A stretch of DNA of 64,000 nucleotides. It comes from Alphaproteobacteria bacterium UBA4588 (GTDB lineage Bacteria > Pseudomonadota > Alphaproteobacteria > Rhodobacterales > Rhodobacteraceae). Below, piece after piece: positions 1 to 64,000 of the stretch. The stretch is taken from NCBI GenBank assembly GCA_905182195.1, contig CAJJAW010000003.1:124001-188000 (forward strand). Direction: 5' to 3'. The notes beneath the pieces were generated by a model. The model had not been told where the DNA came from. It searched no databases and saw nothing but the letters and a program-made list of their open reading frames with translations. Within the stretch, counting starts at the first letter, position 1, and each line of letters opens with the position of its first letter. A program made the translations under genes and the position numbers.

Positions 1-64
1 CTATCTAATTTAATTATAACCGCGTGGCGTTTGCCCATTTTTCCCAAAGCAAAGGACGTTTTCT

Positions 65-1453
65 ATGGCTTCTTATGATGTAATTGTGATTGGCTCTGGC
101 CCAGGCGGCTACGTCAGCGCCATTCGTTGTGCGCAATTGGGCTTTAAAACAGCCTGCGTAGAAGGGAGTGATACACTTGGCGGTACATGTCTCAATGTGG
201 GCTGCATTCCTTCCAAAGCCCTCTTGCATGCAAGTCATCAGCTGCACGAAGCCGAACATAACTTTGCTAAAATGGGCTTAATTTCTGACAAACCAGTTGT
301 AGACTGGCAAAAAATGCAAAACTATAAAACTGAGGTAATCGACGGCAATACCAAGGGCATCGAGTTTTTATTTAAGAAAAATAAAATTGACTGGTTGAAG
401 GGTTGGGCCAGCATCCCAGCCGCAGGTCAAGTTCTTGTCGGAGACAAGACCCACAGCTCTAAACACATCATAATTGCGACCGGTTCGGAACCATCAGTCC
501 TGCCAGGGATAGATATCGACGAAAAAAATATTGTAACTTCCACCGGCGCGCTCACCTTAGGTGAAATCCCAGCTAAGATGATAGTTATTGGCGCTGGCGT
601 GATTGGTCTAGAACTGGGATCAGTTTATGCTCGACTAGGCAGTGATGTTGAAGTTATTGAATTTTTGGACGAAATCACACCAGGTTTGGATGCGGAGGTT
701 CAAAAAGCTTTCCAGCGCATTTTAAAAAAACAGGGGTTAAAGTTCATAATGGGGGCCGCGGTAAAATCTGTCACTGTCAAAAATGGCAAGGCTACCGTTA
801 GCTATACCAAACTTAAGAAAGACACAAAGCATCAGGCCCAAGCCGATGTTGTGCTAGTCGCAACTGGGCGCAAGCCTTTTGTGGATGGCTTGGGCCTAGA
901 GACACTAGGCGTTGCCCTAACCGATCGCGGGCAAATTCAAACTAATGCCAATTATGTCACCTCGGTGCCAGGGGTTTATGCGATAGGCGACGCAATCACT
1001 GGACCAATGCTTGCGCATAAAGCAGAAGATGAGGGCATAGCCGTGGCTGAGATATTGGCAGGCCAAGCCGGGCATGTAAATTACGGAGTAATTCCCGGCG
1101 TAATCTATACACACCCAGAAGTTGCCAGTGTAGGCCAAACAGAAGAACAATTAAAAGCCGCAGGGCTTAATTATAAGGTTGGTAAGTTTGCCTTCATGGG
1201 TAATGGCCGTGCCAAGGCAAATTTTGCGGCTGACGGCTTTGTCAAAATACTAGCCGACGCAGTTACTGATCGTATTTTGGGCGCACATATCATCGGGCCG
1301 ATGGCGGGTGACTTAATCCATGAAGTCTGTGTTGCAATGGAGTTTGGGGCCGCTGCTGAAGATTTGGCGCGTACATGCCACGCCCATCCAACCTATTCTG
1401 AGGCCGTACGTGAAGCCGCACTTGCCTGCGGGGTTGGGGCAATACATATCTAA
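65..1453 (+). CDS. lpd: Dihydrolipoamide dehydrogenase (E3)
   Basis: FAD-dependent disulfide oxidoreductase that reoxidises dihydrolipoyl groups of 2-oxo acid dehydrogenase complexes and passes electrons to NAD+ in the cytoplasm. The 462-residue product shows the N-terminal FAD fold (GSGPGG, residues 10-15), the redox-active disulfide C42/C47 in GGTCLNVGC, a central NAD fold (GAGVIG, 176-181), and the C-terminal HAHPTYSE stretch that carries the His-Glu base pair. Length is normal for the family. The ATG at 65 has AAAGGA about nine bases upstream. Only 64 bases precede it in the window, so I cannot tell whether it closes a sucAB-odhB operon. The pdhABC genes near 52-55.7 kb lack an adjacent E3, so this enzyme may serve that complex too (inference). 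Confidence 0.97.
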
Positions 1454-1475
1454 AACAGTGATTTATGAATATTTT

Positions 1476-2120
1476 TTAATTTGCTAGCATCCTTAACCCT
1501 TGCGTCACATCGGCGCGCACCGCTACCCTAAGTCCTGGTTCGTCACCCGCCCTCAGAGCAGCTAAGATCAACCTATGATTGACTGGTGGGTCTTTGCGCT
1601 GCAGCCGGCCATAAAGCGCCCGCATCGTTGGTCCCATTTGTAGCCAAACAGTTTCCACTGTGGCCAACATCGCAGGAGCTTGTGCCCGCAAGTAAAGTGT
1701 TCTGTGAAACTCAAGATTAGTTCGGATGTAAGTGACCGCATCAGCCTTGGCCACAGCCACTGCAATTGCACTATTAATTGTCTGCAAACGTTCTACCAAT
1801 GCCATGTGCGCACGTGGCAGGGCGCGCGTGGCGAGCTCCACCTCTATCAGCGCCCGAAGGGACGCTAATTCTTCAATACGATCATTTGACAACTCAGGGG
1901 TCTGGAACCTCCCAGTAACTGATATACTCAGGGCACCCTCTGCCGCCAAGCGTTTCAAAGCTTCACGCACCGGCGTCACAGATACACCAAATTCAGACGC
2001 TACCCCACGAAGAGTGATAGCCTGCCCTGGACCCATCTCACCATACATTATCCGCATCCGAAGCGTTCGAAACAGCTGGTCGTGCGCTGCAAGGTAGCTG
2101 TCTTGTAATTTCTCTGCCAT
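1476..2120 (-). CDS. GntR-family transcriptional regulator with FCD domain
   Basis: Predicted DNA-binding repressor or activator of the FadR/VanR-like GntR subfamily. The 214-residue protein has an N-terminal winged helix (residues about 12-75; the VTPVREALKRLAAEG recognition region is clear). A C-terminal all-helical FCD domain follows; its EFHRTLY and NHRLILAAL stretches carry histidines that usually bind a metal or carboxylate ligand. Such regulators sense small organic acids, but the ligand cannot be read from the sequence. It is convergent with lpd, 22 bases away. No Shine-Dalgarno is obvious before the ATG at 2120; two overlapping palindromes lie 8-28 bases upstream and look like an autoregulatory operator. 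Confidence 0.92.
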   Translation of the reverse strand: MAEKLQDSYLAAHDQLFRTLRMRIMYGEMGPGQAITLRGVASEFGVSVTPVREALKRLAAEGALSISVTGRFQTPELSNDRIEELASLRALIEVELATRALPRAHMALVERLQTINSAIAVAVAKADAVTYIRTNLEFHRTLYLRAQAPAMLATVETVWLQMGPTMRALYGRLQRKDPPVNHRLILAALRAGDEPGLRVAVRADVTQGLRMLAN

Positions 2121-2127
2121 ATTTATT

Positions 2128-2148
2128 TGTGATCACATTCTAGAATGT
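2128..2148. promoter_or_regulatory. Overlapping palindromes, likely GntR operator
   Basis: Two perfect palindromes overlap just upstream of the GntR start at 2120: TGTGATCACA (2128-2137) and ACATTCTAGAATGT (2135-2148). GntR dimers bind inverted repeats in their own promoters, so this is a probable autoregulatory operator. The site is read directly from the sequence; the binding partner is inferred. Confidence 0.6.
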
Positions 2149-2166
2149 ATGTCAAATACGGACCAC

Positions 2167-2877
2167 TTAAAATTGGTAACTGTGTAACTCTTCACCATGA
2201 TCTTTCAACCAAGCCCGGTAAGTAGCATAGGCAGGATAGAGATGCTCGACTACTGCCCAAAATTGTGGCGAGTGGTTCATCTGCACTAAATGCGCGACCT
2301 CATGCGCCGCCACATAGTTAAGTACCTCTGCTGGAGCCATAATCAGCCGCCAAGAGTAGTTGATATTTCCTTTTGTAGAACAGGAGCCCCAACGCGACGT
2401 GGTATCTCGCAACGTGAGCTTCCCATAAGATTTTCCCAAGGCCGCTGAGTAGCGGTCAGTAGCTTCTGCCAACCGCTGACGGGCTTGCAGCTTTAGAAAA
2501 GCTTTAACCCGAGCAGCAACCATGCCGTCAGCTCCAGGCACCAAGAGCTTAGCGCCAGTTTTGCGCACTTGCCGGCCCTGCCACCTACAAATGGTCAGCA
2601 ACTCACCCTGAAATAATACCATGCCACCGAATGCCGCCTCAGCACTTTGCGGTAGATCTGCTAAGTGGGCGCGAATCCAAGATTCTTTTTCAAAAACAAA
2701 TTTTTCTGCCTCCCTAATTTGGCAAGACACCGGCAAACTTAACGTAACAATGCCTTTGAGCCTCAAAATACGTAACGACATCCGCTTTGCCCGTTTGGAT
2801 CGCCTCAGAATAATGGTAATCTTGGGGTTTCCAGGCAATATTATATGCTGAACCGAGACAATTGATTCAGAATTCAT
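2167..2877 (-). CDS. YgjP-like M48-type metallopeptidase domain protein (DUF45)
   Basis: Predicted zinc metalloprotease-like protein of the YgjP/DUF45 family; the cellular substrate is unknown. The product is about 236 residues. The C-terminal half holds HEVAHLVQMNHSPQFW, an HExxH-like motif (HEVAH) with a downstream HSP.FW stretch, which is the family signature, and the preceding RWGSCSTKGNINYSWRL block is also typical. The frame is open up to 3024, but that would run under the oppositely oriented FYDLN gene at 2975. I chose the ATG at 2877 (MNSES); the ATG at 2886 is equally possible because neither has a strong ribosome binding site. The 97-base gap to 2975 would be a shared divergent promoter. 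Confidence 0.85.
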   Translation of the reverse strand: MNSESIVSVQHIILPGNPKITIILRRSKRAKRMSLRILRLKGIVTLSLPVSCQIREAEKFVFEKESWIRAHLADLPQSAEAAFGGMVLFQGELLTICRWQGRQVRKTGAKLLVPGADGMVAARVKAFLKLQARQRLAEATDRYSAALGKSYGKLTLRDTTSRWGSCSTKGNINYSWRLIMAPAEVLNYVAAHEVAHLVQMNHSPQFWAVVEHLYPAYATYRAWLKDHGEELHSYQF

Positions 2878-2974
2878 CCAAGACATCCACGAATTTATAG
2901 ATTTCACCTTTGACACCGCCTCTTCTCTATGGCACTCGACACAGATTGTCACCGATTGCAAGAAGGGAAAACCC

Positions 2975-3301
2975 ATGCCGAAAGAAGAATGGGGTACCAA
3001 ACGTATTTGCCCCACCACAGGCAAGCGTTTTTACGACCTGAATAAAAATCCGATTATTAGCCCCTATACGGGTGAAACTGTTGCACTTGATGCAAACAAA
3101 GGCCGCACCATGGTGGCTGATGCTGAAGATGCGCAGACAACAAAACTACACGAATCTGATGCGGATGCCGATGAGGTTGTGTTGGAAGACGACGATGATG
3201 TTGAAGTAGATTTGGGCGATGATGTGCTTGATGACGACGATGATGACACCGTTTCACTTGACGAGATCGCCGATGTCGCTTCAGACGACGACGATGGCTA
3301 A
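2975..3301 (+). CDS. TIGR02300 / FYDLN-acid family protein
   Basis: Small 108-residue alphaproteobacterial protein of unknown function. The N-terminal 40 residues are the conserved FYDLN_acid domain: KRICPTTGKRFYDLN then ISPYTGE. The CPTTG stretch resembles half of a metal-binding knuckle but has only one cysteine here. The C-terminal half is extremely acidic, with long Asp runs (residues about 62-107), so the protein is probably disordered there and may mimic nucleic acid or bind basic partners (inference). The start is the ATG at 2975, preceded by GAAGGGAAAA. A strong hairpin follows the stop. Confidence 0.93.
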   Translation: MPKEEWGTKRICPTTGKRFYDLNKNPIISPYTGETVALDANKGRTMVADAEDAQTTKLHESDADADEVVLEDDDDVEVDLGDDVLDDDDDDTVSLDEIADVASDDDDG

Positions 3302-3309
3302 AATTCCTT

Positions 3310-3347
3310 GCTTGGCGCGCTGATTTACTCTTGATCCCGCGCCAAGC
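3310..3347 (+). terminator. Hairpin after FYDLN gene, candidate terminator
   Basis: A perfect 10-bp stem pairs GCTTGGCGCG (3310-3319) with CGCGCCAAGC (3338-3347) around an 18-base loop, nine bases after the stop codon. It lacks a following T run, so it may be a weak or Rho-assisted terminator, or a boundary element before the tRNA gene. Confidence 0.5.
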
Positions 3348-3372
3348 CTTGCCTAGAATTACAAAGTGTTAA

Positions 3373-3448
3373 GGGCCCTTAGCTCAGCTGGGAGAGCGCC
3401 TGCATGGCATGCAGGAGGTCAGCGGTTCGATCCCGCTAGGGTCCACCA
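3373..3448 (+). tRNA. tRNA-Ala (anticodon GGC)
   Basis: A 76-base cloverleaf with encoded 3' CCA (3446-3448). The acceptor stem pairs GGGCCCT (3373-3379) with AGGGTCC (3438-3444) and includes the G3:U70 wobble pair that is the main alanine identity element. The anticodon stem is CCTGC/GCAGG with loop ATGGCAT, giving anticodon GGC at 3406-3408, which reads GCC and GCU codons. The T arm GCGGTTCGATCCCGC is intact. Confidence 0.98.
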
Positions 3449-4050
3449 TTCCACCTAAAACCTAATAAGACAAAGCAGATATTGCCCGCAGGGTGCAAAA
3501 TGCGCCTAAATAATAACAATAGGTTATGATAAAGGTGCCCCACAAAGAAATCCACAAGCTTACTAATGCAAAACCTAACCGGCTGGGGAACGCATATTAG
3601 TTTAAAGTTGAAAAATAAGTCAAATTTTAACACCATAGGCTCAATTCTCTCGCCATACTGATATTATGCGGGCGTCGGGGACCCCTTGTACGCAAAACGG
3701 GACGTGTGCTCTTAAAAATGGTGAATTGCATAGACCGTAAGATTTCAAGTAGCTAAGCGGCTGGAACACAAGGTGTATGATGCGGGACTTATAACTGATC
3801 ATTAAGACTTCATATAAACGGTAATTGTGGTCAGTTTAACACTGTTACAAATTTAGGTGAGATGTGAGTTCTGAGGGGGCTATGAGAATAAAATGGCTCC
3901 CAATTCACAATCAAGTTGTGATATCTTGCAACCCAAGGTCACAATAAATTCAGTGGGGTATCAAATAAATCATTGACTTATATATAAATACCTCGCACCA
4001 ATTCCAACCATAAATAAAGACAAGCCATCAGTTTTTTTCAGTTAAAACAC
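3449..4050. other. Gene-empty stretch downstream of tRNA-Ala
   Basis: About 600 AT-rich bases with no convincing coding frame, RNA gene or mobile-element end. A GGGGACCCC palindrome at 3677-3685 is the only local symmetry I noted. The 3' flank of a tRNA gene is a common integration target, but no integrase gene or attachment-site repeat was seen. Confidence 0.6.
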
Positions 4051-5526
4051 CTAGCTTAACGTCCGGCGGACAGCATCTTTCCAGCCATCGTATAGTGCAT
4101 CACGCGTCGCGTCAGGCATTTGAGCTTCAAAACGCTGATCCAATGCCCATGTTTTAGCAAAACTAGCTTGTTCAGGGTACACACCCGCTTTGGATCCTGC
4201 CAACCATGCTACCCCAAGAGCGGTGGTTTCCTGAACCTTTGGCCGATCAACAGCGGATCCTAGAATATCTGCAAGAAATTGCATCGTCCAATCACTGGCG
4301 GTCATACCGCCATCCACGCGCAACAACGCTTGCGCGGCTACTCCCATGTCTTCCTGCATCGCTATCAACAAGTCGCGGGTTTGGTAGCCCACACTTTGTA
4401 GGGCCGCCTTGGCGAATTCTTTTGCTCCAGAATTACGGGTCAGTCCAAATATAGCACCACGACACTCTGCATCCCAATAGGGCGCGCCAAGACCAGTAAA
4501 TGCAGGAACAATATACAATGATTGTGTTGCATCCGCCGATACTGCCATATCCGACGTTTCGCTAAAATCACGAATTATCCCCAGTCCATCACGCAACCAC
4601 TGCACAACCGCTCCTGCGATGAATATTGAGCCCTCAAGAGCATAAGTTGGCTTGCCGTCAAATTGATAGGCAATTGTACCGAGTAAACGGTTTTTAGATT
4701 TCACCAAAGTATCACCTGTATTCAAGAGGGCAAAACATCCCGTGCCATAGGTGGATTTCAACATGCCTGTCTCAAAACAGGCTTGGCCTATTGCAGCAGC
4801 TTGCTGATCCCCAGCCACACCCAAAATCGGGATTTCACCACCAAATAAGGTTGTTACCCCAAACTCAGAAGCGCAATCACGCACTTCAGGCAGTATGACT
4901 TGCGGCACATCCAAAATACCACAGATTTCATCATCCCACTGGCCTTTGACTATATCATACAACATAGTGCGTGCTGCATTGGTAGCATCAGTCAAATGCA
5001 TGGCACCCCCTGTCAGTTTCCAGATCAAATAGCTGTCCATCGTACCAAAAAGTAATTCGCCATTTTGCGCCCGTGCCAAAGATCCTGGTACATGCTTGAA
5101 AATCCAATTTATCTTAGTTCCAGAAAAATAAGAATCAATCAAAAGTCCAGTTTTATTGATGATCATCTCTTCATGACCAGAGGCACGAAGCTCATTGCAA
5201 AAGGGGGCTGTACGGCGATCCTGCCAGACAATAGCTTTGTGAATAGGCACCCCAGTAACCCGATCCCAAATTACAGTTGTTTCGCGCTGGTTAGTAATTG
5301 CGATGGCAGCAATATCGACATGGTCACAGGTTGCTTTTTGCATAACAACCTGAACCACCTCTAAGACAGAGGCCCAAATTTCTTCAGCATCATGCTCTAC
5401 CCAGCCCGATTGTGGAAAATGCTGAGTGAATTCCTTCTGGCTTATGAAAGCAGGGTGCATCTTGCTATCAAACAAGATGGCACGGTTGGATGTCGTGCCT
5501 TGGTCAATCGCCAGCACAAATGTCAT
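4051..5526 (-). CDS. glpK: Glycerol kinase
   Basis: ATP-dependent phosphorylation of glycerol to sn-glycerol 3-phosphate in the cytoplasm; FGGY carbohydrate kinase family. The 491-residue product begins with the phosphate-binding loop [15 protein letters not shown], has the substrate region [11 protein letters not shown] and [11 protein letters not shown], the ATP-site stretch [12 protein letters not shown], and the FGGY signature region [17 protein letters not shown] plus [13 protein letters not shown] chose the ATG at 5526, which has AAGGGG eight bases upstream; an ATG at 5568 is in frame but adds an unconserved 14-residue leader. No glpF, glpD or glpR lies next to it, so it stands alone between gene-empty DNA and rlmE. 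Confidence 0.97.
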
Positions 5527-5694
5527 AGGATATCCCCTTAGCTTAGAGTGACCAAAACGTACCCACACTGACCTATAAGTACCACTTTTTCCACGCGTCT
5601 ATGTAAAGAACAATATGCTAAAGTTGCCACAATAAATTCTATTTCGTCTAAAGCTGGGTTTTGCTACCTATTAGGCAGAAAACCTTACGATTAT

Positions 5695-6405
5695 TTATCC
5701 ACGGAAACCCGTGGCAACAACAAATTTTTCTGATGAATTGGAGCGTGAAGCTGGTGGCTTCATGTTCGAAACCTTAGTAAACTTTTTCTTAAGCAAGGCT
5801 TGCAATTCGCCCTCTGCACCCCCGGCCAAAACCTTTGCAATAAAAGTGCCACCTGGAGCCAAAACATCAAAGGAAAAATAAGCTGCGGCCTCACATAGCG
5901 CAATAATGCGCAAGTGATCAGTTTGCTTATGTCCAGAGGAGGCCGCAGCCATATCAGACATCACAACATCCGCCTTTCCATCCAGCCAAGCTTTCACCTT
6001 ATCATCTGCTCCCTCATCCATGAAATCTAACACGTGGATCTCAGCACCAGGAATAGCTTCTATTTCTTGCAGATCAACACCCAGAATAGAGCCAACCTTT
6101 TTGCCTTGTCGGTCCCCAAGTGCGTTAATGCGGCTAACCGCCACCTGACACCAACCTCCTGGGGCGCAGCCCAGATCTACAATCCGGGCGCCCGGCACTA
6201 AAAAGCGGTATTTGTCGTCAAGCTCAAGAATTTTAAAAGCCGCACGCCCCCGATATCCCTCAAGCTGTGCCCTCTTTACATAGGGGTCATTTAGCTGTCG
6301 TTCCAACCAGAGCGTGGAAGAAAGTTTTCGACCACGTGCTGTTTTAACCTTCACTCGGAGTTCCCGTTGACCACGACCACTGTTATTTTTAGGTATTTTT
6401 GCCAT
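5695..6405 (-). CDS. rlmE: 23S rRNA (uridine2552-2'-O)-methyltransferase
   Basis: RrmJ/FtsJ-type SAM-dependent methyltransferase that 2'-O-methylates U2552 in the ribosomal A-loop of 23S rRNA. The 236-residue protein shows SAM motif I ([10 protein letters not shown], residues 76-85) and the K-D-K-E catalytic tetrad at K58, D151 (MSDMA), K191 (FIAK) and E226 (SSEKF). It has a short basic N-terminal extension common in alphaproteobacteria. Its ATG lies only five bases after the stop of the upstream ppx gene, so the two are probably co-transcribed. Confidence 0.95.
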
Positions 6406-6410
6406 GCGAC

Positions 6411-7527
6411 TCAGCTCGTTTGTTCACGCAAAGCTCCATCTGCGCTCATTTGTGAATATAGTAAACCCTCGCGTAGCCCACGATCAGCAACAGAGAGCTT
6501 ATGTGTAGGCCAACTACGCAGCAAAGCCTGTAAAATTGCAGCGCCAGACATAATTAAAGCATGGCGGTCGGTACCAATGCGTGGATCATTTTGCCGACCT
6601 ATCGGCCCCATCTTAAGATAATCAAGAATCACTTTATCAATTTCAATAGAAGACATCGACAGGCCATCTACTTTATTTCTATCATAGCGCCGCAGTCCCA
6701 AATGACTGGCAGCAACGGTCGTAATAGTGCCGCTAGTTCCAATGATTTGAAAATGCTTCATTTTATAGGAACGCTCATAGGGAATGAATTTCTCAAGCTT
6801 TTCTTCAAACATTAGGCTCATCAAGGCGAAGCGGCCAGCATCATCATCCACATCATTAAAAAGATCACGCAAGGTGGCTACACCCAGGGGTACAGATATC
6901 CAGTCCACAACCTTTGCGCCATACTTATTCTGCCGCTCCCCAGAGCTTAAACCCTTGTGCATATGCATAATAGAACGGCTCCGCATCTTAGGAAGAACAT
7001 CAACCAAATCTATCCAAACTAGTTCTGGTGGATCCACCACCAATATCCACCACAAGCAACTGATCAGTATCAGTTGTCACTAAAGGCGCACAGGAAATAA
7101 CCGCTAACTGCGCCTCCTCCTCCGCCCGAATAATCTCTAGATTCAAGCCAGTTTCCTTGCGGATATGGCGTATAAGCATTGCGCCATTGTCCGCACGCCG
7201 ACAGGCTTCAGTGGCTACCAAGCGCATTTTTTTAACACGGTATTGTTTTAGCTTTTGGCTGCAAATACGTAGAGCCTGCACAGTACGGTTCATCGATGTG
7301 CGGCTTAGCCGCCCAGTTTCTGCCAAACCAACTCCAAGTTGAACCGATTTTGAAAAACTGTCCACAATTTTAAATTGCGCACCGTCAGGTTGCGCAATAA
7401 GCATGCGACACGAATTTGTACCTAAGTCCAAAGCCGCATAAAGCGGTTGGACTTGAGCCTTGTGGTCGACGTTGGGTTCAACCGTATTAGGAACCGCGCC
7501 CGCAGACCGAGGACGCTGTGGCGTCAT
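6411..7527 (-). pseudogene. ppx: Ppx/GppA exopolyphosphatase, frame interrupted by one extra base
   Basis: Exopolyphosphatase/guanosine pentaphosphate phosphohydrolase family, which degrades polyphosphate or pppGpp. The N-terminal part (7527 to about 7027) has the ASKHA phosphate-1 loop ALDLGTNSCRMLIA and the phosphate-2 motif VVDIGGGST. The C-terminal part continues in a different frame with ELVWIDL and later GTSGTITTVAA. Removing one base near 7026 joins GGGST directly to ELVW with nothing lost, so the locus is one gene with a single-base insertion. Whether this is a real lesion or a sequencing error cannot be decided here, but other genes in the window show the same type of damage. The ATG at 7527 has AAAGGCG upstream; rlmE follows at five bases. 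Confidence 0.88.
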
Positions 7528-7753
7528 AATTATGCGCCTTTCAGATTTCGAGTTGAGTTCAATCTAAGCGCATCTGCGGGCCCATGCAATCGTTCATAAA
7601 GTTATTGCCAATTTTCCAAAAACCAGAGCTATTAATTCTAAGGTATATTTGTAATGACATCAAAGTCGCTAGCACTCATTCAATTGTCGAAAATCGACTC
7701 TGGTTTGCAAACAGTTGCACCTAGAAATCAGAGAAAGACTGATGAGGAATCAA

Positions 7754-8053
7754 ATGGCAGACGTAATTGTTGTATATTGGCGAGATATCCCAGCCCAAGT
7801 GATTGTCGGCAAAGGTCGCAAAGCATCTAAGGCTCAATTACCAGAACGTTTTGAGCAGGCCATCGATCGTGCGGCGATGAAAATTGGAGCGGAAGATACA
7901 GATTCCTATTTGGCCGAATGGCGCAAAGCACCCGCTTATGCAGTGGACGGAGAGCAATCTGCGGTGGCACAATCTGAAGCCAATCGCATAGAGGCTGAAT
8001 ACAACCAAGAAAAAATAAAACTGCTGATAGCAAACGATGGCTGGGCTATTTGA
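7754..8053 (+). CDS. Virulence-factor domain protein (PF13769-like)
   Basis: A 99-residue soluble protein of the small family labelled 'virulence factor' in databases; no biochemical function is established. It starts MADVIVVYWRDIPAQVIVG, the typical opening, and is followed by an AEWRKAP stretch. The ATG at 7754 has GAGG six bases upstream, better than the upstream ATG at 7715. It lies 30 bases before a methylenetetrahydrofolate reductase gene and shares its direction. In roseobacters this family recurs beside folate and corrinoid C1 genes, so a role in that pathway is more plausible than virulence (inference from context). Confidence 0.8.
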   Translation: MADVIVVYWRDIPAQVIVGKGRKASKAQLPERFEQAIDRAAMKIGAEDTDSYLAEWRKAPAYAVDGEQSAVAQSEANRIEAEYNQEKIKLLIANDGWAI

Positions 8054-8083
8054 CCATTTAAAAATTGTTCAAAGGAGAGGCCA

Positions 8084-9010
8084 ATGGCCCTGCTGAATTT
8101 TGGATCTAAAGATACGACTAGTGTCGAAATTAATCCACAGATTGAGACCTTTCTCAAAGATTTTTCAATCGAGGTTATGCCCCGCACCGCTGCAAAAATT
8201 GAGAACCTACGTGACCTTCTTCCCAGGGGAACACGCGTCTATGTTGCCCATATAGAAGGAACACCTATCCAAGAAATGATAGCAACAGCCAGACGGGTAG
8301 CGGCTGAAGGCTTCGATGTGATGCCACATTTTCCAGCGCGCATCATCAAAGATGAAACCACACTGCGTAATTGGATAGCCATGTATCAAGGTGAGGCAGG
8401 AGTGGATCAAGCTTTGTTGTTGGCAGGCGGCGTCACAAAACCACACGGAGATTATGAATGCTCAATGCAGCTATTAGAATCTAACGCCTTTGGTGACGCG
8501 GGCTTTAAGCGACTGCATGTTGCAGGCCATCCCGAGGGCAATAAGGACATCGACCCTAATGGCTCGATGACTAATGTCGACGCAGCGCTGCGTTGGAAGC
8601 AAGCCTTTTCTGAAACATCGAACGCTGACATGGCTATTGCCACACAGTTCTGCTTTGAAGCTAAATCAGTAATTTCTTGGGCAGATACTTTGGCCACCAA
8701 TGGTATCACACTACCAATTCATATTGGTGTGGCTGGTCCTGCAAAGCTGCAAACCTTGATCAAATTCTCCATCGCCTGTGGAGTGGGGGCATCTTTGCGG
8801 GTATTGCAACGCCGCTCCAAAGATTTAACCAAACTGCTCCTACCCTTTACACCAGACGAGTTTCTGGCTGAATTGGCAGCCCATAAAACCAAAAAACCAG
8901 AATTTAATATTTCTCATGTGCATTTCTTCCCTCTTGGTGGAATTAAAACTAATACCAAATGGACCATTGAAAATGGTGGGTCCTCTGCTGTTCCTGTTTC
9001 TCAATCCTAA
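8084..9010 (+). CDS. Methylenetetrahydrofolate reductase family protein
   Basis: MetF-like TIM-barrel flavoprotein of 308 residues, expected to interconvert 5,10-methylene- and 5-methyl-tetrahydrofolate. Supporting stretches are IEVMPRTAAKIENL near the N-terminus, VYVAHIEGTP, the FDVMPHFPARI region, LLLAGGVTKPHGDY and LHVAGHPEGN. It is more divergent than enterobacterial MetF and belongs to the branch found beside corrinoid methyltransferases. GGAGAGG lies just before the ATG. The next gene, a methyltetrahydrofolate:corrinoid methyltransferase, starts 11 bases after its stop, so the two probably act in sequence in methyl-group oxidation or supply. Direction of flow cannot be told. Confidence 0.88.
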   Translation: MALLNFGSKDTTSVEINPQIETFLKDFSIEVMPRTAAKIENLRDLLPRGTRVYVAHIEGTPIQEMIATARRVAAEGFDVMPHFPARIIKDETTLRNWIAMYQGEAGVDQALLLAGGVTKPHGDYECSMQLLESNAFGDAGFKRLHVAGHPEGNKDIDPNGSMTNVDAALRWKQAFSETSNADMAIATQFCFEAKSVISWADTLATNGITLPIHIGVAGPAKLQTLIKFSIACGVGASLRVLQRRSKDLTKLLLPFTPDEFLAELAAHKTKKPEFNISHVHFFPLGGIKTNTKWTIENGGSSAVPVSQS

Positions 9011-9021
9011 GGATTTCCAAG

Positions 9022-10086
9022 ATGACCCGCACTGTTGTTGAGTCGAAAACAAAAACTGCAATCATCGGTTTCGACGAACCGTTCTGCGTTATAGGAGAGC
9101 GGATAAATCCAACTGGTAGAAAAGTTTTAAATGCTGAACTTGAGGCTGGTGATTTCTCTCGGGTAGAAGCAGACGCTATTGCCCAAGCAGCCGCAGGCGC
9201 CTCGATCTTGGACATCAATTCTGGCGCAGTCTTCTCCAATAAGATGGCCGAAGATCCCCGTTATGCAGACAATAATTTTGTTGAACCAACGTTGATGCGA
9301 GAACTCGTGTTGCGAGTACAGGCCATCGTTGATACACCACTTTGTATCGACAGCTCGGTTCCCGGCGCTTTAGAAAATGGCTTGGCCGCTGCTGAAGGCC
9401 GTCCCCTATTAAATTCCGTGACGGGCGAAGAAGATCGGCTTGAGTTGGTCTTGCCGCTGGTCAAAAAATACAATGTGCCAGTAGTGGCTATTTCTAACGA
9501 TGATACAGGTATTTCTGAAGATCCCGACGTACGGTTTTCCGTAGCTAAAAAGATCGTAGACCGAGCGGCAGATTTTGGCATACCAGCCCATGACATTGTC
9601 GTTGACCCACTGGTAATGCCAGTTGGCGCAATGGGCACAGCTGGCCTACAAGTTTTCGCTTTGGTGCGTCGCCTGCGAGATGAGCTGGGCGTAAACACGA
9701 CCTGCGGCGCCTCAAACATCTCGTTTGGCTTGCCAAACCGGCACGGGATCAACGACGCCTTTTTACCCATGGCCATGGTGGCCGGTATGACATCTGCAAT
9801 CATGAACCCAGTAATGTTACCTGTAAACAAAAAGAAAATTTTAGTTAAAAAAGAAGCCATCGCCGCAGCCGGTATTATTCTGCCAGAAGATTTGGATGAT
9901 GAAACTTTTGTAAGCTTATTTGGAATGGGCTCCACCCTGTCAAAAGCTGGCAAGGAGATGGCAGCCATCCGAGCCGCAAATTTTTTGATGGATAATGATC
10001 CAAGCGGTGGTGCGTGGATCAAATTCAACAAAGTGCCAGGTGACGATGCCGGTGGCCGCGGCGGGCGCAAGCGCCGCCGGGGGTAG
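9022..10086 (+). CDS. Methyltetrahydrofolate:corrinoid methyltransferase (pterin-binding)
   Basis: DHPS-like TIM-barrel enzyme of 354 residues that transfers a methyl group between a corrinoid protein and tetrahydrofolate. Seen: the FCVIGERINPTGR pterin-binding opening, GASILDINSGA, LCIDSSVPGALENG, the VVAISNDD strand, HDIVVDPLVMPVG and the TTCGASNISFGLPNR signature. The C-terminus ends in a short basic Arg/Gly tail. It follows the reductase by 11 bases. The partner corrinoid protein and corrinoid-activating ATPase are not in the window, so the original methyl donor (for example a methylamine, betaine or methyl ether) is unknown. Confidence 0.9.
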   Translation: MTRTVVESKTKTAIIGFDEPFCVIGERINPTGRKVLNAELEAGDFSRVEADAIAQAAAGASILDINSGAVFSNKMAEDPRYADNNFVEPTLMRELVLRVQAIVDTPLCIDSSVPGALENGLAAAEGRPLLNSVTGEEDRLELVLPLVKKYNVPVVAISNDDTGISEDPDVRFSVAKKIVDRAADFGIPAHDIVVDPLVMPVGAMGTAGLQVFALVRRLRDELGVNTTCGASNISFGLPNRHGINDAFLPMAMVAGMTSAIMNPVMLPVNKKKILVKKEAIAAAGIILPEDLDDETFVSLFGMGSTLSKAGKEMAAIRAANFLMDNDPSGGAWIKFNKVPGDDAGGRGGRKRRRG

Positions 10087-10131
10087 CTGAAAAAACATAA
10101 GAGCCCAGTCTCACACTGCGCCCTTATCTAA

Positions 10132-10902
10132 TTATAAACTGCGCGCTGCGGCGACAGTAGCTTTTAGAGCGGCTTGCAGCGTGACCACATCAGCCGCCAC
10201 CCCCAAAAACTTACCACCCTGCGCTACAAAACGCTTTTGCTCCTCTATGGCTAGGCAAATCGTACCTGCACACAGACCCGCAGCAGTAATATCAGCCATG
10301 CCTTGCGCAATAACTTCCAAGACTTCTGGATGGTTAAAACTTCCAAGATGACCCATATCTGCACTCAAATCTGCTGGGCCTATGAAAATACAATCCACCC
10401 CAGAGACTTTGGCAATTTCAGGAATGTTGCGCATCGCAACCAACGTTTCTACCTGTAAAATCACACAGATCTGATTATTAGCTGTCTGAGCATAGTCTGT
10501 AATCGCATTGTAACCACTGGCGCGGGCCAATGCATAGCCGACCCCCCTATTCCCTTCTGGCGCGTATTTGCATGCCTTAACTACTTTTTCCGCCTGATGC
10601 GCCGTTTCGACCATTGGAACTAAAATACTTTGCGCACCTATATCCAATACTTGTTTTAAAATCCAATCATCACCTTGAGGTACACGCACAATCGCGCTCG
10701 CGGGGAGACCATGTAAAGCACGTAGTTGCGTCTCAATTAGTGGTAAATCATTGGGACCGTGCTCTCCATCGATTAAGCACCAATCAAAGCCTGCGGCCCC
10801 CGCCATCTCGGCCACTGCAGGACTAGTTAGCCCTAACCAAATACCCCTCTGCATCTCCCCCGCCAAAATCGAGGCTTTCAATCTATTAGTTGGTGCAGGC
10901 AT
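10132..10902 (-). CDS. HpcH/HpaI family aldolase
   Basis: Metal-dependent class II pyruvate aldolase family; the characterised HpaI cleaves 4-hydroxy-2-oxoheptanedioate to pyruvate and succinic semialdehyde in aromatic degradation, and related enzymes act on sugar acids. The 256-residue product shows WCLIDGEHGPNDL, the catalytic-Arg region SAIVRVPQGD, the metal ligands in ILQVETLVAMRN (Glu) and FIGPADLSADMG (Asp), and GVGYALARAS. The ATG at 10902 has TTTAGGA upstream. It is convergent with the C1 cluster and divergent from glk across 150 bases. Exact substrate is not determinable; aromatic catabolism is one option given the dehalogenase nearby. Confidence 0.88.
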   Translation of the reverse strand: MPAPTNRLKASILAGEMQRGIWLGLTSPAVAEMAGAAGFDWCLIDGEHGPNDLPLIETQLRALHGLPASAIVRVPQGDDWILKQVLDIGAQSILVPMVETAHQAEKVVKACKYAPEGNRGVGYALARASGYNAITDYAQTANNQICVILQVETLVAMRNIPEIAKVSGVDCIFIGPADLSADMGHLGSFNHPEVLEVIAQGMADITAAGLCAGTICLAIEEQKRFVAQGGKFLGVAADVVTLQAALKATVAAARSL

Positions 10903-11052
10903 AATATATTCCTAAAAGGGTTGACCTCAAATCAACGATATATCTTCCTCAATGACAAGGCTTTTTCAAACTATCCTGCTCTACGGCCTTGCACGAATTG
11001 CCCATAATAAAGTATGTAACTACATGAAAATCAAGAGAGTTGGATAGAGAAT

Positions 11053-12012
11053 ATGGGCATGCAATATTTGGTTGCGGACGTGGGCGGCACCAATACCCGT
11101 GTGGCGCTAGCCAATGAAGGGGTATTGCAGGCCGACAGCGTTCACCGTTATCGCAATGCTGCTCAATCTGGCGTCGTAGAAATTTTGCAGGATTACATGC
11201 GCAACCATGCACCCCAAGCACGCCCCTCAGCGGTTTGCATAGATGTGGCGGGCCCTGTGAGCAAAGATCAGGGCCATCTGACAAATCTTGATTGGACCGT
11301 GACGAGTACTCAGCTTTGTGCGGCTACTGGCGCACAGCACGGCGCCATTATAAACGACATGCAGGCCCAAGGTATGGCCCTGTCGCACTTGCCAGCTGAG
11401 TCGTTCCGCACAGTACTCAAAGGCACGGCCCAAAGTGGCAACTGCATCGTGGTCAATATGGGTACTGGGTTCAATTCAGCTGTAGTTTTGGGCGATGGGT
11501 CAAAACTCACCGTTCCGGGTAGTGAAACGGGTCATGTGAACCTCCCCGTGCCCAGCACCGAGATATTCGAATTGCACCAATATCTGAAAGCCCGCTTTGG
11601 CTTTGCTTCTGCGGAGGAGGTATTATCTGGCCGCGGATTGGCTCACACCTATGCCTTTCTGGCACAGCACAACATATCTGACCCCCTGCTCAGTTCACAA
11701 CATATAATGGCGCATTTGGACAGCGATCCCATTGCCGTCAAATCTATAGCCATATTGTTAGAAGTGTTTGGCTGCATATGCGGTAATCTTGCCCTGACCC
11801 ATTTGCCCTTGGGAGGCATTTATTTGGTTGGCGGCATGGCGCAGGCCCTGGCAGATCACTATGCCAACAGCCAATTTCAGAGCGCATTCGCGGCAAAAGG
11901 ACGGTTTTCGGAGTTTATGAACCAATTTTCGGTGCATTTGGTGCAAGATGACCGCGCGGCTCTTGTAGGCTGCATGGAGTATCTGCAACTCTATGAACAT
12001 GACATCCACTGA
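11053..12012 (+). CDS. glk: Glucokinase (ROK-unrelated Glk family)
   Basis: ATP-dependent glucose phosphorylation at C6, the first step for the Entner-Doudoroff route in roseobacters. The 319-residue protein has the N-terminal phosphate loop VADVGGTNTRVAL, the INDMQAQG sugar-binding Asn-Asp, the NMGTGFNSA loop, the PGSETGHVNLP glutamate motif and LVGGMAQAL near the C-terminus. Length is normal for the bacterial glucokinase family. The start is the ATG at 11053; an alternative ATG is two codons in. The 3' end overlaps the start of the next gene by 14-20 bases, suggesting coupling. Confidence 0.94.
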   Translation: MGMQYLVADVGGTNTRVALANEGVLQADSVHRYRNAAQSGVVEILQDYMRNHAPQARPSAVCIDVAGPVSKDQGHLTNLDWTVTSTQLCAATGAQHGAIINDMQAQGMALSHLPAESFRTVLKGTAQSGNCIVVNMGTGFNSAVVLGDGSKLTVPGSETGHVNLPVPSTEIFELHQYLKARFGFASAEEVLSGRGLAHTYAFLAQHNISDPLLSSQHIMAHLDSDPIAVKSIAILLEVFGCICGNLALTHLPLGGIYLVGGMAQALADHYANSQFQSAFAAKGRFSEFMNQFSVHLVQDDRAALVGCMEYLQLYEHDIH

Positions 12013-13192
12013 TCTGCTTTCCAACAAACTGGCCCGGCAGCATTTCCTAGATCGCAACCGCCTACGAATACCGCCGCTTAGTACCTCGCTCCAAATCGTA
12101 TTGGGCCAACTCAACTTTGTGCAAGTCGACAGTATCAACACAATGGCGCGGGCCCATGATCTAATCCTATGGTCGCGGCAACAATCCTACCGCCCCACTG
12201 ATTTGCGCAAGATGGTGGATATGGACCGCAGCGCCTTTGAAGCCTGGACGCATGACGCCTCGATCCTGCCAATAGTGGCCTTCCCCCACTGGCAGCATAA
12301 ATTTATTCGCGACGCGGCATTGTTACAAGAGCGCTGGAAATCTTGGCACCAGGGCGATTTTTTACCGCAAAGCCAAACGGTATTGGATCAAATTGCCAGC
12401 TAAGGCCCGGTTGGGTCAGGCGATGTTGGTGCGCAGGAAAAACGCGGCAATGGCGGTTGGTGGGACTGGCATCCATCCAAAACCGCACTGGAATATCTAT
12501 GGCGCACCGGCCGCATTGCCGTCACTCGCCGCGAAGGTTTTCGCAAGATTTACGATTTGGTCGAAAACGTGATCCCCAACGCCTATTTGCACCAACATCC
12601 CTCCCCAGATGACAGCACCGATTGGGCCTGCCGCTCGGCCCTTCAGGCCATGGGCTTTGCCACCAAAAAAGAAATCGCCAAATTTTATGATTTTGTGACG
12701 ATTTTAGATGTGATGCGCTGGTTGGACCCAAAGCAGGCTGACGGGGAAATCCGTTGGATCCATGTTGAGGCCGCAGACGGCACGTCTCGCACAAGGGTTA
12801 TATTTGAGCAGGATTGGGAGACATTGCAAACTCCGCTGCCATACTCCCAAAGAGTGCGCATCCTAAGCCCCTTCGGTCCAGCTCTGTGCAACAGGCAGCG
12901 CACGCAGGAGCTCTTTGGGTTTTCGTACAGGATTGAGATATTTGTTCCCGCAGCCAAGCGCGTCTACGGCTACTATGTCTTCCCGATGTTGGAAGGCGAC
13001 CCATTTATTAGCCGCATTGAGGTCAAAACAAATAAACTAGAGAGAACAGTAGGCATTTTAGGCATATGGCCGGAAGACGCAACACGCCTTTCTCCCGCAC
13101 GCAAGGCCCGTATTCAGGTCGAATTGACCCGACTGTGCGGCATGGCAGGCTGTGAGGGATTGAGTGGCCTTGAAGTCTTAGCCAACGCCTAG
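11993..13192 (+). pseudogene. YcaQ/AlkX-like winged-helix DNA glycosylase, internal stop
   Basis: Family PF06224, DNA glycosylases that unhook interstrand crosslinks. The first 136 codons encode LARQHFLDRNRL and NFVQVDSINTMARAHDLILWSR; the VQVD stretch matches the Q-x-D active-site type of the YcaQ branch. A TAA at 12401-12403 interrupts the frame. The same frame then continues without shift through GPVGSGDVG, GGWWDWHPSKTALEYLWRTG and EGFRKIYDLVENVIP to 13192, all family-typical. So this is one gene of about 400 codons with a single nonsense codon, real or an artefact. It overlaps the end of glk and stops four bases from the convergent rdhA. Confidence 0.85.
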
Positions 13193-13196
13193 AGCG

Positions 13197-16100
13197 CTAG
13201 ATATCCAATTTTAAAACCCCATTCGCCTGCAGTGCCCGGCTTTGGCATAGGATGATGGTGGTTTCACGTTGCGCCGCGGAGAGAACAAAATCTCGATGCT
13301 CCACCTTGCCTGAGGTCACCGTGCATTTACACACACCGCACAGACCATCCGAACACTTCACATCCACAGGGATCCCCGCCGCGATCAAGGCATCACTTGC
13401 CGACTGATCAGCTCTCACAGTAAGTCTTTGACCATTGCTGCGCTCAATCTCAAACGGCAGATTGACCCAATCAGGCATATCAGGCAAGGTGAAGAACTCC
13501 GCATGCATTGCCGCATCAGGATACCCTAGGGCACGGGCATGATCCAAAATTGCGCTCATATAGGCATCCGGTCCGCAGACATAGATATGAATGTCCGGCG
13601 CATAGGGCGGAACCACAGATGCAATATCTAAACGGCTGCCTTGATCGGAATAATGCGTGCTGGTTTTTGCGGCCCAAGGCTGCGTTGCAAAATCACCGTC
13701 AAACGCGGCTAAGGCCAGCGTACTGGCAGAATACATCAGCTTAAACTCACGCCCTGCATGATCCAACTCATGGGCAAAGGCAATCATCGGTGTGACACCA
13801 ATCCCGCCGCCAAAGAGCAACGACAGGTTGGCCGAGGGCGCAAGATGAAAATGGTTGATAGGTTTGGAGACAAACACCCGCCGGCCTTGCTCAAAAATAC
13901 GTTGCATCAGCTTAGAGCCGCCACGGCCGTCAGGCTCGATCAACACCGCAATTTCATAGCAGCTACGATCCAAAGGATTCCCACACATTGAATATTGTCG
14001 CAAAAATTCCGGCGCCACAACAATATCCAAATGCGCCCCTGCGGTCCAAACTGGCAGATCCGCGCCATCAGCGGCCACTAATCTATATTTTTTCACACCG
14101 CCTGCGCAGTCTGTCACCTGATCCACAGTCACCTGAATAACTGGCGCTAACTGGTCGCTGTGGTATAGATGCAAGTGATCGCGCGCGCCAGAGGCGGATT
14201 TAGCCTGATAGGCCTCTGCGGTAATCATGGCTTGATAGGCCTCAATGCCAGCTTCACGGTCCATTGGGGCTGGATAGGGATAGGGGTGTGGCGCCAAGGG
14301 CGCAGGATAAACCGCCAAGGTTTGATCGGCGTACTTAAGATCCAGATCCTTTTGTAGCGCCCGCGCATTCGCCACATGAGGGCTGGGCGCATAGGCCCCA
14401 TCATCGGTCAGTTCCAGATCCCACCACCATTTTTTTACAGGGTTCAACTCACCGTGGCCGGCCACATCATCGAGCTTAGCCAAAACAGACGCCATCTGCG
14501 GCACATTCATCGCGGCCCAGCGGAACGGCGCTTCCGAAAACAACCCCTCAAGGTTCCAAGGGCAAGTTTTCATGCAGCGCCCACACATCGCCCCACCGGG
14601 GGTGTTGATCCGGTAGGTCGCACATTTTTGACTGTCAGACTTCCAAATTTCATAGCCATTAAACATCAATTTTGGTCCGGCGGTGATCGCCCCAGACGGG
14701 CATTCGCGCGCGCATTTGTTGCAGCTGTCACAGAATTTTTGTAGGCCAAAATCAATAGGTTTGTCATGGGCCATGGGCAGTGAGGTGGTAACTGCACCTG
14801 ATTTCAATCGTGGGCCCAGAAACGGGTTTAAAATCACCTCACCAATTCGGCTAACCTCCCCCAGCCCCGACAGCAGCAGCAACGGTGGTTGCAGCACCTC
14901 GCCATCCATCACCGTATGGGCCTTGGCCGAATAGCCCATATTGCGAATATGTTGGGCCAAAATGCCCCCGAGCAACGAAAAACGTAGATAGGCTCGCATG
15001 GATTGCGCCACGCTGATCCAATCATCACCCGAAGCCCCCTCCATGGTCTCGAACCCTTGATCGACAATCATGCTGACCGCATGGTCATGCGGCGGAATGA
15101 TTGGCGTGCCGCGGGCATCATGGGAATACCAGCTCCACTCCGGGCAGCGCGACAGACCGGTGGCGTCAATGCCCAAAAAGTAACTGGTCCCTTTTATGTT
15201 TTTGGCCGCAAGCTCAGGGGGAATTTGTTGGACCTCTTGGGCCGGATCACCGTCCTGCAACAGCACAAAGGCCCCCAAAAGCCGCCGTTGCGCACTGCTG
15301 GGCGCAGCTTTGCGGACATAATGGCCTCCCGTTGCGCCTTTTTGTACCTGCGGACCCATATCGCCAAACTGCGCTCGCGCAAACATATCGGTTCGTTTAG
15401 GCACCCGCGCAATATTCGGCTCATCCATATAAGTAGTGGGTGTCTCCACCCGTTTGAGCGTCTCAAATGGATGCGCCCCACTGACATAATCACGCCCCGC
15501 ATAGGGGTCGTGATTGCCACGGCTGGCACCACCATGCCGTCCCATGATCCAATCGAGGGACTTCAGAGCCAATTTGGGCTGTGTCGCCACTAAGGGCTGA
15601 TCATAGGCCAAGGGCATATCTGTCGTCACAGCGGCCAAGCCAAAGCGGTTGCCCAGCCAAGGATGAGTGATTTCATCTCCCTCAACCTGTGCTAAGCCCG
15701 CTTTTACCGCCAACCGGGACAGCTCGACATCACTAGTGGTGGCCGAATGCGCCCGGGCACTGAACCCCAATACCCGAAGATAATTGGCCAGTACGGTTGC
15801 GGTTTCTGTGCTCAAAACCGCAGCGCGTTCGGCCTGCGCATCTTGCACCCAGTCACAGCCAACCTCATCAGGCCCAGGGTCGCGGCGGTAGTCCACCAAA
15901 AACACCAAAGCCCCGGTATGCTGGGTGATAGGCATGGGCTTTGTAGCCATGCTTTCCTTGAGATCGGCCATAATCATATCAATGCCCGCAGCCAAGGTTT
16001 TGGTCTGTCTTGTACTCAAAGCATGGGCCAGACGAGCCACTTCAGGATTAAGGCGCGCACTTGCCAGATGGTCATCAGCAACCAACTCCGTAATTCCCAC

Positions 16101-16397
16101 AATTGCTATATCGTTGAAATAGGCAAATGCCTTTAGGTGATTGGACCGTTCTTGCAAATCTGCTGGAATGTCCGAAATCACCGGGTGTGCACTGCCATCG
16201 CGCACCGCATCCATCATGGCTTGAAATTCCGCCATCGCAGGCACAATACTGGCGCTCCCAGCAGGACGCTGGAAATCCAACATCGGCCAAGGGGCGAGGG
16301 TCGAGAGATCCGGGTACTGCTCGCTGCGCATTAGCCGCTCGGTAGGAAAGCGGCCCATATGGATGGGGCGGTTCCGATCTGAAAACAGCTTACTCAT
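13197..16397 (-). CDS. Self-sufficient reductive dehalogenase (RdhA fused to ferredoxin reductase)
   Basis: A 1066-residue corrinoid/iron-sulfur protein. Residues about 1-620 are RdhA-like, with a duplicated scaffold: LGFSARAH..HPWLGNRFG near 210-255 is echoed by MGYSAKAH..NPFLGPRLK near 487-532. Two [4Fe-4S] motifs follow: C556/C559/C562/C566-P and C592/C605/C608/C612-P. Residues about 740-1066 form a phthalate-dioxygenase-reductase type module: flavin motif RQYSMCG, nucleotide site FGGGIGVTPM, and a plant-type [2Fe-2S] site C1015/C1020/C1023/C1051. There is no Tat signal and no RdhB anchor nearby, so it is probably cytosolic and NAD(P)H-driven, like BhbA of Comamonas and NpRdhA of Nitratireductor. 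The ATG at 16397 overlaps the coxI stop in ATGA. The substrate is unknown; halogenated phenols are the family precedent. Confidence 0.9.
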   Translation of the reverse strand: MSKLFSDRNRPIHMGRFPTERLMRSEQYPDLSTLAPWPMLDFQRPAGSASIVPAMAEFQAMMDAVRDGSAHPVISDIPADLQERSNHLKAFAYFNDIAIVGITELVADDHLASARLNPEVARLAHALSTRQTKTLAAGIDMIMADLKESMATKPMPITQHTGALVFLVDYRRDPGPDEVGCDWVQDAQAERAAVLSTETATVLANYLRVLGFSARAHSATTSDVELSRLAVKAGLAQVEGDEITHPWLGNRFGLAAVTTDMPLAYDQPLVATQPKLALKSLDWIMGRHGGASRGNHDPYAGRDYVSGAHPFETLKRVETPTTYMDEPNIARVPKRTDMFARAQFGDMGPQVQKGATGGHYVRKAAPSSAQRRLLGAFVLLQDGDPAQEVQQIPPELAAKNIKGTSYFLGIDATGLSRCPEWSWYSHDARGTPIIPPHDHAVSMIVDQGFETMEGASGDDWISVAQSMRAYLRFSLLGGILAQHIRNMGYSAKAHTVMDGEVLQPPLLLLSGLGEVSRIGEVILNPFLGPRLKSGAVTTSLPMAHDKPIDFGLQKFCDSCNKCARECPSGAITAGPKLMFNGYEIWKSDSQKCATYRINTPGGAMCGRCMKTCPWNLEGLFSEAPFRWAAMNVPQMASVLAKLDDVAGHGELNPVKKWWWDLELTDDGAYAPSPHVANARALQKDLDLKYADQTLAVYPAPLAPHPYPYPAPMDREAGIEAYQAMITAEAYQAKSASGARDHLHLYHSDQLAPVIQVTVDQVTDCAGGVKKYRLVAADGADLPVWTAGAHLDIVVAPEFLRQYSMCGNPLDRSCYEIAVLIEPDGRGGSKLMQRIFEQGRRVFVSKPINHFHLAPSANLSLLFGGGIGVTPMIAFAHELDHAGREFKLMYSASTLALAAFDGDFATQPWAAKTSTHYSDQGSRLDIASVVPPYAPDIHIYVCGPDAYMSAILDHARALGYPDAAMHAEFFTLPDMPDWVNLPFEIERSNGQRLTVRADQSASDALIAAGIPVDVKCSDGLCGVCKCTVTSGKVEHRDFVLSAAQRETTIILCQSRALQANGVLKLDI

Positions 16398-17364
16398 GGG
16401 GATTTCATCCTCAAACACTGAGTGATTTCCGCCAGAATTGACAAAGCAATCTCAGCCGGGGACTTGCTGCCAATGGGTAATCCTACAGGCCCCTGAATAC
16501 GGTCAAATTGTTTAGCACTTACGCCTAACTCCATCATCGATAAGCGTCGTTTTGCATGAGTTCGGGTCGAGCCCAAAGCCCCCACATAAAATGCATCAGT
16601 CTCCAAAATAGCTCTCAGCGATGGCGTGTCCATTTTCGCATCATGGGTCAATGTCACCATGGCTGTGCGGTCGTCGATAGTGAGGCCTGCCAATGCGTCC
16701 TCTGGCCAATCTATAATCAGCTCGTGGTCCGGAAACCTCTGAGGGCTGGCAAAGGATTCGCGTGGGTCGACGATGGTCACGTGATAGCCGGCCATTTGCG
16801 CCATAGGCGCCAGGAACTGTGCAATATGCACCGCACCAATCAACACCAAGCGCAGGGGAGGGTTTTGAATATGGCTATAGATATTTCCCACAACACCGCC
16901 CAGGCCTCCAAAACTCTCAGAGTGGGTTTGCGGCGTGATAACGGCATGCTCCCAAGTCTCCAAGTTAATCTGCAGGCCCAAGGCTTGTCGAGAGGCCTCG
17001 GCTTGGGCCAATGCGTCCAGTGTCGCTACCGCAATTCCCTGCCCAAAGCCTACGGGCTCGACCATGATCTTTATGGTGCCACCGCAGGCTAATCCCACCG
17101 CGAAGGCATCCGCATCAGCCACACCGTATTCAAGCAGTTTGCACTTGCCATCCAGCAAGACCTCTAAAGCCTCCAGCACCACAGCCCCCTCCACGCAGCC
17201 TCCTGAAACCGAGCCATGAAAAGATCCATCCTCGCAGACCACCAATTGCGCACCCACAGGGCGCGGCGACGAGCCCCATGTGCCCAGCACAGTTGCTAGA
17301 GCTACCCTATGCCCCTCTCGGTGTAAGCCGCCGCAAGACCGCCCATATGCTGAGATACGTTCAT
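16394..17364 (-). CDS. XdhC/CoxI family molybdenum-enzyme maturation protein, N-terminus frameshifted
   Basis: XdhC/CoxI proteins bind and help sulfurate the molybdenum cofactor of xanthine-oxidase-family enzymes. From a GTG at 17290 the frame gives 298 residues with TWGSSPRPVGAQL, the SGGCVEGAV motif and a C-terminal Rossmann half (VLIGAVHIAQFLAPMA, FYVGALGSTRTH, IGSKSPAEIALSI). Upstream, the ATG at 17364 overlaps the coxE stop in ATGA and encodes MNVSQHMGGLAAAYTERGIG, then runs into a stop. One missing G in the run at 17305-17307 would join it to VALATVLGTWGSS, which is exactly what the family has. I therefore place the start at 17364 and call a one-base deletion or sequencing error. Its stop overlaps the rdhA start. 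Confidence 0.85.
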
Positions 17365-18581
17365 TTTAGCAGTCCCATCAATCTGTTTTTGTGATCCGCG
17401 CGCAAACCATTTCTCAAACCATCTGACAATTCTTGCAGGCTGTCCAGATTATGACAGGCCACGAAGCTCGACACATGCGGCAGCATGGTACGAATGCCGG
17501 CCGCTTGCGGGGAAAACTGGTTCCATCGCAGCAGCGGGTTAAGCCAAATCAGCTCACGGGTTTGCAAGGCCAGCCGCGCCATTTCAGCCTCCAGCTGGTC
17601 AATGCCTTCACGCTCTAATCCATCGGTAATAAGCAGTACCACCGAAGGGGTTGAGAGCACCCGCCGGGCCCAATGCCTGTTGAAATCTCCTAGACTACTC
17701 GCAATCCGCGTCCCCCCTTCCCAATCACATACATGACTTCCAATGGCCCGTAGAGCCGCGTCAGGGTCTTTGATGGTCAGCAAGGGGGAGATGTTGTGCA
17801 GCCGCGTCCCAAAGGTAAAACCGTGCACAGCTGCCCAAGACTGACCCTGCGCCTGCGCCATAGAATGAACAAAATGCATCATCATCCGGCTATAATTGGT
17901 CATAGACCCTGAGATATCACTGAGCACCACAAAATTGAGCCTTCGCGGTTTGGCGCGGCGCTTGGGCAGGTGTATCAGTTCACCGCCGCTCCGCCGCGCG
18001 CTTTGCAGGGCTTTACGGCGGTCAATTTGAACAGCGTTGGGCGCCAGCCCATACCGTCGCCCAAGAACATTGGGCAAATTCAGCCACATTGTACGGATTG
18101 CAGTTTCAGCTACGCGGATCTCTGCCGCAGTCATGTCGTCAAAATCTTTCTGGGTTAATTTTTCCACATTAGAATGAGAAAACTGTGCGTCGATGTCCAA
18201 TTGTTCTTGTTGTGGCATTTGGCGTGGCTTGCCGCCCCCGTCCGCCATGGCTTCAGCAGCCCGGCTTTGCGCCGGCTTCAATGGACGATCAAGCGGCGGG
18301 ACTGTTATAACGGGCAAAAGATTAGTGATCATATTCTCCAAAAACTCAGGATCGCGCCAGAACATCGAAAAAACCTGATCAAATACCAGCAGATACTCTG
18401 CGCGGGTCACAATCATTGCGCGCAAGGTAGTGTGAAAGTCAATGCGGTTGGTGAACCCGACCGCTTGCACCGCGCGCAGGGCCTCGAGTATTTGCGCCGT
18501 GCCCACTGGCACCCCAGCCCGCCTTAAAGCGCGGGCGAAATAGACAATATTATCCGGCAGCGTTCCGGCGGTTGATGTCAT
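17361..18581 (-). CDS. coxE: CoxE-like VWA domain protein
   Basis: Partner of the CoxD AAA ATPase in maturation of the molybdenum-copper or molybdenum active site of CO-dehydrogenase-type enzymes. The 406-residue protein has an N-terminal helical part with Arg-rich and Pro-rich stretches and a C-terminal von Willebrand A domain. The metal-ion-dependent adhesion site is intact as D222-I-S224-G-S226, with VVLLITDGLEREG further on. Its start and stop overlap coxD and coxI by four bases each (ATGA), so translation is coupled. No signal peptide. Confidence 0.93.
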   Translation of the reverse strand: MTSTAGTLPDNIVYFARALRRAGVPVGTAQILEALRAVQAVGFTNRIDFHTTLRAMIVTRAEYLLVFDQVFSMFWRDPEFLENMITNLLPVITVPPLDRPLKPAQSRAAEAMADGGGKPRQMPQQEQLDIDAQFSHSNVEKLTQKDFDDMTAAEIRVAETAIRTMWLNLPNVLGRRYGLAPNAVQIDRRKALQSARRSGGELIHLPKRRAKPRRLNFVVLSDISGSMTNYSRMMMHFVHSMAQAQGQSWAAVHGFTFGTRLHNISPLLTIKDPDAALRAIGSHVCDWEGGTRIASSLGDFNRHWARRVLSTPSVVLLITDGLEREGIDQLEAEMARLALQTRELIWLNPLLRWNQFSPQAAGIRTMLPHVSSFVACHNLDSLQELSDGLRNGLRADHKNRLMGLLK

Positions 18582-19465
18582 TGAAGCTCCTGCATGTCCT
18601 GTTTAATTTGCTCCAAAATACGCGCAGCGGCTCCGCCAGTGATCTTGGCGATGTCATCTTGATATTTAAGTACCGCACCGATTGTGTCGGTGATCACATC
18701 CGGTGACAGCGCCACAACATCCAACGCCACAAGGCATTTGGCCCAATCAAGAGTTTCTGCTAACCCGGGGCGTTTAAACATATCTTCTTTGCGCAGCTTT
18801 TGGATGAAAGCCACAACCTCAAGGCTCAGGGCCAGTTTGGCCTCTGGCACGCGAGCAGTCAGGATCTCCATCTCACGGTCAAAATCTGGAAAATCCACCC
18901 AATGATATAAGCAGCGGCGTTTCAGGGCGTCATGTACTTCCCGGGTTCGGTTGGAGGTCAGAATAACAATTGGCGGATCTTGGGCTTTTATCACACCCAG
19001 CTCAGGTACGGTAACTTGAAAATCCGACAATGCTTCCAACAGGAATGCCTCAAACGGCGCATCTGTGCGGTCGATCTCGTCAATAAGCAAGACCGGAGGG
19101 CCGGAGGCATGTGGTTCGACCGCTTGTAATAAGGCGCGCTTGATCAGATATTTTTCGGCATAGATATCCTCTTCGCCTGCTCCGTCGCGCATGGCCAGCA
19201 TCTGTGCGGCAAAATTCCATTCATAAACTGAGGTCGCCGTGTCCAACCCTTCGTAGCATTGCAATCGTATAAGATCTCGACCCAGCCCTTCAGCTATCAC
19301 TTTGGCCAGTTCAGTTTTGCCAACGCCAGCCTCACCTTCTAAAAAAATAGGGCGATTAAGCGTCAGGGACAGATAGGTCAGTGTGGCCAGGGAACGATCC
19401 GCTACATAGCCCTCTGAAGCCAGCATAGCAGAGGTCTCGTCAATTGATTTAGGCAGATTTTGCAC
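18578..19465 (-). CDS. coxD: CoxD-like MoxR-family AAA+ ATPase
   Basis: Chaperone-like AAA+ ATPase; CoxD of Oligotropha is needed for sulfuration and copper insertion at the CO dehydrogenase site. The 295-residue product has Walker A GEAGVGKT (residues 44-51), Walker B LLIDEIDR (D129/E130), sensor 1 ILTSNRTREVHDALKRR and the LYHWVDFPDF strand. It starts at a GTG at 19465 with AGGGA eight bases upstream. The gene overlaps coxE by four bases and follows coxM by 69 bases. In form II operons the role of CoxD is assumed from form I homologues. Confidence 0.94.
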   Translation of the reverse strand: MQNLPKSIDETSAMLASEGYVADRSLATLTYLSLTLNRPIFLEGEAGVGKTELAKVIAEGLGRDLIRLQCYEGLDTATSVYEWNFAAQMLAMRDGAGEEDIYAEKYLIKRALLQAVEPHASGPPVLLIDEIDRTDAPFEAFLLEALSDFQVTVPELGVIKAQDPPIVILTSNRTREVHDALKRRCLYHWVDFPDFDREMEILTARVPEAKLALSLEVVAFIQKLRKEDMFKRPGLAETLDWAKCLVALDVVALSPDVITDTIGAVLKYQDDIAKITGGAAARILEQIKQDMQELQ

Positions 19466-19534
19466 GATATTTATCCCTAAACAGGCAACACCAGCCCCAA
19501 ATTTTGGAGCTGGTGCAAGACGTTAATCAGCGGG

Positions 19535-20362
19535 TTATGCCAAAGCGCGTTTGGTCATAACCTTGATCAAATTAGCCCGGTAAGCCGCATTTCCGTGCAG
19601 GTCAGACATGAGCCCATCCGCAGAGACCTCGACCGCCTCCACCGAAGCAGCAGACCAATCTGCAGACAGAGCAGCCTCAAGTCCCGCGTGGCGATAGACG
19701 CCATTATCGCCCGCCCCAGTAACTGCAACGCGTACGTCACCTTCAACAGATTTGGCTACAAACACGCCGGCCATGGCATAGCGCGACGCTGGGTTAGGGA
19801 ATTTACCATAACCAGCCACGGCCGGGGCCTGAAAGCTTACCGCTGTGATGATCTCATCATCCGTCAATGCAGTTGCAAACATGCCCTTAAAGTAGTCAGC
19901 GGCGGCAATCTCACGGGCGTTGGTGTGGATTGTAGCACCCAGAGCCAGCAAGGCTGCAGGATAATCCGCAGCGGGGTCGTTATTGGCGACAGATCCACCG
20001 ATGGTGCCGCGATGACGTACGGCGGGATCACCAATATTGCCCGCTAATTGGCAGATCACTGGGCAAACCTTAACCAACTCCGCGTCACCCGCCACTTCCG
20101 AATGGGTAGTCATGGCGCCAATGGTGATTGTCTCGCCGCCTTCGGCTTTCATGATGCCCATCTTTTTGCGCTTGGTAATGGTAATGCCGCGCAGCGCAGA
20201 TACTTGGCTCAGATCGATCAAATCTGACGGCGCGGCCAGCCTTTGCTTCATTGTGGGGATCAAAGTCTGCCCCCCGGCCAATATTTTTCCATCGTCTGAT
20301 TTGGCTAATAGTGCTGCCGCGTCTTGCGCCGTGGAAGCTTTATGAAAATTGGTCTCATACAT
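19535..20362 (-). CDS. coxM: CO dehydrogenase-type medium (FAD-binding) subunit
   Basis: FAD subunit of a xanthine-oxidase-family heterotrimer, passing electrons from the [2Fe-2S] subunit to quinones or another acceptor. The 275-residue protein shows both FAD motifs, AGGQ (residues 29-32) and TIGGS (120-124), with GDPAVRHRG just before the second. The ATG at 20362 has AAGGAG eight bases upstream. It sits 12 bases after coxL, so the transcription order is S-L-M, which differs from the M-S-L order of the classic form I operon and agrees with form II. Confidence 0.94.
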   Translation of the reverse strand: MYETNFHKASTAQDAAALLAKSDDGKILAGGQTLIPTMKQRLAAPSDLIDLSQVSALRGITITKRKKMGIMKAEGGETITIGAMTTHSEVAGDAELVKVCPVICQLAGNIGDPAVRHRGTIGGSVANNDPAADYPAALLALGATIHTNAREIAAADYFKGMFATALTDDEIITAVSFQAPAVAGYGKFPNPASRYAMAGVFVAKSVEGDVRVAVTGAGDNGVYRHAGLEAALSADWSAASVEAVEVSADGLMSDLHGNAAYRANLIKVMTKRALA

Positions 20363-20374
20363 CGTCCAAACTCC

Positions 20375-22735
20375 TTATTCAGCTGCTAATTTTATGCTGA
20401 CATCCTGCAATGCGGTCCAAACCGCAGCGGGGGTGGCAGGCATAGAAAGGTTATTGTTGCCAATGGCATCTGTGATCGCATTAATCACCGCGGGCGGTGA
20501 TCCAATAGCTCCGGCTTCGCCACACCCCTTCATCCCGAGCGGATTGCCGGGACATGTGGTGGAGGAGTGATGCACAGAGTAATTTGGCAAATCGTCTGCC
20601 CGTGGCATGGTGTAGTCCATGTAGCTGGCAGACAATTGTTGTCCAGCATCATCATAGACCACATTTTCAAACATCGCCTGGCCAATGCCCTGCGCAATCC
20701 CGCCATGCACCTGGCCTTCCACAATCATCGGGTTTATGATCGTTCCAAAGTCATCAGACGCAACAAATTGAACAACCTCAGTGACGCCGGTCTCTGGATC
20801 CACTTCAACCTCACAGATGTAACATCCAGCTGGGAAGGTGAAATTAGTTGGATCGTAGAACGCACTTTCCTTGAGGCCCGGTTCCATCCCTTCAGGAATG
20901 TTGTGCGCGGTATAGGCGGCAAGTCCAACTTCATGCCAAAGCATCTGTTTGTCCGTTCCAGCAACTTTCACAGCGCCGCCTTCAATCACGATGTCATCTT
21001 CGCCCGCTTCCAAAACATGTGCGGCGATCTTTTTGACCTTTGCCTCCACCTTGTCCATAGCTTTCACTATGGCGGACATACCCACTGCACCAGAACGGGA
21101 CCCATAGGTGCCCATACCAAATTGTACTTTGTCTGTATCACCGTGCACAATTTGGATATTCTCTGTTGGAAGGTCAAAACGTTCAGCTACAATCTGTGCA
21201 AATGTGGTTTCATGGCCCTGGCCATGGCTGTGAGACCCCGTGAGTATCTCAATTGTGCCGACAGGATTGACGCGAACTTCAGCACTCTCCCACAGTCCTA
21301 CACCTGCGCCCAAGCTGCCAACAGCCGCTGAGGGTGCGATGCCACAGGCTTCGATATAATTTGAATACCCCAAGCCGCGTAGCTTGCCTCGCGTTGCCGC
21401 TTCTGACTTGCGAACCGCAAATCCCGCCACATCGGCAGCATCCTGCGCCTGTTTTTGGTTGGCCGCAAAATCACCGCTGTCATAGGCCATAATTACTGGC
21501 GTTTGATGCGGGAAAGACGTTACAAAGTTTTTGGCGCGTAACTCAGATGGATCAACGCCCATTTCACGCGCCGCCGTTTCCATAATGCGCTCAATCACAT
21601 AGCAAGCCTCTGGCCGCCCCGCGCCGCGATAAGCATCAACCGGTACGGTGTTAGTATAGACCGCCTGCACATTGCAGTAAATATTGGCAATATTATATTG
21701 TCCCGAGAGTAGAGTGGCGTAGAGGTAAGTTGGGACTGCCGAGCTGAACAGGGACATATAAGCGCCAAGATTGGCCTTGGTTTCAACCTTCAAACCCACG
21801 ATCATGCCGTCTTTGTCAAAACCGATTTTTGCCTTAGAGACATGGTCCCGGCCATGGGCATCGGTTAGGAAAGCTTCAGTGCGATCTGACGTCCACTTGA
21901 TGGAGCGCCCGGATTTCATCGCCGCCCACAGGCAGGCAATTTCTTCTGGATAAATATAGATTTTAGACCCAAATCCACCACCAACATCAGGTGCGATCAC
22001 GCGTAATTTATGCTCAGGCGCAACATTATAAAATGCTGATAATACCAACCGCGCCACGTGGGGGTTTTGACTGGTCGTATAAAGCGTGTAGTGATCTTCA
22101 GCCTCGTTGAACGTGGCAATGGCCGACCTTGGTTCCATCGGATTAGGCGCCAAGCGGTTGTTGGTAATATCCAGTTCCGTCACATGCGCCGCCGCAGCTA
22201 AAGCAGCGTCGGTTGGGGCCAAATCACCTATTTCCCAATCAAAAATCAGGTTGCCGGGAGCATTGTCATGCAGCTGCGGCGCACCTTTCTCAAGAGCCTC
22301 AACGGATCCAACGACTACCGGCAGCTCTTCATATGTGACGACCACAGATTCCGCGGCCAATTTAGCCAGTGACTTTGTATCGGCCACAACTATGGCCACG
22401 GCATCTCCAACATAGCGCACTTTTTCAGTAGCCAAAGCCGACCATGCGCCCATATTCATTGGGCTACCATCTTTTGAAGTTACACCCCAGCCACAAATAA
22501 TATTGCCAATGCCATCGGCAACCAATTCTGGGCCCATGAGAACTGTTTCAACACCTTCCATTTTCATGGCCGCAGTGGTGTCGATCGACACGATACGCGC
22601 ATGGGCATGCGGGCTGCGTACAAACGCGGCGTAGGCCTGGTTATCCTCAACTATATCGTCTGTATAGCGGCCTTTGCCAGTTATGAATCTTTTGTCTTCT
22701 TTACGTAAGACGCGGGCTCCAATTCCTTCGGACAT
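20375..22735 (-). CDS. coxL: Form II CO dehydrogenase-type large (molybdenum) subunit
   Basis: Catalytic Mo-MCD subunit of a xanthine-oxidase-family hydroxylase, 786 residues. The active-site loop is AYRGAGR (residues 368-374). This defines form II (BMS); form I CO dehydrogenases carry AYRCSFR with the copper-binding cysteine. The catalytic glutamate is in GCGEAGAIG (E740). Other cofactor stretches are APDVGGGFGSK and GSHSHGQGHETTFAQI. I chose the ATG at 22735, which has GGGGGA about seven bases upstream; the ATG at 22741 sits directly on that site. CO oxidation by form II enzymes is disputed, and the loop equally fits an organic-substrate hydroxylase, so the true substrate is open. Confidence 0.94.
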   Translation of the reverse strand: MSEGIGARVLRKEDKRFITGKGRYTDDIVEDNQAYAAFVRSPHAHARIVSIDTTAAMKMEGVETVLMGPELVADGIGNIICGWGVTSKDGSPMNMGAWSALATEKVRYVGDAVAIVVADTKSLAKLAAESVVVTYEELPVVVGSVEALEKGAPQLHDNAPGNLIFDWEIGDLAPTDAALAAAAHVTELDITNNRLAPNPMEPRSAIATFNEAEDHYTLYTTSQNPHVARLVLSAFYNVAPEHKLRVIAPDVGGGFGSKIYIYPEEIACLWAAMKSGRSIKWTSDRTEAFLTDAHGRDHVSKAKIGFDKDGMIVGLKVETKANLGAYMSLFSSAVPTYLYATLLSGQYNIANIYCNVQAVYTNTVPVDAYRGAGRPEACYVIERIMETAAREMGVDPSELRAKNFVTSFPHQTPVIMAYDSGDFAANQKQAQDAADVAGFAVRKSEAATRGKLRGLGYSNYIEACGIAPSAAVGSLGAGVGLWESAEVRVNPVGTIEILTGSHSHGQGHETTFAQIVAERFDLPTENIQIVHGDTDKVQFGMGTYGSRSGAVGMSAIVKAMDKVEAKVKKIAAHVLEAGEDDIVIEGGAVKVAGTDKQMLWHEVGLAAYTAHNIPEGMEPGLKESAFYDPTNFTFPAGCYICEVEVDPETGVTEVVQFVASDDFGTIINPMIVEGQVHGGIAQGIGQAMFENVVYDDAGQQLSASYMDYTMPRADDLPNYSVHHSSTTCPGNPLGMKGCGEAGAIGSPPAVINAITDAIGNNNLSMPATPAAVWTALQDVSIKLAAE

Positions 22736-22746
22736 GATCATTCCCC

Positions 22747-23229
22747 CTATACAGTTGTCATCTTGGACGCGCCGTCCGCGATGGATTTCACAATATTATG
22801 GTAGCCAGTGCAGCGGCAAATATTGCCTTCCAGCTCATGGCGGATAGCGTCTTCTGTGAGCTCTTTGCCCTGAGATTGATAACGTGTCACCATATCTGTG
22901 GCGGTCATAATCATGCCAGGAGTACAAAATCCGCATTGCAAGCCGTGGTTTTCTTTAAATGCCACCTGCATGGGGTGCAGGTCGTCTTTTGATTTTGCCA
23001 GCCCCTCAACAGTGGTGATGGCGGCACCCTCAGCGCTTGCCGCTAGCATCGTGCAGGATTTCATAGCTTGGCCGTCAACGTGGACCACGCAGGCGCCACA
23101 TTGGCTGGTATCACAGCCCACATGAGTACCCGTTAAACGAAGATGGTCTCTGATGTATTCGACAAGCAAAGTATTATCTGTCACGTCACGGGACACAGAC
23201 TTCCCGTTCACAGTCATCGCAATTTTCAT
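22747..23229 (-). CDS. coxS: CO dehydrogenase-type small [2Fe-2S] subunit
   Basis: Iron-sulfur subunit that links the molybdenum site to the FAD subunit. The 160-residue protein has the N-terminal plant-type cluster ligands C39, C44, C47 and C59 and the C-terminal helical cluster ligands C99, C102, C138 and C140 (CGFC and CRC). Length is standard. AGGGAGA precedes the ATG at 23229. The stop is 11 bases from coxL, and coxG lies 39 bases upstream in the same direction. Confidence 0.96.
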
Positions 23230-23268
23230 TCTTTATCTCCCTAGCTATTTTTTTTGCTGAGTTAGTTA

Positions 23269-23790
23269 TCAAATTATTATTTTAAACATCCTTAATAATC
23301 TTTGCCAAAGGCTACTTTTTTGTACCAGTTCTTTGTTAACTGGTACATTGGACCCCTCCACCTGAGTTTGAAAGGTTTCGAAAAACTGATCAGCCATTTT
23401 ACTGACAAAGCTGTCAATAATTCGGGAACCCAATTGAGCCAATTTCCCACCGATTTGGGCCGTTACAGCGTAGCTTATTTTTGTGCCAGCACCATCAGCA
23501 ATCAAAGTGACATCTGCGCCGCCTCGGGCAAAACCGGCAACTCCGCCCTCGCCTTTGCCACTTATACGCAGGCTCTGCGGAGCGTTAAGGTCACTCAGTT
23601 GAACAACACCTTTAAATGTAGCCTTTACTGGCCCCACCCGTTGCACAACTGTCGCCTCAAACCCTTCATCGACATTGCCGGTGAGGCTTTGACACCCTGG
23701 CACACATTCTTTTAAAACGCTTGGGTCAAGCAAACACTCCCAAACTTTTTCAGGAGTGGCTGCGATGGTGCGGTTATCTTTAAAATCCAA
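23269..23790 (-). CDS. coxG: CoxG-like SRPBCC family protein
   Basis: SRPBCC/START-fold protein associated with CO-dehydrogenase-type operons; CoxG of Oligotropha helps bind the enzyme to the inner membrane face. The 173-residue product begins MDFKDNRTIAATPEKVWECLLDP, then CVPGCQSL, VGPVKATFKG and a Gly-rich GKGEGGVAGFARGG strand, all typical. The C-terminal tail is basic then hydrophobic (LLRMFKIII), which could be the membrane contact. The start is a TTG at 23790 with GAGG eight bases upstream; a TAG two codons before it rules out an earlier start. It is the first gene of the cox-rdhA operon. Confidence 0.88.
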   Translation of the reverse strand: MDFKDNRTIAATPEKVWECLLDPSVLKECVPGCQSLTGNVDEGFEATVVQRVGPVKATFKGVVQLSDLNAPQSLRISGKGEGGVAGFARGGADVTLIADGAGTKISYAVTAQIGGKLAQLGSRIIDSFVSKMADQFFETFQTQVEGSNVPVNKELVQKSSLWQRLLRMFKIII

Positions 23791-24190
23791 ATACTATGCC
23801 TCAGCATTATTGTGACAGGGCAAAGATAAGCCATGCCCTTTTATAAACGTTGACTCGAGGGTAAGTGGAAATATTTATTATGCAAGCTGCACATGATATT
23901 TAAAAAATTTAAAAGATATTTTTCTTAAAAATGAATATATTCATAATGTGTTACGCTACCTGATTATAATTTTTTTAAATCACAAAAAATAGGGCTGGTA
24001 CCAATATCGAATCAAGTATGCTATTGAAGACTACAAACTCAAAATTACTGGGCGGAGTCAAACCGTGTAGATATGGCACCGCCATATGAGCCATATTGCA
24101 TAAATCTCCCTGTAAAGGAGGCCACACCCTTGGGCCTATTTACCCAATAGTTTAATTATCAGTTCTATTAAAAAGTTATTTCAAATGGCT
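23791..24190. other. AT-rich intergenic region upstream of the cox-rdhA operon
   Basis: Four hundred bases with no coding frame. It should hold the operon promoter, since transcription of coxG runs leftward out of it. Two symmetric elements are visible: a 14-bp perfect palindrome at 23931-23944 and a hairpin ATATGGC-ACC-GCCATAT at 24071-24087. The second could end transcription of the upstream dehydrogenase gene, although it lacks a T run. Confidence 0.6.
23931..23944. promoter_or_regulatory. Perfect 14-bp palindrome upstream of coxG, candidate operator
   Basis: ATGAATATATTCAT reads identically on both strands and sits about 140 bases upstream of the coxG TTG start. It is a plausible site for a dimeric regulator of the cox-rdhA operon. 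The AT-rich surroundings raise the chance of coincidence. Confidence 0.35.
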
Positions 24191-25078
24191 TTATAAAACA
24201 TCAAGCCCGTTTTGATCGCATAGTTCCAGGTAAAGAGCTGAGTGATCAAGTTTTGCGCCGCCTAAGTCATTCACTAATCTTCGAAACCGGTCACGGGTAT
24301 TGACCAAAGTTGGCAATGTAATCCCAAAACTTTCGGCTTCTGCCAGTGCATTTTCAAGATCCTTTAACTGCAATTCACTCAACCCACCCGGGATGAAATT
24401 ACCGTCTGTCATACGCGCGCCATGCTGCTGCAATATAATACTATCGGCGAAGCCACCCTTCAAAGCCGCCCGCACTGCGGCCGGGTCCGCCCCACCTTTT
24501 TGCAGCATCAACATGGCCTCGGCGACAGCCGCGATTGTGATTGCCACAATGGCTTGATTTGCTAATTTAGCCAATTGACCCGCCCCCACGGGGCCCACAT
24601 GTACAGGCGTTCCCATGGCACCCATTGCAAACCTGACGGTTGCAAAATCCTCCGCTGCACCACCTGCCATGATAGCAAGGTTTGCCTCTTCGGCACCTTT
24701 AGTACCTCCAGACACCGGAGCATCCACATAATGCACCCCCAGCAGCCCCAAATCATCGGCCGCAGCGCGGGCTTCTTCTGGCTTGATCGAGCCCATCTCG
24801 ACCCAGACTGTTCCCGGGCTCAGAGCAGCTCGCAATTTGGGATCTTTTTGCACTAAATTCCCCGTTGGACCATCCGAAAGCATCGAGATTACAATATCCA
24901 CACTCGCAACGGCATCGGCGGCTGCTAATGAAATTTTAGCCCCGAAAGTAGCTAACGGTTCCGCCTTAGCGGCAGTGCGGTTCCAGACAGTTGTATCCCA
25001 GCCGGCTTGGCAAAGGTTTTGTGCCATCGGCGCCCCCATCAAACCTGTGCCTAGCAAAGCAATTTTTTGTACTGACAT
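24191..25078 (-). CDS. NAD(P)-dependent beta-hydroxyacid dehydrogenase (GarR/MmsB-like)
   Basis: Member of the 3-hydroxyisobutyrate/tartronate-semialdehyde reductase family, interconverting beta-hydroxyacids and their semialdehydes. The 295-residue protein opens with the dinucleotide fold IALLGTGLMGAPMAQNL, then has the substrate-binding DAPVSGGTKGAEEANLAIM, the catalytic lysine in GQLAKLANQAIVA and the FIPGGLSELQLKDLENAL C-terminal helix. The ATG at 25078 has AAAGG 11 bases upstream; an in-frame ATG at 25120 adds only a weak leader. It is divergent from iolB. The precise substrate cannot be fixed from motifs. Confidence 0.9.
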   Translation of the reverse strand: MSVQKIALLGTGLMGAPMAQNLCQAGWDTTVWNRTAAKAEPLATFGAKISLAAADAVASVDIVISMLSDGPTGNLVQKDPKLRAALSPGTVWVEMGSIKPEEARAAADDLGLLGVHYVDAPVSGGTKGAEEANLAIMAGGAAEDFATVRFAMGAMGTPVHVGPVGAGQLAKLANQAIVAITIAAVAEAMLMLQKGGADPAAVRAALKGGFADSIILQQHGARMTDGNFIPGGLSELQLKDLENALAEAESFGITLPTLVNTRDRFRRLVNDLGGAKLDHSALYLELCDQNGLDVL

Positions 25079-25422
25079 AAATTTATAACCTTTTTCAAAT
25101 TGAGGCTTTACTGCTACCAACCAGATAAAGCCAATGTCCGTTTACGAAGAACGTGGGGCTTCTACAAAGAAAAATCACATCTACCATTAAGATAAAAGGG
25201 TCACACGTTGGTTTATATATTTCCCTAACGTTGCGCCGCGTTACCCGAGGATTTTTTTGTTGGGCGGATAGTATAGCTGCAACTAATTGTATTTCGTAAA
25301 AGAAACATAGCGCCCCCAGTTTTAAAAAGCTTTTATGAATATGTTAGACTGTTAAAATAAATATTTGTGTAATTGCATCGCCTGTCGCCGAAGATAGCTT
25401 AGATGCTTTAAAAGGAACCGCA
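25079..25422. other. Divergent promoter region between dehydrogenase and iolB
   Basis: A 344-base stretch without genes, between two genes transcribed away from each other. An inverted repeat TAACG..CGTTA with an 8-base loop occurs around 25226-25243. No recognisable regulator box was found. AAAAGGA before 25423 is the iolB ribosome binding site. Confidence 0.5.
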
Positions 25423-26247
25423 ATGGCCAATCTTTTGAGAAAACCCACTAACACATCGAGTAAATGCCACAATATAACTACAGAGAGTGCCAACTGGGGA
25501 TATGTAGGGTTCGGCCTTTATAAACTGCAGGCTGGCGAGACAGTGAAGGAACCCACAGATGACCTAGAGGTCATATTGGTTTTGGTCGAGGGCAAAGCGA
25601 TGGTCACTGCGGCAGGCCAAGATTTTGGAGAAATGGGTGAACGCATGTCGGTGTTTGAGCGCCTGGCACCACATTGCCTTTATGTGCCCAATGGTAAGAT
25701 ATGGGAGGCCACAGCCACTACAGCCTGCACCTTGGCAGTTTGCACAGCGCCTAGTAAAGGTAGCCACAGCGCGCAACGCTTGGGGCCAGAAGGCATCACG
25801 CTCACCCAACGCGGCAAAGGACAAAACACCCGTTTTATAAACAATATTGCCATGGAAGACCGCGACGTGGCCGACAGCCTGCTGGTTACCGAGGTTTTTA
25901 CGCCAGCGGGCAATTGGTCCAGCTACCCCAGTCATCGCCATGATGAAGACAACTACCCAGACATGACCTACCTGGAAGAGACCTACTACCACCGCCTGAA
26001 CCCCTCCCAAGGGTTCGCGGTCCAACGCGTCTATACCGAAGATGGATCCTTGGATGAAACCATGTCAGTTGCGGATGGGGACGTAGTCTTAGTGCCCAAA
26101 GGCCACCACCCGTGTGCAGCACCTTATGGTTATGATCTCTATTACCTCAACGTGATGGCAGGCCCCTTACGCAAATGGCGATTTAAAAACGATCCTGCCC
26201 ACGACTGGATAGCGCAACGAGATGCAGACGCCCCATCGCCCTCTTGA
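25423..26247 (+). CDS. iolB: 5-deoxy-glucuronate isomerase
   Basis: Cupin-fold isomerase of myo-inositol catabolism converting 5-deoxy-glucuronate to 5-dehydro-2-deoxy-gluconate. The 274-residue product has the family-specific WGYVGFGLYKLQAGE opening, the metal-binding PSHRHDEDN with a following LEETYYHR glutamate, and PKGHHPCAAPYGYDLYYLNVMAGP. AAAAGGA precedes the ATG. No other iol gene (iolA, C, D, E, G) is in the window, so the rest of the pathway must lie elsewhere or to be partly missing. Confidence 0.93.
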   Translation: MANLLRKPTNTSSKCHNITTESANWGYVGFGLYKLQAGETVKEPTDDLEVILVLVEGKAMVTAAGQDFGEMGERMSVFERLAPHCLYVPNGKIWEATATTACTLAVCTAPSKGSHSAQRLGPEGITLTQRGKGQNTRFINNIAMEDRDVADSLLVTEVFTPAGNWSSYPSHRHDEDNYPDMTYLEETYYHRLNPSQGFAVQRVYTEDGSLDETMSVADGDVVLVPKGHHPCAAPYGYDLYYLNVMAGPLRKWRFKNDPAHDWIAQRDADAPSPS

Positions 26248-26710
26248 GCGCCATAAATATAGCGTGAGATAAAACCTTTATGTAGCCCAAGTATTTAGCT
26301 ATGAAGCTACGCATTGCTCCAAACCGTAGTTTTAGTCCAAATTAGGTTATACACGCATTATTTTGTTACTTAATAAGTCATTTTATACCCCCTATCTTTG
26401 CTATACAAAATCTGGGCTCTGCTTTTGCAAACTTAGTTAAATGCTGCCGGTACTTCAACGGCCGAAGCACTGCGGGAGCTAGGCTCAAATACAGCTGATC
26501 AACTCTAATTACATGCAGGTACTCCGCCCCATGTCATCAGCTGTTACGTCTTGGAAATGGCACTACAAGCCAGTCCCGGTAATGACTGTAAAGGAGATGA
26601 GAAGGCCACTTTCTGGATAAAGTTTGACGTCATCGCCAAAGATTGCACATCCCTAAATGATCAGGAGATTGAAAATGCCTTGAATGGGATAGTACGGGCA
26701 CAAAAAGCTA
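26248..26710. other. Intergenic region with coding-like remnants
   Basis: Between iolB and the ndk terminator there is no intact gene. One forward frame from about 26437 reads coding-like (GTSTAEALRELGSNTADQL, stop at 26506-26508, then onward with no further stop until past the terminator). It has no good start and no family I recognise. It may be the residue of a decayed gene, or chance. Confidence 0.35.
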
Positions 26711-26748
26711 AAACAAAAAAGGGCTGTACTCCTCACATAATACAGCCC
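26711..26748 (-). terminator. Intrinsic terminator of ndk
   Basis: On the minus strand an 8-bp stem GGGCTGTA/TACAGCCC (plus-strand positions 26721-26728 and 26741-26748) with a 12-base loop is followed by TTTTTTGTTTT. It lies 23 bases after the ndk stop codon. Confidence 0.9.
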
Positions 26749-26770
26749 CCTATCAAAATTTTTATGACGC

Positions 26771-27193
26771 TTAACCCACCAGTTCTAGGCCAGAAAAGAA
26801 ATATGCAATTTCTAATGCTGCTGTTTCTGGGGCGTCAGAGCCATGTACTGAATTTTCACCCATCGATTCTGCAAAGTCAGCGCGGATAGTACCGGCTGCT
26901 GCATCAGACGGGTTCGTCGCTCCCATCACTTCGCGATTTTTTGCGATGGCACCTTCACCTTCCAAAACCTGAGCTATAATTGGAGCAGAGGCCATAAATT
27001 CACACAATTCATTATAAAATGGACGTTCTTTGTGGACAGCATAAAATTCGCCTGCTTGTTCCATGGTCAAATGAATTCGCTTTTGCGCAACGATACGTAG
27101 CCCAGCATCTTCAAATTTAGCATTAATCTTGCCGGTGAGGTTCCGTTTGGTTGCATCTGGTTTGATAATTGAGAATGTGCGTTCCAAAGCCAT
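26771..27193 (-). CDS. ndk: Nucleoside diphosphate kinase
   Basis: Transfers the gamma-phosphate of ATP to other (d)NDPs through a phosphohistidine. The 140-residue protein starts [18 protein letters not shown] and holds the active-site histidine in [14 protein letters not shown]. Length is normal. The ATG at 27193 has AAAGGA upstream; an in-frame start 48 codons earlier is not supported. An intrinsic terminator follows. Confidence 0.97.
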
Positions 27194-27314
27194 TTTGGTA
27201 GTCCTTTTATGTATTAGGTTATCATGAATGATTGTCTGGCCGCGCGGTAGCATGGCACAAGCGCGATGAAAAGGTATGATTGACGCGCGGCTAAAGCTAG
27301 GCCATGGGTGCGGC

Positions 27315-29158
27315 ATGTTAAAAATCCAAGATATCACCTATGCCATCGACGGTCGTCGTTTGTTTGAAAACGCCAGCGCCACTATACCAACCGGCCATAA
27401 AGTTGGCTTTGTAGGTCCTAACGGAACCGGAAAAACCACACTTTTTCGCATTATCAGAGGTGAGTTGGCCTTAGAGGGTGGCGAGATTGAACTGCCGCGT
27501 CGTGCAAAAATTGGAGGTGTAGCTCAGGAAGCACCTGCAACTGACCTGTCTTTGCTGGAAACAGTACTCGCAGCCGACATCGAGCGGGCAAACCTTTTAG
27601 CAGACACCAGCCAAGATCCTAATAGAATTGCTGAAGTGCAAACCCGTCTTGCGGATATAGATGCCTGGTCTGCTGAAGGCCGCGCCTCAGCGATACTAAA
27701 AGGGCTTGGCTTTGACGATTCTGCTCAAAAGCGCCCCTGCGCAGATTTTTCAGGCGGTTGGCGGATGCGGGTTGCTTTGGCAGCCGTGTTATTCTCTGCG
27801 CCAGATATTCTGCTGTTGGATGAGCCTACCAACTATCTCGATTTGGAGGGTACTATTTGGCTGGAATCCTTCCTCGCAAGATATCCGCACACGGTTGTGG
27901 TAATTAGCCATGACCGTGATCTTCTAAATCGCGCCGTGGGTGGGATCCTACATCTGGAAAATAAGCAGCTAACCTTTTACCAAGGCAACTATGACACGTT
28001 CGCTAAAACACGCGCTGCCAAGCGCGCAGTACAGGCTGCAGCTGCTAAAAAACAGACAGCTCAGCGAGATCATTTACAAAGCTTTGTTGATCGCTTCAAA
28101 GCCAAAGCCTCCAAAGCCAAACAGGCTCAGTCGCGGGTAAAGGCTCTTGAACGTATGGAGCTGATTACGCCGCCTGAGGAGGTGGCTAAGCGCGTATTTA
28201 CCTTCCCACAGCCTGAAGAGCTTTCACCACCCATCGTGGCAATTGAAAACGGCGCCGTTGGCTACGGTGGGCCAGATATTCTGTCCCAACTGGAACTGCG
28301 CATCGACCAAGACGACCGCATAGCTCTTTTGGGGAAAAACGGTGAGGGAAAATCAACCCTATCCAAATTAATATCAGACCGGCTAAAAACCTCCTCAGGG
28401 CGACTCGTAACCCATAACAAGCTGCGCATTGGATATTTTGCGCAGCATCAAGTGGATGAGCTACATCTTAACGAGACCCCACTGCAACACTTACAATCGG
28501 AACGTCCTGATCACAGCCCTGCCCGTTTACGTGCCATGCTGGCAGGTTTTGGTCTTGGTCCAGATCAAGTGGATACAGTAGTTGAACTTTTATCAGGTGG
28601 TCAAAAAGCCCGGTTATCACTTTTACTCGCCACCTTGCCACATCGCCAAGCCTACTTTTACTGGATGAACCAACAAACCACCTTGATATTGAAAGTCGTG
28701 AAGCCCTAGTTCAAGCTTTAACTACATATTCGGGCGCTGTTATCTTGGTCAGCCACGACATGCACCTACTTTCCTTAGTTGCTGATCGCCTTTGGTTAGT
28801 TTCCGATGGCCGCGTTACCCCTTTTGAACAAGATTTGGCCGCCTACCGGGCCTTTCTATTGGGCGGGCCCGCCCAGAAAAAATCGTCAGAAAAGCCAAAG
28901 ATTAAAAAATTTGGTCGTGAGCACCTTATAGCAGCGCGTAACGAAGTACGGCGTAGTGAAGAGCGCATTGAAAAAATCACAACTATGCATTCCAAGCTTC
29001 AGGAAAAACTGGCCGATCCTAAGCTCTATGAGGATCATAATGTTGTTGATCTGGCCGTATGGCAGAAAAAGTTCCATGAGGTGGAGACTGCTCTTGTACG
29101 TGCCGAGAAGCTTTGGCTCGCGGCAAGCAACACAGTGGATAAACTAGAAAATGGTTAG
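27315..29158 (+). pseudogene. ABC-F family ATPase, frame interrupted by one missing base
   Basis: Soluble twin-ATPase of the ABC-F (Uup/EttA-like) group that acts on ribosomes. The first part (27315-28709 frame) has Walker A GPNGTGKTT, signature FSGGW, Walker B LLLDEPTNYLD, the inter-domain linker rich in Lys/Ala, the second Walker A GKNGEGKST and LSGGQKARLS. It then shifts frame just before the second Walker B. Adding one C after 28647 restores HRPSLLLLDEPTNHLDIES and continues through VILVSHDMHLLS and a C-terminal coiled coil (about 28880-29158). So it is a single gene of about 614 codons with a one-base deletion or a homopolymer read error. Its end overlaps marC by eight bases. Confidence 0.88.
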
Positions 29159-29783
29159 CGTTATCGATTATGCGGCATTGTTTACTGCGTTTGCTACACT
29201 ATTTGTGGTTATCGATCCGATCGGCCTGGCCCCTATATTTGTAGCATTAACCCAGGGCATGGCACCGCAAAAGCGCAAAGCTATCGCCCTGCGGGCCTGT
29301 GTAATAGCCTTTGTGATCTTGTCTTTATTTGGCCTATTGGGAGATTCTGTTTTAGGCTTTGCTGGCATTTCAATGCCAGCCTTCCAAATAGCTGGTGGAG
29401 CTTTGCTATTTCTGACAGCTCTAGAAATGCTGTTCGAACTGCGCGGCAAACGGCGCAGTGATAAGCGCGAAGACGATGACCGAGACCCATCAGTTTTCCC
29501 TCTAGGAATTCCTTTGATCGCCGGCCCTGGTGCTATTGCGTCAATTATTTTACTCACTAATGACGCGCGTGAAAATAGTTGGCAATTTGTGGGCGTTTTT
29601 GGAGCAATGTTTGTAGTTATTTTGGCAGTCGTAGCCCTATTTATGATGGCAGGGGTAATAGAGCGTGGCCTTGGTAAAACAGGTATTTTAGTGGTGAGCA
29701 GGCTTTTTGGTATGCTCTTGGCAGCACTCGCGGTTCAATTCATTTTGAATGGCCTTACCAATTTTGGTATTGCTATCAATTAA
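29151..29783 (+). CDS. MarC family integral membrane protein
   Basis: Inner-membrane protein of 210 residues with six predicted hydrophobic segments. The first contains the family motif FVVIDPIGLAPIFVALTQG; the central charged loop (GKRRSDKREDDDRD, around residue 100) separates two three-helix halves, and PLIAGPGAIASIILL is the second conserved motif. The function of MarC is not settled; an older link to multiple antibiotic resistance was not upheld. It overlaps the ABC-F gene by eight bases, so the pair is probably one transcript. Confidence 0.92.
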   Translation: MVSVIDYAALFTAFATLFVVIDPIGLAPIFVALTQGMAPQKRKAIALRACVIAFVILSLFGLLGDSVLGFAGISMPAFQIAGGALLFLTALEMLFELRGKRRSDKREDDDRDPSVFPLGIPLIAGPGAIASIILLTNDARENSWQFVGVFGAMFVVILAVVALFMMAGVIERGLGKTGILVVSRLFGMLLAALAVQFILNGLTNFGIAIN

Positions 29784-29817
29784 TATGCTCCCACCTCAAA
29801 GTTTAAGGAGATCTACT

Positions 29818-30390
29818 ATGGGCGATCTAGTTGCTAGTTTTGGATATCTGACCCTTCTCTTATTAGCGGTGGGCGGCTGGTGGGTCGCAAGCAATAGGCC
29901 CTCGATCGGAAAAACACTTCAAATGGCTCTAGTTTGGGGAATGATCTTCATGGGGGGTATGGCAATATATGGTTTATGGAATGATATAAGCCACGACTAC
30001 TCTACTCAAATTACAAGAAATGACGGCGAAATCAGTATACCTCGAGCACGCGACGGACATTATTATGTAAAAGCTAAAATCAATGGTGTTGATATCAACT
30101 TTCTTGTTGATACAGGGGCCAGCGATCTAGTGCTCACACGTGAGGATGCTGAGAAGGTTGGAATTAAAGTCGAAAATTTGCCGTTCCTAGGCAGTGCCAA
30201 TACTGCAAATGGCACAGTACCGATAGCTTACACTCGCCTAGCCGAAGTCCGCCTCGGATCTTACCTCGATCGCGCTGTTTCTGCATCCATAAACGGGGGT
30301 GAAATGGTAAAAAGTTTGCTTGGTATGAGCTATTTAGGGCTCTATGATAGAATTGAAATTTTGAGCGACCGGTTGGTTTTGTATCGCTAA
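29818..30390 (+). CDS. Retropepsin-like aspartic protease, membrane-anchored (TIGR02281)
   Basis: Product of 190 residues with two N-terminal hydrophobic segments (residues about 8-30 and 40-60) and a C-terminal single-domain retroviral-type aspartic protease facing the periplasm. The catalytic motif is FLVDTGASDLVLT, and GMSYLGLYDRIEI is the typical end of the fold. The enzyme is expected to work as a dimer; substrates are unknown. The ATG at 29818 has AAGGAG seven bases upstream and is far better than the start at 29749, which would overlap marC. Confidence 0.9.
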   Translation: MGDLVASFGYLTLLLLAVGGWWVASNRPSIGKTLQMALVWGMIFMGGMAIYGLWNDISHDYSTQITRNDGEISIPRARDGHYYVKAKINGVDINFLVDTGASDLVLTREDAEKVGIKVENLPFLGSANTANGTVPIAYTRLAEVRLGSYLDRAVSASINGGEMVKSLLGMSYLGLYDRIEILSDRLVLYR

Positions 30391-30450
30391 TAATCCGCGT
30401 GTTGGGAACGTAATTGGGCATTTCAGTATTAATAGCATTTTTTTAAACAC

Positions 30451-30942
30451 CTAACTACTAGCATCGTCTGCTACATCTCCGACAGCAGGTTTCTCGGCTT
30501 GAAGCTCCCACCTTCCGCTCGATTGGCTCCAATACTTGGCTGCGAGCCCAGCTTTGGTAAGAGATTTCCATTGACTACGGGCCGTTTGCATATCTGCGCT
30601 GTTGTCGTCTTGAAACACTATACACACCCGCTTGGCCTGCGCCACTTCATCCTCCGAAACGGGCGCGCCAGATATGCATATCAAACAGTCATGGGGAGGT
30701 ATTTTTGCCTCAATAGACAGCAGGATTGGTTGTTCATCCGCTCCTACAGACCCAGCGAGACCATGAGGTAAAAATGAGTCATTGGCGCCTTGCCACAGTT
30801 TGTCGTCCAGTTTTTCTAATTGGTGTAGATCTTGGCCCCGGATTACCACCCTCCAACCGTTATTCAAGCACTTGCTAAGCAATGGCAGCAAAGCTTGGGA
30901 TACGGTTTGGCGAGTCAGGTGGTAGAAATAGATCTCACCCAC
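30451..30942 (-). CDS. holC: DNA polymerase III subunit chi
   Basis: Clamp-loader accessory subunit that contacts single-strand DNA-binding protein. The product of about 163 residues begins MGEIYFYHLTRQTVSQALLPLL, the typical opening, then RVVIRGQD, LWQGANDSFLPHG and a Rossmann-like strand ERVCIVF-type region (KRVCIVFQDDN). I chose the GTG at 30942: the conserved GEIYFYHL follows it directly, and it overlaps the pepA stop by eight bases, as is common for this pair. An upstream ATG at 30966 is possible. It is the downstream gene of a pepA-holC operon. Confidence 0.9.
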   Translation of the reverse strand: MGEIYFYHLTRQTVSQALLPLLSKCLNNGWRVVIRGQDLHQLEKLDDKLWQGANDSFLPHGLAGSVGADEQPILLSIEAKIPPHDCLICISGAPVSEDEVAQAKRVCIVFQDDNSADMQTARSQWKSLTKAGLAAKYWSQSSGRWELQAEKPAVGDVADDASS

Positions 30943-32425
30943 CCGGTGTATCCTCGCGCGGTTCATAATGATCTGCAATCATCCGGTTTAGCGCGCGCAC
31001 GCCCCAGCCGGTAGCACCTTTTGGAGAGAAAGCACTCTCGGTTGCAATTGATGCAACACCAGCAATATCGAGATGCACCCAGGGCATATCGTCTTTAACA
31101 AAGCGTTGCAAAAACTGGCCTGCAGTAATTGATCCCGCAGCCCGCGAGCCTACATTTTTCACATCCGCAATTCGGGATTTCAGCAATTTATCGTATGCAG
31201 GTGCCAAGGGCATGCGCCATGCGCCTTCACCCTCAGCCATGGCCGCGTTGATGAACTTCTTGCATAGCTTGTCATTATTAGAGAATACCCCTGCCATTTC
31301 ATGGCCCAAGCCGACGATGATGGCGCCCGTCAAAGTAGCAAGGTTGATCATTCCAGTCGGATTGAATCGCTCCTGAGTATACCACAAGATATCTGCGAGA
31401 ACGAGCCGACCTTCAGCGTCAGTGTTGATCACCTCTACTGTATCGCCCTTCATGGATTTGACTCACATCACCCGGACGATCGGCATTGCCTGACGGCATG
31501 TTTTCGACCAGACCAACCACAGGCCTACCACATTAGCCTTGGCTTTGCGCAGCGCCAAGGCTTTCATAGCACCGGCCACTACACCAGCACCGCCCATGTC
31601 CATAGTCATATCTTCCATGCCCCCAGCAGGTTTCAATGATATACCGCCCGTATCAAACACCACGCCTTTGCCAACGAAGGCAAAAGGTGCTTCATCGCCT
31701 CCTCCATTCCATTGCATCACAACTACTTTGGACGGACTTTCAGAGCCCTGGCCCACGCAAAGTAATGTGCGCATTCCAAGTTTTTCTAGCTCAAGCTCAT
31801 CTAAAACTTCAACCGTGATACCTAACTTGGACAAAGCGGAAAGTTGATTAGCAAAGGTTGTCGTAGTCAACACATTGGCAGGAGCATTGATCAAATCACG
31901 AGTGAAAAATACTCCGTCCACCACCGCTAATTTAAGATCAATCTCAGTAGCCTGATTTTCAATTTTATGCACCATAACCCCCACATCCAGAGGCTTGGGA
32001 TTAGTATTGGTTTTCTGATCTAGGTATTCGTAGTTGCGCATGGATATGCCTTCAACCAGATCCGCAATCCGCTTAAATTTATCGCTAACCAATAGGATTT
32101 TCTCGCAAGTTGCTATTTTAGTAATTTCCACACCGCAGTTTCGAGTTTCAGAGATTGAACTGTTAGGATCGATTTTAGCAACAGTCACGGATTTCGCCAT
32201 CAAACCTGTGGGGTAGGACAAAGAAAGCACCTTCCCTAGGGATAACTTTTCAAAAACTTCAGAATTTAAAAATCGACCAAGAGCACCATCCATCATTTTA
32301 TTGATAAAACTTGCAATCATATCCATTTCCCCATCATCGGGGACTAAGATAATAATTTGTCCATCACACTCTAACAGAAGATCAAAATCTATTTCCATAA
32401 CTGAAAATTTTGGGAGAGGTGTCAT
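30935..32425 (-). pseudogene. pepA: Leucyl aminopeptidase (M17), two compensating indels and a stop
   Basis: Cytosolic dinuclear metallo-aminopeptidase of the M17 family. The N-terminal part (32425-31520) has the normal regulatory domain, then KGVVFDTGGISLKP and MDMGGAGVV with metal ligands. The C-terminal part from about 31465 has the NTDAEGRLVLAD motif and AGSITAGQFLQ. Between them about 55 bases read correctly only in another frame (GLVENMPSGNADRPGDV). A base is missing near 31520 and an extra A is present near 31466, so the main frame returns but meets a TGA at 31463-31465. The ATG at 32425 has AAAAGGA upstream. Two errors so close together suggest a poor-quality patch of sequence. Confidence 0.88.
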
Positions 32426-32548
32426 ACAAGTTCCTTTTCAAAAGTTGATGGAAAAAGCTTAACCTGTGCATACAATATTGACCAGATTCATGTTTCTGTT
32501 TTGATCAAATTCCTTTAGCAATGATTCAAAGATTAAACTGAGGGAATA

Positions 32549-33667
32549 ATGGTACGTATCAACACATATATTCTAACCCGGTTGGTAGCGTTGTTCGGCT
32601 TTTTTGCTCTGGTATTGGTGCTCATCTATTGGGTCAACCGCGCCGTGCGGTTGTTTGATCGGTTGATCGCTGATGGCCAATCGGCAATGGTATTTTTGGA
32701 ATTTACCACTCTTACCCTGCCTTGGATGATTTCCGTAATTTCGCCCATCGCTGGTTTTGCGGCCGTTGTCTATGTTATCAACCGCTTGACCTCAAATGGG
32801 GAGTTGGTGGTCTTGCAGACAGCAGGTCTTTCTGCCCGAGAGATATCTAAGCCCGTCTGGATATTTGCAGTTGGCTTGGCAGCTTTGATAATGGTTTTGA
32901 CCAATATTTTGATTCCAATAAGCCAAGCTCAATTGCATCAACGGCAATTGGAAGTATCTGAGAACCTAACTGCGCGGTTGCTAACTGAAGGCACTTTTTT
33001 AAGCCCAAGCGATGATATAACGTTTTATTTGCGCCAGATTACTGCCGATGGAGAATTGGAGGGAGTATTTCTCAATGACACGTCCGATCAGCATAAGAGT
33101 TTAACGTATTCAGCCTCTAAGGCTTTTTTGGTTCGCTCTGATGATGGCCCACGTTTGGTGTTGATAGATGGTCTTATCCAGAGCCTTGATTTGACCACAG
33201 ATCGGCTGGCCGTTACCAAGTTCAATGACTTTGTGATCAATATTGGTGAGATCGTTAGTCCACGTTCTACCGCCGGAAAACACATAGATCACTTCTCGAG
33301 CCTTGAGCTTATCGATCATATAAGGAAAGGTACCACCCCTAAAAATACCACACAATTTATAACCATATTTACAGTACATCAACGCATCGCCGGGCCCTTA
33401 TTGAGCATTTTTTCAGTACTAATTGGCTATGCTGTTTTAGTCACAGCTAAGTTTAGTAGGTTTGGCCTCTGGCGACCTGTTATCACGGCAATTTTTTGCT
33501 TGATTATCTTGAATTTTGTCGAAGGATTGTGCCTAGATTACGTGCGCCGCATAGAGCGCGCTCTTTGGGTTTTATACCTGCCGTTGCTCTTTGGCTTATT
33601 ATCCGTTTCCTCAATTATTCTAAAATACGATCGACCTTGGGTAGCGTCAAAGGAGTTTGAACAATGA
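32549..33667 (+). CDS. lptF: LPS export ABC transporter permease LptF
   Basis: Inner-membrane half of the LptB2FG transporter that extracts LPS for the trans-envelope bridge. The 372-residue protein has the YjgP/YjgQ layout: three N-terminal membrane segments (within residues 15-115), a periplasmic beta-jellyroll-like domain (about 130-270), and three C-terminal segments. The motifs LTSNGELVVLQTAGLS and VHQRIAGPLLSIFSVLIGY are typical. It is divergent from pepA across 123 bases and overlaps lptG by four bases (ATGA). Confidence 0.95.
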   Translation: MVRINTYILTRLVALFGFFALVLVLIYWVNRAVRLFDRLIADGQSAMVFLEFTTLTLPWMISVISPIAGFAAVVYVINRLTSNGELVVLQTAGLSAREISKPVWIFAVGLAALIMVLTNILIPISQAQLHQRQLEVSENLTARLLTEGTFLSPSDDITFYLRQITADGELEGVFLNDTSDQHKSLTYSASKAFLVRSDDGPRLVLIDGLIQSLDLTTDRLAVTKFNDFVINIGEIVSPRSTAGKHIDHFSSLELIDHIRKGTTPKNTTQFITIFTVHQRIAGPLLSIFSVLIGYAVLVTAKFSRFGLWRPVITAIFCLIILNFVEGLCLDYVRRIERALWVLYLPLLFGLLSVSSIILKYDRPWVASKEFEQ

Positions 33668-34761
33668 TCCTCCACCTTTATTTTGCTCGTCGGTTTAGTA
33701 TGGCCTTCCTCTTCGTAACTGGGGCTTTCTCAGTCTTAATAGTGCTGCTTGATTTTATCGAGCAGCTGAGGCGTTTTCGTGGACACGATGTGGCCTTCGG
33801 AAAAATTTTACATTTGGTCACACTCAACGTGCCAGCTACCCTTTACCAAATGCTACCTCTGATTATGGTCTTGTGTAGTATAATGCTGTTTCTGAGTTTA
33901 GCGCGGAGTAGCGAATTAATCATTGCCAGGGCTTCTGGGCGCTCTGCGGTGCGGTCCTTAACCGGTCCATTGCTAACTGCACTTGCAATTGGAATTTTTG
34001 CTGTATTGGTTCTCAACCCAATTGTTGCTGCCACACAAAAAAAATATGAAATACTATTTACCAGCTTTTCTAGCAAACGAGTCAGTCCAGTATCTTTATC
34101 AGCAAACGGCTTGTGGCTTCGGCAGGGCAACGATGAGGCACAAACAGTGATCCATGCGCAACGCGCAAACCTTGATGGCACCCAACTTTTTGATGTGGCA
34201 CTTTATGAGTTCAATCTTTCTGGCAAGGCAACGCGGCGGGTGTCAGCAGAAACGGCCACCTTAAAAGAGGGCTATTGGGACCTTTTGAATGTAAAAGAAT
34301 GGCAGCTCCAACTTGGAGAAAACCCAGAGGCTGGTGCTAATCAAATGCATAAATATAAAATACCAACAGAGCTAACAAAGGAACATATCCATGACAGCTT
34401 TGGTACCCCTGCTTCTATTCCAATTTGGCAATTACCCATGTTTATAAAACAGTTGGAAAAAGCAGGGTTTTCAGCGCGGCGCCATATCGTATGGTTTCAT
34501 ATGGAATTAGCATTACCCTTATTTTTAGCTGCAATAGTGATGATCGGCGCCGGGTTCACAATGCGCCAGGGGCGTCAAAATCGAATAAGTATGATGGTGT
34601 TAATGGCAATCTTATTTGGGTTTGGCCTGTATTTTCTGCGTAATTTTGCGCAAATTCTTGGTGAAAACGGCCAACTACCAGAAATTTGGGCAGCTTGGAT
34701 CCCCCCAATAGCGGCAATTGGCCTGTCACTTGCCTTTCTTTTGCACACGGAGGACGGATAA
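33664..34761 (+). CDS. lptG: LPS export ABC transporter permease LptG
   Basis: Second permease of the LptB2FG complex, 365 residues. It shares the six-segment plus periplasmic-domain architecture of LptF; LARSSELIIARASGRS is the coupling-helix region that contacts the LptB ATPase, and FHMELALPLFLAAIVMIGAGF opens the second membrane half. The start overlaps the lptF stop by four bases, and lptD begins immediately after its stop. LptB is not in the window. Confidence 0.95.
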   Translation: MILHLYFARRFSMAFLFVTGAFSVLIVLLDFIEQLRRFRGHDVAFGKILHLVTLNVPATLYQMLPLIMVLCSIMLFLSLARSSELIIARASGRSAVRSLTGPLLTALAIGIFAVLVLNPIVAATQKKYEILFTSFSSKRVSPVSLSANGLWLRQGNDEAQTVIHAQRANLDGTQLFDVALYEFNLSGKATRRVSAETATLKEGYWDLLNVKEWQLQLGENPEAGANQMHKYKIPTELTKEHIHDSFGTPASIPIWQLPMFIKQLEKAGFSARRHIVWFHMELALPLFLAAIVMIGAGFTMRQGRQNRISMMVLMAILFGFGLYFLRNFAQILGENGQLPEIWAAWIPPIAAIGLSLAFLLHTEDG

Positions 34762-36870
34762 ATGCGTCTGTTCCTCGCTATTATATTTTCATTGTGTAGT
34801 AGCCTCGCAGTTTGGGCCCAACCAACCGCTAATCTTATCGCAGACAGAATAGAAATCGCCCCTAATGGGGTTCTGATAGCAAGTGGATCGGTCACGGTTT
34901 GGTACGGCGACACACGGATCACAGCAAGTAAAATTTCTTATACCCGTAAAGGTGAACAATTAAAAATTACGGGACCAATTAGCCTAACCGACGGATCTAA
35001 AACTGTAATTTTGGCTGAACAGGCAACCCTAACACAAGACTTAAGTCAGGGTATCATCAAAAGCGCTCAAATTATACTAAGCCAGAAAGTACAAATAGTA
35101 TCCAATCAGGTTTCACGGGTGAACAGCAGATACTCCCAAGCCTATAATGTGGCTGCGACCGCATGCTTTATATGCAAAGGAGAAGTCCCACTTTGGCAGA
35201 TCAGAGCAAAACGTATTGTACACGATAGTTTGGAAAAACAACTTTATTTTGATCAAGCGCAACTAAGAGTTCGGGATGTTCCTGTATTCTTCTTTCCTTA
35301 CTTACGTCTGCCGGATCCATCCTTGAAGCGAGCAACTGGCTTTATGATCCCCAAACTTAGCACATCAACTACCCTTGGCGCAGCAATAAGAACACCATAT
35401 TTTATAAAACTAACAGCTAACAAAGATCTTACATTAACCCCAGTTTTGTCTTCCAAAACCGATACTCTGAACTACAGATATCGCCAAGCCTATAAGGCTG
35501 GAAATCTACAACTAGAAGGTGCGCTATCATCTGACAAACTTTTACCTGGTAGAAGCCGTGGGTACTTACTAGGGAACGCAGATTTTGAACTAGACCGCGG
35601 GTATATACTGGGCATGAAACTCCAGGCTGTAAGCGATCCCTCGTACCTGTTTGAGTATGACGTGTCCGAAATTGACCGACTGGAATCTAACATCACCCTA
35701 AACCGCACTCGGCGGGTCAAAAGTTCTGAGCTACGGTTTTCAAATTACCGATCACTGCGCGATAGCGAAAATAATGCTACACAGCCAACTTTAGTAACAG
35801 AAGGTAATGTCCAACGCCGACTTTATCCACGGTCAATCGGTGGGGCTCTCGACCTCGAGACAAGTTTCCTCGCAAGTTACCGATATTCTGATCAAGACGT
35901 TAATGGATATGACAACGCCCGCCTATCTTTGATTACAGACTGGCACCGTAACTGGAAATACCAGAACGGTATTGTACTAGATGTCGAAACCGAACTTGAA
36001 GCATCACAATATATTATTCGCCAAAATCAAACCGTAAACCCAAACATAACAAACATAAGCGCAGCCCCAGCTATTGGACTCCGATGGCCATTTTCACGCA
36101 GCCTCCAGGACGGCGGAGTCCAACTACTTGAACCACGCATTCAACTGGCAGGACTAAAAAGTTTTGCCAAAAAACTACCAAATCAAGACAGCACAAGAGT
36201 AGAATTCGACGAAGGTAATCTTTTTCGATTCAATCGTAGCCCAGGATTTGATCAAACTGAAACTGGGACACGTCTAAATGTTGGAGTGAGTGGCGTACGA
36301 AACTATAAAAATGGCTTAAATACCAGCTGGGAAGTTGGGCGCGTATATAGAGAAAGAAATATTGCAACATTCTCTGAATCATCTGGCTTGTCAGGCTCAG
36401 TTTCTGACTGGCTCGTAGTCGGCTCCTTTGGAACCACCTCAGGAATTGAAATAATTGCACGGGCTTTGTTGAAAGACGCAGGCGATGTGAACAAAACTGA
36501 GGCTCGCTTGTTATGGCAAAACGCAAAACATAAAATAGCTGCAACTCATGTTGGGCTTAGCGCTGATATAAGAGAAGATCGCACGACATCGTCGAGCTCA
36601 TTGGCCTTAAATTGGCAATATGACTTTATACAAAACTGGCAATCAAGTTCAGAGTTTCAGCTTGATTCTGCGGTTGGAAGGCTTTCAAAACTCAACATGG
36701 GGCTAAGATACGTAAACGAATGCTTGAAAATTGACTTTTCGGCCTCGCGTCGTTTCTCTACTTCAGCTACATTAACAGACAAAACAGAATTTGGTTTGAC
36801 CATAGAACTACTGGGTTTTTCCTCTGGAGTCCTGAAAACAAAAAAAAACCGCCAATGCGGCACATCATGA
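34762..36870 (+). CDS. lptD: LPS-assembly outer membrane protein LptD
   Basis: Outer-membrane beta-barrel that inserts LPS in the outer leaflet with LptE. The 702-residue precursor has a signal peptide (cleavage after about VWAQ, residue 20), an OstA-type beta-jellyroll (about 22-130), and a C-terminal barrel. Four cysteines, C135, C138, C654 and C699, are in positions compatible with the disulfides that LptD needs. VPVFFFPYLRLPDPSLKRATGF is the conserved plug-proximal region. It follows lptG with no gap and precedes surA, whose product chaperones it. Confidence 0.94.
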   Translation: MRLFLAIIFSLCSSLAVWAQPTANLIADRIEIAPNGVLIASGSVTVWYGDTRITASKISYTRKGEQLKITGPISLTDGSKTVILAEQATLTQDLSQGIIKSAQIILSQKVQIVSNQVSRVNSRYSQAYNVAATACFICKGEVPLWQIRAKRIVHDSLEKQLYFDQAQLRVRDVPVFFFPYLRLPDPSLKRATGFMIPKLSTSTTLGAAIRTPYFIKLTANKDLTLTPVLSSKTDTLNYRYRQAYKAGNLQLEGALSSDKLLPGRSRGYLLGNADFELDRGYILGMKLQAVSDPSYLFEYDVSEIDRLESNITLNRTRRVKSSELRFSNYRSLRDSENNATQPTLVTEGNVQRRLYPRSIGGALDLETSFLASYRYSDQDVNGYDNARLSLITDWHRNWKYQNGIVLDVETELEASQYIIRQNQTVNPNITNISAAPAIGLRWPFSRSLQDGGVQLLEPRIQLAGLKSFAKKLPNQDSTRVEFDEGNLFRFNRSPGFDQTETGTRLNVGVSGVRNYKNGLNTSWEVGRVYRERNIATFSESSGLSGSVSDWLVVGSFGTTSGIEIIARALLKDAGDVNKTEARLLWQNAKHKIAATHVGLSADIREDRTTSSSSLALNWQYDFIQNWQSSSEFQLDSAVGRLSKLNMGLRYVNECLKIDFSASRRFSTSATLTDKTEFGLTIELLGFSSGVLKTKKNRQCGTS

Positions 36871-36883
36871 AACGAGGTTCGAG

Positions 36884-38080
36884 ATGGTTAAATTAAACCT
36901 TCAAAAATGCATAGCAGTTTTTGTTTTAGTATACAGTGTTGGCAGTCCCGCCATGTCGCAAAGCTTGTTTGATTCCGTCATCTCAGTTGACCGCGCAGCC
37001 ATAACAAAATATGAACTTGATCAACGAATTCGGTTTTTTGAGCTTCTCAAACCTTCCAACAATGTTGAAGATGAGGCTCGTAACAGCCTCATTGAAGATC
37101 GCCTAAAAATAGCAGCTGCGCGTCGGGCAGACATTCAACTCACCCCAGAGGCTCTCATGGCGGCGATGTCTGATTTTGCGAAAAATTCAAATAATAATCT
37201 TAACCAACTGTTAGACGATCTTGCCCAAGATGGTGTGGATGAGCAAACATTTCGCGATTATGTTGAGGCTGGTATCACTTGGCGTCAGTTGGTTCGTGGG
37301 CGGTTTGCATCTCGTGCCAACCCCACCGAAGCTGAAATAGATCGCGCTTTAGCCTCTGCTGGGGCACAAGGTGGCATTCAGGTTTTACTCACAGAAATTG
37401 TTTTGCCTGCACCGCCAGATCAAATGGCGGCAGCCCGAAAAATAGCAAATCGCCTAACACGTATCGAGTCCACAAATATATTTTCTGAGCAAGCCCAACT
37501 TTTATCAGTCGCACAATCAAGAGCAAATGGCGGAAAATTGGAGTGGACAAACCTGAATGATTTACCAGCTGGTTTACGACCAATCATCTCCGGCCTGCGC
37601 CCAGGGCAAATAACAAAACCACTTGAAATTACAAATGCAATTGTACTATTTCAACTACTTGATATCGCAGAAACTGCATTCCAGCTACCCAAGATCTCCG
37701 CAATTGAGTACGCGCAACTTGCCGGCCCAGAATCAGCCGTCGTATCTGTGAGTACAAGGGCTGATACCTGTGACGACCTGTATGGCTTGGTCAAAACTGA
37801 TGCTGCCTTGACTTTGACTATTCAATCTCACCCGCAAGATCAAATAACACAAGCAATTGCACTGCGTTTGAACGGCTTGGACAAAAACGAACAAAGTATA
37901 CGGCCAACCACCGAGCCTAATCAGGCTGATATGATCATGTTATGCGCTCGAATTTATTCAATAGTTGAAGATGTATCACGTAGCCAAGTAGCTGGAAACT
38001 TACGTTCTGCACACCTCACAAGCCTGGCCGATGGTTATTTAGCTGAATTACGTTCAAACTCAGATATAACTTACCACTGA
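36884..38080 (+). CDS. surA: Periplasmic peptidylprolyl isomerase, SurA-like
   Basis: Outer-membrane protein chaperone, 398 residues. A signal peptide (residues 1-25, ending PAMSQ) is followed by the N-terminal SurA domain (SVDRAAITKYELDQRIRF) and a parvulin-type rotamase domain (about 170-275; IQVLLTEIVLP and GGKLEWTNLNDLPAGLRPII). Sequence conservation outside these is low, as usual in alphaproteobacteria. It lies 13 bases after lptD, fitting a role in LptD folding, and its TGA overlaps the pdxA ATG by one base. Confidence 0.9.
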   Translation: MVKLNLQKCIAVFVLVYSVGSPAMSQSLFDSVISVDRAAITKYELDQRIRFFELLKPSNNVEDEARNSLIEDRLKIAAARRADIQLTPEALMAAMSDFAKNSNNNLNQLLDDLAQDGVDEQTFRDYVEAGITWRQLVRGRFASRANPTEAEIDRALASAGAQGGIQVLLTEIVLPAPPDQMAAARKIANRLTRIESTNIFSEQAQLLSVAQSRANGGKLEWTNLNDLPAGLRPIISGLRPGQITKPLEITNAIVLFQLLDIAETAFQLPKISAIEYAQLAGPESAVVSVSTRADTCDDLYGLVKTDAALTLTIQSHPQDQITQAIALRLNGLDKNEQSIRPTTEPNQADMIMLCARIYSIVEDVSRSQVAGNLRSAHLTSLADGYLAELRSNSDITYH

Positions 38081-39054
38081 TGATACAGCGCCCCCTTGCA
38101 GTCACCTGCGGCGACCCTTCGGGCATTGGGCTTGAAGTTTTTTTTGCTGCCCACAAACGGATAGGTAATGACATTCCTATGGTGTTATTTGCTGATAGAA
38201 AACACCTGCCAAATAACATAAATGTGACCCCCTGGTATCCGAATGTAACCAAGGATTTTGGGAGCAGTGTAGTTCTTTATCAGATTGATTTTGTCAATTC
38301 GGCGGTACCTGGTAAATCTGATCCACAAAACGCCGTCGGAGTTATACAAGCTATTGAAAGTGCAGTTTCTTCTGCGCTCAAAGGTAACGTGGCGGGCCTA
38401 TGTACTGCGCCAATTAACAAAGAAAATCTCAAAGTTGGCGGAAATTTTAAGTTTCCTGGTCACACTGAGTTTCTGGCGCATCTGTGCGGCGTTGAAACAG
38501 TTGTTATGATGCTGACGAGCTCTACCTTAAGCGTTGTACCGCTTACAGTCCATATTCCTATAAGTGATGTGCCGCAGGCCATCACTCGAGCGCTGTTTCA
38601 TAAAACAGCTCATATCATCCATAATGGATTACAGAAGGATTTTGGGATACAAAACCCACGAATCTCTGTGGCCGGTCTAAATCCACATGCCAGCGAAGGC
38701 GGTAATATAGGCCGGGACGACATTGACAAGATTGCACCTTGGATCGCTGAATTGCAAACTCAGGGCCTGTCCATTACCGGACCCACGTCCGCCGATACCA
38801 TGTTTCATCATGCCGCTAGATTAGGTTATGATGTGGCTCTATGCATGTATCATGACCAAGCGCTTATTCCAATTAAAACACTAGATTTTTCTGGGGGCGT
38901 CAACGTCACACTTGGCTTGCCCATTGTGCGCACTTCCCCCGACCACGGCACTGCTTTAGACATTGCAGGCCAAGGCATTGCAGATTCGACTTCAATGATC
39001 CAGGCGATCCAAACCGCTGATCGCATAATAAAGGTCCGCAAAAATGCAAATTGA
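38080..39054 (+). CDS. pdxA: 4-hydroxythreonine-4-phosphate dehydrogenase
   Basis: NAD-dependent enzyme of pyridoxal phosphate synthesis, oxidising 4-phosphohydroxy-L-threonine. The 324-residue protein starts [16 protein letters not shown], has [15 protein letters not shown] and [13 protein letters not shown], and carries metal-binding histidines in [15 protein letters not shown] and [13 protein letters not shown]. Position between surA and rsmA is the classic proteobacterial order. It overlaps both neighbours slightly, by one base and 11 bases. Confidence 0.96.
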
Positions 39055-39883
39055 TCAATTGCCAGCGCTTCGTGACGTGATTACTAACCATGGCCTGACT
39101 GCCAAAAAATCATTAGGTCAAAATTTTTTACTAGACCTCAACCTTACATCAAAAATAGCCCGTTTGGCCGGTGACCTAAACGGTCATGATATCTTGGAAG
39201 TGGGCCCCGGCCCCGGTGGTCTGACACGCGGGCTTTTGGCATCTGGCGCACGGCGCGTTGTGGTGCTGGAGAAAGACTCACGATGCATTCCGGCGCTTAA
39301 TGAGATTGCTGAAGCCTACCCAGGTCAACTGGAGATTTTTAATGCGGATGCCCTTGGTTTTGATATACGCACCAATTTAACAGCTCCAATCCGAATTGTG
39401 GCAAACCTACCCTACAATGTGGGCACTGAATTATTGATACGTTGGCTCACACCTAAGGAGTGGCCACCGTTTTGGAGTACATTAACTCTGATGTTTCAAA
39501 AGGAAGTAGCCGAACGGATCATCGCAACGCCTGGATCCAAAGCCTATGGAAGGCTTGCTATATTAGCGCAGTGGAAAACCAACCCAACAATTGTTATGGA
39601 ACTGTCACCCGAAGCCTTCAACCCGCCACCAAAGGTGCATTCTGCGGTAGTACATTTTGATGCTTTACCAAAGCCGCGGTTTCCCGCGCCTGCTAGTCTA
39701 CTTTCCACAACAGTGGCAATGGCTTTCAATCAAAGACGTAAAATGCTTCGCTCGAGCCTTAAATCCGCCTCACCTAACATTGAAACTGTGTTGCGCGACG
39801 CAGGCCTCAATCCTACTGCCAGGGCCGAAGAAATTTCATTAGAAGGATTTTGTTCTTTAGCAAGACGTTTAGCGGAGTATTAA
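39044..39883 (+). CDS. rsmA: 16S rRNA (adenine1518/1519-N6)-dimethyltransferase
   Basis: KsgA-type SAM methyltransferase that dimethylates two adenines in the 3' helix of 16S rRNA during late 30S assembly. The 279-residue product shows [11 protein letters not shown], the SAM site [16 protein letters not shown], the catalytic [15 protein letters not shown] (the N-L-P-Y motif) and [13 protein letters not shown]. Last gene of the lpt-surA-pdxA operon. Its 3' end overlaps the convergent DUF4167 gene by four bases. Confidence 0.97.
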
Positions 39884-40467
39884 TTTTCTCTTATAGGCTC
39901 TTGCGTCACTAGGGTCTCTGCAACTTCAGCAACAGGCTTAGGCAGCCTGCGCCTTACACGTGATTTTGGGCGTTCCTCTAGTTGTGGTGCAAGATTCTCC
40001 GGCTTTTCATCCTGTTCAGCTGAGGGTGGAGGTCCCAAATCTGGCTGCGGAGCTACCCCAAAATCTGTTGAATCCGGTGCAGATACAACAGGCTGTTTAT
40101 CTTGCTCCACACGCTCAGGGCGCTGCTCAGAACGATCATTCCGTTCTTGGTCACGCTGAATTTGCTTTTCCCGATTTTCACGATCTTGTTGCTCACGGCG
40201 GGCATCAATTTCACGTTGGGCCTCAGCCTGCAGGCGCATGTAATGTTCAGCGTGTTGTTGAAAATTTTCCGCAGCGACCCTATCACCAGATAATTGGCAG
40301 TCACGCGTTAATTGTTGGTATTTTTCAATTATTTGCTGTGGTGTACCACGCACTTTTCCCTCGGGACCAGAGCTGTCAAAAACACGGTTCATAACATTTG
40401 TTACCGACCGATTATTATTGTTATTACGATTATTCTTCGAACGAGGACGCGGTTTTGAAGATCTCAT
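39880..40467 (-). CDS. DUF4167 domain protein
   Basis: A 195-residue alphaproteobacterial protein of unknown function. It starts with a basic, Asn-rich segment (residues 5-19), then the conserved DUF4167 core: [35 protein letters not shown] then [14 protein letters not shown], which is helical. The rest is charged and low-complexity (many Gln, Glu, Arg, Pro), probably coiled coil then disordered. The basic head suggests nucleic-acid contact (inference). The ATG at 40467 is chosen from the conserved MRSSKPRPR start; the upstream ATG at 40524 is unconvincing. Confidence 0.88.
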
Positions 40468-40632
40468 GTTATGAAAAAGCCTATTTGGCGACGGACCTAT
40501 CAAGCAATAACTGCATTGGGTCATGTTTGGGTTAAGTGTCGTACATGTTTACGCATGTTGCCGACGCCACATTAAAATCATGCTCAACACAATACAGCAA
40601 GTAAAAAATATAAAAATATGCATTATTTAAGT

Positions 40633-41475
40633 TTATAAGTCTGAAGCCCGGCACGCGACAACCCTGGGGTGATTATTTAAATCTTCCAGTATGATAATAT
40701 CATAAAACTTCTGCTGTGACAAAATCTCTGAGACGGCGGCCCCTTGATCAAATCCGATTTCAAAAATCAGCCGCCCATTTGGAGTCAAAAAGTCATGCGC
40801 TTGCTTCGCAATATTAAGATAGTGACTTAAACCATCATTGTGATCCGTCAGGGCCATCTCTGGTTCATGCAACACTTCTGCCGAAAGAGCTGCCATAGCG
40901 TCAGGGTGAATGTAGGGTGGATTTGAAACTATCAAATCAAACGTTGTCGTGGGTACTTCTGAAAACCAATTAGACACCATTAACTGAACGCGTGCACTGA
41001 GGTGCAATTTTTGTGCGTTGAGCTTTGCTACAGCGATTGCTTTGGCTGATTGGTCCACACCAATCCCTTGCGCCAATGGTCGTTTAGCCAGTAGAGATAA
41101 TAAAATACAGCCTGATCCGGTACCTAAATCCAGCACGGCTTCGAAATCTTCGCATAATGCATGAGACACTAGCTGTTCTGTTTCAGGTCTTGGGTCCAAT
41201 ACATCAGGCGTCAAAATAAAGCGGTTTTCGAAAAAGTCGCGATAGCCAAGTATATGCGAGATGGGCACACGCGACGCACGCTGTTTAATGGTTGCCATGA
41301 ATGCCAACTCTTGATCCACATCGAGCATAGCATCACGATGCAAGGCAACTTGGTGTGGTTCAAACCCAAGTACAAATGCCATCAACAGCTTAGCATCCCG
41401 CTGCGCTCCCGCAACTCCAGATGATACCAGAATTTGACTTGCCTGCTTTAGTACCGCCTGTACGCTTTGTGTCAT
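40633..41475 (-). CDS. prmC: Peptide chain release factor N5-glutamine methyltransferase
   Basis: Methylates the glutamine of the GGQ motif in release factors. The 280-residue protein has an N-terminal helical substrate-recognition domain, the SAM site [16 protein letters not shown] and the catalytic SNPPYIHP motif. It overlaps the upstream prfA gene by four bases, so its target protein is made from the same message. Confidence 0.96.
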
Positions 41476-42521
41476 CCGTTCATATCAGCCAGTAATGCTG
41501 CTTGCGCTTCTGCGGTGAGCGCATCAATTATCTCATTCAAATCTCCCTGGAGAATTTGATCTAGACGGTACAGCGTCAGACCTATTCGGTGGTCAGTCAT
41601 GCGTCCTTGCGGAAAGTTATAGGTCCGAATCCGTTCTGAGCGATCACCCGACCCCACTTGAGACTTGCGATTGGCCGACCGCTCACCATCCACCCGCGCA
41701 CGTTCTAGGTCATAAAGCCGAGTTTTAAGTACTTGCATGGCAATCTCACGATTACGATGCTGCGATTTTTCAGCGCTAACCACGATCAAGCCTGTGGGCA
41801 GATGAGTGATGCGCACAGCCGAATCGGTAGTGTTCACGTGCTGACCGCCAGCTCCACTGGCTCGCATGGTATCAATGCGAATGTCGCCTGGATCTACATG
41901 GATATCCACATCTTCCGCTTCAGGCAAAACTGCAACAGTTGCAGCGGATGTGTGGATGCGGCCTCCACTTTCAGTGCTGGGCACACGCTGAACTCGGTGA
42001 ACGCCAGATTCATATTTTAGCTTGGCAAAAACCCCATCACCTTTAATATGAGCAACTAGTTCCTTAACACCACCCAACTCCGTAGTTTGGTTTTCAATCA
42101 CGTCAAATACCCAACCTTGAGTTTCAACATATCGTTGATACATCCGCATCAAATCACTAGCAAACAGCGCGGCCTCGTCGCCACCAGTACCCGGACGGAT
42201 CTCCAATATTGCAGGCCGGGCATCGGCGGCGTCTTTCGGTAATAGTGTGAGTTGCAAGTCGTGTTCAGCTTTGGGAAGTGCTGCGCGCAGGATTGGCAAT
42301 TCCTCAACCGCCAGCTCGCGCATATCCGGTTCGTCCATCATTGCCTCAGCATCTAAGATGTCACGCATTAAGTTCTGATACGCGAGCACCTCATCAACCA
42401 CTGGTTTGAGGTCAGAGTATTCTTTTGCTAATTTTGCAATATCGCTGGAGCCCTCAGCCATCTGCGCTTCGAGAAACTCAAAACGTTGAGTGATTTGGAG
42501 TAATGTGTCTTCTGATATCAT
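41472..42521 (-). CDS. prfA: Peptide chain release factor 1
   Basis: Recognises UAA and UAG stop codons and triggers peptide release. The 349-residue protein has the peptidyl-transferase motif [15 protein letters not shown], the codon-recognition region [19 protein letters not shown] (P-S-T in the P-x-T tripeptide position) and [16 protein letters not shown]. Length fits RF1 and there is no RF2-type frameshift site. prmC follows with a 4-base overlap. Confidence 0.97.
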
Positions 42522-42582
42522 GCTTTTAGGTCACCTATGTAGGCTTCTGGGTCAAGGGCTGCTTTTATCTGATAGGCTGTTT

Positions 42583-42966
42583 TTAAATATCAAGCCATGT
42601 TTGGATGCGTTTTTTGTTGCTGCCCATATCCCAAGAGCCAATAACCGAATGTCCACTGATATGAACTGCGCCCATATCTTCCCACACCTCAATCACATCA
42701 GGAAAACCCCAAAACCATGAACGATACACCGCAACCATGTTCTGGTCATCTTTGATTATTTTTACCCGCGGCGTAGCAGAAATTCGGTCCTTCAGCTGGG
42801 AAAAAGAGACGCCGTCACTCCAAGCATAATATCCACCAAATGCTATCAATTCGGATGCGCCTATCGCCATAATACCAACACGCCGAGGCGTATCAGGCAG
42901 CGGCCAAAAACGGACGGCCACCTGTAGGCCTGCAAAGGCTGCGATCAAGATCAATACTATCTTCAC
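42583..42966 (-). CDS. DUF1499 family protein
   Basis: A 127-residue protein with one N-terminal hydrophobic segment (residues 2-18, possibly an uncleaved anchor) and a DUF1499 core: ISATPRVKIIKDDQNMVAVYRSWFWGFPDVIEVW and HISGHSVIGSWDMGSN. The family is widespread in proteobacteria and has no known function. The start is a GTG at 42966 with AAAGGGG upstream, and the gene lies 18 bases after the ureohydrolase stop. Confidence 0.85.
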   Translation of the reverse strand: MKIVLILIAAFAGLQVAVRFWPLPDTPRRVGIMAIGASELIAFGGYYAWSDGVSFSQLKDRISATPRVKIIKDDQNMVAVYRSWFWGFPDVIEVWEDMGAVHISGHSVIGSWDMGSNKKRIQTWLDI

Positions 42967-42984
42967 CCCAGCCCCTTTGCGGCG

Positions 42985-43926
42985 TTAGCGAAATTTTACA
43001 CCCGGTAAGATGCTAAGGATTTCAAAAATTAGATTAGCCGCGGTCAACGCAGTGTTACCTGATGTGTCGTACATAGGGCTTACTTCGACCATATCAAACC
43101 CGATGATGTTCAACCCGCGGAGTGCGCGTATAAATTCCATTGCCTGCGGCGTGGTCAATCCACCAATTTCCGGGGTGCCCGTGCCCGGCGCGTAAGCCGG
43201 GTCCAGGCTATCTATGTCATATGTCAAATAGCACGGATGATCGCCAATTGCTTGTCGAATGTCATTACCCAATGGAGTTAGGGATTTATGCCAAATCTCC
43301 GGGGCGGTCGTCATATTAAAGCCCCAGCTGGCAGCTTCAGTAAAATCCTCAGCTGTGTAGCCAGTGCCACGTAGGCCCACTTGAAACACAAGTTCCGGCA
43401 CCAACAGGCCTTCCTCATAAGCTCGGCGGAATACTGTTCCATGAGTTTCGCGCTCACCAAACATCTCGTCATTAATATCGGCGTGGGCATCCACGTGCAC
43501 CAGAGCCACCGGCCCATGTTTTTTTGCTATGGAGCGCAGGATCGGCAAGGTTAGCGAATGATCCCCACCCATAGTTGCTGGCAAAACTGGGTAGGCATGC
43601 AACTTATCATACGCCGCCTCAATGATCTTCAAGCTTTCAACCAGAGAAAACGGATTGATTGCTACATCGCCCAAATCTGCCATTTGCAAACTATCAAAGG
43701 GTGCAGCTCCCGTTTGAATATTATATGGTCGGATCATCGCGCTTTCTTGGCGAATTTGCTTAGGCCCAAAGCGGGTTCCACTTCGCCAGCTGGTTCCAAT
43801 ATCCATAGGGATACCCATAAAACATACATCCAAGCCTTTAGGGTTTGTGGCCTCAGGCAATCGCATAAAAGTTTGAGGGCCAGCGAAGCGGGCCAGATCA
43901 TTTCCAGAAATTGGTTGATTGGGCAT
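42985..43926 (-). CDS. speB: Ureohydrolase (agmatinase/guanidinobutyrase-like), copy 1
   Basis: Binuclear manganese enzyme of the arginase superfamily releasing urea from a guanidino substrate. The 313-residue product shows all metal-binding motifs: GGDHS, VDAHAD and YDIDSLDPAYAPGTGTPE. I chose the ATG at 43926 because AAAGG is nine bases upstream; the ATG at 43935 touches that site. It has closer resemblance to the guanidinobutyrase/agmatinase branch (NDLARFAGPQTFMRLP opening). A paralogue lies directly upstream, 25 bases away, and an M20 amidohydrolase before that; the three probably act together on guanidino or acylated amines. Confidence 0.92.
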   Translation of the reverse strand: MPNQPISGNDLARFAGPQTFMRLPEATNPKGLDVCFMGIPMDIGTSWRSGTRFGPKQIRQESAMIRPYNIQTGAAPFDSLQMADLGDVAINPFSLVESLKIIEAAYDKLHAYPVLPATMGGDHSLTLPILRSIAKKHGPVALVHVDAHADINDEMFGERETHGTVFRRAYEEGLLVPELVFQVGLRGTGYTAEDFTEAASWGFNMTTAPEIWHKSLTPLGNDIRQAIGDHPCYLTYDIDSLDPAYAPGTGTPEIGGLTTPQAMEFIRALRGLNIIGFDMVEVSPMYDTSGNTALTAANLIFEILSILPGVKFR

Positions 43927-43951
43927 GAGGTCCATCCTTTATTTTCTAATC

Positions 43952-44926
43952 TCAAAGTAGTGATTTGGCGCGCAGGTTCCAACAGTAAAGGCATATCAGT
44001 TCCATGGCAGCATGGGCGCCAGCCACTGCAGTCGCCCCAGACGCGTCATATTGTGGGGAAACCTCTACAACATCACCACCAACCATGTTGATGCCACGGA
44101 TATCGCGTAGAATGGTGGCAGCCTGCGCTGAGCTGAGCCCGCCCCACACCGGCGTGCCGGTGCCCGGTGCGAAGGCAGGATCTAAACAATCGATATCAAA
44201 TGTCAGATAGACCGGGTGATCACCCACAATATCTCTAATTTGGGAGGCTGTAGTGGCGGGTGTCTGGCCATGAACGTTTGGCGCGTCAATCACATGCACG
44301 CCTGCATCATAATCATTTTGGGTACGAATGCCAATTTGAACAGATTTTTTTGGCAAAATTAGTCCTTCTTTTACAGCTTTGTAGAACATCGTGCCATGGT
44401 CAATTCGCATCATGTCATCATCTGGCCAGGTGTCAGAATGGGCATCAAAATGCACCAAGGCGAGCGGGCCAAACTTCTCCGCATAGGCGCGCAGTATCGG
44501 GAAAGTAATGTAGTGGTCCCCGCCGAACGATAACGCGCCTACACCTTCAGCCAAAATTTCACGGATATGGTCCGTCAAACGTGCGGGGAAGGCCGCCACA
44601 TTGGCATAATCAAAGGCAAGATCACCGTAATCTACTACATCGAAATCTGCCAGTGGGTTGATGTCCCAGCCATAAGGCGAATCACAGGGCTGTAGCGTAC
44701 TCGCCTCACGAATGGCGCGCGGTCCAAAGCGCGCTCCCGGTCGGTTGGTCACCGCTTGGTCAAATGGAATGCCGGTGATCGCGAGATCAACACCAGTCAA
44801 ATTCTTTGTGTAGCTGCGCCGCATAAATGACAGAATGCCACCAAAAGCGTTTTCATATGACATGCCACGATGCCCATCACGGGTAATAGCATTGTCCACA
44901 TCAAAGGCCGAATCTTTCAAAGCCAT
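43952..44926 (-). CDS. Ureohydrolase (agmatinase-like), copy 2
   Basis: Second arginase-superfamily enzyme, 324 residues, with metal motifs GGDHY, FDAHSD and FDIDCLDPAFAPGTGTPV. It differs from its neighbour at several spots, for example Tyr for Ser after GGDH and Val for Glu after GTGTP, the latter position normally contributing to substrate selection, so the two copies are likely to prefer different guanidino compounds (inference). GGAGA precedes the ATG, which directly follows the TAG of the M20 gene. Confidence 0.92.
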   Translation of the reverse strand: MALKDSAFDVDNAITRDGHRGMSYENAFGGILSFMRRSYTKNLTGVDLAITGIPFDQAVTNRPGARFGPRAIREASTLQPCDSPYGWDINPLADFDVVDYGDLAFDYANVAAFPARLTDHIREILAEGVGALSFGGDHYITFPILRAYAEKFGPLALVHFDAHSDTWPDDDMMRIDHGTMFYKAVKEGLILPKKSVQIGIRTQNDYDAGVHVIDAPNVHGQTPATTASQIRDIVGDHPVYLTFDIDCLDPAFAPGTGTPVWGGLSSAQAATILRDIRGINMVGGDVVEVSPQYDASGATAVAGAHAAMELICLYCWNLRAKSLL

Positions 44927-46093
44927 CTAGGTCTCCATCGGTTGGGCTCGTTCAACTAAACGAGCAAAGAATGAGGCTCCAACCTGAGCAACGTCATCAT
45001 TAAAATCAAAAGCCGCATTGTGCCACCCCGCCCCGTCACCCTGGCCAAGAAATAAGTAACAGCCAGGGCGCTTTTGAAGCAAATATGAGAAGTCCTCTGC
45101 TCCCATTTCCCGCGTACGGCTGGCAGCAGTAAGTGCGTCACCGCATATCTCGCGAGCCACATCCGTGGCAAAAGCGGTTTCGGGCGCTGAATTGATCGTA
45201 GCGGGATAGCCACGCGTGTAAATGCAGCGCACATCCACCCCAAAGGATGCGGCATGGCCGGCACAAATTTCCGACATGCGCCGCTCAACCATATCCTGAA
45301 CAAGCCCCTCGAATGTACGCACTGTGCCTCCGACAAAAGCATCATCATTGATCACATTATCGATCGTACCAGCATGAATTTGCGTCACACTGACCACCAG
45401 ATCCTCGACTGAATTGTGATTGCGGCTTACGATGGTCTGAAAGGCCTGGGTGATAGAGACGGCTGCAGGTATTGCGTCCACCGCAAGGTGCGGCATAGCT
45501 CCATGCCCACCTTGGCCGGTAATATGGATCTCAAATGTATCAACCGCCGCCATAATCGGCCCAGGCGTAGTGCTCAACTGACCCAAAGACGCATTAGGTT
45601 CAGTGTGCAGCGCATAGACCGTTTCAATGCCGAAGCGCTCCAAAATCCCCTCCTGCACCATCAACTCACCACCGCCACCATTCTCTTCTGCAGGCTGAAA
45701 AATCAATGCCACAGTACCAGTAAAATTGCGGGTTTCCGCAAGATAGCGCGCCGCTCCTAGGAGCATCGTGGTATGACCATCGTGGCCACAGGCATGCATT
45801 TTACCAGGCACAAGGCTGGTATGGTCAGCCCCGGTGGCCTCTTCAATCGGCAGGGCATCCATATCAGCACGCAGCCCGATCACAGGCCCCGCACCGCGGC
45901 CCCTGATCAGGGCCACTAAGCCCGATTGCGCAATGCCATCGTGGATTTCGGTGATCCCAAACTCCTGCAACCGGGCAACCACAAACGCAGCCGTCTCGTG
46001 GCACTCAAATCCAAGCTCCGGATTTTGATGCAAATGACGGCGCCAGGCTTTCATTTCCTCAGCAAATTCAGCGATACGGTTGACGACAGGCAT
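44927..46093 (-). CDS. M20 family metallo-amidohydrolase (hippurate hydrolase-like)
   Basis: Zinc-dependent amidohydrolase removing acyl groups from N-acyl amino acids or related amides. The 388-residue protein has RRHLHQNPELGFE, GLRADMDALPIEE, the metal-binding MHACGHDGHTTMLLGAA, FQPAEENGGGGELM, the dimerisation insert GQGGHGAMPH and MGAEDFSYLLQ. First gene of a tightly packed minus-strand group with the two ureohydrolases: its TAG abuts the next ATG. AGGAG lies upstream of the ATG at 46093. Confidence 0.93.
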   Translation of the reverse strand: MPVVNRIAEFAEEMKAWRRHLHQNPELGFECHETAAFVVARLQEFGITEIHDGIAQSGLVALIRGRGAGPVIGLRADMDALPIEEATGADHTSLVPGKMHACGHDGHTTMLLGAARYLAETRNFTGTVALIFQPAEENGGGGELMVQEGILERFGIETVYALHTEPNASLGQLSTTPGPIMAAVDTFEIHITGQGGHGAMPHLAVDAIPAAVSITQAFQTIVSRNHNSVEDLVVSVTQIHAGTIDNVINDDAFVGGTVRTFEGLVQDMVERRMSEICAGHAASFGVDVRCIYTRGYPATINSAPETAFATDVAREICGDALTAASRTREMGAEDFSYLLQKRPGCYLFLGQGDGAGWHNAAFDFNDDVAQVGASFFARLVERAQPMET

Positions 46094-46142
46094 GAGCTAA
46101 CTCCTAATGGAATTAGAAAATCGGAAATGCAGGGGCAACGCA

Positions 46143-46946
46143 ATGGACAATGATGATCTGGTGCACGCAAAAGACGGCGGCATTGAGCGGCTATTGCATA
46201 TCATGCGACGCCTGCGCGATCCCTTAACCGGCTGTCCTTGGGACATAGAGCAAACGTTCGCGTCCATCGCGCCTTATACCATTGAGGAAGCCTACGAGGT
46301 GGCCGATGCCATTGAGCGTGGCGATATGGTAGATCTAAAGGGCGAATTGGGTGATTTGCTGCTTCAAACCGTTTACCACACAGCTATAGGTGAAGAAGGC
46401 GGACTGTTTACATTTAACACTGTAGCTGATGCCATCAGCGACAAAATGGTTGCGCGGCATCCTCATGTGTTTGGCGATCAATCCCGCGATAAATCTTCTG
46501 AACAGCAGACCACTGACTGGGAAGCCATAAAGGCCGCAGAGCGTGCCAACGCAGATCAAGCCCGCGCTCTGGATGGAGTAGCGCTTGGGTTGCCGGCCCT
46601 TACGAGGGCAGTCAAATTGCAAAAACGCGCCGCAAGAGTGGGCTTTGACTGGCCAGAAGTTGAACAGGTTTTAGATAAGGTGCGCGAAGAGATTCTCGAG
46701 CTGACAGAGGCCGAAAGCCCCAAACATAAACATGAAGAATTTGGCGACCTGATATTTGTAATGGCCAACCTTGCGCGACATATGAACATTGATCCCGAGC
46801 AGGCGCTGAAAGATGCAAATAATAAATTTTCTCGTAGATTTAGATCTATAGAAGATAAACTTAGTTTAAAAAATAGTGCCCCCATTCACTCAAATTTAGC
46901 AGAAATGGATGCGCTCTGGGACGAGGTTAAGCGGGACGAAAAATAA
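46143..46946 (+). CDS. mazG: Nucleoside triphosphate pyrophosphohydrolase
   Basis: House-cleaning NTP pyrophosphohydrolase with two MazG domains, 267 residues. The first domain has LRDPLTGCPWDIEQTFASIAPYTIEEAYEVADAIE and KGELGDLLLQTVYH, where EEAYE and ELGDLL hold the magnesium-binding acids; the second has EEILELTEAE and EEFGDLIFVMANLAR. The ATG at 46143 has AGGGG nine bases upstream; the ATG at 46107 is less well placed. It is divergent from the M20 gene. Confidence 0.95.
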   Translation: MDNDDLVHAKDGGIERLLHIMRRLRDPLTGCPWDIEQTFASIAPYTIEEAYEVADAIERGDMVDLKGELGDLLLQTVYHTAIGEEGGLFTFNTVADAISDKMVARHPHVFGDQSRDKSSEQQTTDWEAIKAAERANADQARALDGVALGLPALTRAVKLQKRAARVGFDWPEVEQVLDKVREEILELTEAESPKHKHEEFGDLIFVMANLARHMNIDPEQALKDANNKFSRRFRSIEDKLSLKNSAPIHSNLAEMDALWDEVKRDEK

Positions 46947-47021
46947 TCTTATTGTTTTAGTCAGGTATTGCCATGAATATTTTAATCATTTAATAACTTA
47001 TAAAATTTTCTGGAGATTATT

Positions 47022-48032
47022 ATGAAAATTCGTGTTTGCGCCACTGCCTTGCTTTCACTTTGCGTGCTTTCTACACCAGCAACCGCTAAAGAGGTGAACG
47101 TCTACTCTTATAGACAACCGCACTTGATAGCACCGCTAACAGACGCATTTACTGAAGCTACTGGAATTACTGTAAACGTAGCCTTTCTAAAAAAAGGCTT
47201 AATTGAACGCCTGCGCGCTGAAGGAAGCCGGACACCCGCTGACTTAGTCTTCACCGTAGATATTTCTCGGCTATATGCAGTTGTTGAGGCCGGGTTAACC
47301 CAACCGTTATCAAAAAAGTCTATAAATAAAAATATCCCACCAGATTTTAGGGACCCCAATGGCCATTGGTTTGGCCTTACCACTCGCGCGCGCATCATTT
47401 ATGCTTCTAAAGACCGCGTAGCCCCTGGAGAAATTACGACGTATGAAGATTTAGCAAGCCCTAAGTGGAGAGGTCGTATTTGTACACGATCCGGCACACA
47501 TCCATATACATTGGCACTAACTGCAGCGCATCTTTACCATCATAATGAAGCTGAGACACTGGCCTGGTTAAAAGCTATTAAAAAAAATCTGGCCCGTAAG
47601 CCCCAAGGTAATGACCGTGCACAGATTAAAGCCATTTGGTCTGGAGAATGCGACATAGCATTAGGTAATACCTATTACATGGGAAAAATGCTCGCCGACC
47701 CCGAACAGTCAGCATGGGCAAGATCGGCATCTATTGAATTTCCAATATTTGAAAATGGTGGCACCCATGTCAACGTGTCGGGCGTTGCTCTCACTAAAGC
47801 TGCCCCAAATCTAGAATTAGCGATCCAATTAGTAGAATTTCTTGCCTCCCCAAAAGCACAGGAAATCTACGCAACAGAAAACTTTGAATATCCAATTGCT
47901 CCCGGCACCCAAGCCGCACCACTAGTGCAGAGCTGGGGTAACTTTAAGACGGATCCAGTCAACCTCACAGCTATTGCTAAACTGCGCGCCAATGCGCTTA
48001 GGCTGATAGAAATTTCTGATTTTGATGGTTAA
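47022..48032 (+). CDS. Iron(III) ABC transporter periplasmic binding protein
   Basis: FutA/IdiA-type ferric-binding protein, 336 residues with a signal peptide (residues 1-22, ATA before Lys). The mature protein opens KEVNVYSYRQPHL, which supplies the first tyrosine, and has GNTYYMGKM with the paired tyrosines that coordinate ferric iron. Length and motifs match the family. The permease and ATPase genes are absent on both sides, so this is an orphan binding protein here. GGAG lies six bases before the ATG. A hairpin ends both this gene and the convergent cyclophilin. Confidence 0.93.
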   Translation: MKIRVCATALLSLCVLSTPATAKEVNVYSYRQPHLIAPLTDAFTEATGITVNVAFLKKGLIERLRAEGSRTPADLVFTVDISRLYAVVEAGLTQPLSKKSINKNIPPDFRDPNGHWFGLTTRARIIYASKDRVAPGEITTYEDLASPKWRGRICTRSGTHPYTLALTAAHLYHHNEAETLAWLKAIKKNLARKPQGNDRAQIKAIWSGECDIALGNTYYMGKMLADPEQSAWARSASIEFPIFENGGTHVNVSGVALTKAAPNLELAIQLVEFLASPKAQEIYATENFEYPIAPGTQAAPLVQSWGNFKTDPVNLTAIAKLRANALRLIEISDFDG

Positions 48033-48054
48033 TTAGCTTACTTGAATTAGTCTC

Positions 48055-48099
48055 ATAAAAAGGGGAATGATAGTTTTTTCTTCTCATACCCCTTTTTAT
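48055..48099. terminator. Bidirectional terminator between convergent genes
   Basis: An 11-bp stem, ATAAAAAGGGG (48055-48065) with CCCCTTTTTAT (48089-48099), closes a 23-base loop. It has A-rich and T-rich flanks, so it can act in both directions, for the iron-binding protein gene and for the periplasmic cyclophilin gene. Confidence 0.8.
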
Positions 48100-48118
48100 T
48101 TAAAATCTCTGACGGCTA

Positions 48119-48667
48119 CTAATCAGTTACAGTAACTTTTTGCATCATGTCTGGTTGCCCATCGATGGCGCCAGATCCCTGATGGCCCAGTTTGAGCTTG
48201 TCAACAATATCCATACCTTCCGTTACGCGTCCCACAACCGTATATTGATTATTGAGAAAGTAGCCCGGCGCAAACATAATGAAAAATTGGCTATTGGCAC
48301 TGTCTGGGCTTTGCGAACGCGCCATTCCAACGACCCCGCGATCAAACGGCACGTCTGAGAATTCAGCAGAAATATTAGCGAGATCCGATCCGCCCATACC
48401 AGCACGCGACATGTCGCTGGCATCTTTTCCAAACTGCACGTCACCTGTTTGAGCCATGAAACCATCAATTACACGGTGAAACACCACCCCATTATAGGCC
48501 CCGTTGGCCGCAAGGGTTTTGATCTGTGCCGTGTGCAAAGGTGCAATATCTTCCAATAGGTCAATGTTGATTGTGCCATTCACATTCTCACCACTAACTT
48601 CAATTTCCAGCCCAACAGAAAATGCCGGGCCCGCTAAAAATAACAGTAAAAAAACAAGCTTACGCAT
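48119..48667 (-). CDS. Periplasmic cyclophilin-type peptidylprolyl isomerase
   Basis: Proline cis-trans isomerase, 182 residues with a signal peptide (residues 1-17, GPAFS). The cyclophilin core shows VVFHRVIDGFMAQTGD (catalytic arginine), MARSQSPDSANSQFFIMFA and LNNQYTVVGRVTEGMDIVDKL. It lies five bases after the cytosolic paralogue and is likely to be co-transcribed with it. Confidence 0.94.
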   Translation of the reverse strand: MRKLVFLLLFLAGPAFSVGLEIEVSGENVNGTINIDLLEDIAPLHTAQIKTLAANGAYNGVVFHRVIDGFMAQTGDVQFGKDASDMSRAGMGGSDLANISAEFSDVPFDRGVVGMARSQSPDSANSQFFIMFAPGYFLNNQYTVVGRVTEGMDIVDKLKLGHQGSGAIDGQPDMMQKVTVTD

Positions 48668-48672
48668 TTTGA

Positions 48673-49260
48673 TTACTCCTTCTTGGCTGCTGGCTTCTTA
48701 GCTGCTGGCTTCTTAGCTGCTGGCTTCTTAGCTGCTGGCTTCTTAGCTGCTGGCTTCTCATCTGCAGCAACTTTCATGCTGATCATTCTATCAGGGTTTT
48801 CTGCAGGTTCGCCACGTGTGATCGCATCCACATGTTCCATGCCTGAGATAACCCGACCGTAAACAGTGTACTGGCCATTAAGGAAATGATTATCAGAGAA
48901 ATTGATGAAAAATTGACTGTTCGCAGAATCAGGGCTCTGCGACCGTGCGGCGCCAATGGTGCCGCGGTCATGGGGCAGCTTGGAAAACTCGGCACGAACA
49001 TTTGGCAGGCTTGATCCACCAGTTCCAGCAGAGCGGAGATTGAAACCATCTTCCATATCACCATGCTGAACATCGCCAGTTTGCGCCATAAAACCATCAA
49101 TTACACGGTGAAACGCAACGTTGTCATACTGCCCAGTGCGCACAAGATCTTTCATCCGGTCACAGTGCAGCGGAGCCACGTCCGGTAAAAGTTCGATGGT
49201 TACTGTCCCAGCTTTGAGTTCCATCAAGATTGTGTTTTCGGGATCTTTAATTTTGGCCAT
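48673..49260 (-). CDS. ppiB: Cytosolic cyclophilin with Lys/Ala/Pro repeat tail
   Basis: Peptidylprolyl isomerase of 195 residues without a signal peptide. Residues about 10-165 are a complete cyclophilin (VAFHRVIDGFMAQTGDVQHG, ARSQSPDSANSQFFINF). The last 27 residues are five copies of AAKKP-type repeat, strongly basic and like a histone H1 tail, encoded by a 15-bp tandem repeat. The tail probably binds nucleic acid or is flexible (inference). It is the upstream partner of the periplasmic paralogue. Confidence 0.94.
   Translation of the reverse strand: MAKIKDPENTILMELKAGTVTIELLPDVAPLHCDRMKDLVRTGQYDNVAFHRVIDGFMAQTGDVQHGDMEDGFNLRSAGTGGSSLPNVRAEFSKLPHDRGTIGAARSQSPDSANSQFFINFSDNHFLNGQYTVYGRVISGMEHVDAITRGEPAENPDRMISMKVAADEKPAAKKPAAKKPAAKKPAAKKPAAKKE
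48686..48760 (-). repeat. 15-bp tandem repeat, five copies
   Basis: Five successive units of GCTGCTGGCTTCTTA (plus-strand reading) from 48686 to 48760, the fifth with one substitution. The repeat is in frame inside the cyclophilin gene and encodes the AAKKP tail. Copy number may vary between strains through slippage. Confidence 0.95.
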
Positions 49261-49382
49261 GGGGCACTCCTTTTCATTCGAAGTGTAACTTAATGAGCTT
49301 TACACCAAAGGAAAAGACCCAACCGGTTGACCAATCGAGCCATATCGGGTGTTAACGATGCAATCAATTCAGGAGCAAGAAC

Positions 49383-50561
49383 GTGGGCTGGAAAATATTA
49401 GATGAAATGAATCTCATGGGTAAGCGCGTATTGACCAGGGTCGACATCAATGTGCCCGTTGAAAATGGTTTGGTGAGCGACACCACACGTATTGACCGGA
49501 TTGCTCCCACTGTGCGTCATATCCTGCAGTCTGGTGCCACTCCTATTTTAATCGCGCATTTTGGCCGCCCAAAGGGCAAGCCTATGCCTGAAATGTCCCT
49601 CTCCGTGACCTTGCCAGCCTTAGAATCTGCTCTTGGTGTGCCAGTTAAATTTACCACACTCGATAAAGCCCGAGAAACCATCGCATTTTCGAAAAACCAA
49701 GTGGTCTTGATCGAAAATATACGCTTTGAGCCTGGCGAAGAGCAAAATGACGCCGCTTTGGCGCAGCGTTTAGCGGATTTGGGCGATATCTATTGCAATG
49801 ATGCCTTTTCAACAGCCCATAGGGCCCATGTGTCCACAGAGGCCTTAGCACGTCTACTACCTAGCTGCGCTGGCCGCTTGATGGCGGAAGAGCTTAGCGC
49901 TTTGGAGGCAGCATTAGGAGCACCACAGCGGCCTGTTGTGGCGGTTGTAGGCGGCGCCAAAGTATCTTCCAAACTTGGTCTCCTGGGGAATCTGGTGGCC
50001 AAAGTGGATCATCTGGTCATAGGCGGTGGAATGGCCAATACTTTTCTGGCAGCATTAGGGCATGGTGTGGGCAAAAGCCTGTGCGAGCATGATTTAGCAG
50101 ATACCGCACGTACTATTCTTGCCATGGCGGAAACATCCGGATGCGAGATCATTCTCCCTTCGGATGTGGTTGTGGCACACAGCTTTGCGGCGCATGCTGA
50201 TCATGAAACTGTCGACGCAAGCGCCTGCCCTACCGACGCGATAATCTTGGACGCGGGTCCGGCAACTGTTGCACGTGTTGGAGCTTGCTTTGCCCAGGCC
50301 TGTACCGTGATCTGGAATGGACCACTTGGTGCATTTGAACTAGAGCCCTTTGACCGCGCCACAAACGCCGCCGCGCAGGCCGCCGCAACCCTTACCAGAG
50401 CGGGCAAGCTGATTTCTGTGGCCGGCGGAGGTGATACTGTGGCCGCATTAAATCAAGCTGGCGTAGCGGACGATTTTACTTATATTTCCACTGCAGGCGG
50501 TGCATTTTTGGAGTGGATGGAAGGCAAAGAACTGCCTGGCGTCGCTGCGTTGACAGCATAA
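49383..50561 (+). CDS. pgk: Phosphoglycerate kinase
   Basis: Glycolytic and gluconeogenic enzyme interconverting 1,3-bisphosphoglycerate and 3-phosphoglycerate with ADP/ATP. The 392-residue protein shows [11 protein letters not shown], the substrate [42 protein letters not shown] and the ATP-site GGGDT. It starts at a GTG at 49383 with AGGAG eight bases upstream. Followed 100 bases later by class I aldolase, giving a small glycolytic group. Confidence 0.97.
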
Positions 50562-50661
50562 ATGAATTTAATTTTAGGCTGTTAGCGCCACCATTATTGA
50601 AGCTTTGCCTCAAGCACCATAAACTAGTTAAATATATGCATCTTTTTTTGGGGTATACGAG

Positions 50662-51555
50662 ATGGCAAATCAAGAGCAAATGGATCTCATTAAGTCAGGC
50701 GAAGGCTTTATCGCAGCGTTAGATCAAAGTGGCGGCTCAACTCCAAAAGCTCTGGGTGCTTATGGCATTGAATCAAGTGCTTATGCCTCTGAAGCTGAAA
50801 TGTATAACCTGATTCATGAGATGCGCGCCCGTATTTCGCGATCTCCTAACTTTACAGGTAAGAAAGTTATTGGTGCCATATTGTTTGAAGATACTATGGA
50901 TCGCGAATTTGGTGGCAAACAAGCCCCAACTTATCTCTGGCAACAACGCGGCGTGGTTCCCTTTCTAAAGGTGGATAAAGGTCTTTTAGATAATGCTGAC
51001 CATGTACAACTTATGAGGCCAATGCCAGGTTTGGATGCTCTGCTGATCCGTGCTAAAAATCTCGCCGTGTTTGGCACTAAAATGCGTTCCGTTATCCATG
51101 CTGCCAACCACAACGGTATTAGAAAAATTGTTGAACAACAGTTTAAAGTTGGCGCGCAAATCACAGCACATGGATTGGTACCAATCTTGGAACCGGAAAT
51201 CATCATTACAATATCTGATAAGAAAGAAGCAGAAACAATACTGCACGCCTCCTTACTGGAAGCTTTAGATAAACTTCCTTCCAATCAAATAGTTATTCTA
51301 AAACTCACACTGCCCGAAGTTGATAACCACTATTATGAACTGTGCCAGCATCCACGCGTTTTGTCTGTCATGGCCTTGTCAGGCGGCTATAGCAGGAGCG
51401 AGGCCATTGCACGTTTGGCTAAAAATACATCGATGATTGCCAGCTTCTCCCGTGCGCTCACTGAAGGGTTAACAGCCCAACAAAGTGATGCCGAATTTGA
51501 TCAAGCCTTGAGCCAAACAATCGATGGCATCTACCAAGCGTCAATTTCTGGATAA
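50662..51555 (+). CDS. Fructose-bisphosphate aldolase class I
   Basis: Schiff-base aldolase cleaving fructose 1,6-bisphosphate, 297 residues. Family stretches include FIAALDQSGGSTPKAL, ILFEDTMDREFGGK, GVVPFLKVDKGL, ILEPEIIIT and VILKLTLPEVDNHY, whose lysines include the Schiff-base residue. It is the bacterial class I type typical of roseobacters and unrelated in sequence to class II enzymes. The start is the ATG at 50662. Confidence 0.93.
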   Translation: MANQEQMDLIKSGEGFIAALDQSGGSTPKALGAYGIESSAYASEAEMYNLIHEMRARISRSPNFTGKKVIGAILFEDTMDREFGGKQAPTYLWQQRGVVPFLKVDKGLLDNADHVQLMRPMPGLDALLIRAKNLAVFGTKMRSVIHAANHNGIRKIVEQQFKVGAQITAHGLVPILEPEIIITISDKKEAETILHASLLEALDKLPSNQIVILKLTLPEVDNHYYELCQHPRVLSVMALSGGYSRSEAIARLAKNTSMIASFSRALTEGLTAQQSDAEFDQALSQTIDGIYQASISG

Positions 51556-51633
51556 AATGCGAATCAGGGGATTCACAGCAGCGAATCTGTATGCCATAGT
51601 GCTTTAAAGCCCGAGAGAGGCAGAAGGCAGTAA

Positions 51634-51933
51634 ATGGCAAATCGTAATGCTCCCCCTATTGGTCCCTTGGCTGTAACAGTCGTGTCCCTCACCCTGGCGG
51701 CATATTTCGTATTTTCTGCGGTACAAGGCGACTATGGTGTTTTACGGCGTGCTGAGTATCTTTCCGAATCTAAAGCTCTAATTCTGCATTTATACCAGCT
51801 GCAAAGCTCAATATCCTTACTGGAAAATAAGACACTGCGCTTATCTGATCACTATCTTGACCTTGACCTTTTGGACCAACAGGCACGGGACGTTTTAGGA
51901 TTAATTCGTCCAGACGAAATTGTTATTCAATAA
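51634..51933 (+). CDS. FtsB/DivIC-like septum formation initiator
   Basis: Small bitopic division protein of 99 residues. It has one membrane segment (residues about 12-29), a short coiled coil (YLSESKALILHLYQLQSSISLLENKTLRL), and a C-terminal DLLDQQARDVLGLIRPDEIVI motif typical of the FtsB/DivIC family in this position upstream of pdhA. It is expected to join FtsL and FtsQ at the septum. Confidence 0.88.
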   Translation: MANRNAPPIGPLAVTVVSLTLAAYFVFSAVQGDYGVLRRAEYLSESKALILHLYQLQSSISLLENKTLRLSDHYLDLDLLDQQARDVLGLIRPDEIVIQ

Positions 51934-52054
51934 ATAATAATTTATAGTATTCTGATTACATGTACTATTTTCTTAAGAAAATAAATTGTTCCTATTTCTT
52001 ATGTATATGTGATAGAAGGTAGTTTAACGCTAAACTATTTATTGCGAGGTCCCA

Positions 52055-53053
52055 ATGGCGGCTAAAAAAACTAGCAAAGCAAATGTATCAAAAGACGACT
52101 TGATGCATTTCTATCGTGAAATGTTGCTTATCCGGCGCTTTGAAGAAAAGGCTGGGCAGCTGTACGGCATGGGATTAATCGGCGGATTTTGCCATCTATA
52201 TATCGGACAAGAAGCTGTTGTCGTCGGCTTGGAAGCTGTCGCAGAAGAGGGTGACAAGCGTGTAACGTCATACCGCGATCATGGGCACATGCTGGCCTGT
52301 GGCATGGAGGCCGACGGCGTTATGGCCGAATTGACCGGGCGGAGCGGCGGATATTCCAAGGGCAAGGGCGGCTCGATGCACATGTTCTCGAAAGAGAAAC
52401 ATTTTTATGGCGGCCACGGCATTGTTGGGGCACAAGTTCCAATCGGTGCAGGCCTAGCCTTTGCAGACAAATACCTTGGGAATGGCCGCGTAACTTTCGC
52501 CTACTTTGGTGATGGAGCAGCCAACCAAGGACAAGTTTACGAGACCTTTAACATGGCAGCTCTTTGGGACTTACCTGTAATATTTGTGATTGAAAACAAT
52601 CAATACGCAATGGGCACATCACAGCAACGCTCCACTTCTTCCGCTGAAATCTACGAGCGTGGGCACGCTTTTGGTATTCCCGGTGAAGCTGTCGATGGTA
52701 TGGATGTTCTAGCGGTACAAGCCGCTGGCGAGACCGCTGTCGCACATTGTCGTTCCAGTAAGGGTCCCTACATCCTAGAAATTAAAACCTATCGTTACCG
52801 CGGGCATTCAATGTCAGACCCGGCGAAATACCGCACCCGTGAGGAAGTCCAGAAGATACGTGAAGAAAAAGACGCCATTGAACATGTGCGTGATCTTCTT
52901 TTGACCGGAAAACATTGCAATGAAGACGATCTAAAAGTGATCGACAAAGAAATTAAAGCGGTCGTGAATAAAAGCGCCGAATTTGCAAAAGAAAGTCCAG
53001 AACCCGCCTTGGAAGAACTTTGGACAGATATTTATGCACAGGTGGAGGATTAA
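52055..53053 (+). CDS. pdhA: Pyruvate dehydrogenase E1 component, alpha subunit
   Basis: Thiamine-diphosphate subunit of the pyruvate dehydrogenase complex, 332 residues. The ThDP motif GDGAANQGQVYETFNMAALWDLPVIFVIENNQYAMGTS begins at GDG (about residue 148) and ends at NN. YRGHSMSDPAKYRTREEV is the phosphorylation-loop-like region of E1-alpha. GAGG precedes the ATG. It lies three bases before pdhB in a pdhABC operon that encodes the alphaproteobacterial heterotetrameric E1. Confidence 0.97.
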   Translation: MAAKKTSKANVSKDDLMHFYREMLLIRRFEEKAGQLYGMGLIGGFCHLYIGQEAVVVGLEAVAEEGDKRVTSYRDHGHMLACGMEADGVMAELTGRSGGYSKGKGGSMHMFSKEKHFYGGHGIVGAQVPIGAGLAFADKYLGNGRVTFAYFGDGAANQGQVYETFNMAALWDLPVIFVIENNQYAMGTSQQRSTSSAEIYERGHAFGIPGEAVDGMDVLAVQAAGETAVAHCRSSKGPYILEIKTYRYRGHSMSDPAKYRTREEVQKIREEKDAIEHVRDLLLTGKHCNEDDLKVIDKEIKAVVNKSAEFAKESPEPALEELWTDIYAQVED

Positions 53054-53056
53054 CCC

Positions 53057-54421
53057 ATGGCTATTGAAATATTAATGCCCGCTCTATCGCCCACGATGGA
53101 AGAAGGCACATTGGCTAAATGGCTGGTGGCCGAAGGCGATAAGGTCAGTTCAGGCGATATCCTTGCAGAAATTGAAACCGACAAAGCCACGATGGAATTT
53201 GAGGCCGTTGATGAAGGGATCATCGCTAAGCTGTTGATTGCTGAAGGTACTGCTGCTGTGGCCGTCAACTCCGCTATTGCTGTATTGCTGGAAGAGGGGG
53301 AGATTTTATCTGACGCAGCCCCTGCTGCTACCATTGCATCAGCCCCTGCCCCAGTGCTCGTAGCCGCATCCGTTCCAGCACAAGTTCAGGCGCCAAAGCA
53401 AGGCAATGTAGTCGAACAAGATCTGCCTGAAGGTACCACATTCAAAACACAGACCGTGCGCGAAGCAATACGGGAGGCCATGTCCGAAGAGATGCGGCGT
53501 GATCAGACTGTTTATTTGATGGGCGAAGAAGTAGCCGAATACCAAGGCGCCTACAAAATCTCACAAGGCATGCTTGATGAGTTTGGTACAAAGCGCGTGA
53601 TTGACACGCCGATCACCGAGCATGGTTTTTCTGGTATAGCCGTCGGCGCGGCTTTTGGAGGTCTTAAACCTATTGTTGAGTTTATGACCTTTAACTTTGC
53701 CATGCAGGCGATGGATCAGATCATTAACTCGGCAGCCAAAACACTATACATGTCCGGCGGCCAGATGGGTGCACCTATGGTGTTTCGTGGGCCCAATGGG
53801 GCTGCTGCGAGAGTTGGTGCGCAACACAGCCAAGATTTTGCTGCATGGTATGCGCATATTCCTGGCCTGAAAGTTGTCCAGCCTTACTCCGCCGCTGATG
53901 CTAAGGGCCTTCTAAAATCCGCCATTCGTGATCCAAATCCAGTGATCTTCCTGGAAAATGAGATGCTTTATGGTCAGAGTTTTGAAGTTCCTAACTTGTC
54001 AGATTACATTGTGCCTTTGGGTAAGGCGCGGATCTGGCGCGAAGGAAATGATATTACACTGGTGAGCTTTGGCATTGGCATGAAATATGCCCTTCAGGCC
54101 GCTGATCAGTTGGTAGAAATGGGTGTAAGTGTTGAAGTAGTCGACCTACGTTGCTTGCGGCCACTGGACACAGAGACAATTGTGAATTCCGTCAAGAAGA
54201 CTAACCGTTGCGTCACGATAGAAGAAGGTTTCCCGGTATGTTCTATAGGTAATTATATTTCCTCAGTATTGATGCAAGAGGCCTTCGATTACCTTGATGC
54301 GCCGGTGATCAATTGTACCGGCAAAGATGTTCCGATGCCCTATGCTGCTAATCTTGAAAAATTGGCCTTGGTCACCACTGAAGATGTGATGGCCGCTGCT
54401 AAATCAGTCCTATATCGTTAA
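53057..54421 (+). CDS. pdhB: Pyruvate dehydrogenase E1 component, beta subunit, with lipoyl domain
   Basis: Second E1 subunit, 454 residues. Residues 1-80 are a complete lipoyl domain with the lipoylated lysine in ETDKATM (K43), followed by an Ala/Pro-rich linker (about 90-125). The rest is the transketolase-like E1-beta ([52 protein letters not shown]). A lipoyl-bearing E1-beta is known from alphaproteobacteria such as Zymomonas and rhizobia. The domain strongly resembles the N-terminus of the E2 encoded next, and probably arose from it. Confidence 0.96.
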
Positions 54422-54431
54422 GGAGCGCCCT

Positions 54432-55691
54432 ATGGCACTTGAAATTCTTATGCCTGCCCTATCGCCGACTATGGAAGAAGGCACTCTCGCTAAATGGTTT
54501 GTGTCAGAGGGCGATTTAGTCCAATCTGGGGATCTGTTGGCCGAGATTGAAACTGACAAGGCGACCATGGAGTTTGAAGCCGTTGACGAGGGCGTTATTG
54601 GCAAGCTATTAGTGGCCGAAGGTACTGCCAATGTAAAAGTAAACACCGCAATTGCGGTTTTGCTTGAAGACGGGGATGCAGCTGACGTGAAGGTACCACC
54701 TGCAATACCCGCTGTGGTCGCTGCTGAGGTTACCGCGCCCAATGTAGAATTTTTAACTTCAGCGGCACCCGTGACCTCAACTGGTACCCGTATTTTTGCC
54801 TCCCCCCTTGCACGGCGCATCGCATCTGACAGTGGCTTGGTTTTGGCAGATATTACTGGGTCTGGCCCTAAGGGTCGGATTGTTAAGGCTGATGTACGCA
54901 CGAAAATAGCACCATCAGACACCCTAACAGCGCCTGAAACTGCTAGAACCATCCCAACCTCAGCCAACGCAACTGCAGTTGAAGCGATGTATGAAGGGCG
55001 AGCGTTCAAAACCGTACCGCTGGATAGCATGCGAAAGATAATTGCCGCGCGTTTGACCGAAGCCAAGCAAACCATTCCACATTTCTACCTGCGTCGTGAC
55101 ATCCACTTAGACAATCTTCTAAAGGTCCGTGGTGAAGTCAACAAAACTTTAGATGCCCGCGGCATCAAAACTTCAGTCAACGACTTTATCATAAAAGCCT
55201 GTGCTCTTGCATTGCAAAAGGTGCCCACCGCCAATGCAGTTTGGGCTGGAGATCGGATTTTGCAGATGAAAGCCTCAGATATCTCCGTGGCAGTAGCCAT
55301 TGAAGGCGGCTTGTTCACCCCTGTTTTGCTGGACGCCGACACCAAATCTCTATCACAAGTGGCAGTTCAAATGAAAGATCTCGCCGAACGAGCGCGAAAC
55401 CGCAAACTGACCCCACATGAATACCAAGGCGGCAGCTTCTCAATCTCTAATCTTGGCATGATGGGAATCGACAATTTTGACGCTGTGATTAATCCACCGC
55501 AAGGTGCAATCTTAGCGGTAGGTGCTGGTAAAAAATGTCCTGTGGTTCTTGGCGATGGTAGCCTGTCTGTGGCCACAGTTATGTCGGTAACCATGTCAGT
55601 GGATCACCGGGTGATTGATGGAGCTTTAGGCGCTGAATTGTTGGATGAGATTGTTAAAAGCCTTGAAAACCCCCTGTCTATGCTAGTCTAA
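54432..55691 (+). CDS. pdhC: Dihydrolipoamide acetyltransferase (E2) of pyruvate dehydrogenase
   Basis: E2 core of the complex, 419 residues. It has one lipoyl domain (K43 in ETDKATM), an Ala/Pro/Thr linker, a peripheral subunit-binding domain ([31 protein letters not shown], about residues 115-150), and a catalytic acetyltransferase domain ending in [16 protein letters not shown] with the His-Asp pair. AAGGAG lies before the ATG and the gap from pdhB is 10 bases. No E3 gene follows. Confidence 0.96.
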
Positions 55692-55763
55692 ACAAGGCTC
55701 CCAAAAGGGAATGTCTGCGCGATTAGATCAGACTATTAGTTTTTTATTTATTAAAGTATTACG

Positions 55764-56561
55764 TTACCCTAAGAGCTGGTTCATCATCACTGATGGCTGG
55801 TCACAGCCAGCCGTACCCACGATTTTGGCTGGTACGCCCGCCACTGTTTTGCATGGTGGCACCTCGTGCAAAACTACAGAACCAGCCGCAATACGGCTAC
55901 AATGTCCCACCTTGATGTTTCCCAGCACCTTTGCGCCTGCTCCAATCAGCACACCGTCACCAATCTTTGGATGACGATCAGAATCTTGCTTTCCCGTACC
56001 ACCGAGGGTTACAGAATGCAGCATAGATACATTATTGCCAACAACGGCAGTTTCGCCAATTACGATCGAGTGGGCATGGTCAATCATCAAACCTTTACCG
56101 ATAACCGCTGCAGGGTGAATATCTACGCCAAAGACTTCAGATATTCGGCTTTGAAAGAAATAAGCCAAATTCTTACGGCCAGACATCCACAGAAAATGTC
56201 CAATGCGATAGGCTTGAGTGGCCTGAAACCCTTTGAAAAACAATAAAGGCTGGGTGAGGTTATGGCAGGCTGGATCACGCTCTCGTACTGCTACCAAATC
56301 AGCCCGCGAAAAGGCTCCAATCTTACCAAACTCGATAGCTTCATCAGAGATTTCTCGCAGCATCTGCTCTGGCATCTCTTGCGAGGCCAACTTCAAAGCA
56401 ATACGATAAGATAAAGCCTGATCCAGGCTGTTATGGTGCAGAATGCTGGAATGAATCATGGCGCCAAGTAGGGGTTCTTGCTCAATACCATGCTGTGCCT
56501 CAATCACCATTTGATTCCAAACTGGATCAAGTGATTCAACTTCTTTGACTATTTGTGCCAT
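55764..56561 (-). CDS. cysE: Serine O-acetyltransferase
   Basis: Acetylates serine from acetyl-CoA for cysteine synthesis. The 265-residue protein has an N-terminal helical domain and a C-terminal left-handed beta-helix of hexapeptide repeats: GVDIHPAAVIGKGLMIDHAHSIVIGETAVVGNNVSMLHSVTLGG, then HPKIGDGVLIGAGAKVLGNI. The active-site His and Asp are in the DHAHS and HSVTLGG region. It is convergent with pdhC, and upstream is a gene-empty stretch. Confidence 0.95.
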   Translation of the reverse strand: MAQIVKEVESLDPVWNQMVIEAQHGIEQEPLLGAMIHSSILHHNSLDQALSYRIALKLASQEMPEQMLREISDEAIEFGKIGAFSRADLVAVRERDPACHNLTQPLLFFKGFQATQAYRIGHFLWMSGRKNLAYFFQSRISEVFGVDIHPAAVIGKGLMIDHAHSIVIGETAVVGNNVSMLHSVTLGGTGKQDSDRHPKIGDGVLIGAGAKVLGNIKVGHCSRIAAGSVVLHEVPPCKTVAGVPAKIVGTAGCDQPSVMMNQLLG

Positions 56562-56995
56562 AATAATGGTCCCTCAATTAAGAGAATTAGTTAACATTGA
56601 AATATGCCTAATGCAAAGATTTTTGAGTGTGTGTGTCAAACCGTAAAGCCATGCATGTTTTGAGTCCTGAAAATAGAAGCTTACGGAGATATTTTCTTTT
56701 TAAGGTTTCATAAGATAATTGAATATCAATGTTAATTACTTACTTAGGCACTTTGTCTACTCTGAAATGGAGTTCACCAATGCCGCTATATTTACTTTTT
56801 CTAGAAATTATTTCTTTAAAAAAAATATCTTGAATGCAAAACCTGTCACTCAATCACAATATTTATAAAGCAGATCATCAATTATTGCAGGTTTCAACTT
56901 AGTCAATATATGTTTGTCTCAAACGCTTCAAAGCGCAATAACGTGATACATATATGCTACCCGTGTCTAAAGCAGTTCGATTGATCTTAACAGAA
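56562..56995. other. AT-rich gene-empty stretch between cysE and mltG
   Basis: About 430 bases without a convincing gene. Both flanking genes are on the minus strand, so this holds the cysE promoter and the mltG 3' end. A small hairpin CGCTT-CA-AAGCG occurs near 56926-56937. No regulatory box or RNA motif was recognised. Confidence 0.5.
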
Positions 56996-58150
56996 CTATT
57001 GATTGCGCTCTGCTTCAATTTTGCGCCAAGTCGCCACGTTGCGGTTATGCTCTTTAAGGGTTACTGCAAAGGCATGTCCGCCTGTCCCATCCGCTACAAA
57101 AAATATATAATCAGTCTCAGCAGGGTTAAGAGCAGCTTGCAAGCTAGCAACGCCAGGATTGGCGATTGCTGTTGGTGGCAACCCTCGGTTTAAATAGGTA
57201 TTCCACGGCGTATCGCGTCGTAGTTCGCTTTTACGCAGCCCCCGACCAAGAGGGCCCTTGCCCATTGTGATACCATAAATAACGGTGGGATCCGTCTGCA
57301 AAGGCATGCCTTGCTCCAAACGATTAGCAAACACAGAGGCCACCTGAAAACGCTCATCAGAGACACCAGTTTCTTTTTCTATGATGGAAGCAAGAACCAA
57401 AAGCGCATCAACAGATTTTACGGGCGTGTTTGCATCGCGTGCAGCCCACACCTTAAGAAGACGTTGATCTTGAGCCAAAGCCATTTTAGCCAAAATATCT
57501 TCGCGCAGATCACCGATCTTTATTTCATAACTATCAGGAGCCAGTGAGCCCTCAGACGGAATTTTAAGGATATCACCGTCCAGGGCATCAATTGACTTTA
57601 GAGATTCTACAATTTGCCAACTCGTAGTGCCCTCAGCTACAGCAAACCTTATGCGGGTATCATTTACGGCCAAACTGCGCGAGTAGACCTCAGGAGCTAC
57701 CCCTTCTTCAGCCGGATTGAAACGCGCAACTTCCACATAGGCGCTTGTTGCTGGGTCCAGCTCACGCACCAATACCGTGGTGCGTGTAACACCCACACGG
57801 TAGACCACCTCAGCGCCACAGGTATTGCGACCACTAGTAGTAATTTGAACAGCAATCTCGGACATTGAGGCACCTGCAGGAATAAGAAAGTTTCCTGCCT
57901 TCAGATCATTAGCTTTGTCAGTATAATCGACGCCAATATGAAACAAATTCTTACTTATAACGGCGCCTTGATTTCCAAGTTGCGCAGCAATTTTAGACAT
58001 TGAACTGCCCGATTCAACTTTTAGGCAAATGGCCTGGACCAATGGTCCAGGCGCATAGTACTTAGACTTCATTAGCGACGCCAACCCTCCCAAAAGAAAA
58101 AGGCTGACGACAAAAATTGTAAGTGCATTTGAAGCAATATTTCGCCACAT
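56996..58150 (-). CDS. mltG: Endolytic murein transglycosylase MltG
   Basis: YceG-type lytic transglycosylase that cuts nascent glycan strands. The 384-residue protein has an N-terminal membrane anchor (residues about 9-28), a LysM-like region, and the catalytic domain with E258 in SIIEKETG, then VFANRLEQGMPLQTDPTVIYG, NTYLNRGLPPTAIANPGVASL and FFVADGTGGHAFA. It sits one base after fabF, the usual order in proteobacteria. Confidence 0.96.
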   Translation of the reverse strand: MWRNIASNALTIFVVSLFLLGGLASLMKSKYYAPGPLVQAICLKVESGSSMSKIAAQLGNQGAVISKNLFHIGVDYTDKANDLKAGNFLIPAGASMSEIAVQITTSGRNTCGAEVVYRVGVTRTTVLVRELDPATSAYVEVARFNPAEEGVAPEVYSRSLAVNDTRIRFAVAEGTTSWQIVESLKSIDALDGDILKIPSEGSLAPDSYEIKIGDLREDILAKMALAQDQRLLKVWAARDANTPVKSVDALLVLASIIEKETGVSDERFQVASVFANRLEQGMPLQTDPTVIYGITMGKGPLGRGLRKSELRRDTPWNTYLNRGLPPTAIANPGVASLQAALNPAETDYIFFVADGTGGHAFAVTLKEHNRNVATWRKIEAERNQ

Positions 58151-58151
58151 A

Positions 58152-59411
58152 TTATTGATATTTTCCGAAAACTATACTCGCATTAGTACCGCCAAATCCA
58201 AAGGAATTTGATAGGGCTATATTGATTTCGCGTTCAACTTTTTTGTTAGGCGCCAAATCTATATCTGTTTGCACCGCTGGATTAACAAGATTGATAGTAG
58301 GTGGAGCTACTTGGTCACGAATCGCCAAAATGCTAAAAATAGCCTCAATAGCGCCCGCCGCCCCAAGCAAGTGCCCAGTAGAGGATTTTGTTGACGACAT
58401 GGTCACTCTAGATGCTGAAATTCCCAATAACCGCTCCACCGCTGCCAATTCAATAGTATCAGCCATGGTCGAAGTGCCATGCGCGTTGATGTAATCAATG
58501 TCAGACGGCTGTAGACCTGCATTCTTCAATGCTGCACGCATGGAACGCTCTCCACCCTCGCCCGTCTCTGATGGAGCGGTGATGTGATAAGCATCACCCG
58601 ACATGCCATAGCCAAGAACTTCTGCATATATTTTTGCGCCGCGTGCCGTCGCATGTTCAAGCTCTTCAAGAACCAGAACACCAGCACCCTCACCCATCAC
58701 AAACCCGTCCCTATCTATATCATAAGGCCGGCTTGCTTTAGCAGGATTAGCTTCGCTCTTAGTTGACAACGCCTTACAAGCGTTGAAACCCGCAATACCA
58801 ATTTCGCAAATTGAGCTTTCCGCACCACCAGCAACCATAACATCGGCATCACCAAACATTATCAAACGGCTCGCATCACCAATTGCATGCGCCCCAGTTG
58901 AGCAGGCCGTTACAACTGCATGATTAGGACCTTTAAAACCAAATTTAATACTCACGTGCCCCGACACAAGATTGATTAAAGCTCCAGGAATAAAGAACGG
59001 CGAGACCCTGCGCGGGCCTTTTTCTCGGATTAAAAGAGCGGTAGCAGCAATTGATTGCAATCCTCCAATACCGGACCCAATCATAACGCCAGTGCGTTCC
59101 CGATCGGCATCTGCCTCTGGCATCCAGCCGCTATCTACAACGGCCTGTTGTGCTGCTGCCAGGCCATACAAGATAAAATCATCTACTTTGCGTTGCTCTT
59201 TTGGAGCCAAATATGAATCTGCATTAAAAGTACCATTAGATCCGTCGCCCAAGGGCACTTCACAAGCGTATTTGGTCACCACTTCACTCGCATCAAATTT
59301 TTCAATCAAGCCGGCGCCAGACTGACCTGCAAGCAACCGCTCCCACGTCGATTCCACCCCATCAGCCAATGGGGAAACCATTCCAAGTCCAGTAATTACG
59401 ACACGCCGCAT
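58152..59411 (-). CDS. fabF: 3-oxoacyl-[acyl-carrier-protein] synthase II
   Basis: Condensing enzyme of fatty acid elongation, 419 residues. Catalytic Cys-His-His are in VVTACSTGAHAIG, NAHGTSTMADTIE and KSSTGHLLGAAGAIEA; FGFGGTNASIVF ends the fold. The ATG at 59411 has GGAG eight bases upstream; an ATG at 59441 is not supported. An intrinsic terminator lies between acpP and this gene, so fabF may be partly uncoupled from acpP transcription. Confidence 0.97.
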   Translation of the reverse strand: MRRVVITGLGMVSPLADGVESTWERLLAGQSGAGLIEKFDASEVVTKYACEVPLGDGSNGTFNADSYLAPKEQRKVDDFILYGLAAAQQAVVDSGWMPEADADRERTGVMIGSGIGGLQSIAATALLIREKGPRRVSPFFIPGALINLVSGHVSIKFGFKGPNHAVVTACSTGAHAIGDASRLIMFGDADVMVAGGAESSICEIGIAGFNACKALSTKSEANPAKASRPYDIDRDGFVMGEGAGVLVLEELEHATARGAKIYAEVLGYGMSGDAYHITAPSETGEGGERSMRAALKNAGLQPSDIDYINAHGTSTMADTIELAAVERLLGISASRVTMSSTKSSTGHLLGAAGAIEAIFSILAIRDQVAPPTINLVNPAVQTDIDLAPNKKVEREINIALSNSFGFGGTNASIVFGKYQ

Positions 59412-59503
59412 TTTGATCTCCAATTTCAATCTATGTACCAACTATGACCCAAACCAAGCAACAGGTCTGCCCCAATTTCTCAAGTATTTGGTGAATAGAA
59501 ACA

Positions 59504-59533
59504 AAAACGGCATCCTAATTGGGATGCCGTTTT
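59504..59533 (-). terminator. Intrinsic terminator after acpP
   Basis: A perfect 12-bp stem, AAAACGGCATCC (59504-59515) with GGATGCCGTTTT (59522-59533), has a 6-base loop. On the minus strand it is followed by TTTTTGTTT. It starts 20 bases after the acpP stop and before the fabF start, where a terminator can lower fabF output relative to acpP. Confidence 0.9.
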
Positions 59534-59553
59534 CAAAACTCTGTGTTCAGTTA

Positions 59554-59788
59554 TTAAACTGCGGCAGAGATATGCGTTACCGCATCGCCAAATGTCTGAA
59601 TGGTTTCAGCAGCGTCATCTGGAATTTCAATTCCAAATTCTTCTTCGAATGCCATTACAAGTTCGACTGTATCGAGGCTATCTGCCCCTAGATCATCAAT
59701 AAAAGATGCATTTTCAACAACTTTATCTTCTCTCTACACCCAGGTGCTCTACAACGATCTTCTTAACGCGGTCAGCGACATCGCTCAT
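59554..59788 (-). pseudogene. acpP: Acyl carrier protein, frame interrupted by one extra base
   Basis: Essential carrier of fatty acyl chains. The first codons read [19 protein letters not shown], then a one-base insertion near 59731 sends the frame to a stop. In the next frame the rest is intact: [19 protein letters not shown], with the phosphopantetheine serine in GADSLD, then [18 protein letters not shown] and ISAAV. The span is 235 bases where 234 would be expected for a 77-residue ACP. As acpP is essential and lies in its normal place between fabG and fabF, this is most likely a sequence error, not a dead gene. Confidence 0.93.
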
Positions 59789-60007
59789 ATCTCAGGTCCT
59801 TATTAGTTCCTGGGCCTTGGCCCGTGGTTCTCCGCAGCTGAGCTGCGATCTTGAGTTGCTTCAACATCGAAGCGGTGGAGCCCCATTTGTTGACGGGGCC
59901 GATGTGCGCACTTTTCAGTGCAGTTCACTTCGTTATGCCGCCTATAACACAGGTTTGCCTAGGGGCAAATGTTTTGTAGGTAGCAATTTAAAATAGGTAG
60001 AACGCTA

Positions 60008-60745
60008 CTAAAGCATGGCCATACCACCATTTACATGCAGGGTTGCGCCCGTGATATAGCTTGCTTCTTCGCTTGCAAGATACAAAGCCGCCGCCGCAAT
60101 CTCGCCTGCTGTGCCCATACGCCCAGCAGGCACTTGTGTCAAAATTGCAGACTTTTGGTCATCAGTGAGCTTTTCAGTCATCGCAGTAGTTATAAAGCCT
60201 GGGGCTACACAGTTAACTGTAATTCCACGAGTGGCTACCTCATAAGCAAGAGATTTAGACATAGCTACTACACCAGCTTTCGAAGCTGCGTAATTGGCTT
60301 GACCAGGATTGCCAGTCGCACCCACGATCGAAGACACATTAATGATCCGCCCCCAACGCGCTTTCATCATGCCACGCAGTACACCTTTGCACAAACGCAT
60401 GGTGCTGGTGAGGTTAATATTTAACACAGAACTCCACTCATCATCTGACATTCGCATGAAAAGATTATCACGCGTCACACCAGCATTATTTACCAATATG
60501 TCAACTTCTCCCATGGCCTCAGCGGCCCGTTTGGGCAGAGCTGCCACCGCCTCACCGTCGGAAAGGTTGCATGTCAAAATATGCGCACGATCGCCCAGCT
60601 CAGCTGCCAGAGCTTGAAGAGGCTCCAGTCTAGTGCCCGATATAGCAACAGTTGCTCCTGCAGCATGTAGGCTTTTTGCAATTTCCCCACCGATGCCGCC
60701 TGAGGCCCCTGTGATCAATGCGGTTTTTTTATCTAAACGAAACAT
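60008..60745 (-). CDS. fabG: 3-oxoacyl-[acyl-carrier-protein] reductase
   Basis: NADPH-dependent short-chain dehydrogenase of fatty acid synthesis, 245 residues. It has the TGASGGIGGEIA cofactor loop, NNAGVTRDNLFMRM, the catalytic Ser in VSSIVGATGN and the YAASK Tyr-Lys pair. AGGAGA precedes the ATG at 60745. It is between fabD and acpP as expected; a 219-base gap separates it from acpP. Confidence 0.97.
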   Translation of the reverse strand: MFRLDKKTALITGASGGIGGEIAKSLHAAGATVAISGTRLEPLQALAAELGDRAHILTCNLSDGEAVAALPKRAAEAMGEVDILVNNAGVTRDNLFMRMSDDEWSSVLNINLTSTMRLCKGVLRGMMKARWGRIINVSSIVGATGNPGQANYAASKAGVVAMSKSLAYEVATRGITVNCVAPGFITTAMTEKLTDDQKSAILTQVPAGRMGTAGEIAAAALYLASEEASYITGATLHVNGGMAML

Positions 60746-60837
60746 ATACTCTCCTAAATTCGGCTTTGATAGCAGACTAAAAGCGTAACTTTTTTTCTAG
60801 ACTTCCCACCAGTGCCAACTAGACAGTTTTAAGGGGT

Positions 60838-61767
60838 TTAAAGTGCTAAAATCTTGACAATGTCTTCGGGAGTGCCAACAACTTGGCAATCCAAAGTCCG
60901 GTCGACCCGTCGGATCATACCAGAAAGAGCTTTACCCGCACCTATTTCCCAAAACTCAGTCACCCCTTCAGCTGCCAAAAACATAACTGATTCCCGCCAA
61001 CGCACAGATCCTGTAACCTGCTCCACCAGCAAAGACCTAATTATTGATGGACCACTAACTGAGCATGCACAAACGTTAGCCACCAATGGCAAAGACGGAA
61101 TCATAATATTAATCTCTGCTAACGCAATCGCCATCTGCTCAGCTGCAGGCTCCATCAATGAACAATGAAAAGGAGCGCTTACCGGCAACAGTATAGCACG
61201 TTTTGCACCGGCCTCTTTCGCCAAATCTATTGCTCGCTCTACCGCAGCTTTATGGCCAGAGACCACAACTTGCCCCGGATCATTATCGTTTGCCGCTTCG
61301 CAAACTTGCCCCTGAGACGCCGCTTCTGCCACAGATTTCACAGCTGCAAAATCCAACCCCAAAATTGCAGCCATGGCTCCAACACCAACTGGCACAGCCT
61401 CCTGCATCGCAGTTCCACGGAGACGTAGCAGACGTGCAGTATCAGAAATTGAAAAAGCGCCGGCGGCAGCCAGAGCTGAATACTCCCCCAAGGAATGCCC
61501 AGCAACAAACGAGGCTGTATCGAAAGCAATACCCTCCGCTTCCAATGCGCGTAGCGCTGCAAGTGATGTGGCCATTAGCGCTGGCTGCGCATTTTCGGTT
61601 AGTGTAAGCGTTTCAATATCGCCTTCCCAAATTAAGTCTGAAAGGTTCTGTCCTAGAGCATCGTCGACCTCTTCAAATACATCTTTAGAATCTCTGTAGT
61701 GATTAGCCAAAGCCTTCCCCATACCTATCTCCTGAGCACCTTGGCCCGGAAAAACAAACGCCCGCAT
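60838..61767 (-). CDS. fabD: Malonyl CoA-acyl carrier protein transacylase
   Basis: Loads malonyl groups onto ACP. The 309-residue protein starts MRAFVFPGQGAQEIGMG and has the serine nucleophile in GHSLGEYSALAAAGA, QEAVPVGVGAM and the catalytic-histidine stretch PVSAPFHCSLMEPA. AGAGGAT lies before the ATG. First gene of the fabD-fabG-acpP-fabF-mltG group, divergent from rpsF. Confidence 0.97.
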   Translation of the reverse strand: MRAFVFPGQGAQEIGMGKALANHYRDSKDVFEEVDDALGQNLSDLIWEGDIETLTLTENAQPALMATSLAALRALEAEGIAFDTASFVAGHSLGEYSALAAAGAFSISDTARLLRLRGTAMQEAVPVGVGAMAAILGLDFAAVKSVAEAASQGQVCEAANDNDPGQVVVSGHKAAVERAIDLAKEAGAKRAILLPVSAPFHCSLMEPAAEQMAIALAEINIMIPSLPLVANVCACSVSGPSIIRSLLVEQVTGSVRWRESVMFLAAEGVTEFWEIGAGKALSGMIRRVDRTLDCQVVGTPEDIVKILAL

Positions 61768-62077
61768 TTTAGATCCTCTTCAGAAAATTCGGCTTTCAAT
61801 GTGCATATCTGCTGTCCTCTCATGGTGCAACGGCTTAGCTAAATCTGACTACTAACATATTTGATAAATATCTATGATTCTGAAGCATTACAAAGTCAGA
61901 ACAGTTCAATATTGACCAAGTAAAACTTACTTATTTACTGCCAATTTACTTGCACACTGGCGCCACCTGTGGCAAACGCAGCCATCCGCAGATTACATTT
62001 TCCCGTGCGGCCTCTCGTGATCAGACTGCGGACTAAACTCTGATCTTTGAAGCGCACCTAAAAAAGCAGGAAAGCAC
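61768..62077. other. Divergent promoter region between fabD and rpsF
   Basis: A 310-base non-coding stretch. A TTGACC at 61912-61917 is a possible -35 element for the ribosomal protein genes, but no clear -10 follows at normal spacing. A short inverted repeat AAGTAA..TTACTT lies at 61918-61932. Neither is strong enough to call a promoter. Confidence 0.5.
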
Positions 62078-62452
62078 ATGTCATTTTATGAGCATGTCTT
62101 TATCATGCGTCAGGACCTGTCAAACACGCAGGCTGAAGCATTGATTGAAGAATTTTCCACTGTTCTGAGCGAAAACGGCGGAGCCGTAGTCGAGCATGAG
62201 TATTGGGGCGTCAAAACCATGGCGTATAAAGTTAACAAAAACCGTAAGGGCCACTATGCCTTTCTGAAAACAGACGCGCCTTCGGATGCTGTTAAGGAAA
62301 TGGAACGCCTGATGGGGCTGCATGAAGATGTCATGCGCTTATTGACAATTCGCGTGGACGGCCATGAAGAAGGTCCATCCGTTCAAATGCAAAAACGTGA
62401 CGACCGTGGCGATCGTGGCGATCGCGGCGAACGTCGCGAACGTCGGACATAA
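62078..62452 (+). CDS. rpsF: 30S ribosomal protein S6
   Basis: Ribosomal protein that pairs with S18 on the platform of the 30S subunit. The 124-residue product begins MSFYEHVFIMRQDLSNTQ, has VEHEYWGVKTMAYKVNKNRKGHY, and ends in a charged Asp/Arg/Gly tail (DDRGDRGDRGERRERR) instead of the Glu-rich tail of E. coli. First of three ribosomal genes with 13- and 12-base gaps. Confidence 0.97.
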   Translation: MSFYEHVFIMRQDLSNTQAEALIEEFSTVLSENGGAVVEHEYWGVKTMAYKVNKNRKGHYAFLKTDAPSDAVKEMERLMGLHEDVMRLLTIRVDGHEEGPSVQMQKRDDRGDRGDRGERRERRT

Positions 62453-62465
62453 GGAGCGCTAAGCT

Positions 62466-62693
62466 ATGGGAACAAAACCATTTTTCCGCCGCCGGAAGGT
62501 CTGTCCTTTCTCTGGTGAGAATGCACCAAAAATTGATTACAAAGACACACGTTTGCTACAACGCTATATCTCTGAGCGTGGCAAAATAGTACCGTCTCGT
62601 ATAACCGCAGTCTCGGCCAAGAAACAACGTGAGTTGGCTCGCGCCATCAAACGCGCTCGCTTCTTGGCCTTGCTGCCCTACGCTGTGAAATAG
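62466..62693 (+). CDS. rpsR: 30S ribosomal protein S18
   Basis: S6 partner in the 30S platform, 75 residues: [43 protein letters not shown] and [21 protein letters not shown] are all conserved. AGGAGCG lies upstream of the ATG. Central gene of the rpsF-rpsR-rplI operon. Confidence 0.98.
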
Positions 62694-62705
62694 GGAGCCA
62701 AGCAC

Positions 62706-63329
62706 ATGCAAATCATCCTTATGGAACGCGTGGCCAAATTAGGCCAAATGGGCGATGTAGTTAACGTGAAACAGGGTTACGCTCGTAACTTCCTGATCCC
62801 AACTGGCAAAGCGCTGAGAGCATCTGAAGCAAATATTGCGGGCTTTGCAGCACAAAAATCACAGATGGAAGCGCGTAATCTTGAAACAAAATCTGAGGCA
62901 GAATCTCTGGCGGCGAAATTGAACGGGCAACAATTTGTTGTGATTCGCTCAGCTTCAGATGCGGGTTCACTTTATGGTTCCGTCACAACTCGTGATGCTG
63001 CAGAAGCGGCGTCTGAAACTGGCTTCAGCCTAGACAAAAAACAAGTTATTTTGTTGCTTCCAATCAAAGACTTGGGAATCCATGATCTTTCCGTGCGCCT
63101 ACATCCAGAGGTAGAAGCTAAAATTCAACTGAACGTTGCACGTTCAGTTGAAGAGGCCAAGTTACAAGCTGCAGGCAAGTCAATTCAAGACTTGGCAGCT
63201 GAGGAAGAAGCGGCAGCAGAATTTGAGATACAGGAGCTATTCGATGATATTGGCGCTGCTGGCATGGATGATTTTGGTGATGCAGAGCCACGTGAAACTA
63301 CTTCGGACGCGTCTGACAAAGAAGCTTAA
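62706..63329 (+). CDS. rplI: 50S ribosomal protein L9
   Basis: Binds domain V of 23S rRNA and extends from the ribosome. The 207-residue protein has the N-terminal domain ([34 protein letters not shown]), the long helix and the C-terminal rRNA-binding domain ([29 protein letters not shown]). The extra 50 residues at the end are acidic and lack structure, a common alphaproteobacterial extension. A strong terminator follows. Confidence 0.97.
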
Positions 63330-63352
63330 AAAATTCTATGGATATTACTTGA

Positions 63353-63387
63353 ATGTGCCGCCTTATATTTTGGCGGCACATTTTTTT
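63353..63387 (+). terminator. Intrinsic terminator of the rpsF-rpsR-rplI operon
   Basis: A 10-bp stem ATGTGCCGCC (63353-63362) with GGCGGCACAT (63372-63381) and a 9-base loop is followed directly by a seven-T run. Confidence 0.93.
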
Positions 63388-63555
63388 GTTACTCAGCTTA
63401 TCTATTAAGGTTGGCCAAAATTTTTTAGGAGCATTTAACATGAACCTAAAAATTATTGGCTAATAAATATTGATACTTATGGAAATTTTAACGCTAACCA
63501 ACGCAAAATATTTATAAATACTAGGCGCTGGTTAGTCTAACGTAACTATCAAAAA

Positions 63556-64000
63556 TTACACCGTGTCGAGGGCTTCAACAGCTTTTTGCAACTCTTCTTT
63601 GTTCACTTTTTTGTCTGTCACCAGAGCTAATTCAAATATATAATCCACTACTTTATCTTCAAACAACGGTGCGCGCATTTGTTGCTGCATTTGTTCATTT
63701 TTCTGTACAAATTCAAAGAACTCACGCTCTTGGCCAGGGTACTGGCGAGCTTGGTTCATCATCGCCTGCGTCATTTCGGCGTCTGTAACTTGAACCTCTG
63801 CTTTATGACCCAGCTCTGCCAATAATAATCCAAGGCGCACACGGCGCTCTCCAAGTTGTTTGTGCTCGTCTGTTGTATTTATTTCAGGGTGATCATGACC
63901 CTCAACCTCAGGGTTATCATCGTGCCACAACTGATGGGCAATTTGATCCGCTTCTGCTTCAACCAAAGAGGGTGGGAGTTCGAATTTCACCAGTTTATCT
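63556..64000 (-). CDS. tig: Trigger factor, C-terminal part (runs off the window)
   Basis: Ribosome-bound chaperone and prolyl isomerase. Only the last 144-148 codons lie in the window; the frame stays open to base 64000, reading D-K-L-V-K before the [20 protein letters not shown] motif, so the true start is further right. The visible part is the C-terminal substrate-binding helical arms: [25 protein letters not shown], then [18 protein letters not shown] and a [14 protein letters not shown] end. The gene lies on the minus strand. Confidence 0.93.

Follow-up and report, generated by a model that had tools for sequence, protein, structure and literature searches.

JtRdhA of Jhaorihella thermophila debrominates and deiodinates phenols, with 3,5-dibromo-4-hydroxybenzoate as its best substrate, and the chlorinated phenols tested were not turned over (PMC10463259). 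As described there, it is an RdhA fused to a phthalate-dioxygenase-reductase-like part, with the same catalytic Tyr, Lys and Arg as the protein considered below. NpRdhA (PDB 4ras), for which the roles of the catalytic residues have been described, belongs to the same family and its active site is conserved in our protein, although the solved NpRdhA chain is without the reductase part (PMC7565698). An enzyme of Roseobacter sp. MED193 debrominates 2,6-dibromophenol, in a paper that also names bhbA (PMC13101508). Form II cox operons follow the order S-L-M, and relevant here is the RCA cluster, one of the main Roseobacter lineages in oceans from temperate to polar latitudes (PMC10675870). Judged by title or the beginning of the abstract, no paper in the open-access literature searched describes an rdhA-cox arrangement; a search of the main text of the RCA genome paper for 'dehalogenase' gives no hit (PMC10675870).

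The operon and its hydroxylase genes

The window, meaning the whole stretch of 64,000 nt that we analyzed, comes from Alphaproteobacteria bacterium UBA4588 (GCA_905182195.1, contig CAJJAW010000003.1, positions 124,001-188,000, forward strand). In this Planktomarina-type roseobacter, the minus-strand operon coxG-S-L-M-D-E-I-rdhA has rdhA as its last gene. The features, in operon order followed by the upstream genes, are:

23269..23790, minus strand: coxG of the CoxG/SRPBCC family, the opening gene, starting at TTG; PF06240, E 6e-34
22747..23229, minus strand: coxS, [2Fe-2S] small subunit; PF01799, PF00111
20375..22741, minus strand: coxL, molybdenum-binding large subunit, form II type; PF20256, PF02738, PF01315
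19535..20362, minus strand: coxM, FAD-binding medium subunit; PF00941, E 3.9e-42
19489..19515, minus strand: hairpin conserved between coxM and coxD, with a stem of 10 pairs and a 7-base loop
18578..19465, minus strand: coxD, AAA ATPase; PF00004, PF07728
17361..18581, minus strand: coxE, VWA-domain protein; PF05762, E 6.8e-52; ATGA overlap with coxD
16394..17364, minus strand: coxI/xdhC, Moco maturation factor; PF13478, PF02625; frame broken near its start
13197..16397, minus strand: rdhA, self-sufficient reductive dehalogenase; 4ras_A, 2pia_A, TIGR02486, catalytic residues
24191..25081, minus strand: hibadh, 3-hydroxyisobutyrate dehydrogenase/tartronate semialdehyde reductase superfamily, upstream of the operon
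25423..26247, plus strand: iolB, 5-deoxy-glucuronate isomerase; TIGR04378, 346.8 bits (cut-off 205)

Open reading frames and domain searches bear out the eight genes of the original prediction in their order and identities, as well as the absence of any gap above 69 bases, a width reached only between coxM and coxD. The three predicted ATGA overlaps are present at D/E, E/I and I/R, but the ATG frame that opens at E/I stops after 20 codons. The remainder of coxI lies in another frame (open from 16394 to 17290, with GTG 17290 as first listed start). In three close relatives (G198, G199, G200) coxI is a single 323-aa frame from the same ATGA, so we regard the frame as broken in the window; the cause is either faulty assembly or a mutation that arose recently. 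The mechanical call for rdhA, a 1073-aa ORF opening at GTG 16418, was corrected to ATG 16397 (1066 aa) because of the ATGA overlap with coxI.

Both marks of a form II operon are found in the window, namely the S-L-M order and, in coxL, AYRGAGR, which we take to be the form II active-site motif. Form II (BMS) cox operons of roseobacters share this order and carry the accessory genes D, E, G and I; the window operon differs in ending in rdhA, whereas that at locus L130 ends in a MocA-like gene. A true CO dehydrogenase is ruled out for the window coxL (TIGR02416, 627.7 bits against a cut-off of 991.15). Its highest NCBIfam score is for glyceraldehyde dehydrogenase (645.1 bits), and that of coxI for an aldehyde oxidoreductase maturation factor (181.4 bits), each below its cut-off. 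The hibadh product likewise scores under the cut-off for TIGR01505 (223.8 against 340.75 bits).

The RdhA protein

Its sequence places RdhA among the self-sufficient debrominases represented by NpRdhA, BhbA and JtRdhA. It is composed of an RdhA part with two [4Fe-4S] clusters, a reductase-like domain and a [2Fe-2S] ferredoxin. The match to NpRdhA is long (4ras_A, E 1.8e-151), the duplicated cobalamin-binding domain being a feature of NpRdhA; residues 773-1070 match phthalate dioxygenase reductase (2pia_A, E 3e-43), and PF00111 covers the ferredoxin domain at 995-1062. The core passes TIGR02486 (195 bits, cut-off 160.35). The window rdhA was not among the hits of a genome-wide search with PF13486, nor did Pfam at E 0.01 give a reductive dehalogenase match for the protein.

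In 14 of 14 aligned proteins the residues at NpRdhA positions Ser422, Met423, Tyr426, Lys488 and Arg552 are the same and the eight Fe-S cluster cysteines are identical, while Val replaces Ala at position 419. RdhA has a 48% full-length match on a plasmid of Comamonas sp. 7D-2, presumably BhbA, a member of the same family. It is 62.9% identical to the homologue at locus L055 of Roseobacter sp. MED193, which we presume to be Ros_A3X954, the MED193 enzyme introduced above; unlike in the window, neither coxI nor cox genes lie within 10 kb of rdhA at L055.

By inspection, the N-terminus (MSKLFSDRNRPIHMG) carries no TAT signal. There is also no room for rdhB beside rdhA, which shares its first bases with coxI and whose stop lies 4 bases from the end of a convergent ORF (12557-13192). 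On these two grounds the protein does not qualify as a respiratory organohalide reductase. The predicted enzyme would be a soluble, cobalamin- and Fe-S-dependent dehalogenase driven by NAD(P)H, probably removing bromine or iodine adjacent to the hydroxyl of phenols. The conservation of an apparently intact gene for an aerobic debrominase in the small RCA genomes suggests that organobromines are turned over in open water.

Arrangement in the Planktomarina clade and at other rdhA loci

The original prediction suggested a search for conserved coxI-rdhA adjacency and would have been refuted had rdhA lain beside cox genes in this genome only. Instead, coxI adjoins rdhA in 9/9 readable genomes of the clade, the junctions read being a 4- or 8-base overlap or a 2-base gap, and four genomes (the window's, G198, G199 and G200) have rdhA joined to the hydroxylase genes. 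Elsewhere, 73 of 74 other named loci include sequence upstream of rdhA, and none of the 73 has a coxI relative there, even at E 1e-3. In the rdhA tree, the coxI-linked genes fall together in a single clade of 13 among 171 tips (support 1.0). Of the tight coupling that had been proposed, a link at the operon level between coxI and rdhA is supported by its conservation in the clade. In four sister genomes of P. temperata type (G045, G210, G211, G215), coxSLMDE is located elsewhere, before iolB, and only coxI stays with rdhA. In these genomes hibadh directly precedes coxI, and in G045 the 20-kb stretch that holds the separated operon is free of coxI. In the outgroup G120, coxGSLMDEI is followed by a MocA-like gene, with rdhA on a different contig.

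The gene iolB lies within about 5 kb of the cox genes in joined and split arrangements alike, and iolB and sugar-acid-type genes neighbor cox or hibadh. In G209 the distance from coxS to ndk is 3.3 kb and the interval shows neither coxG nor hibadh, a layout that fits neither arrangement exactly. In both arrangements, coxI included, the genes are under purifying selection (dN/dS 0.047-0.131, six pairs per gene).

Across 78 rdhA loci of other genera, surveyed up to about 8.5 kb on either side, molybdenum hydroxylase neighbors number 4, against about 3.5 expected by chance. A family-wide rdhA-hydroxylase neighborhood was rejected on this count and on the 0/73 result for coxI. Within 1.5 kb of rdhA there are 3 hydroxylases against 0.67 expected (P 0.03, with the cut-off picked post hoc). 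Genomes with a form II coxL at 72% identity or more contain rdhA slightly more often than expected (9/14 versus 77/196; P 0.046, uncorrected for kinship).

A Ruegeria-type hydroxylase of M-S-L order lies directly behind rdhA at L021, L024, L045, L056 and L162, and at L119 a relative of it stands, divergently, beside a different rdhA (simple ORF calling failed for some GC-rich loci such as L056 in the clustering of locus genes). Such relatives occur in 60/198 genomes, of which 28 have rdhA by hand count, near the overall 77/196; the hydroxylase lies within the flanks read in only one of those 28. The case for this hydroxylase as a general rdhA partner is thereby weakened.

Placement of rdhA behind coxI

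Since both parts persist in close relatives, though separately, the cox-rdhA link appears to be a gene placement particular to one lineage and not a new pathway. Our main reading, to which we assign a probability of roughly 0.7, is that rdhA acquired its position after coxI in an ancestral genome and shares the expression of the accessory genes, with no requirement for a substrate shared with the hydroxylase. In the ancestor of the Planktomarina clade, rdhA would have been added next to coxI, as the new last gene of a form II operon already in place, in the position held by the MocA-like gene in the outgroup; the opposite polarity, an insertion of cox genes in front of coxI, would be a possible though less simple course. 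From its place at the operon end behind coxI, rdhA is probably co-transcribed with coxDEI and translationally coupled to coxI, and clade conservation supports such coupling as predicted at the operon level. Hydroxylase and dehalogenase need not act on one substrate, since the P. temperata lineage has coxSLMDE elsewhere and only coxI with rdhA. Counted against this reading are the retention of the coxI-rdhA pair in 9/9 genomes, even where the structural genes lie elsewhere, the small excesses of hydroxylases within 1.5 kb and of rdhA-coxL co-occurrence, and the G209 layout. With this gene order, the placing of an unrelated enzyme in the accessory-gene position of a molybdenum operon becomes open to test.

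Originally, hydroxylation and dehalogenation had been proposed as steps of one pathway, which is possible but not favored by our results. The hydroxylase would oxidize a brominated aromatic aldehyde, or hydroxylate a brominated ring, and RdhA would debrominate the product, so that co-expression matters. Retention of the joint operon in four genomes is consistent with this, as are the top scores of coxL and coxI for aldehyde-type families, both below cut-off, the weak post hoc excess within 1.5 kb, and the best substrate of JtRdhA (PMC10463259), which would be the acid that such an aldehyde gives. We nevertheless consider the pathway unlikely, given that four sister genomes separate the genes, that the wider survey found no enrichment and no coxI at 73 loci, that relatives of the Ruegeria-type hydroxylase occur in 60/198 genomes but lie in the flanks read in only one of the 28 with rdhA, and that the neighbors include iolB and sugar-acid-type genes. 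Moreover, the relocated G045 coxL scores highest for CO dehydrogenase (653.8 versus 649.2 bits), also below cut-off. More improbable still is a specific two-step aerobic route in the window's subclade, in which algal brominated phenolic aldehydes would be converted to the acid and then reductively debrominated, with coxI coupling the cofactor supply of one enzyme to production of the other.

Alternatively, CoxI could serve RdhA itself, for instance in a redox or cofactor chaperone role, and the pair would hence persist without the hydroxylase genes. The close adjacency throughout the clade and the purifying selection on coxI agree with such a role, but we consider it very improbable: no coxI relative shows at any of the other 73 named rdhA loci whose upstream sequence is present, and two related enzymes are active in E. 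coli without added coxI, leaving aside that host's own XdhC-type proteins (PMC13101508, PMC10463259). In addition, the separated G045 operon, having no coxI in its stretch, may need the rdhA-linked copy in trans. An assembly artifact fusing two loci, to which MAG-type data, the coxI frame break and a split rdhA in G199 might point, has a negligible probability given coxI-rdhA in nine genomes, among them the single-contig G045 and the isolate IMCC1909.

Scans of the window gave 14 promoter sites against 11.6 expected from shuffles, too close to chance to be informative, and 12 terminators against 14.1. The coxM-coxD hairpin is absent from those 12, presumably because its T run is weak. Covariation in it is modest, with one pair showing a compensatory double change, a count not above shuffles, and a covariation score reached by 22 of 500 shuffles. 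The stem, which stands between SLM and DEI-rdhA, is present in 9/9 aligned coxM-coxD gaps.

The rdhA-ended operon and its conservation

The window (G000:C3:124001-188000, from a genome of 2.62 Mb) contains all eight minus-strand genes claimed in the original prediction:

23269-23790, minus, coxG
22747-23229, minus, coxS, hydroxylase subunit
20375-22741, minus, coxL, hydroxylase subunit
19535-20362, minus, coxM, hydroxylase subunit
18578-19465, minus, coxD, accessory gene
17361-18581, minus, coxE, accessory gene
16394-17364, minus, coxI, accessory gene with a frame break in its first 20 codons
13197-16397, minus, rdhA, reductive dehalogenase gene

The operon as described is borne out, including the ATGA overlaps at the coxD-coxE, coxE-coxI and coxI-rdhA junctions, with two details corrected: rdhA starts at the ATG at 16397, and the coxI frame entered from the coxE overlap shuts after 20 codons in the window. 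Intact copies of coxI exist, as genomes G200, G198 and G199 each have a single 323-aa frame where that of the window assembly is broken. The rdhA of G199 (L127, 7807-11005) is itself divided into two overlapping frames, matching 1-613 and 599-1066, a split that probably reflects either an error in the MAG or a recent disruption.

In the family sample of 198 genomes (197 genera), 160 have some rdhA match at E 0.001, many to reductase domains only; by hand count of the sample list, a long match exists in 77 genomes of other genera than the window's (counting the split or truncated genes of G099 and G102, and leaving aside the weaker ones of G033 and G096). Within the genus, 18 of 20 genomes match at E 1e-50. 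Eight plasmid records carry rdhA at E 1e-80. ORF clustering of 110 loci (L002-L111, drawn from overlapping sets) placed rdhA in 107 and every other family in at most 11; thus, rdhA contexts mostly differ from locus to locus.

The search for conserved coxI-rdhA adjacency across Rhodobacteraceae, proposed originally, found it kept in nine genomes of one genus: the window's, G198, G199, G200, G045, G209, G210, G211 and G215. Among 80 named loci, coxI directly precedes rdhA in five (L002-L006), which match G198, G215, G210, G211 and G209, respectively, and are therefore not extra genomes. L007 is cut on its coxI side, and of the 74 others, the 73 with upstream sequence (all except L034) contain no coxI relative at E 1e-3. 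In two more members of the genus, G202 and G208, the sequence is truncated on the 5' side of an rdhA of 80-82% identity; coxI is absent from nine additional rdhA loci in the genus (L119-L126, L129; 55-63% identity). A second rdhA, 55-58% identical and likewise without coxI, lies elsewhere in G198 (L124) and G209 (L129). The coxI-linked genes form one clade of the rdhA tree (13 of 171 tips, some of them duplicate records; support 1.0), from which two of 173 sequences were dropped as too short. The rdhA-ended operon is a lineage-specific variant. Over the six pairs computed for each gene, in both arrangements, dN/dS was 0.047-0.101 for rdhA and 0.076-0.131 for coxI, with several dS values above 1 and near saturation; judged by these ratios, rdhA and coxI alike appear functional in the clade.

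Two arrangements and their probable history

The cox genes lie directly upstream of coxI-rdhA in four genomes (the window's, G198, G199 and G200), not in this one alone. In G045, G210, G211 and G215, coxI-rdhA is instead directly preceded by hibadh, a gene of the 3-hydroxyisobutyrate dehydrogenase/tartronate semialdehyde reductase superfamily, and coxSLMDE is found at another place, followed by iolB; the 20-kb stretches read around the separated coxSLMDE contain neither coxI nor coxG. PMC10675870, in a passage on isolate IMCC1909, places it in P. temperata. In G209, one contig ends within coxE and another just before coxI; coxS there is separated from ndk by 3.3 kb, in which neither coxG nor hibadh was seen. 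This genome groups with the outgroup G120 in the coxI tree, on long branches, and joins the window's subclade in the rdhA tree (support 0.961). iolB adjoins hibadh in the window (23791-27337) and is separated from it by an SDR gene in G198, G199 and G200, a difference due to local gene loss or rearrangement.

In G120, coxGSLMDEI is followed, with an ATGA overlap, by a gene for a 532-aa protein (L130, 15367-16965) whose C-terminal domain is MocA-like (119.7 bits, under the cut-off of 186.45), and rdhA is on a different contig. This MocA-like gene holds the place behind coxI that rdhA has in Planktomarina; no close copy was found in G000, G045 or G200, where partial-length matches are 25-36% identical. 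In the simplest account, the GSLMDEI order would be ancestral, rdhA would then have been placed behind coxI, replacing the MocA-like gene, and SLMDE would have moved off later in the P. temperata lineage. The opposite sequence of events is a possible, if less simple, alternative.

The 69-base coxM-coxD gap, between the structural (SLM) and accessory genes, contains a hairpin (19489-19515) present in all nine aligned gaps. One of these gaps is that of G120, which suggests that the hairpin predates the arrival of rdhA. Of the aligned cells, 95.6% pair, and shifts of 1 to 3 columns lower this share to 30.5-55.6%; there is one compensatory pair, and the covariation score was reached by 22 of 500 shuffles. 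Possibly the hairpin is a transcript-stabilising or partial-termination element, in which case rdhA would be expressed with DEI, below the level of SLM.

A possible link between hydroxylase and dehalogenase

The proposal that hydroxylation and dehalogenation act on one substrate becomes a minority hypothesis in light of the split arrangement and a chance-level survey. In G045, G210, G211 and G215, coxSLMDE stands apart from coxI-rdhA, and a hydroxylase large subunit occurs at 4 of 78 rdhA loci of other genera (L162, L164, L192 and L210; about 1185 kb of flank), against 3.5 expected, a rough figure from first-look candidate counts. Of the 74 other named loci, six have a large subunit in their flanks (L009, L021, L024, L038, L045 and L056; four are Ruegeria) and another three show only a weak match of short length (L030, L046 and L059); in the window's genus, L119 has a large subunit beside its rdhA. 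In the Ruegeria-type loci L021, L024, L045, L056 and L162, the hydroxylase is of the xanthine dehydrogenase type, ordered M-S-L directly 3' of rdhA; L119 (G206) carries a relative of it (61-75% identity), divergent beside a different rdhA. Counting for a functional link, hydroxylases lie within 1.5 kb of rdhA more often than expected (3 seen, 0.67 expected; P 0.03, threshold set afterwards), and rdhA is present in 9 of the 14 genomes whose coxL is at least 72% identical, compared with 77 of 196 (P 0.046, uncorrected for kinship).

iolB is found near cox or hibadh, and the neighbors at L004 include an SDR, a dihydroxy-acid dehydratase (1005.2 bits, cut-off 684) and a hydrolase resembling 2,4-didehydro-3-deoxy-L-rhamnonate hydrolase (432.6 bits, under the cut-off of 500). 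Such neighbors of cox or hibadh would fit a role in the metabolism of sugar acids or aldehydes more readily than one in that of halogenated aromatics. coxL falls under the cut-off of all 13 NCBIfam families listed for it. According to PMC10675870, CO is oxidized only by those roseobacters that have both forms.

The RdhA enzyme

RdhA is an enzyme of an already known kind. It matches the published dehalogenase NpRdhA (4ras_A, E 1.8e-151), and its C-terminus matches phthalate dioxygenase reductase (2pia_A, E 3e-43). The NpRdhA residues Ser422, Tyr426, Lys488 and Arg552, named as substrate-binding or catalytic in a passage of PMC7565698, are identical in 14 of 14 aligned proteins, as are the eight Fe-S cysteines. 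JtRdhA, of the same fused type, was shown in PMC10463259 to depend on NADPH, to tolerate oxygen and to act on bromophenols and iodophenols, the chlorinated compounds tested there giving no activity; a Roseobacter sp. MED193 enzyme converts 2,6-dibromophenol to 2-bromophenol, according to PMC13101508. By homology, our best guess at the substrate would be an ortho-brominated or iodinated phenol. The MED193 homolog at L055, which we take to be the enzyme of that study, is 62.9% identical to the window's RdhA. The Pfam Dehalogenase model (PF13486) misses the window's rdhA and lists only another gene in the genome (G000:C7:166932-167306); surveys based on PF13486 may overlook self-sufficient dehalogenases.
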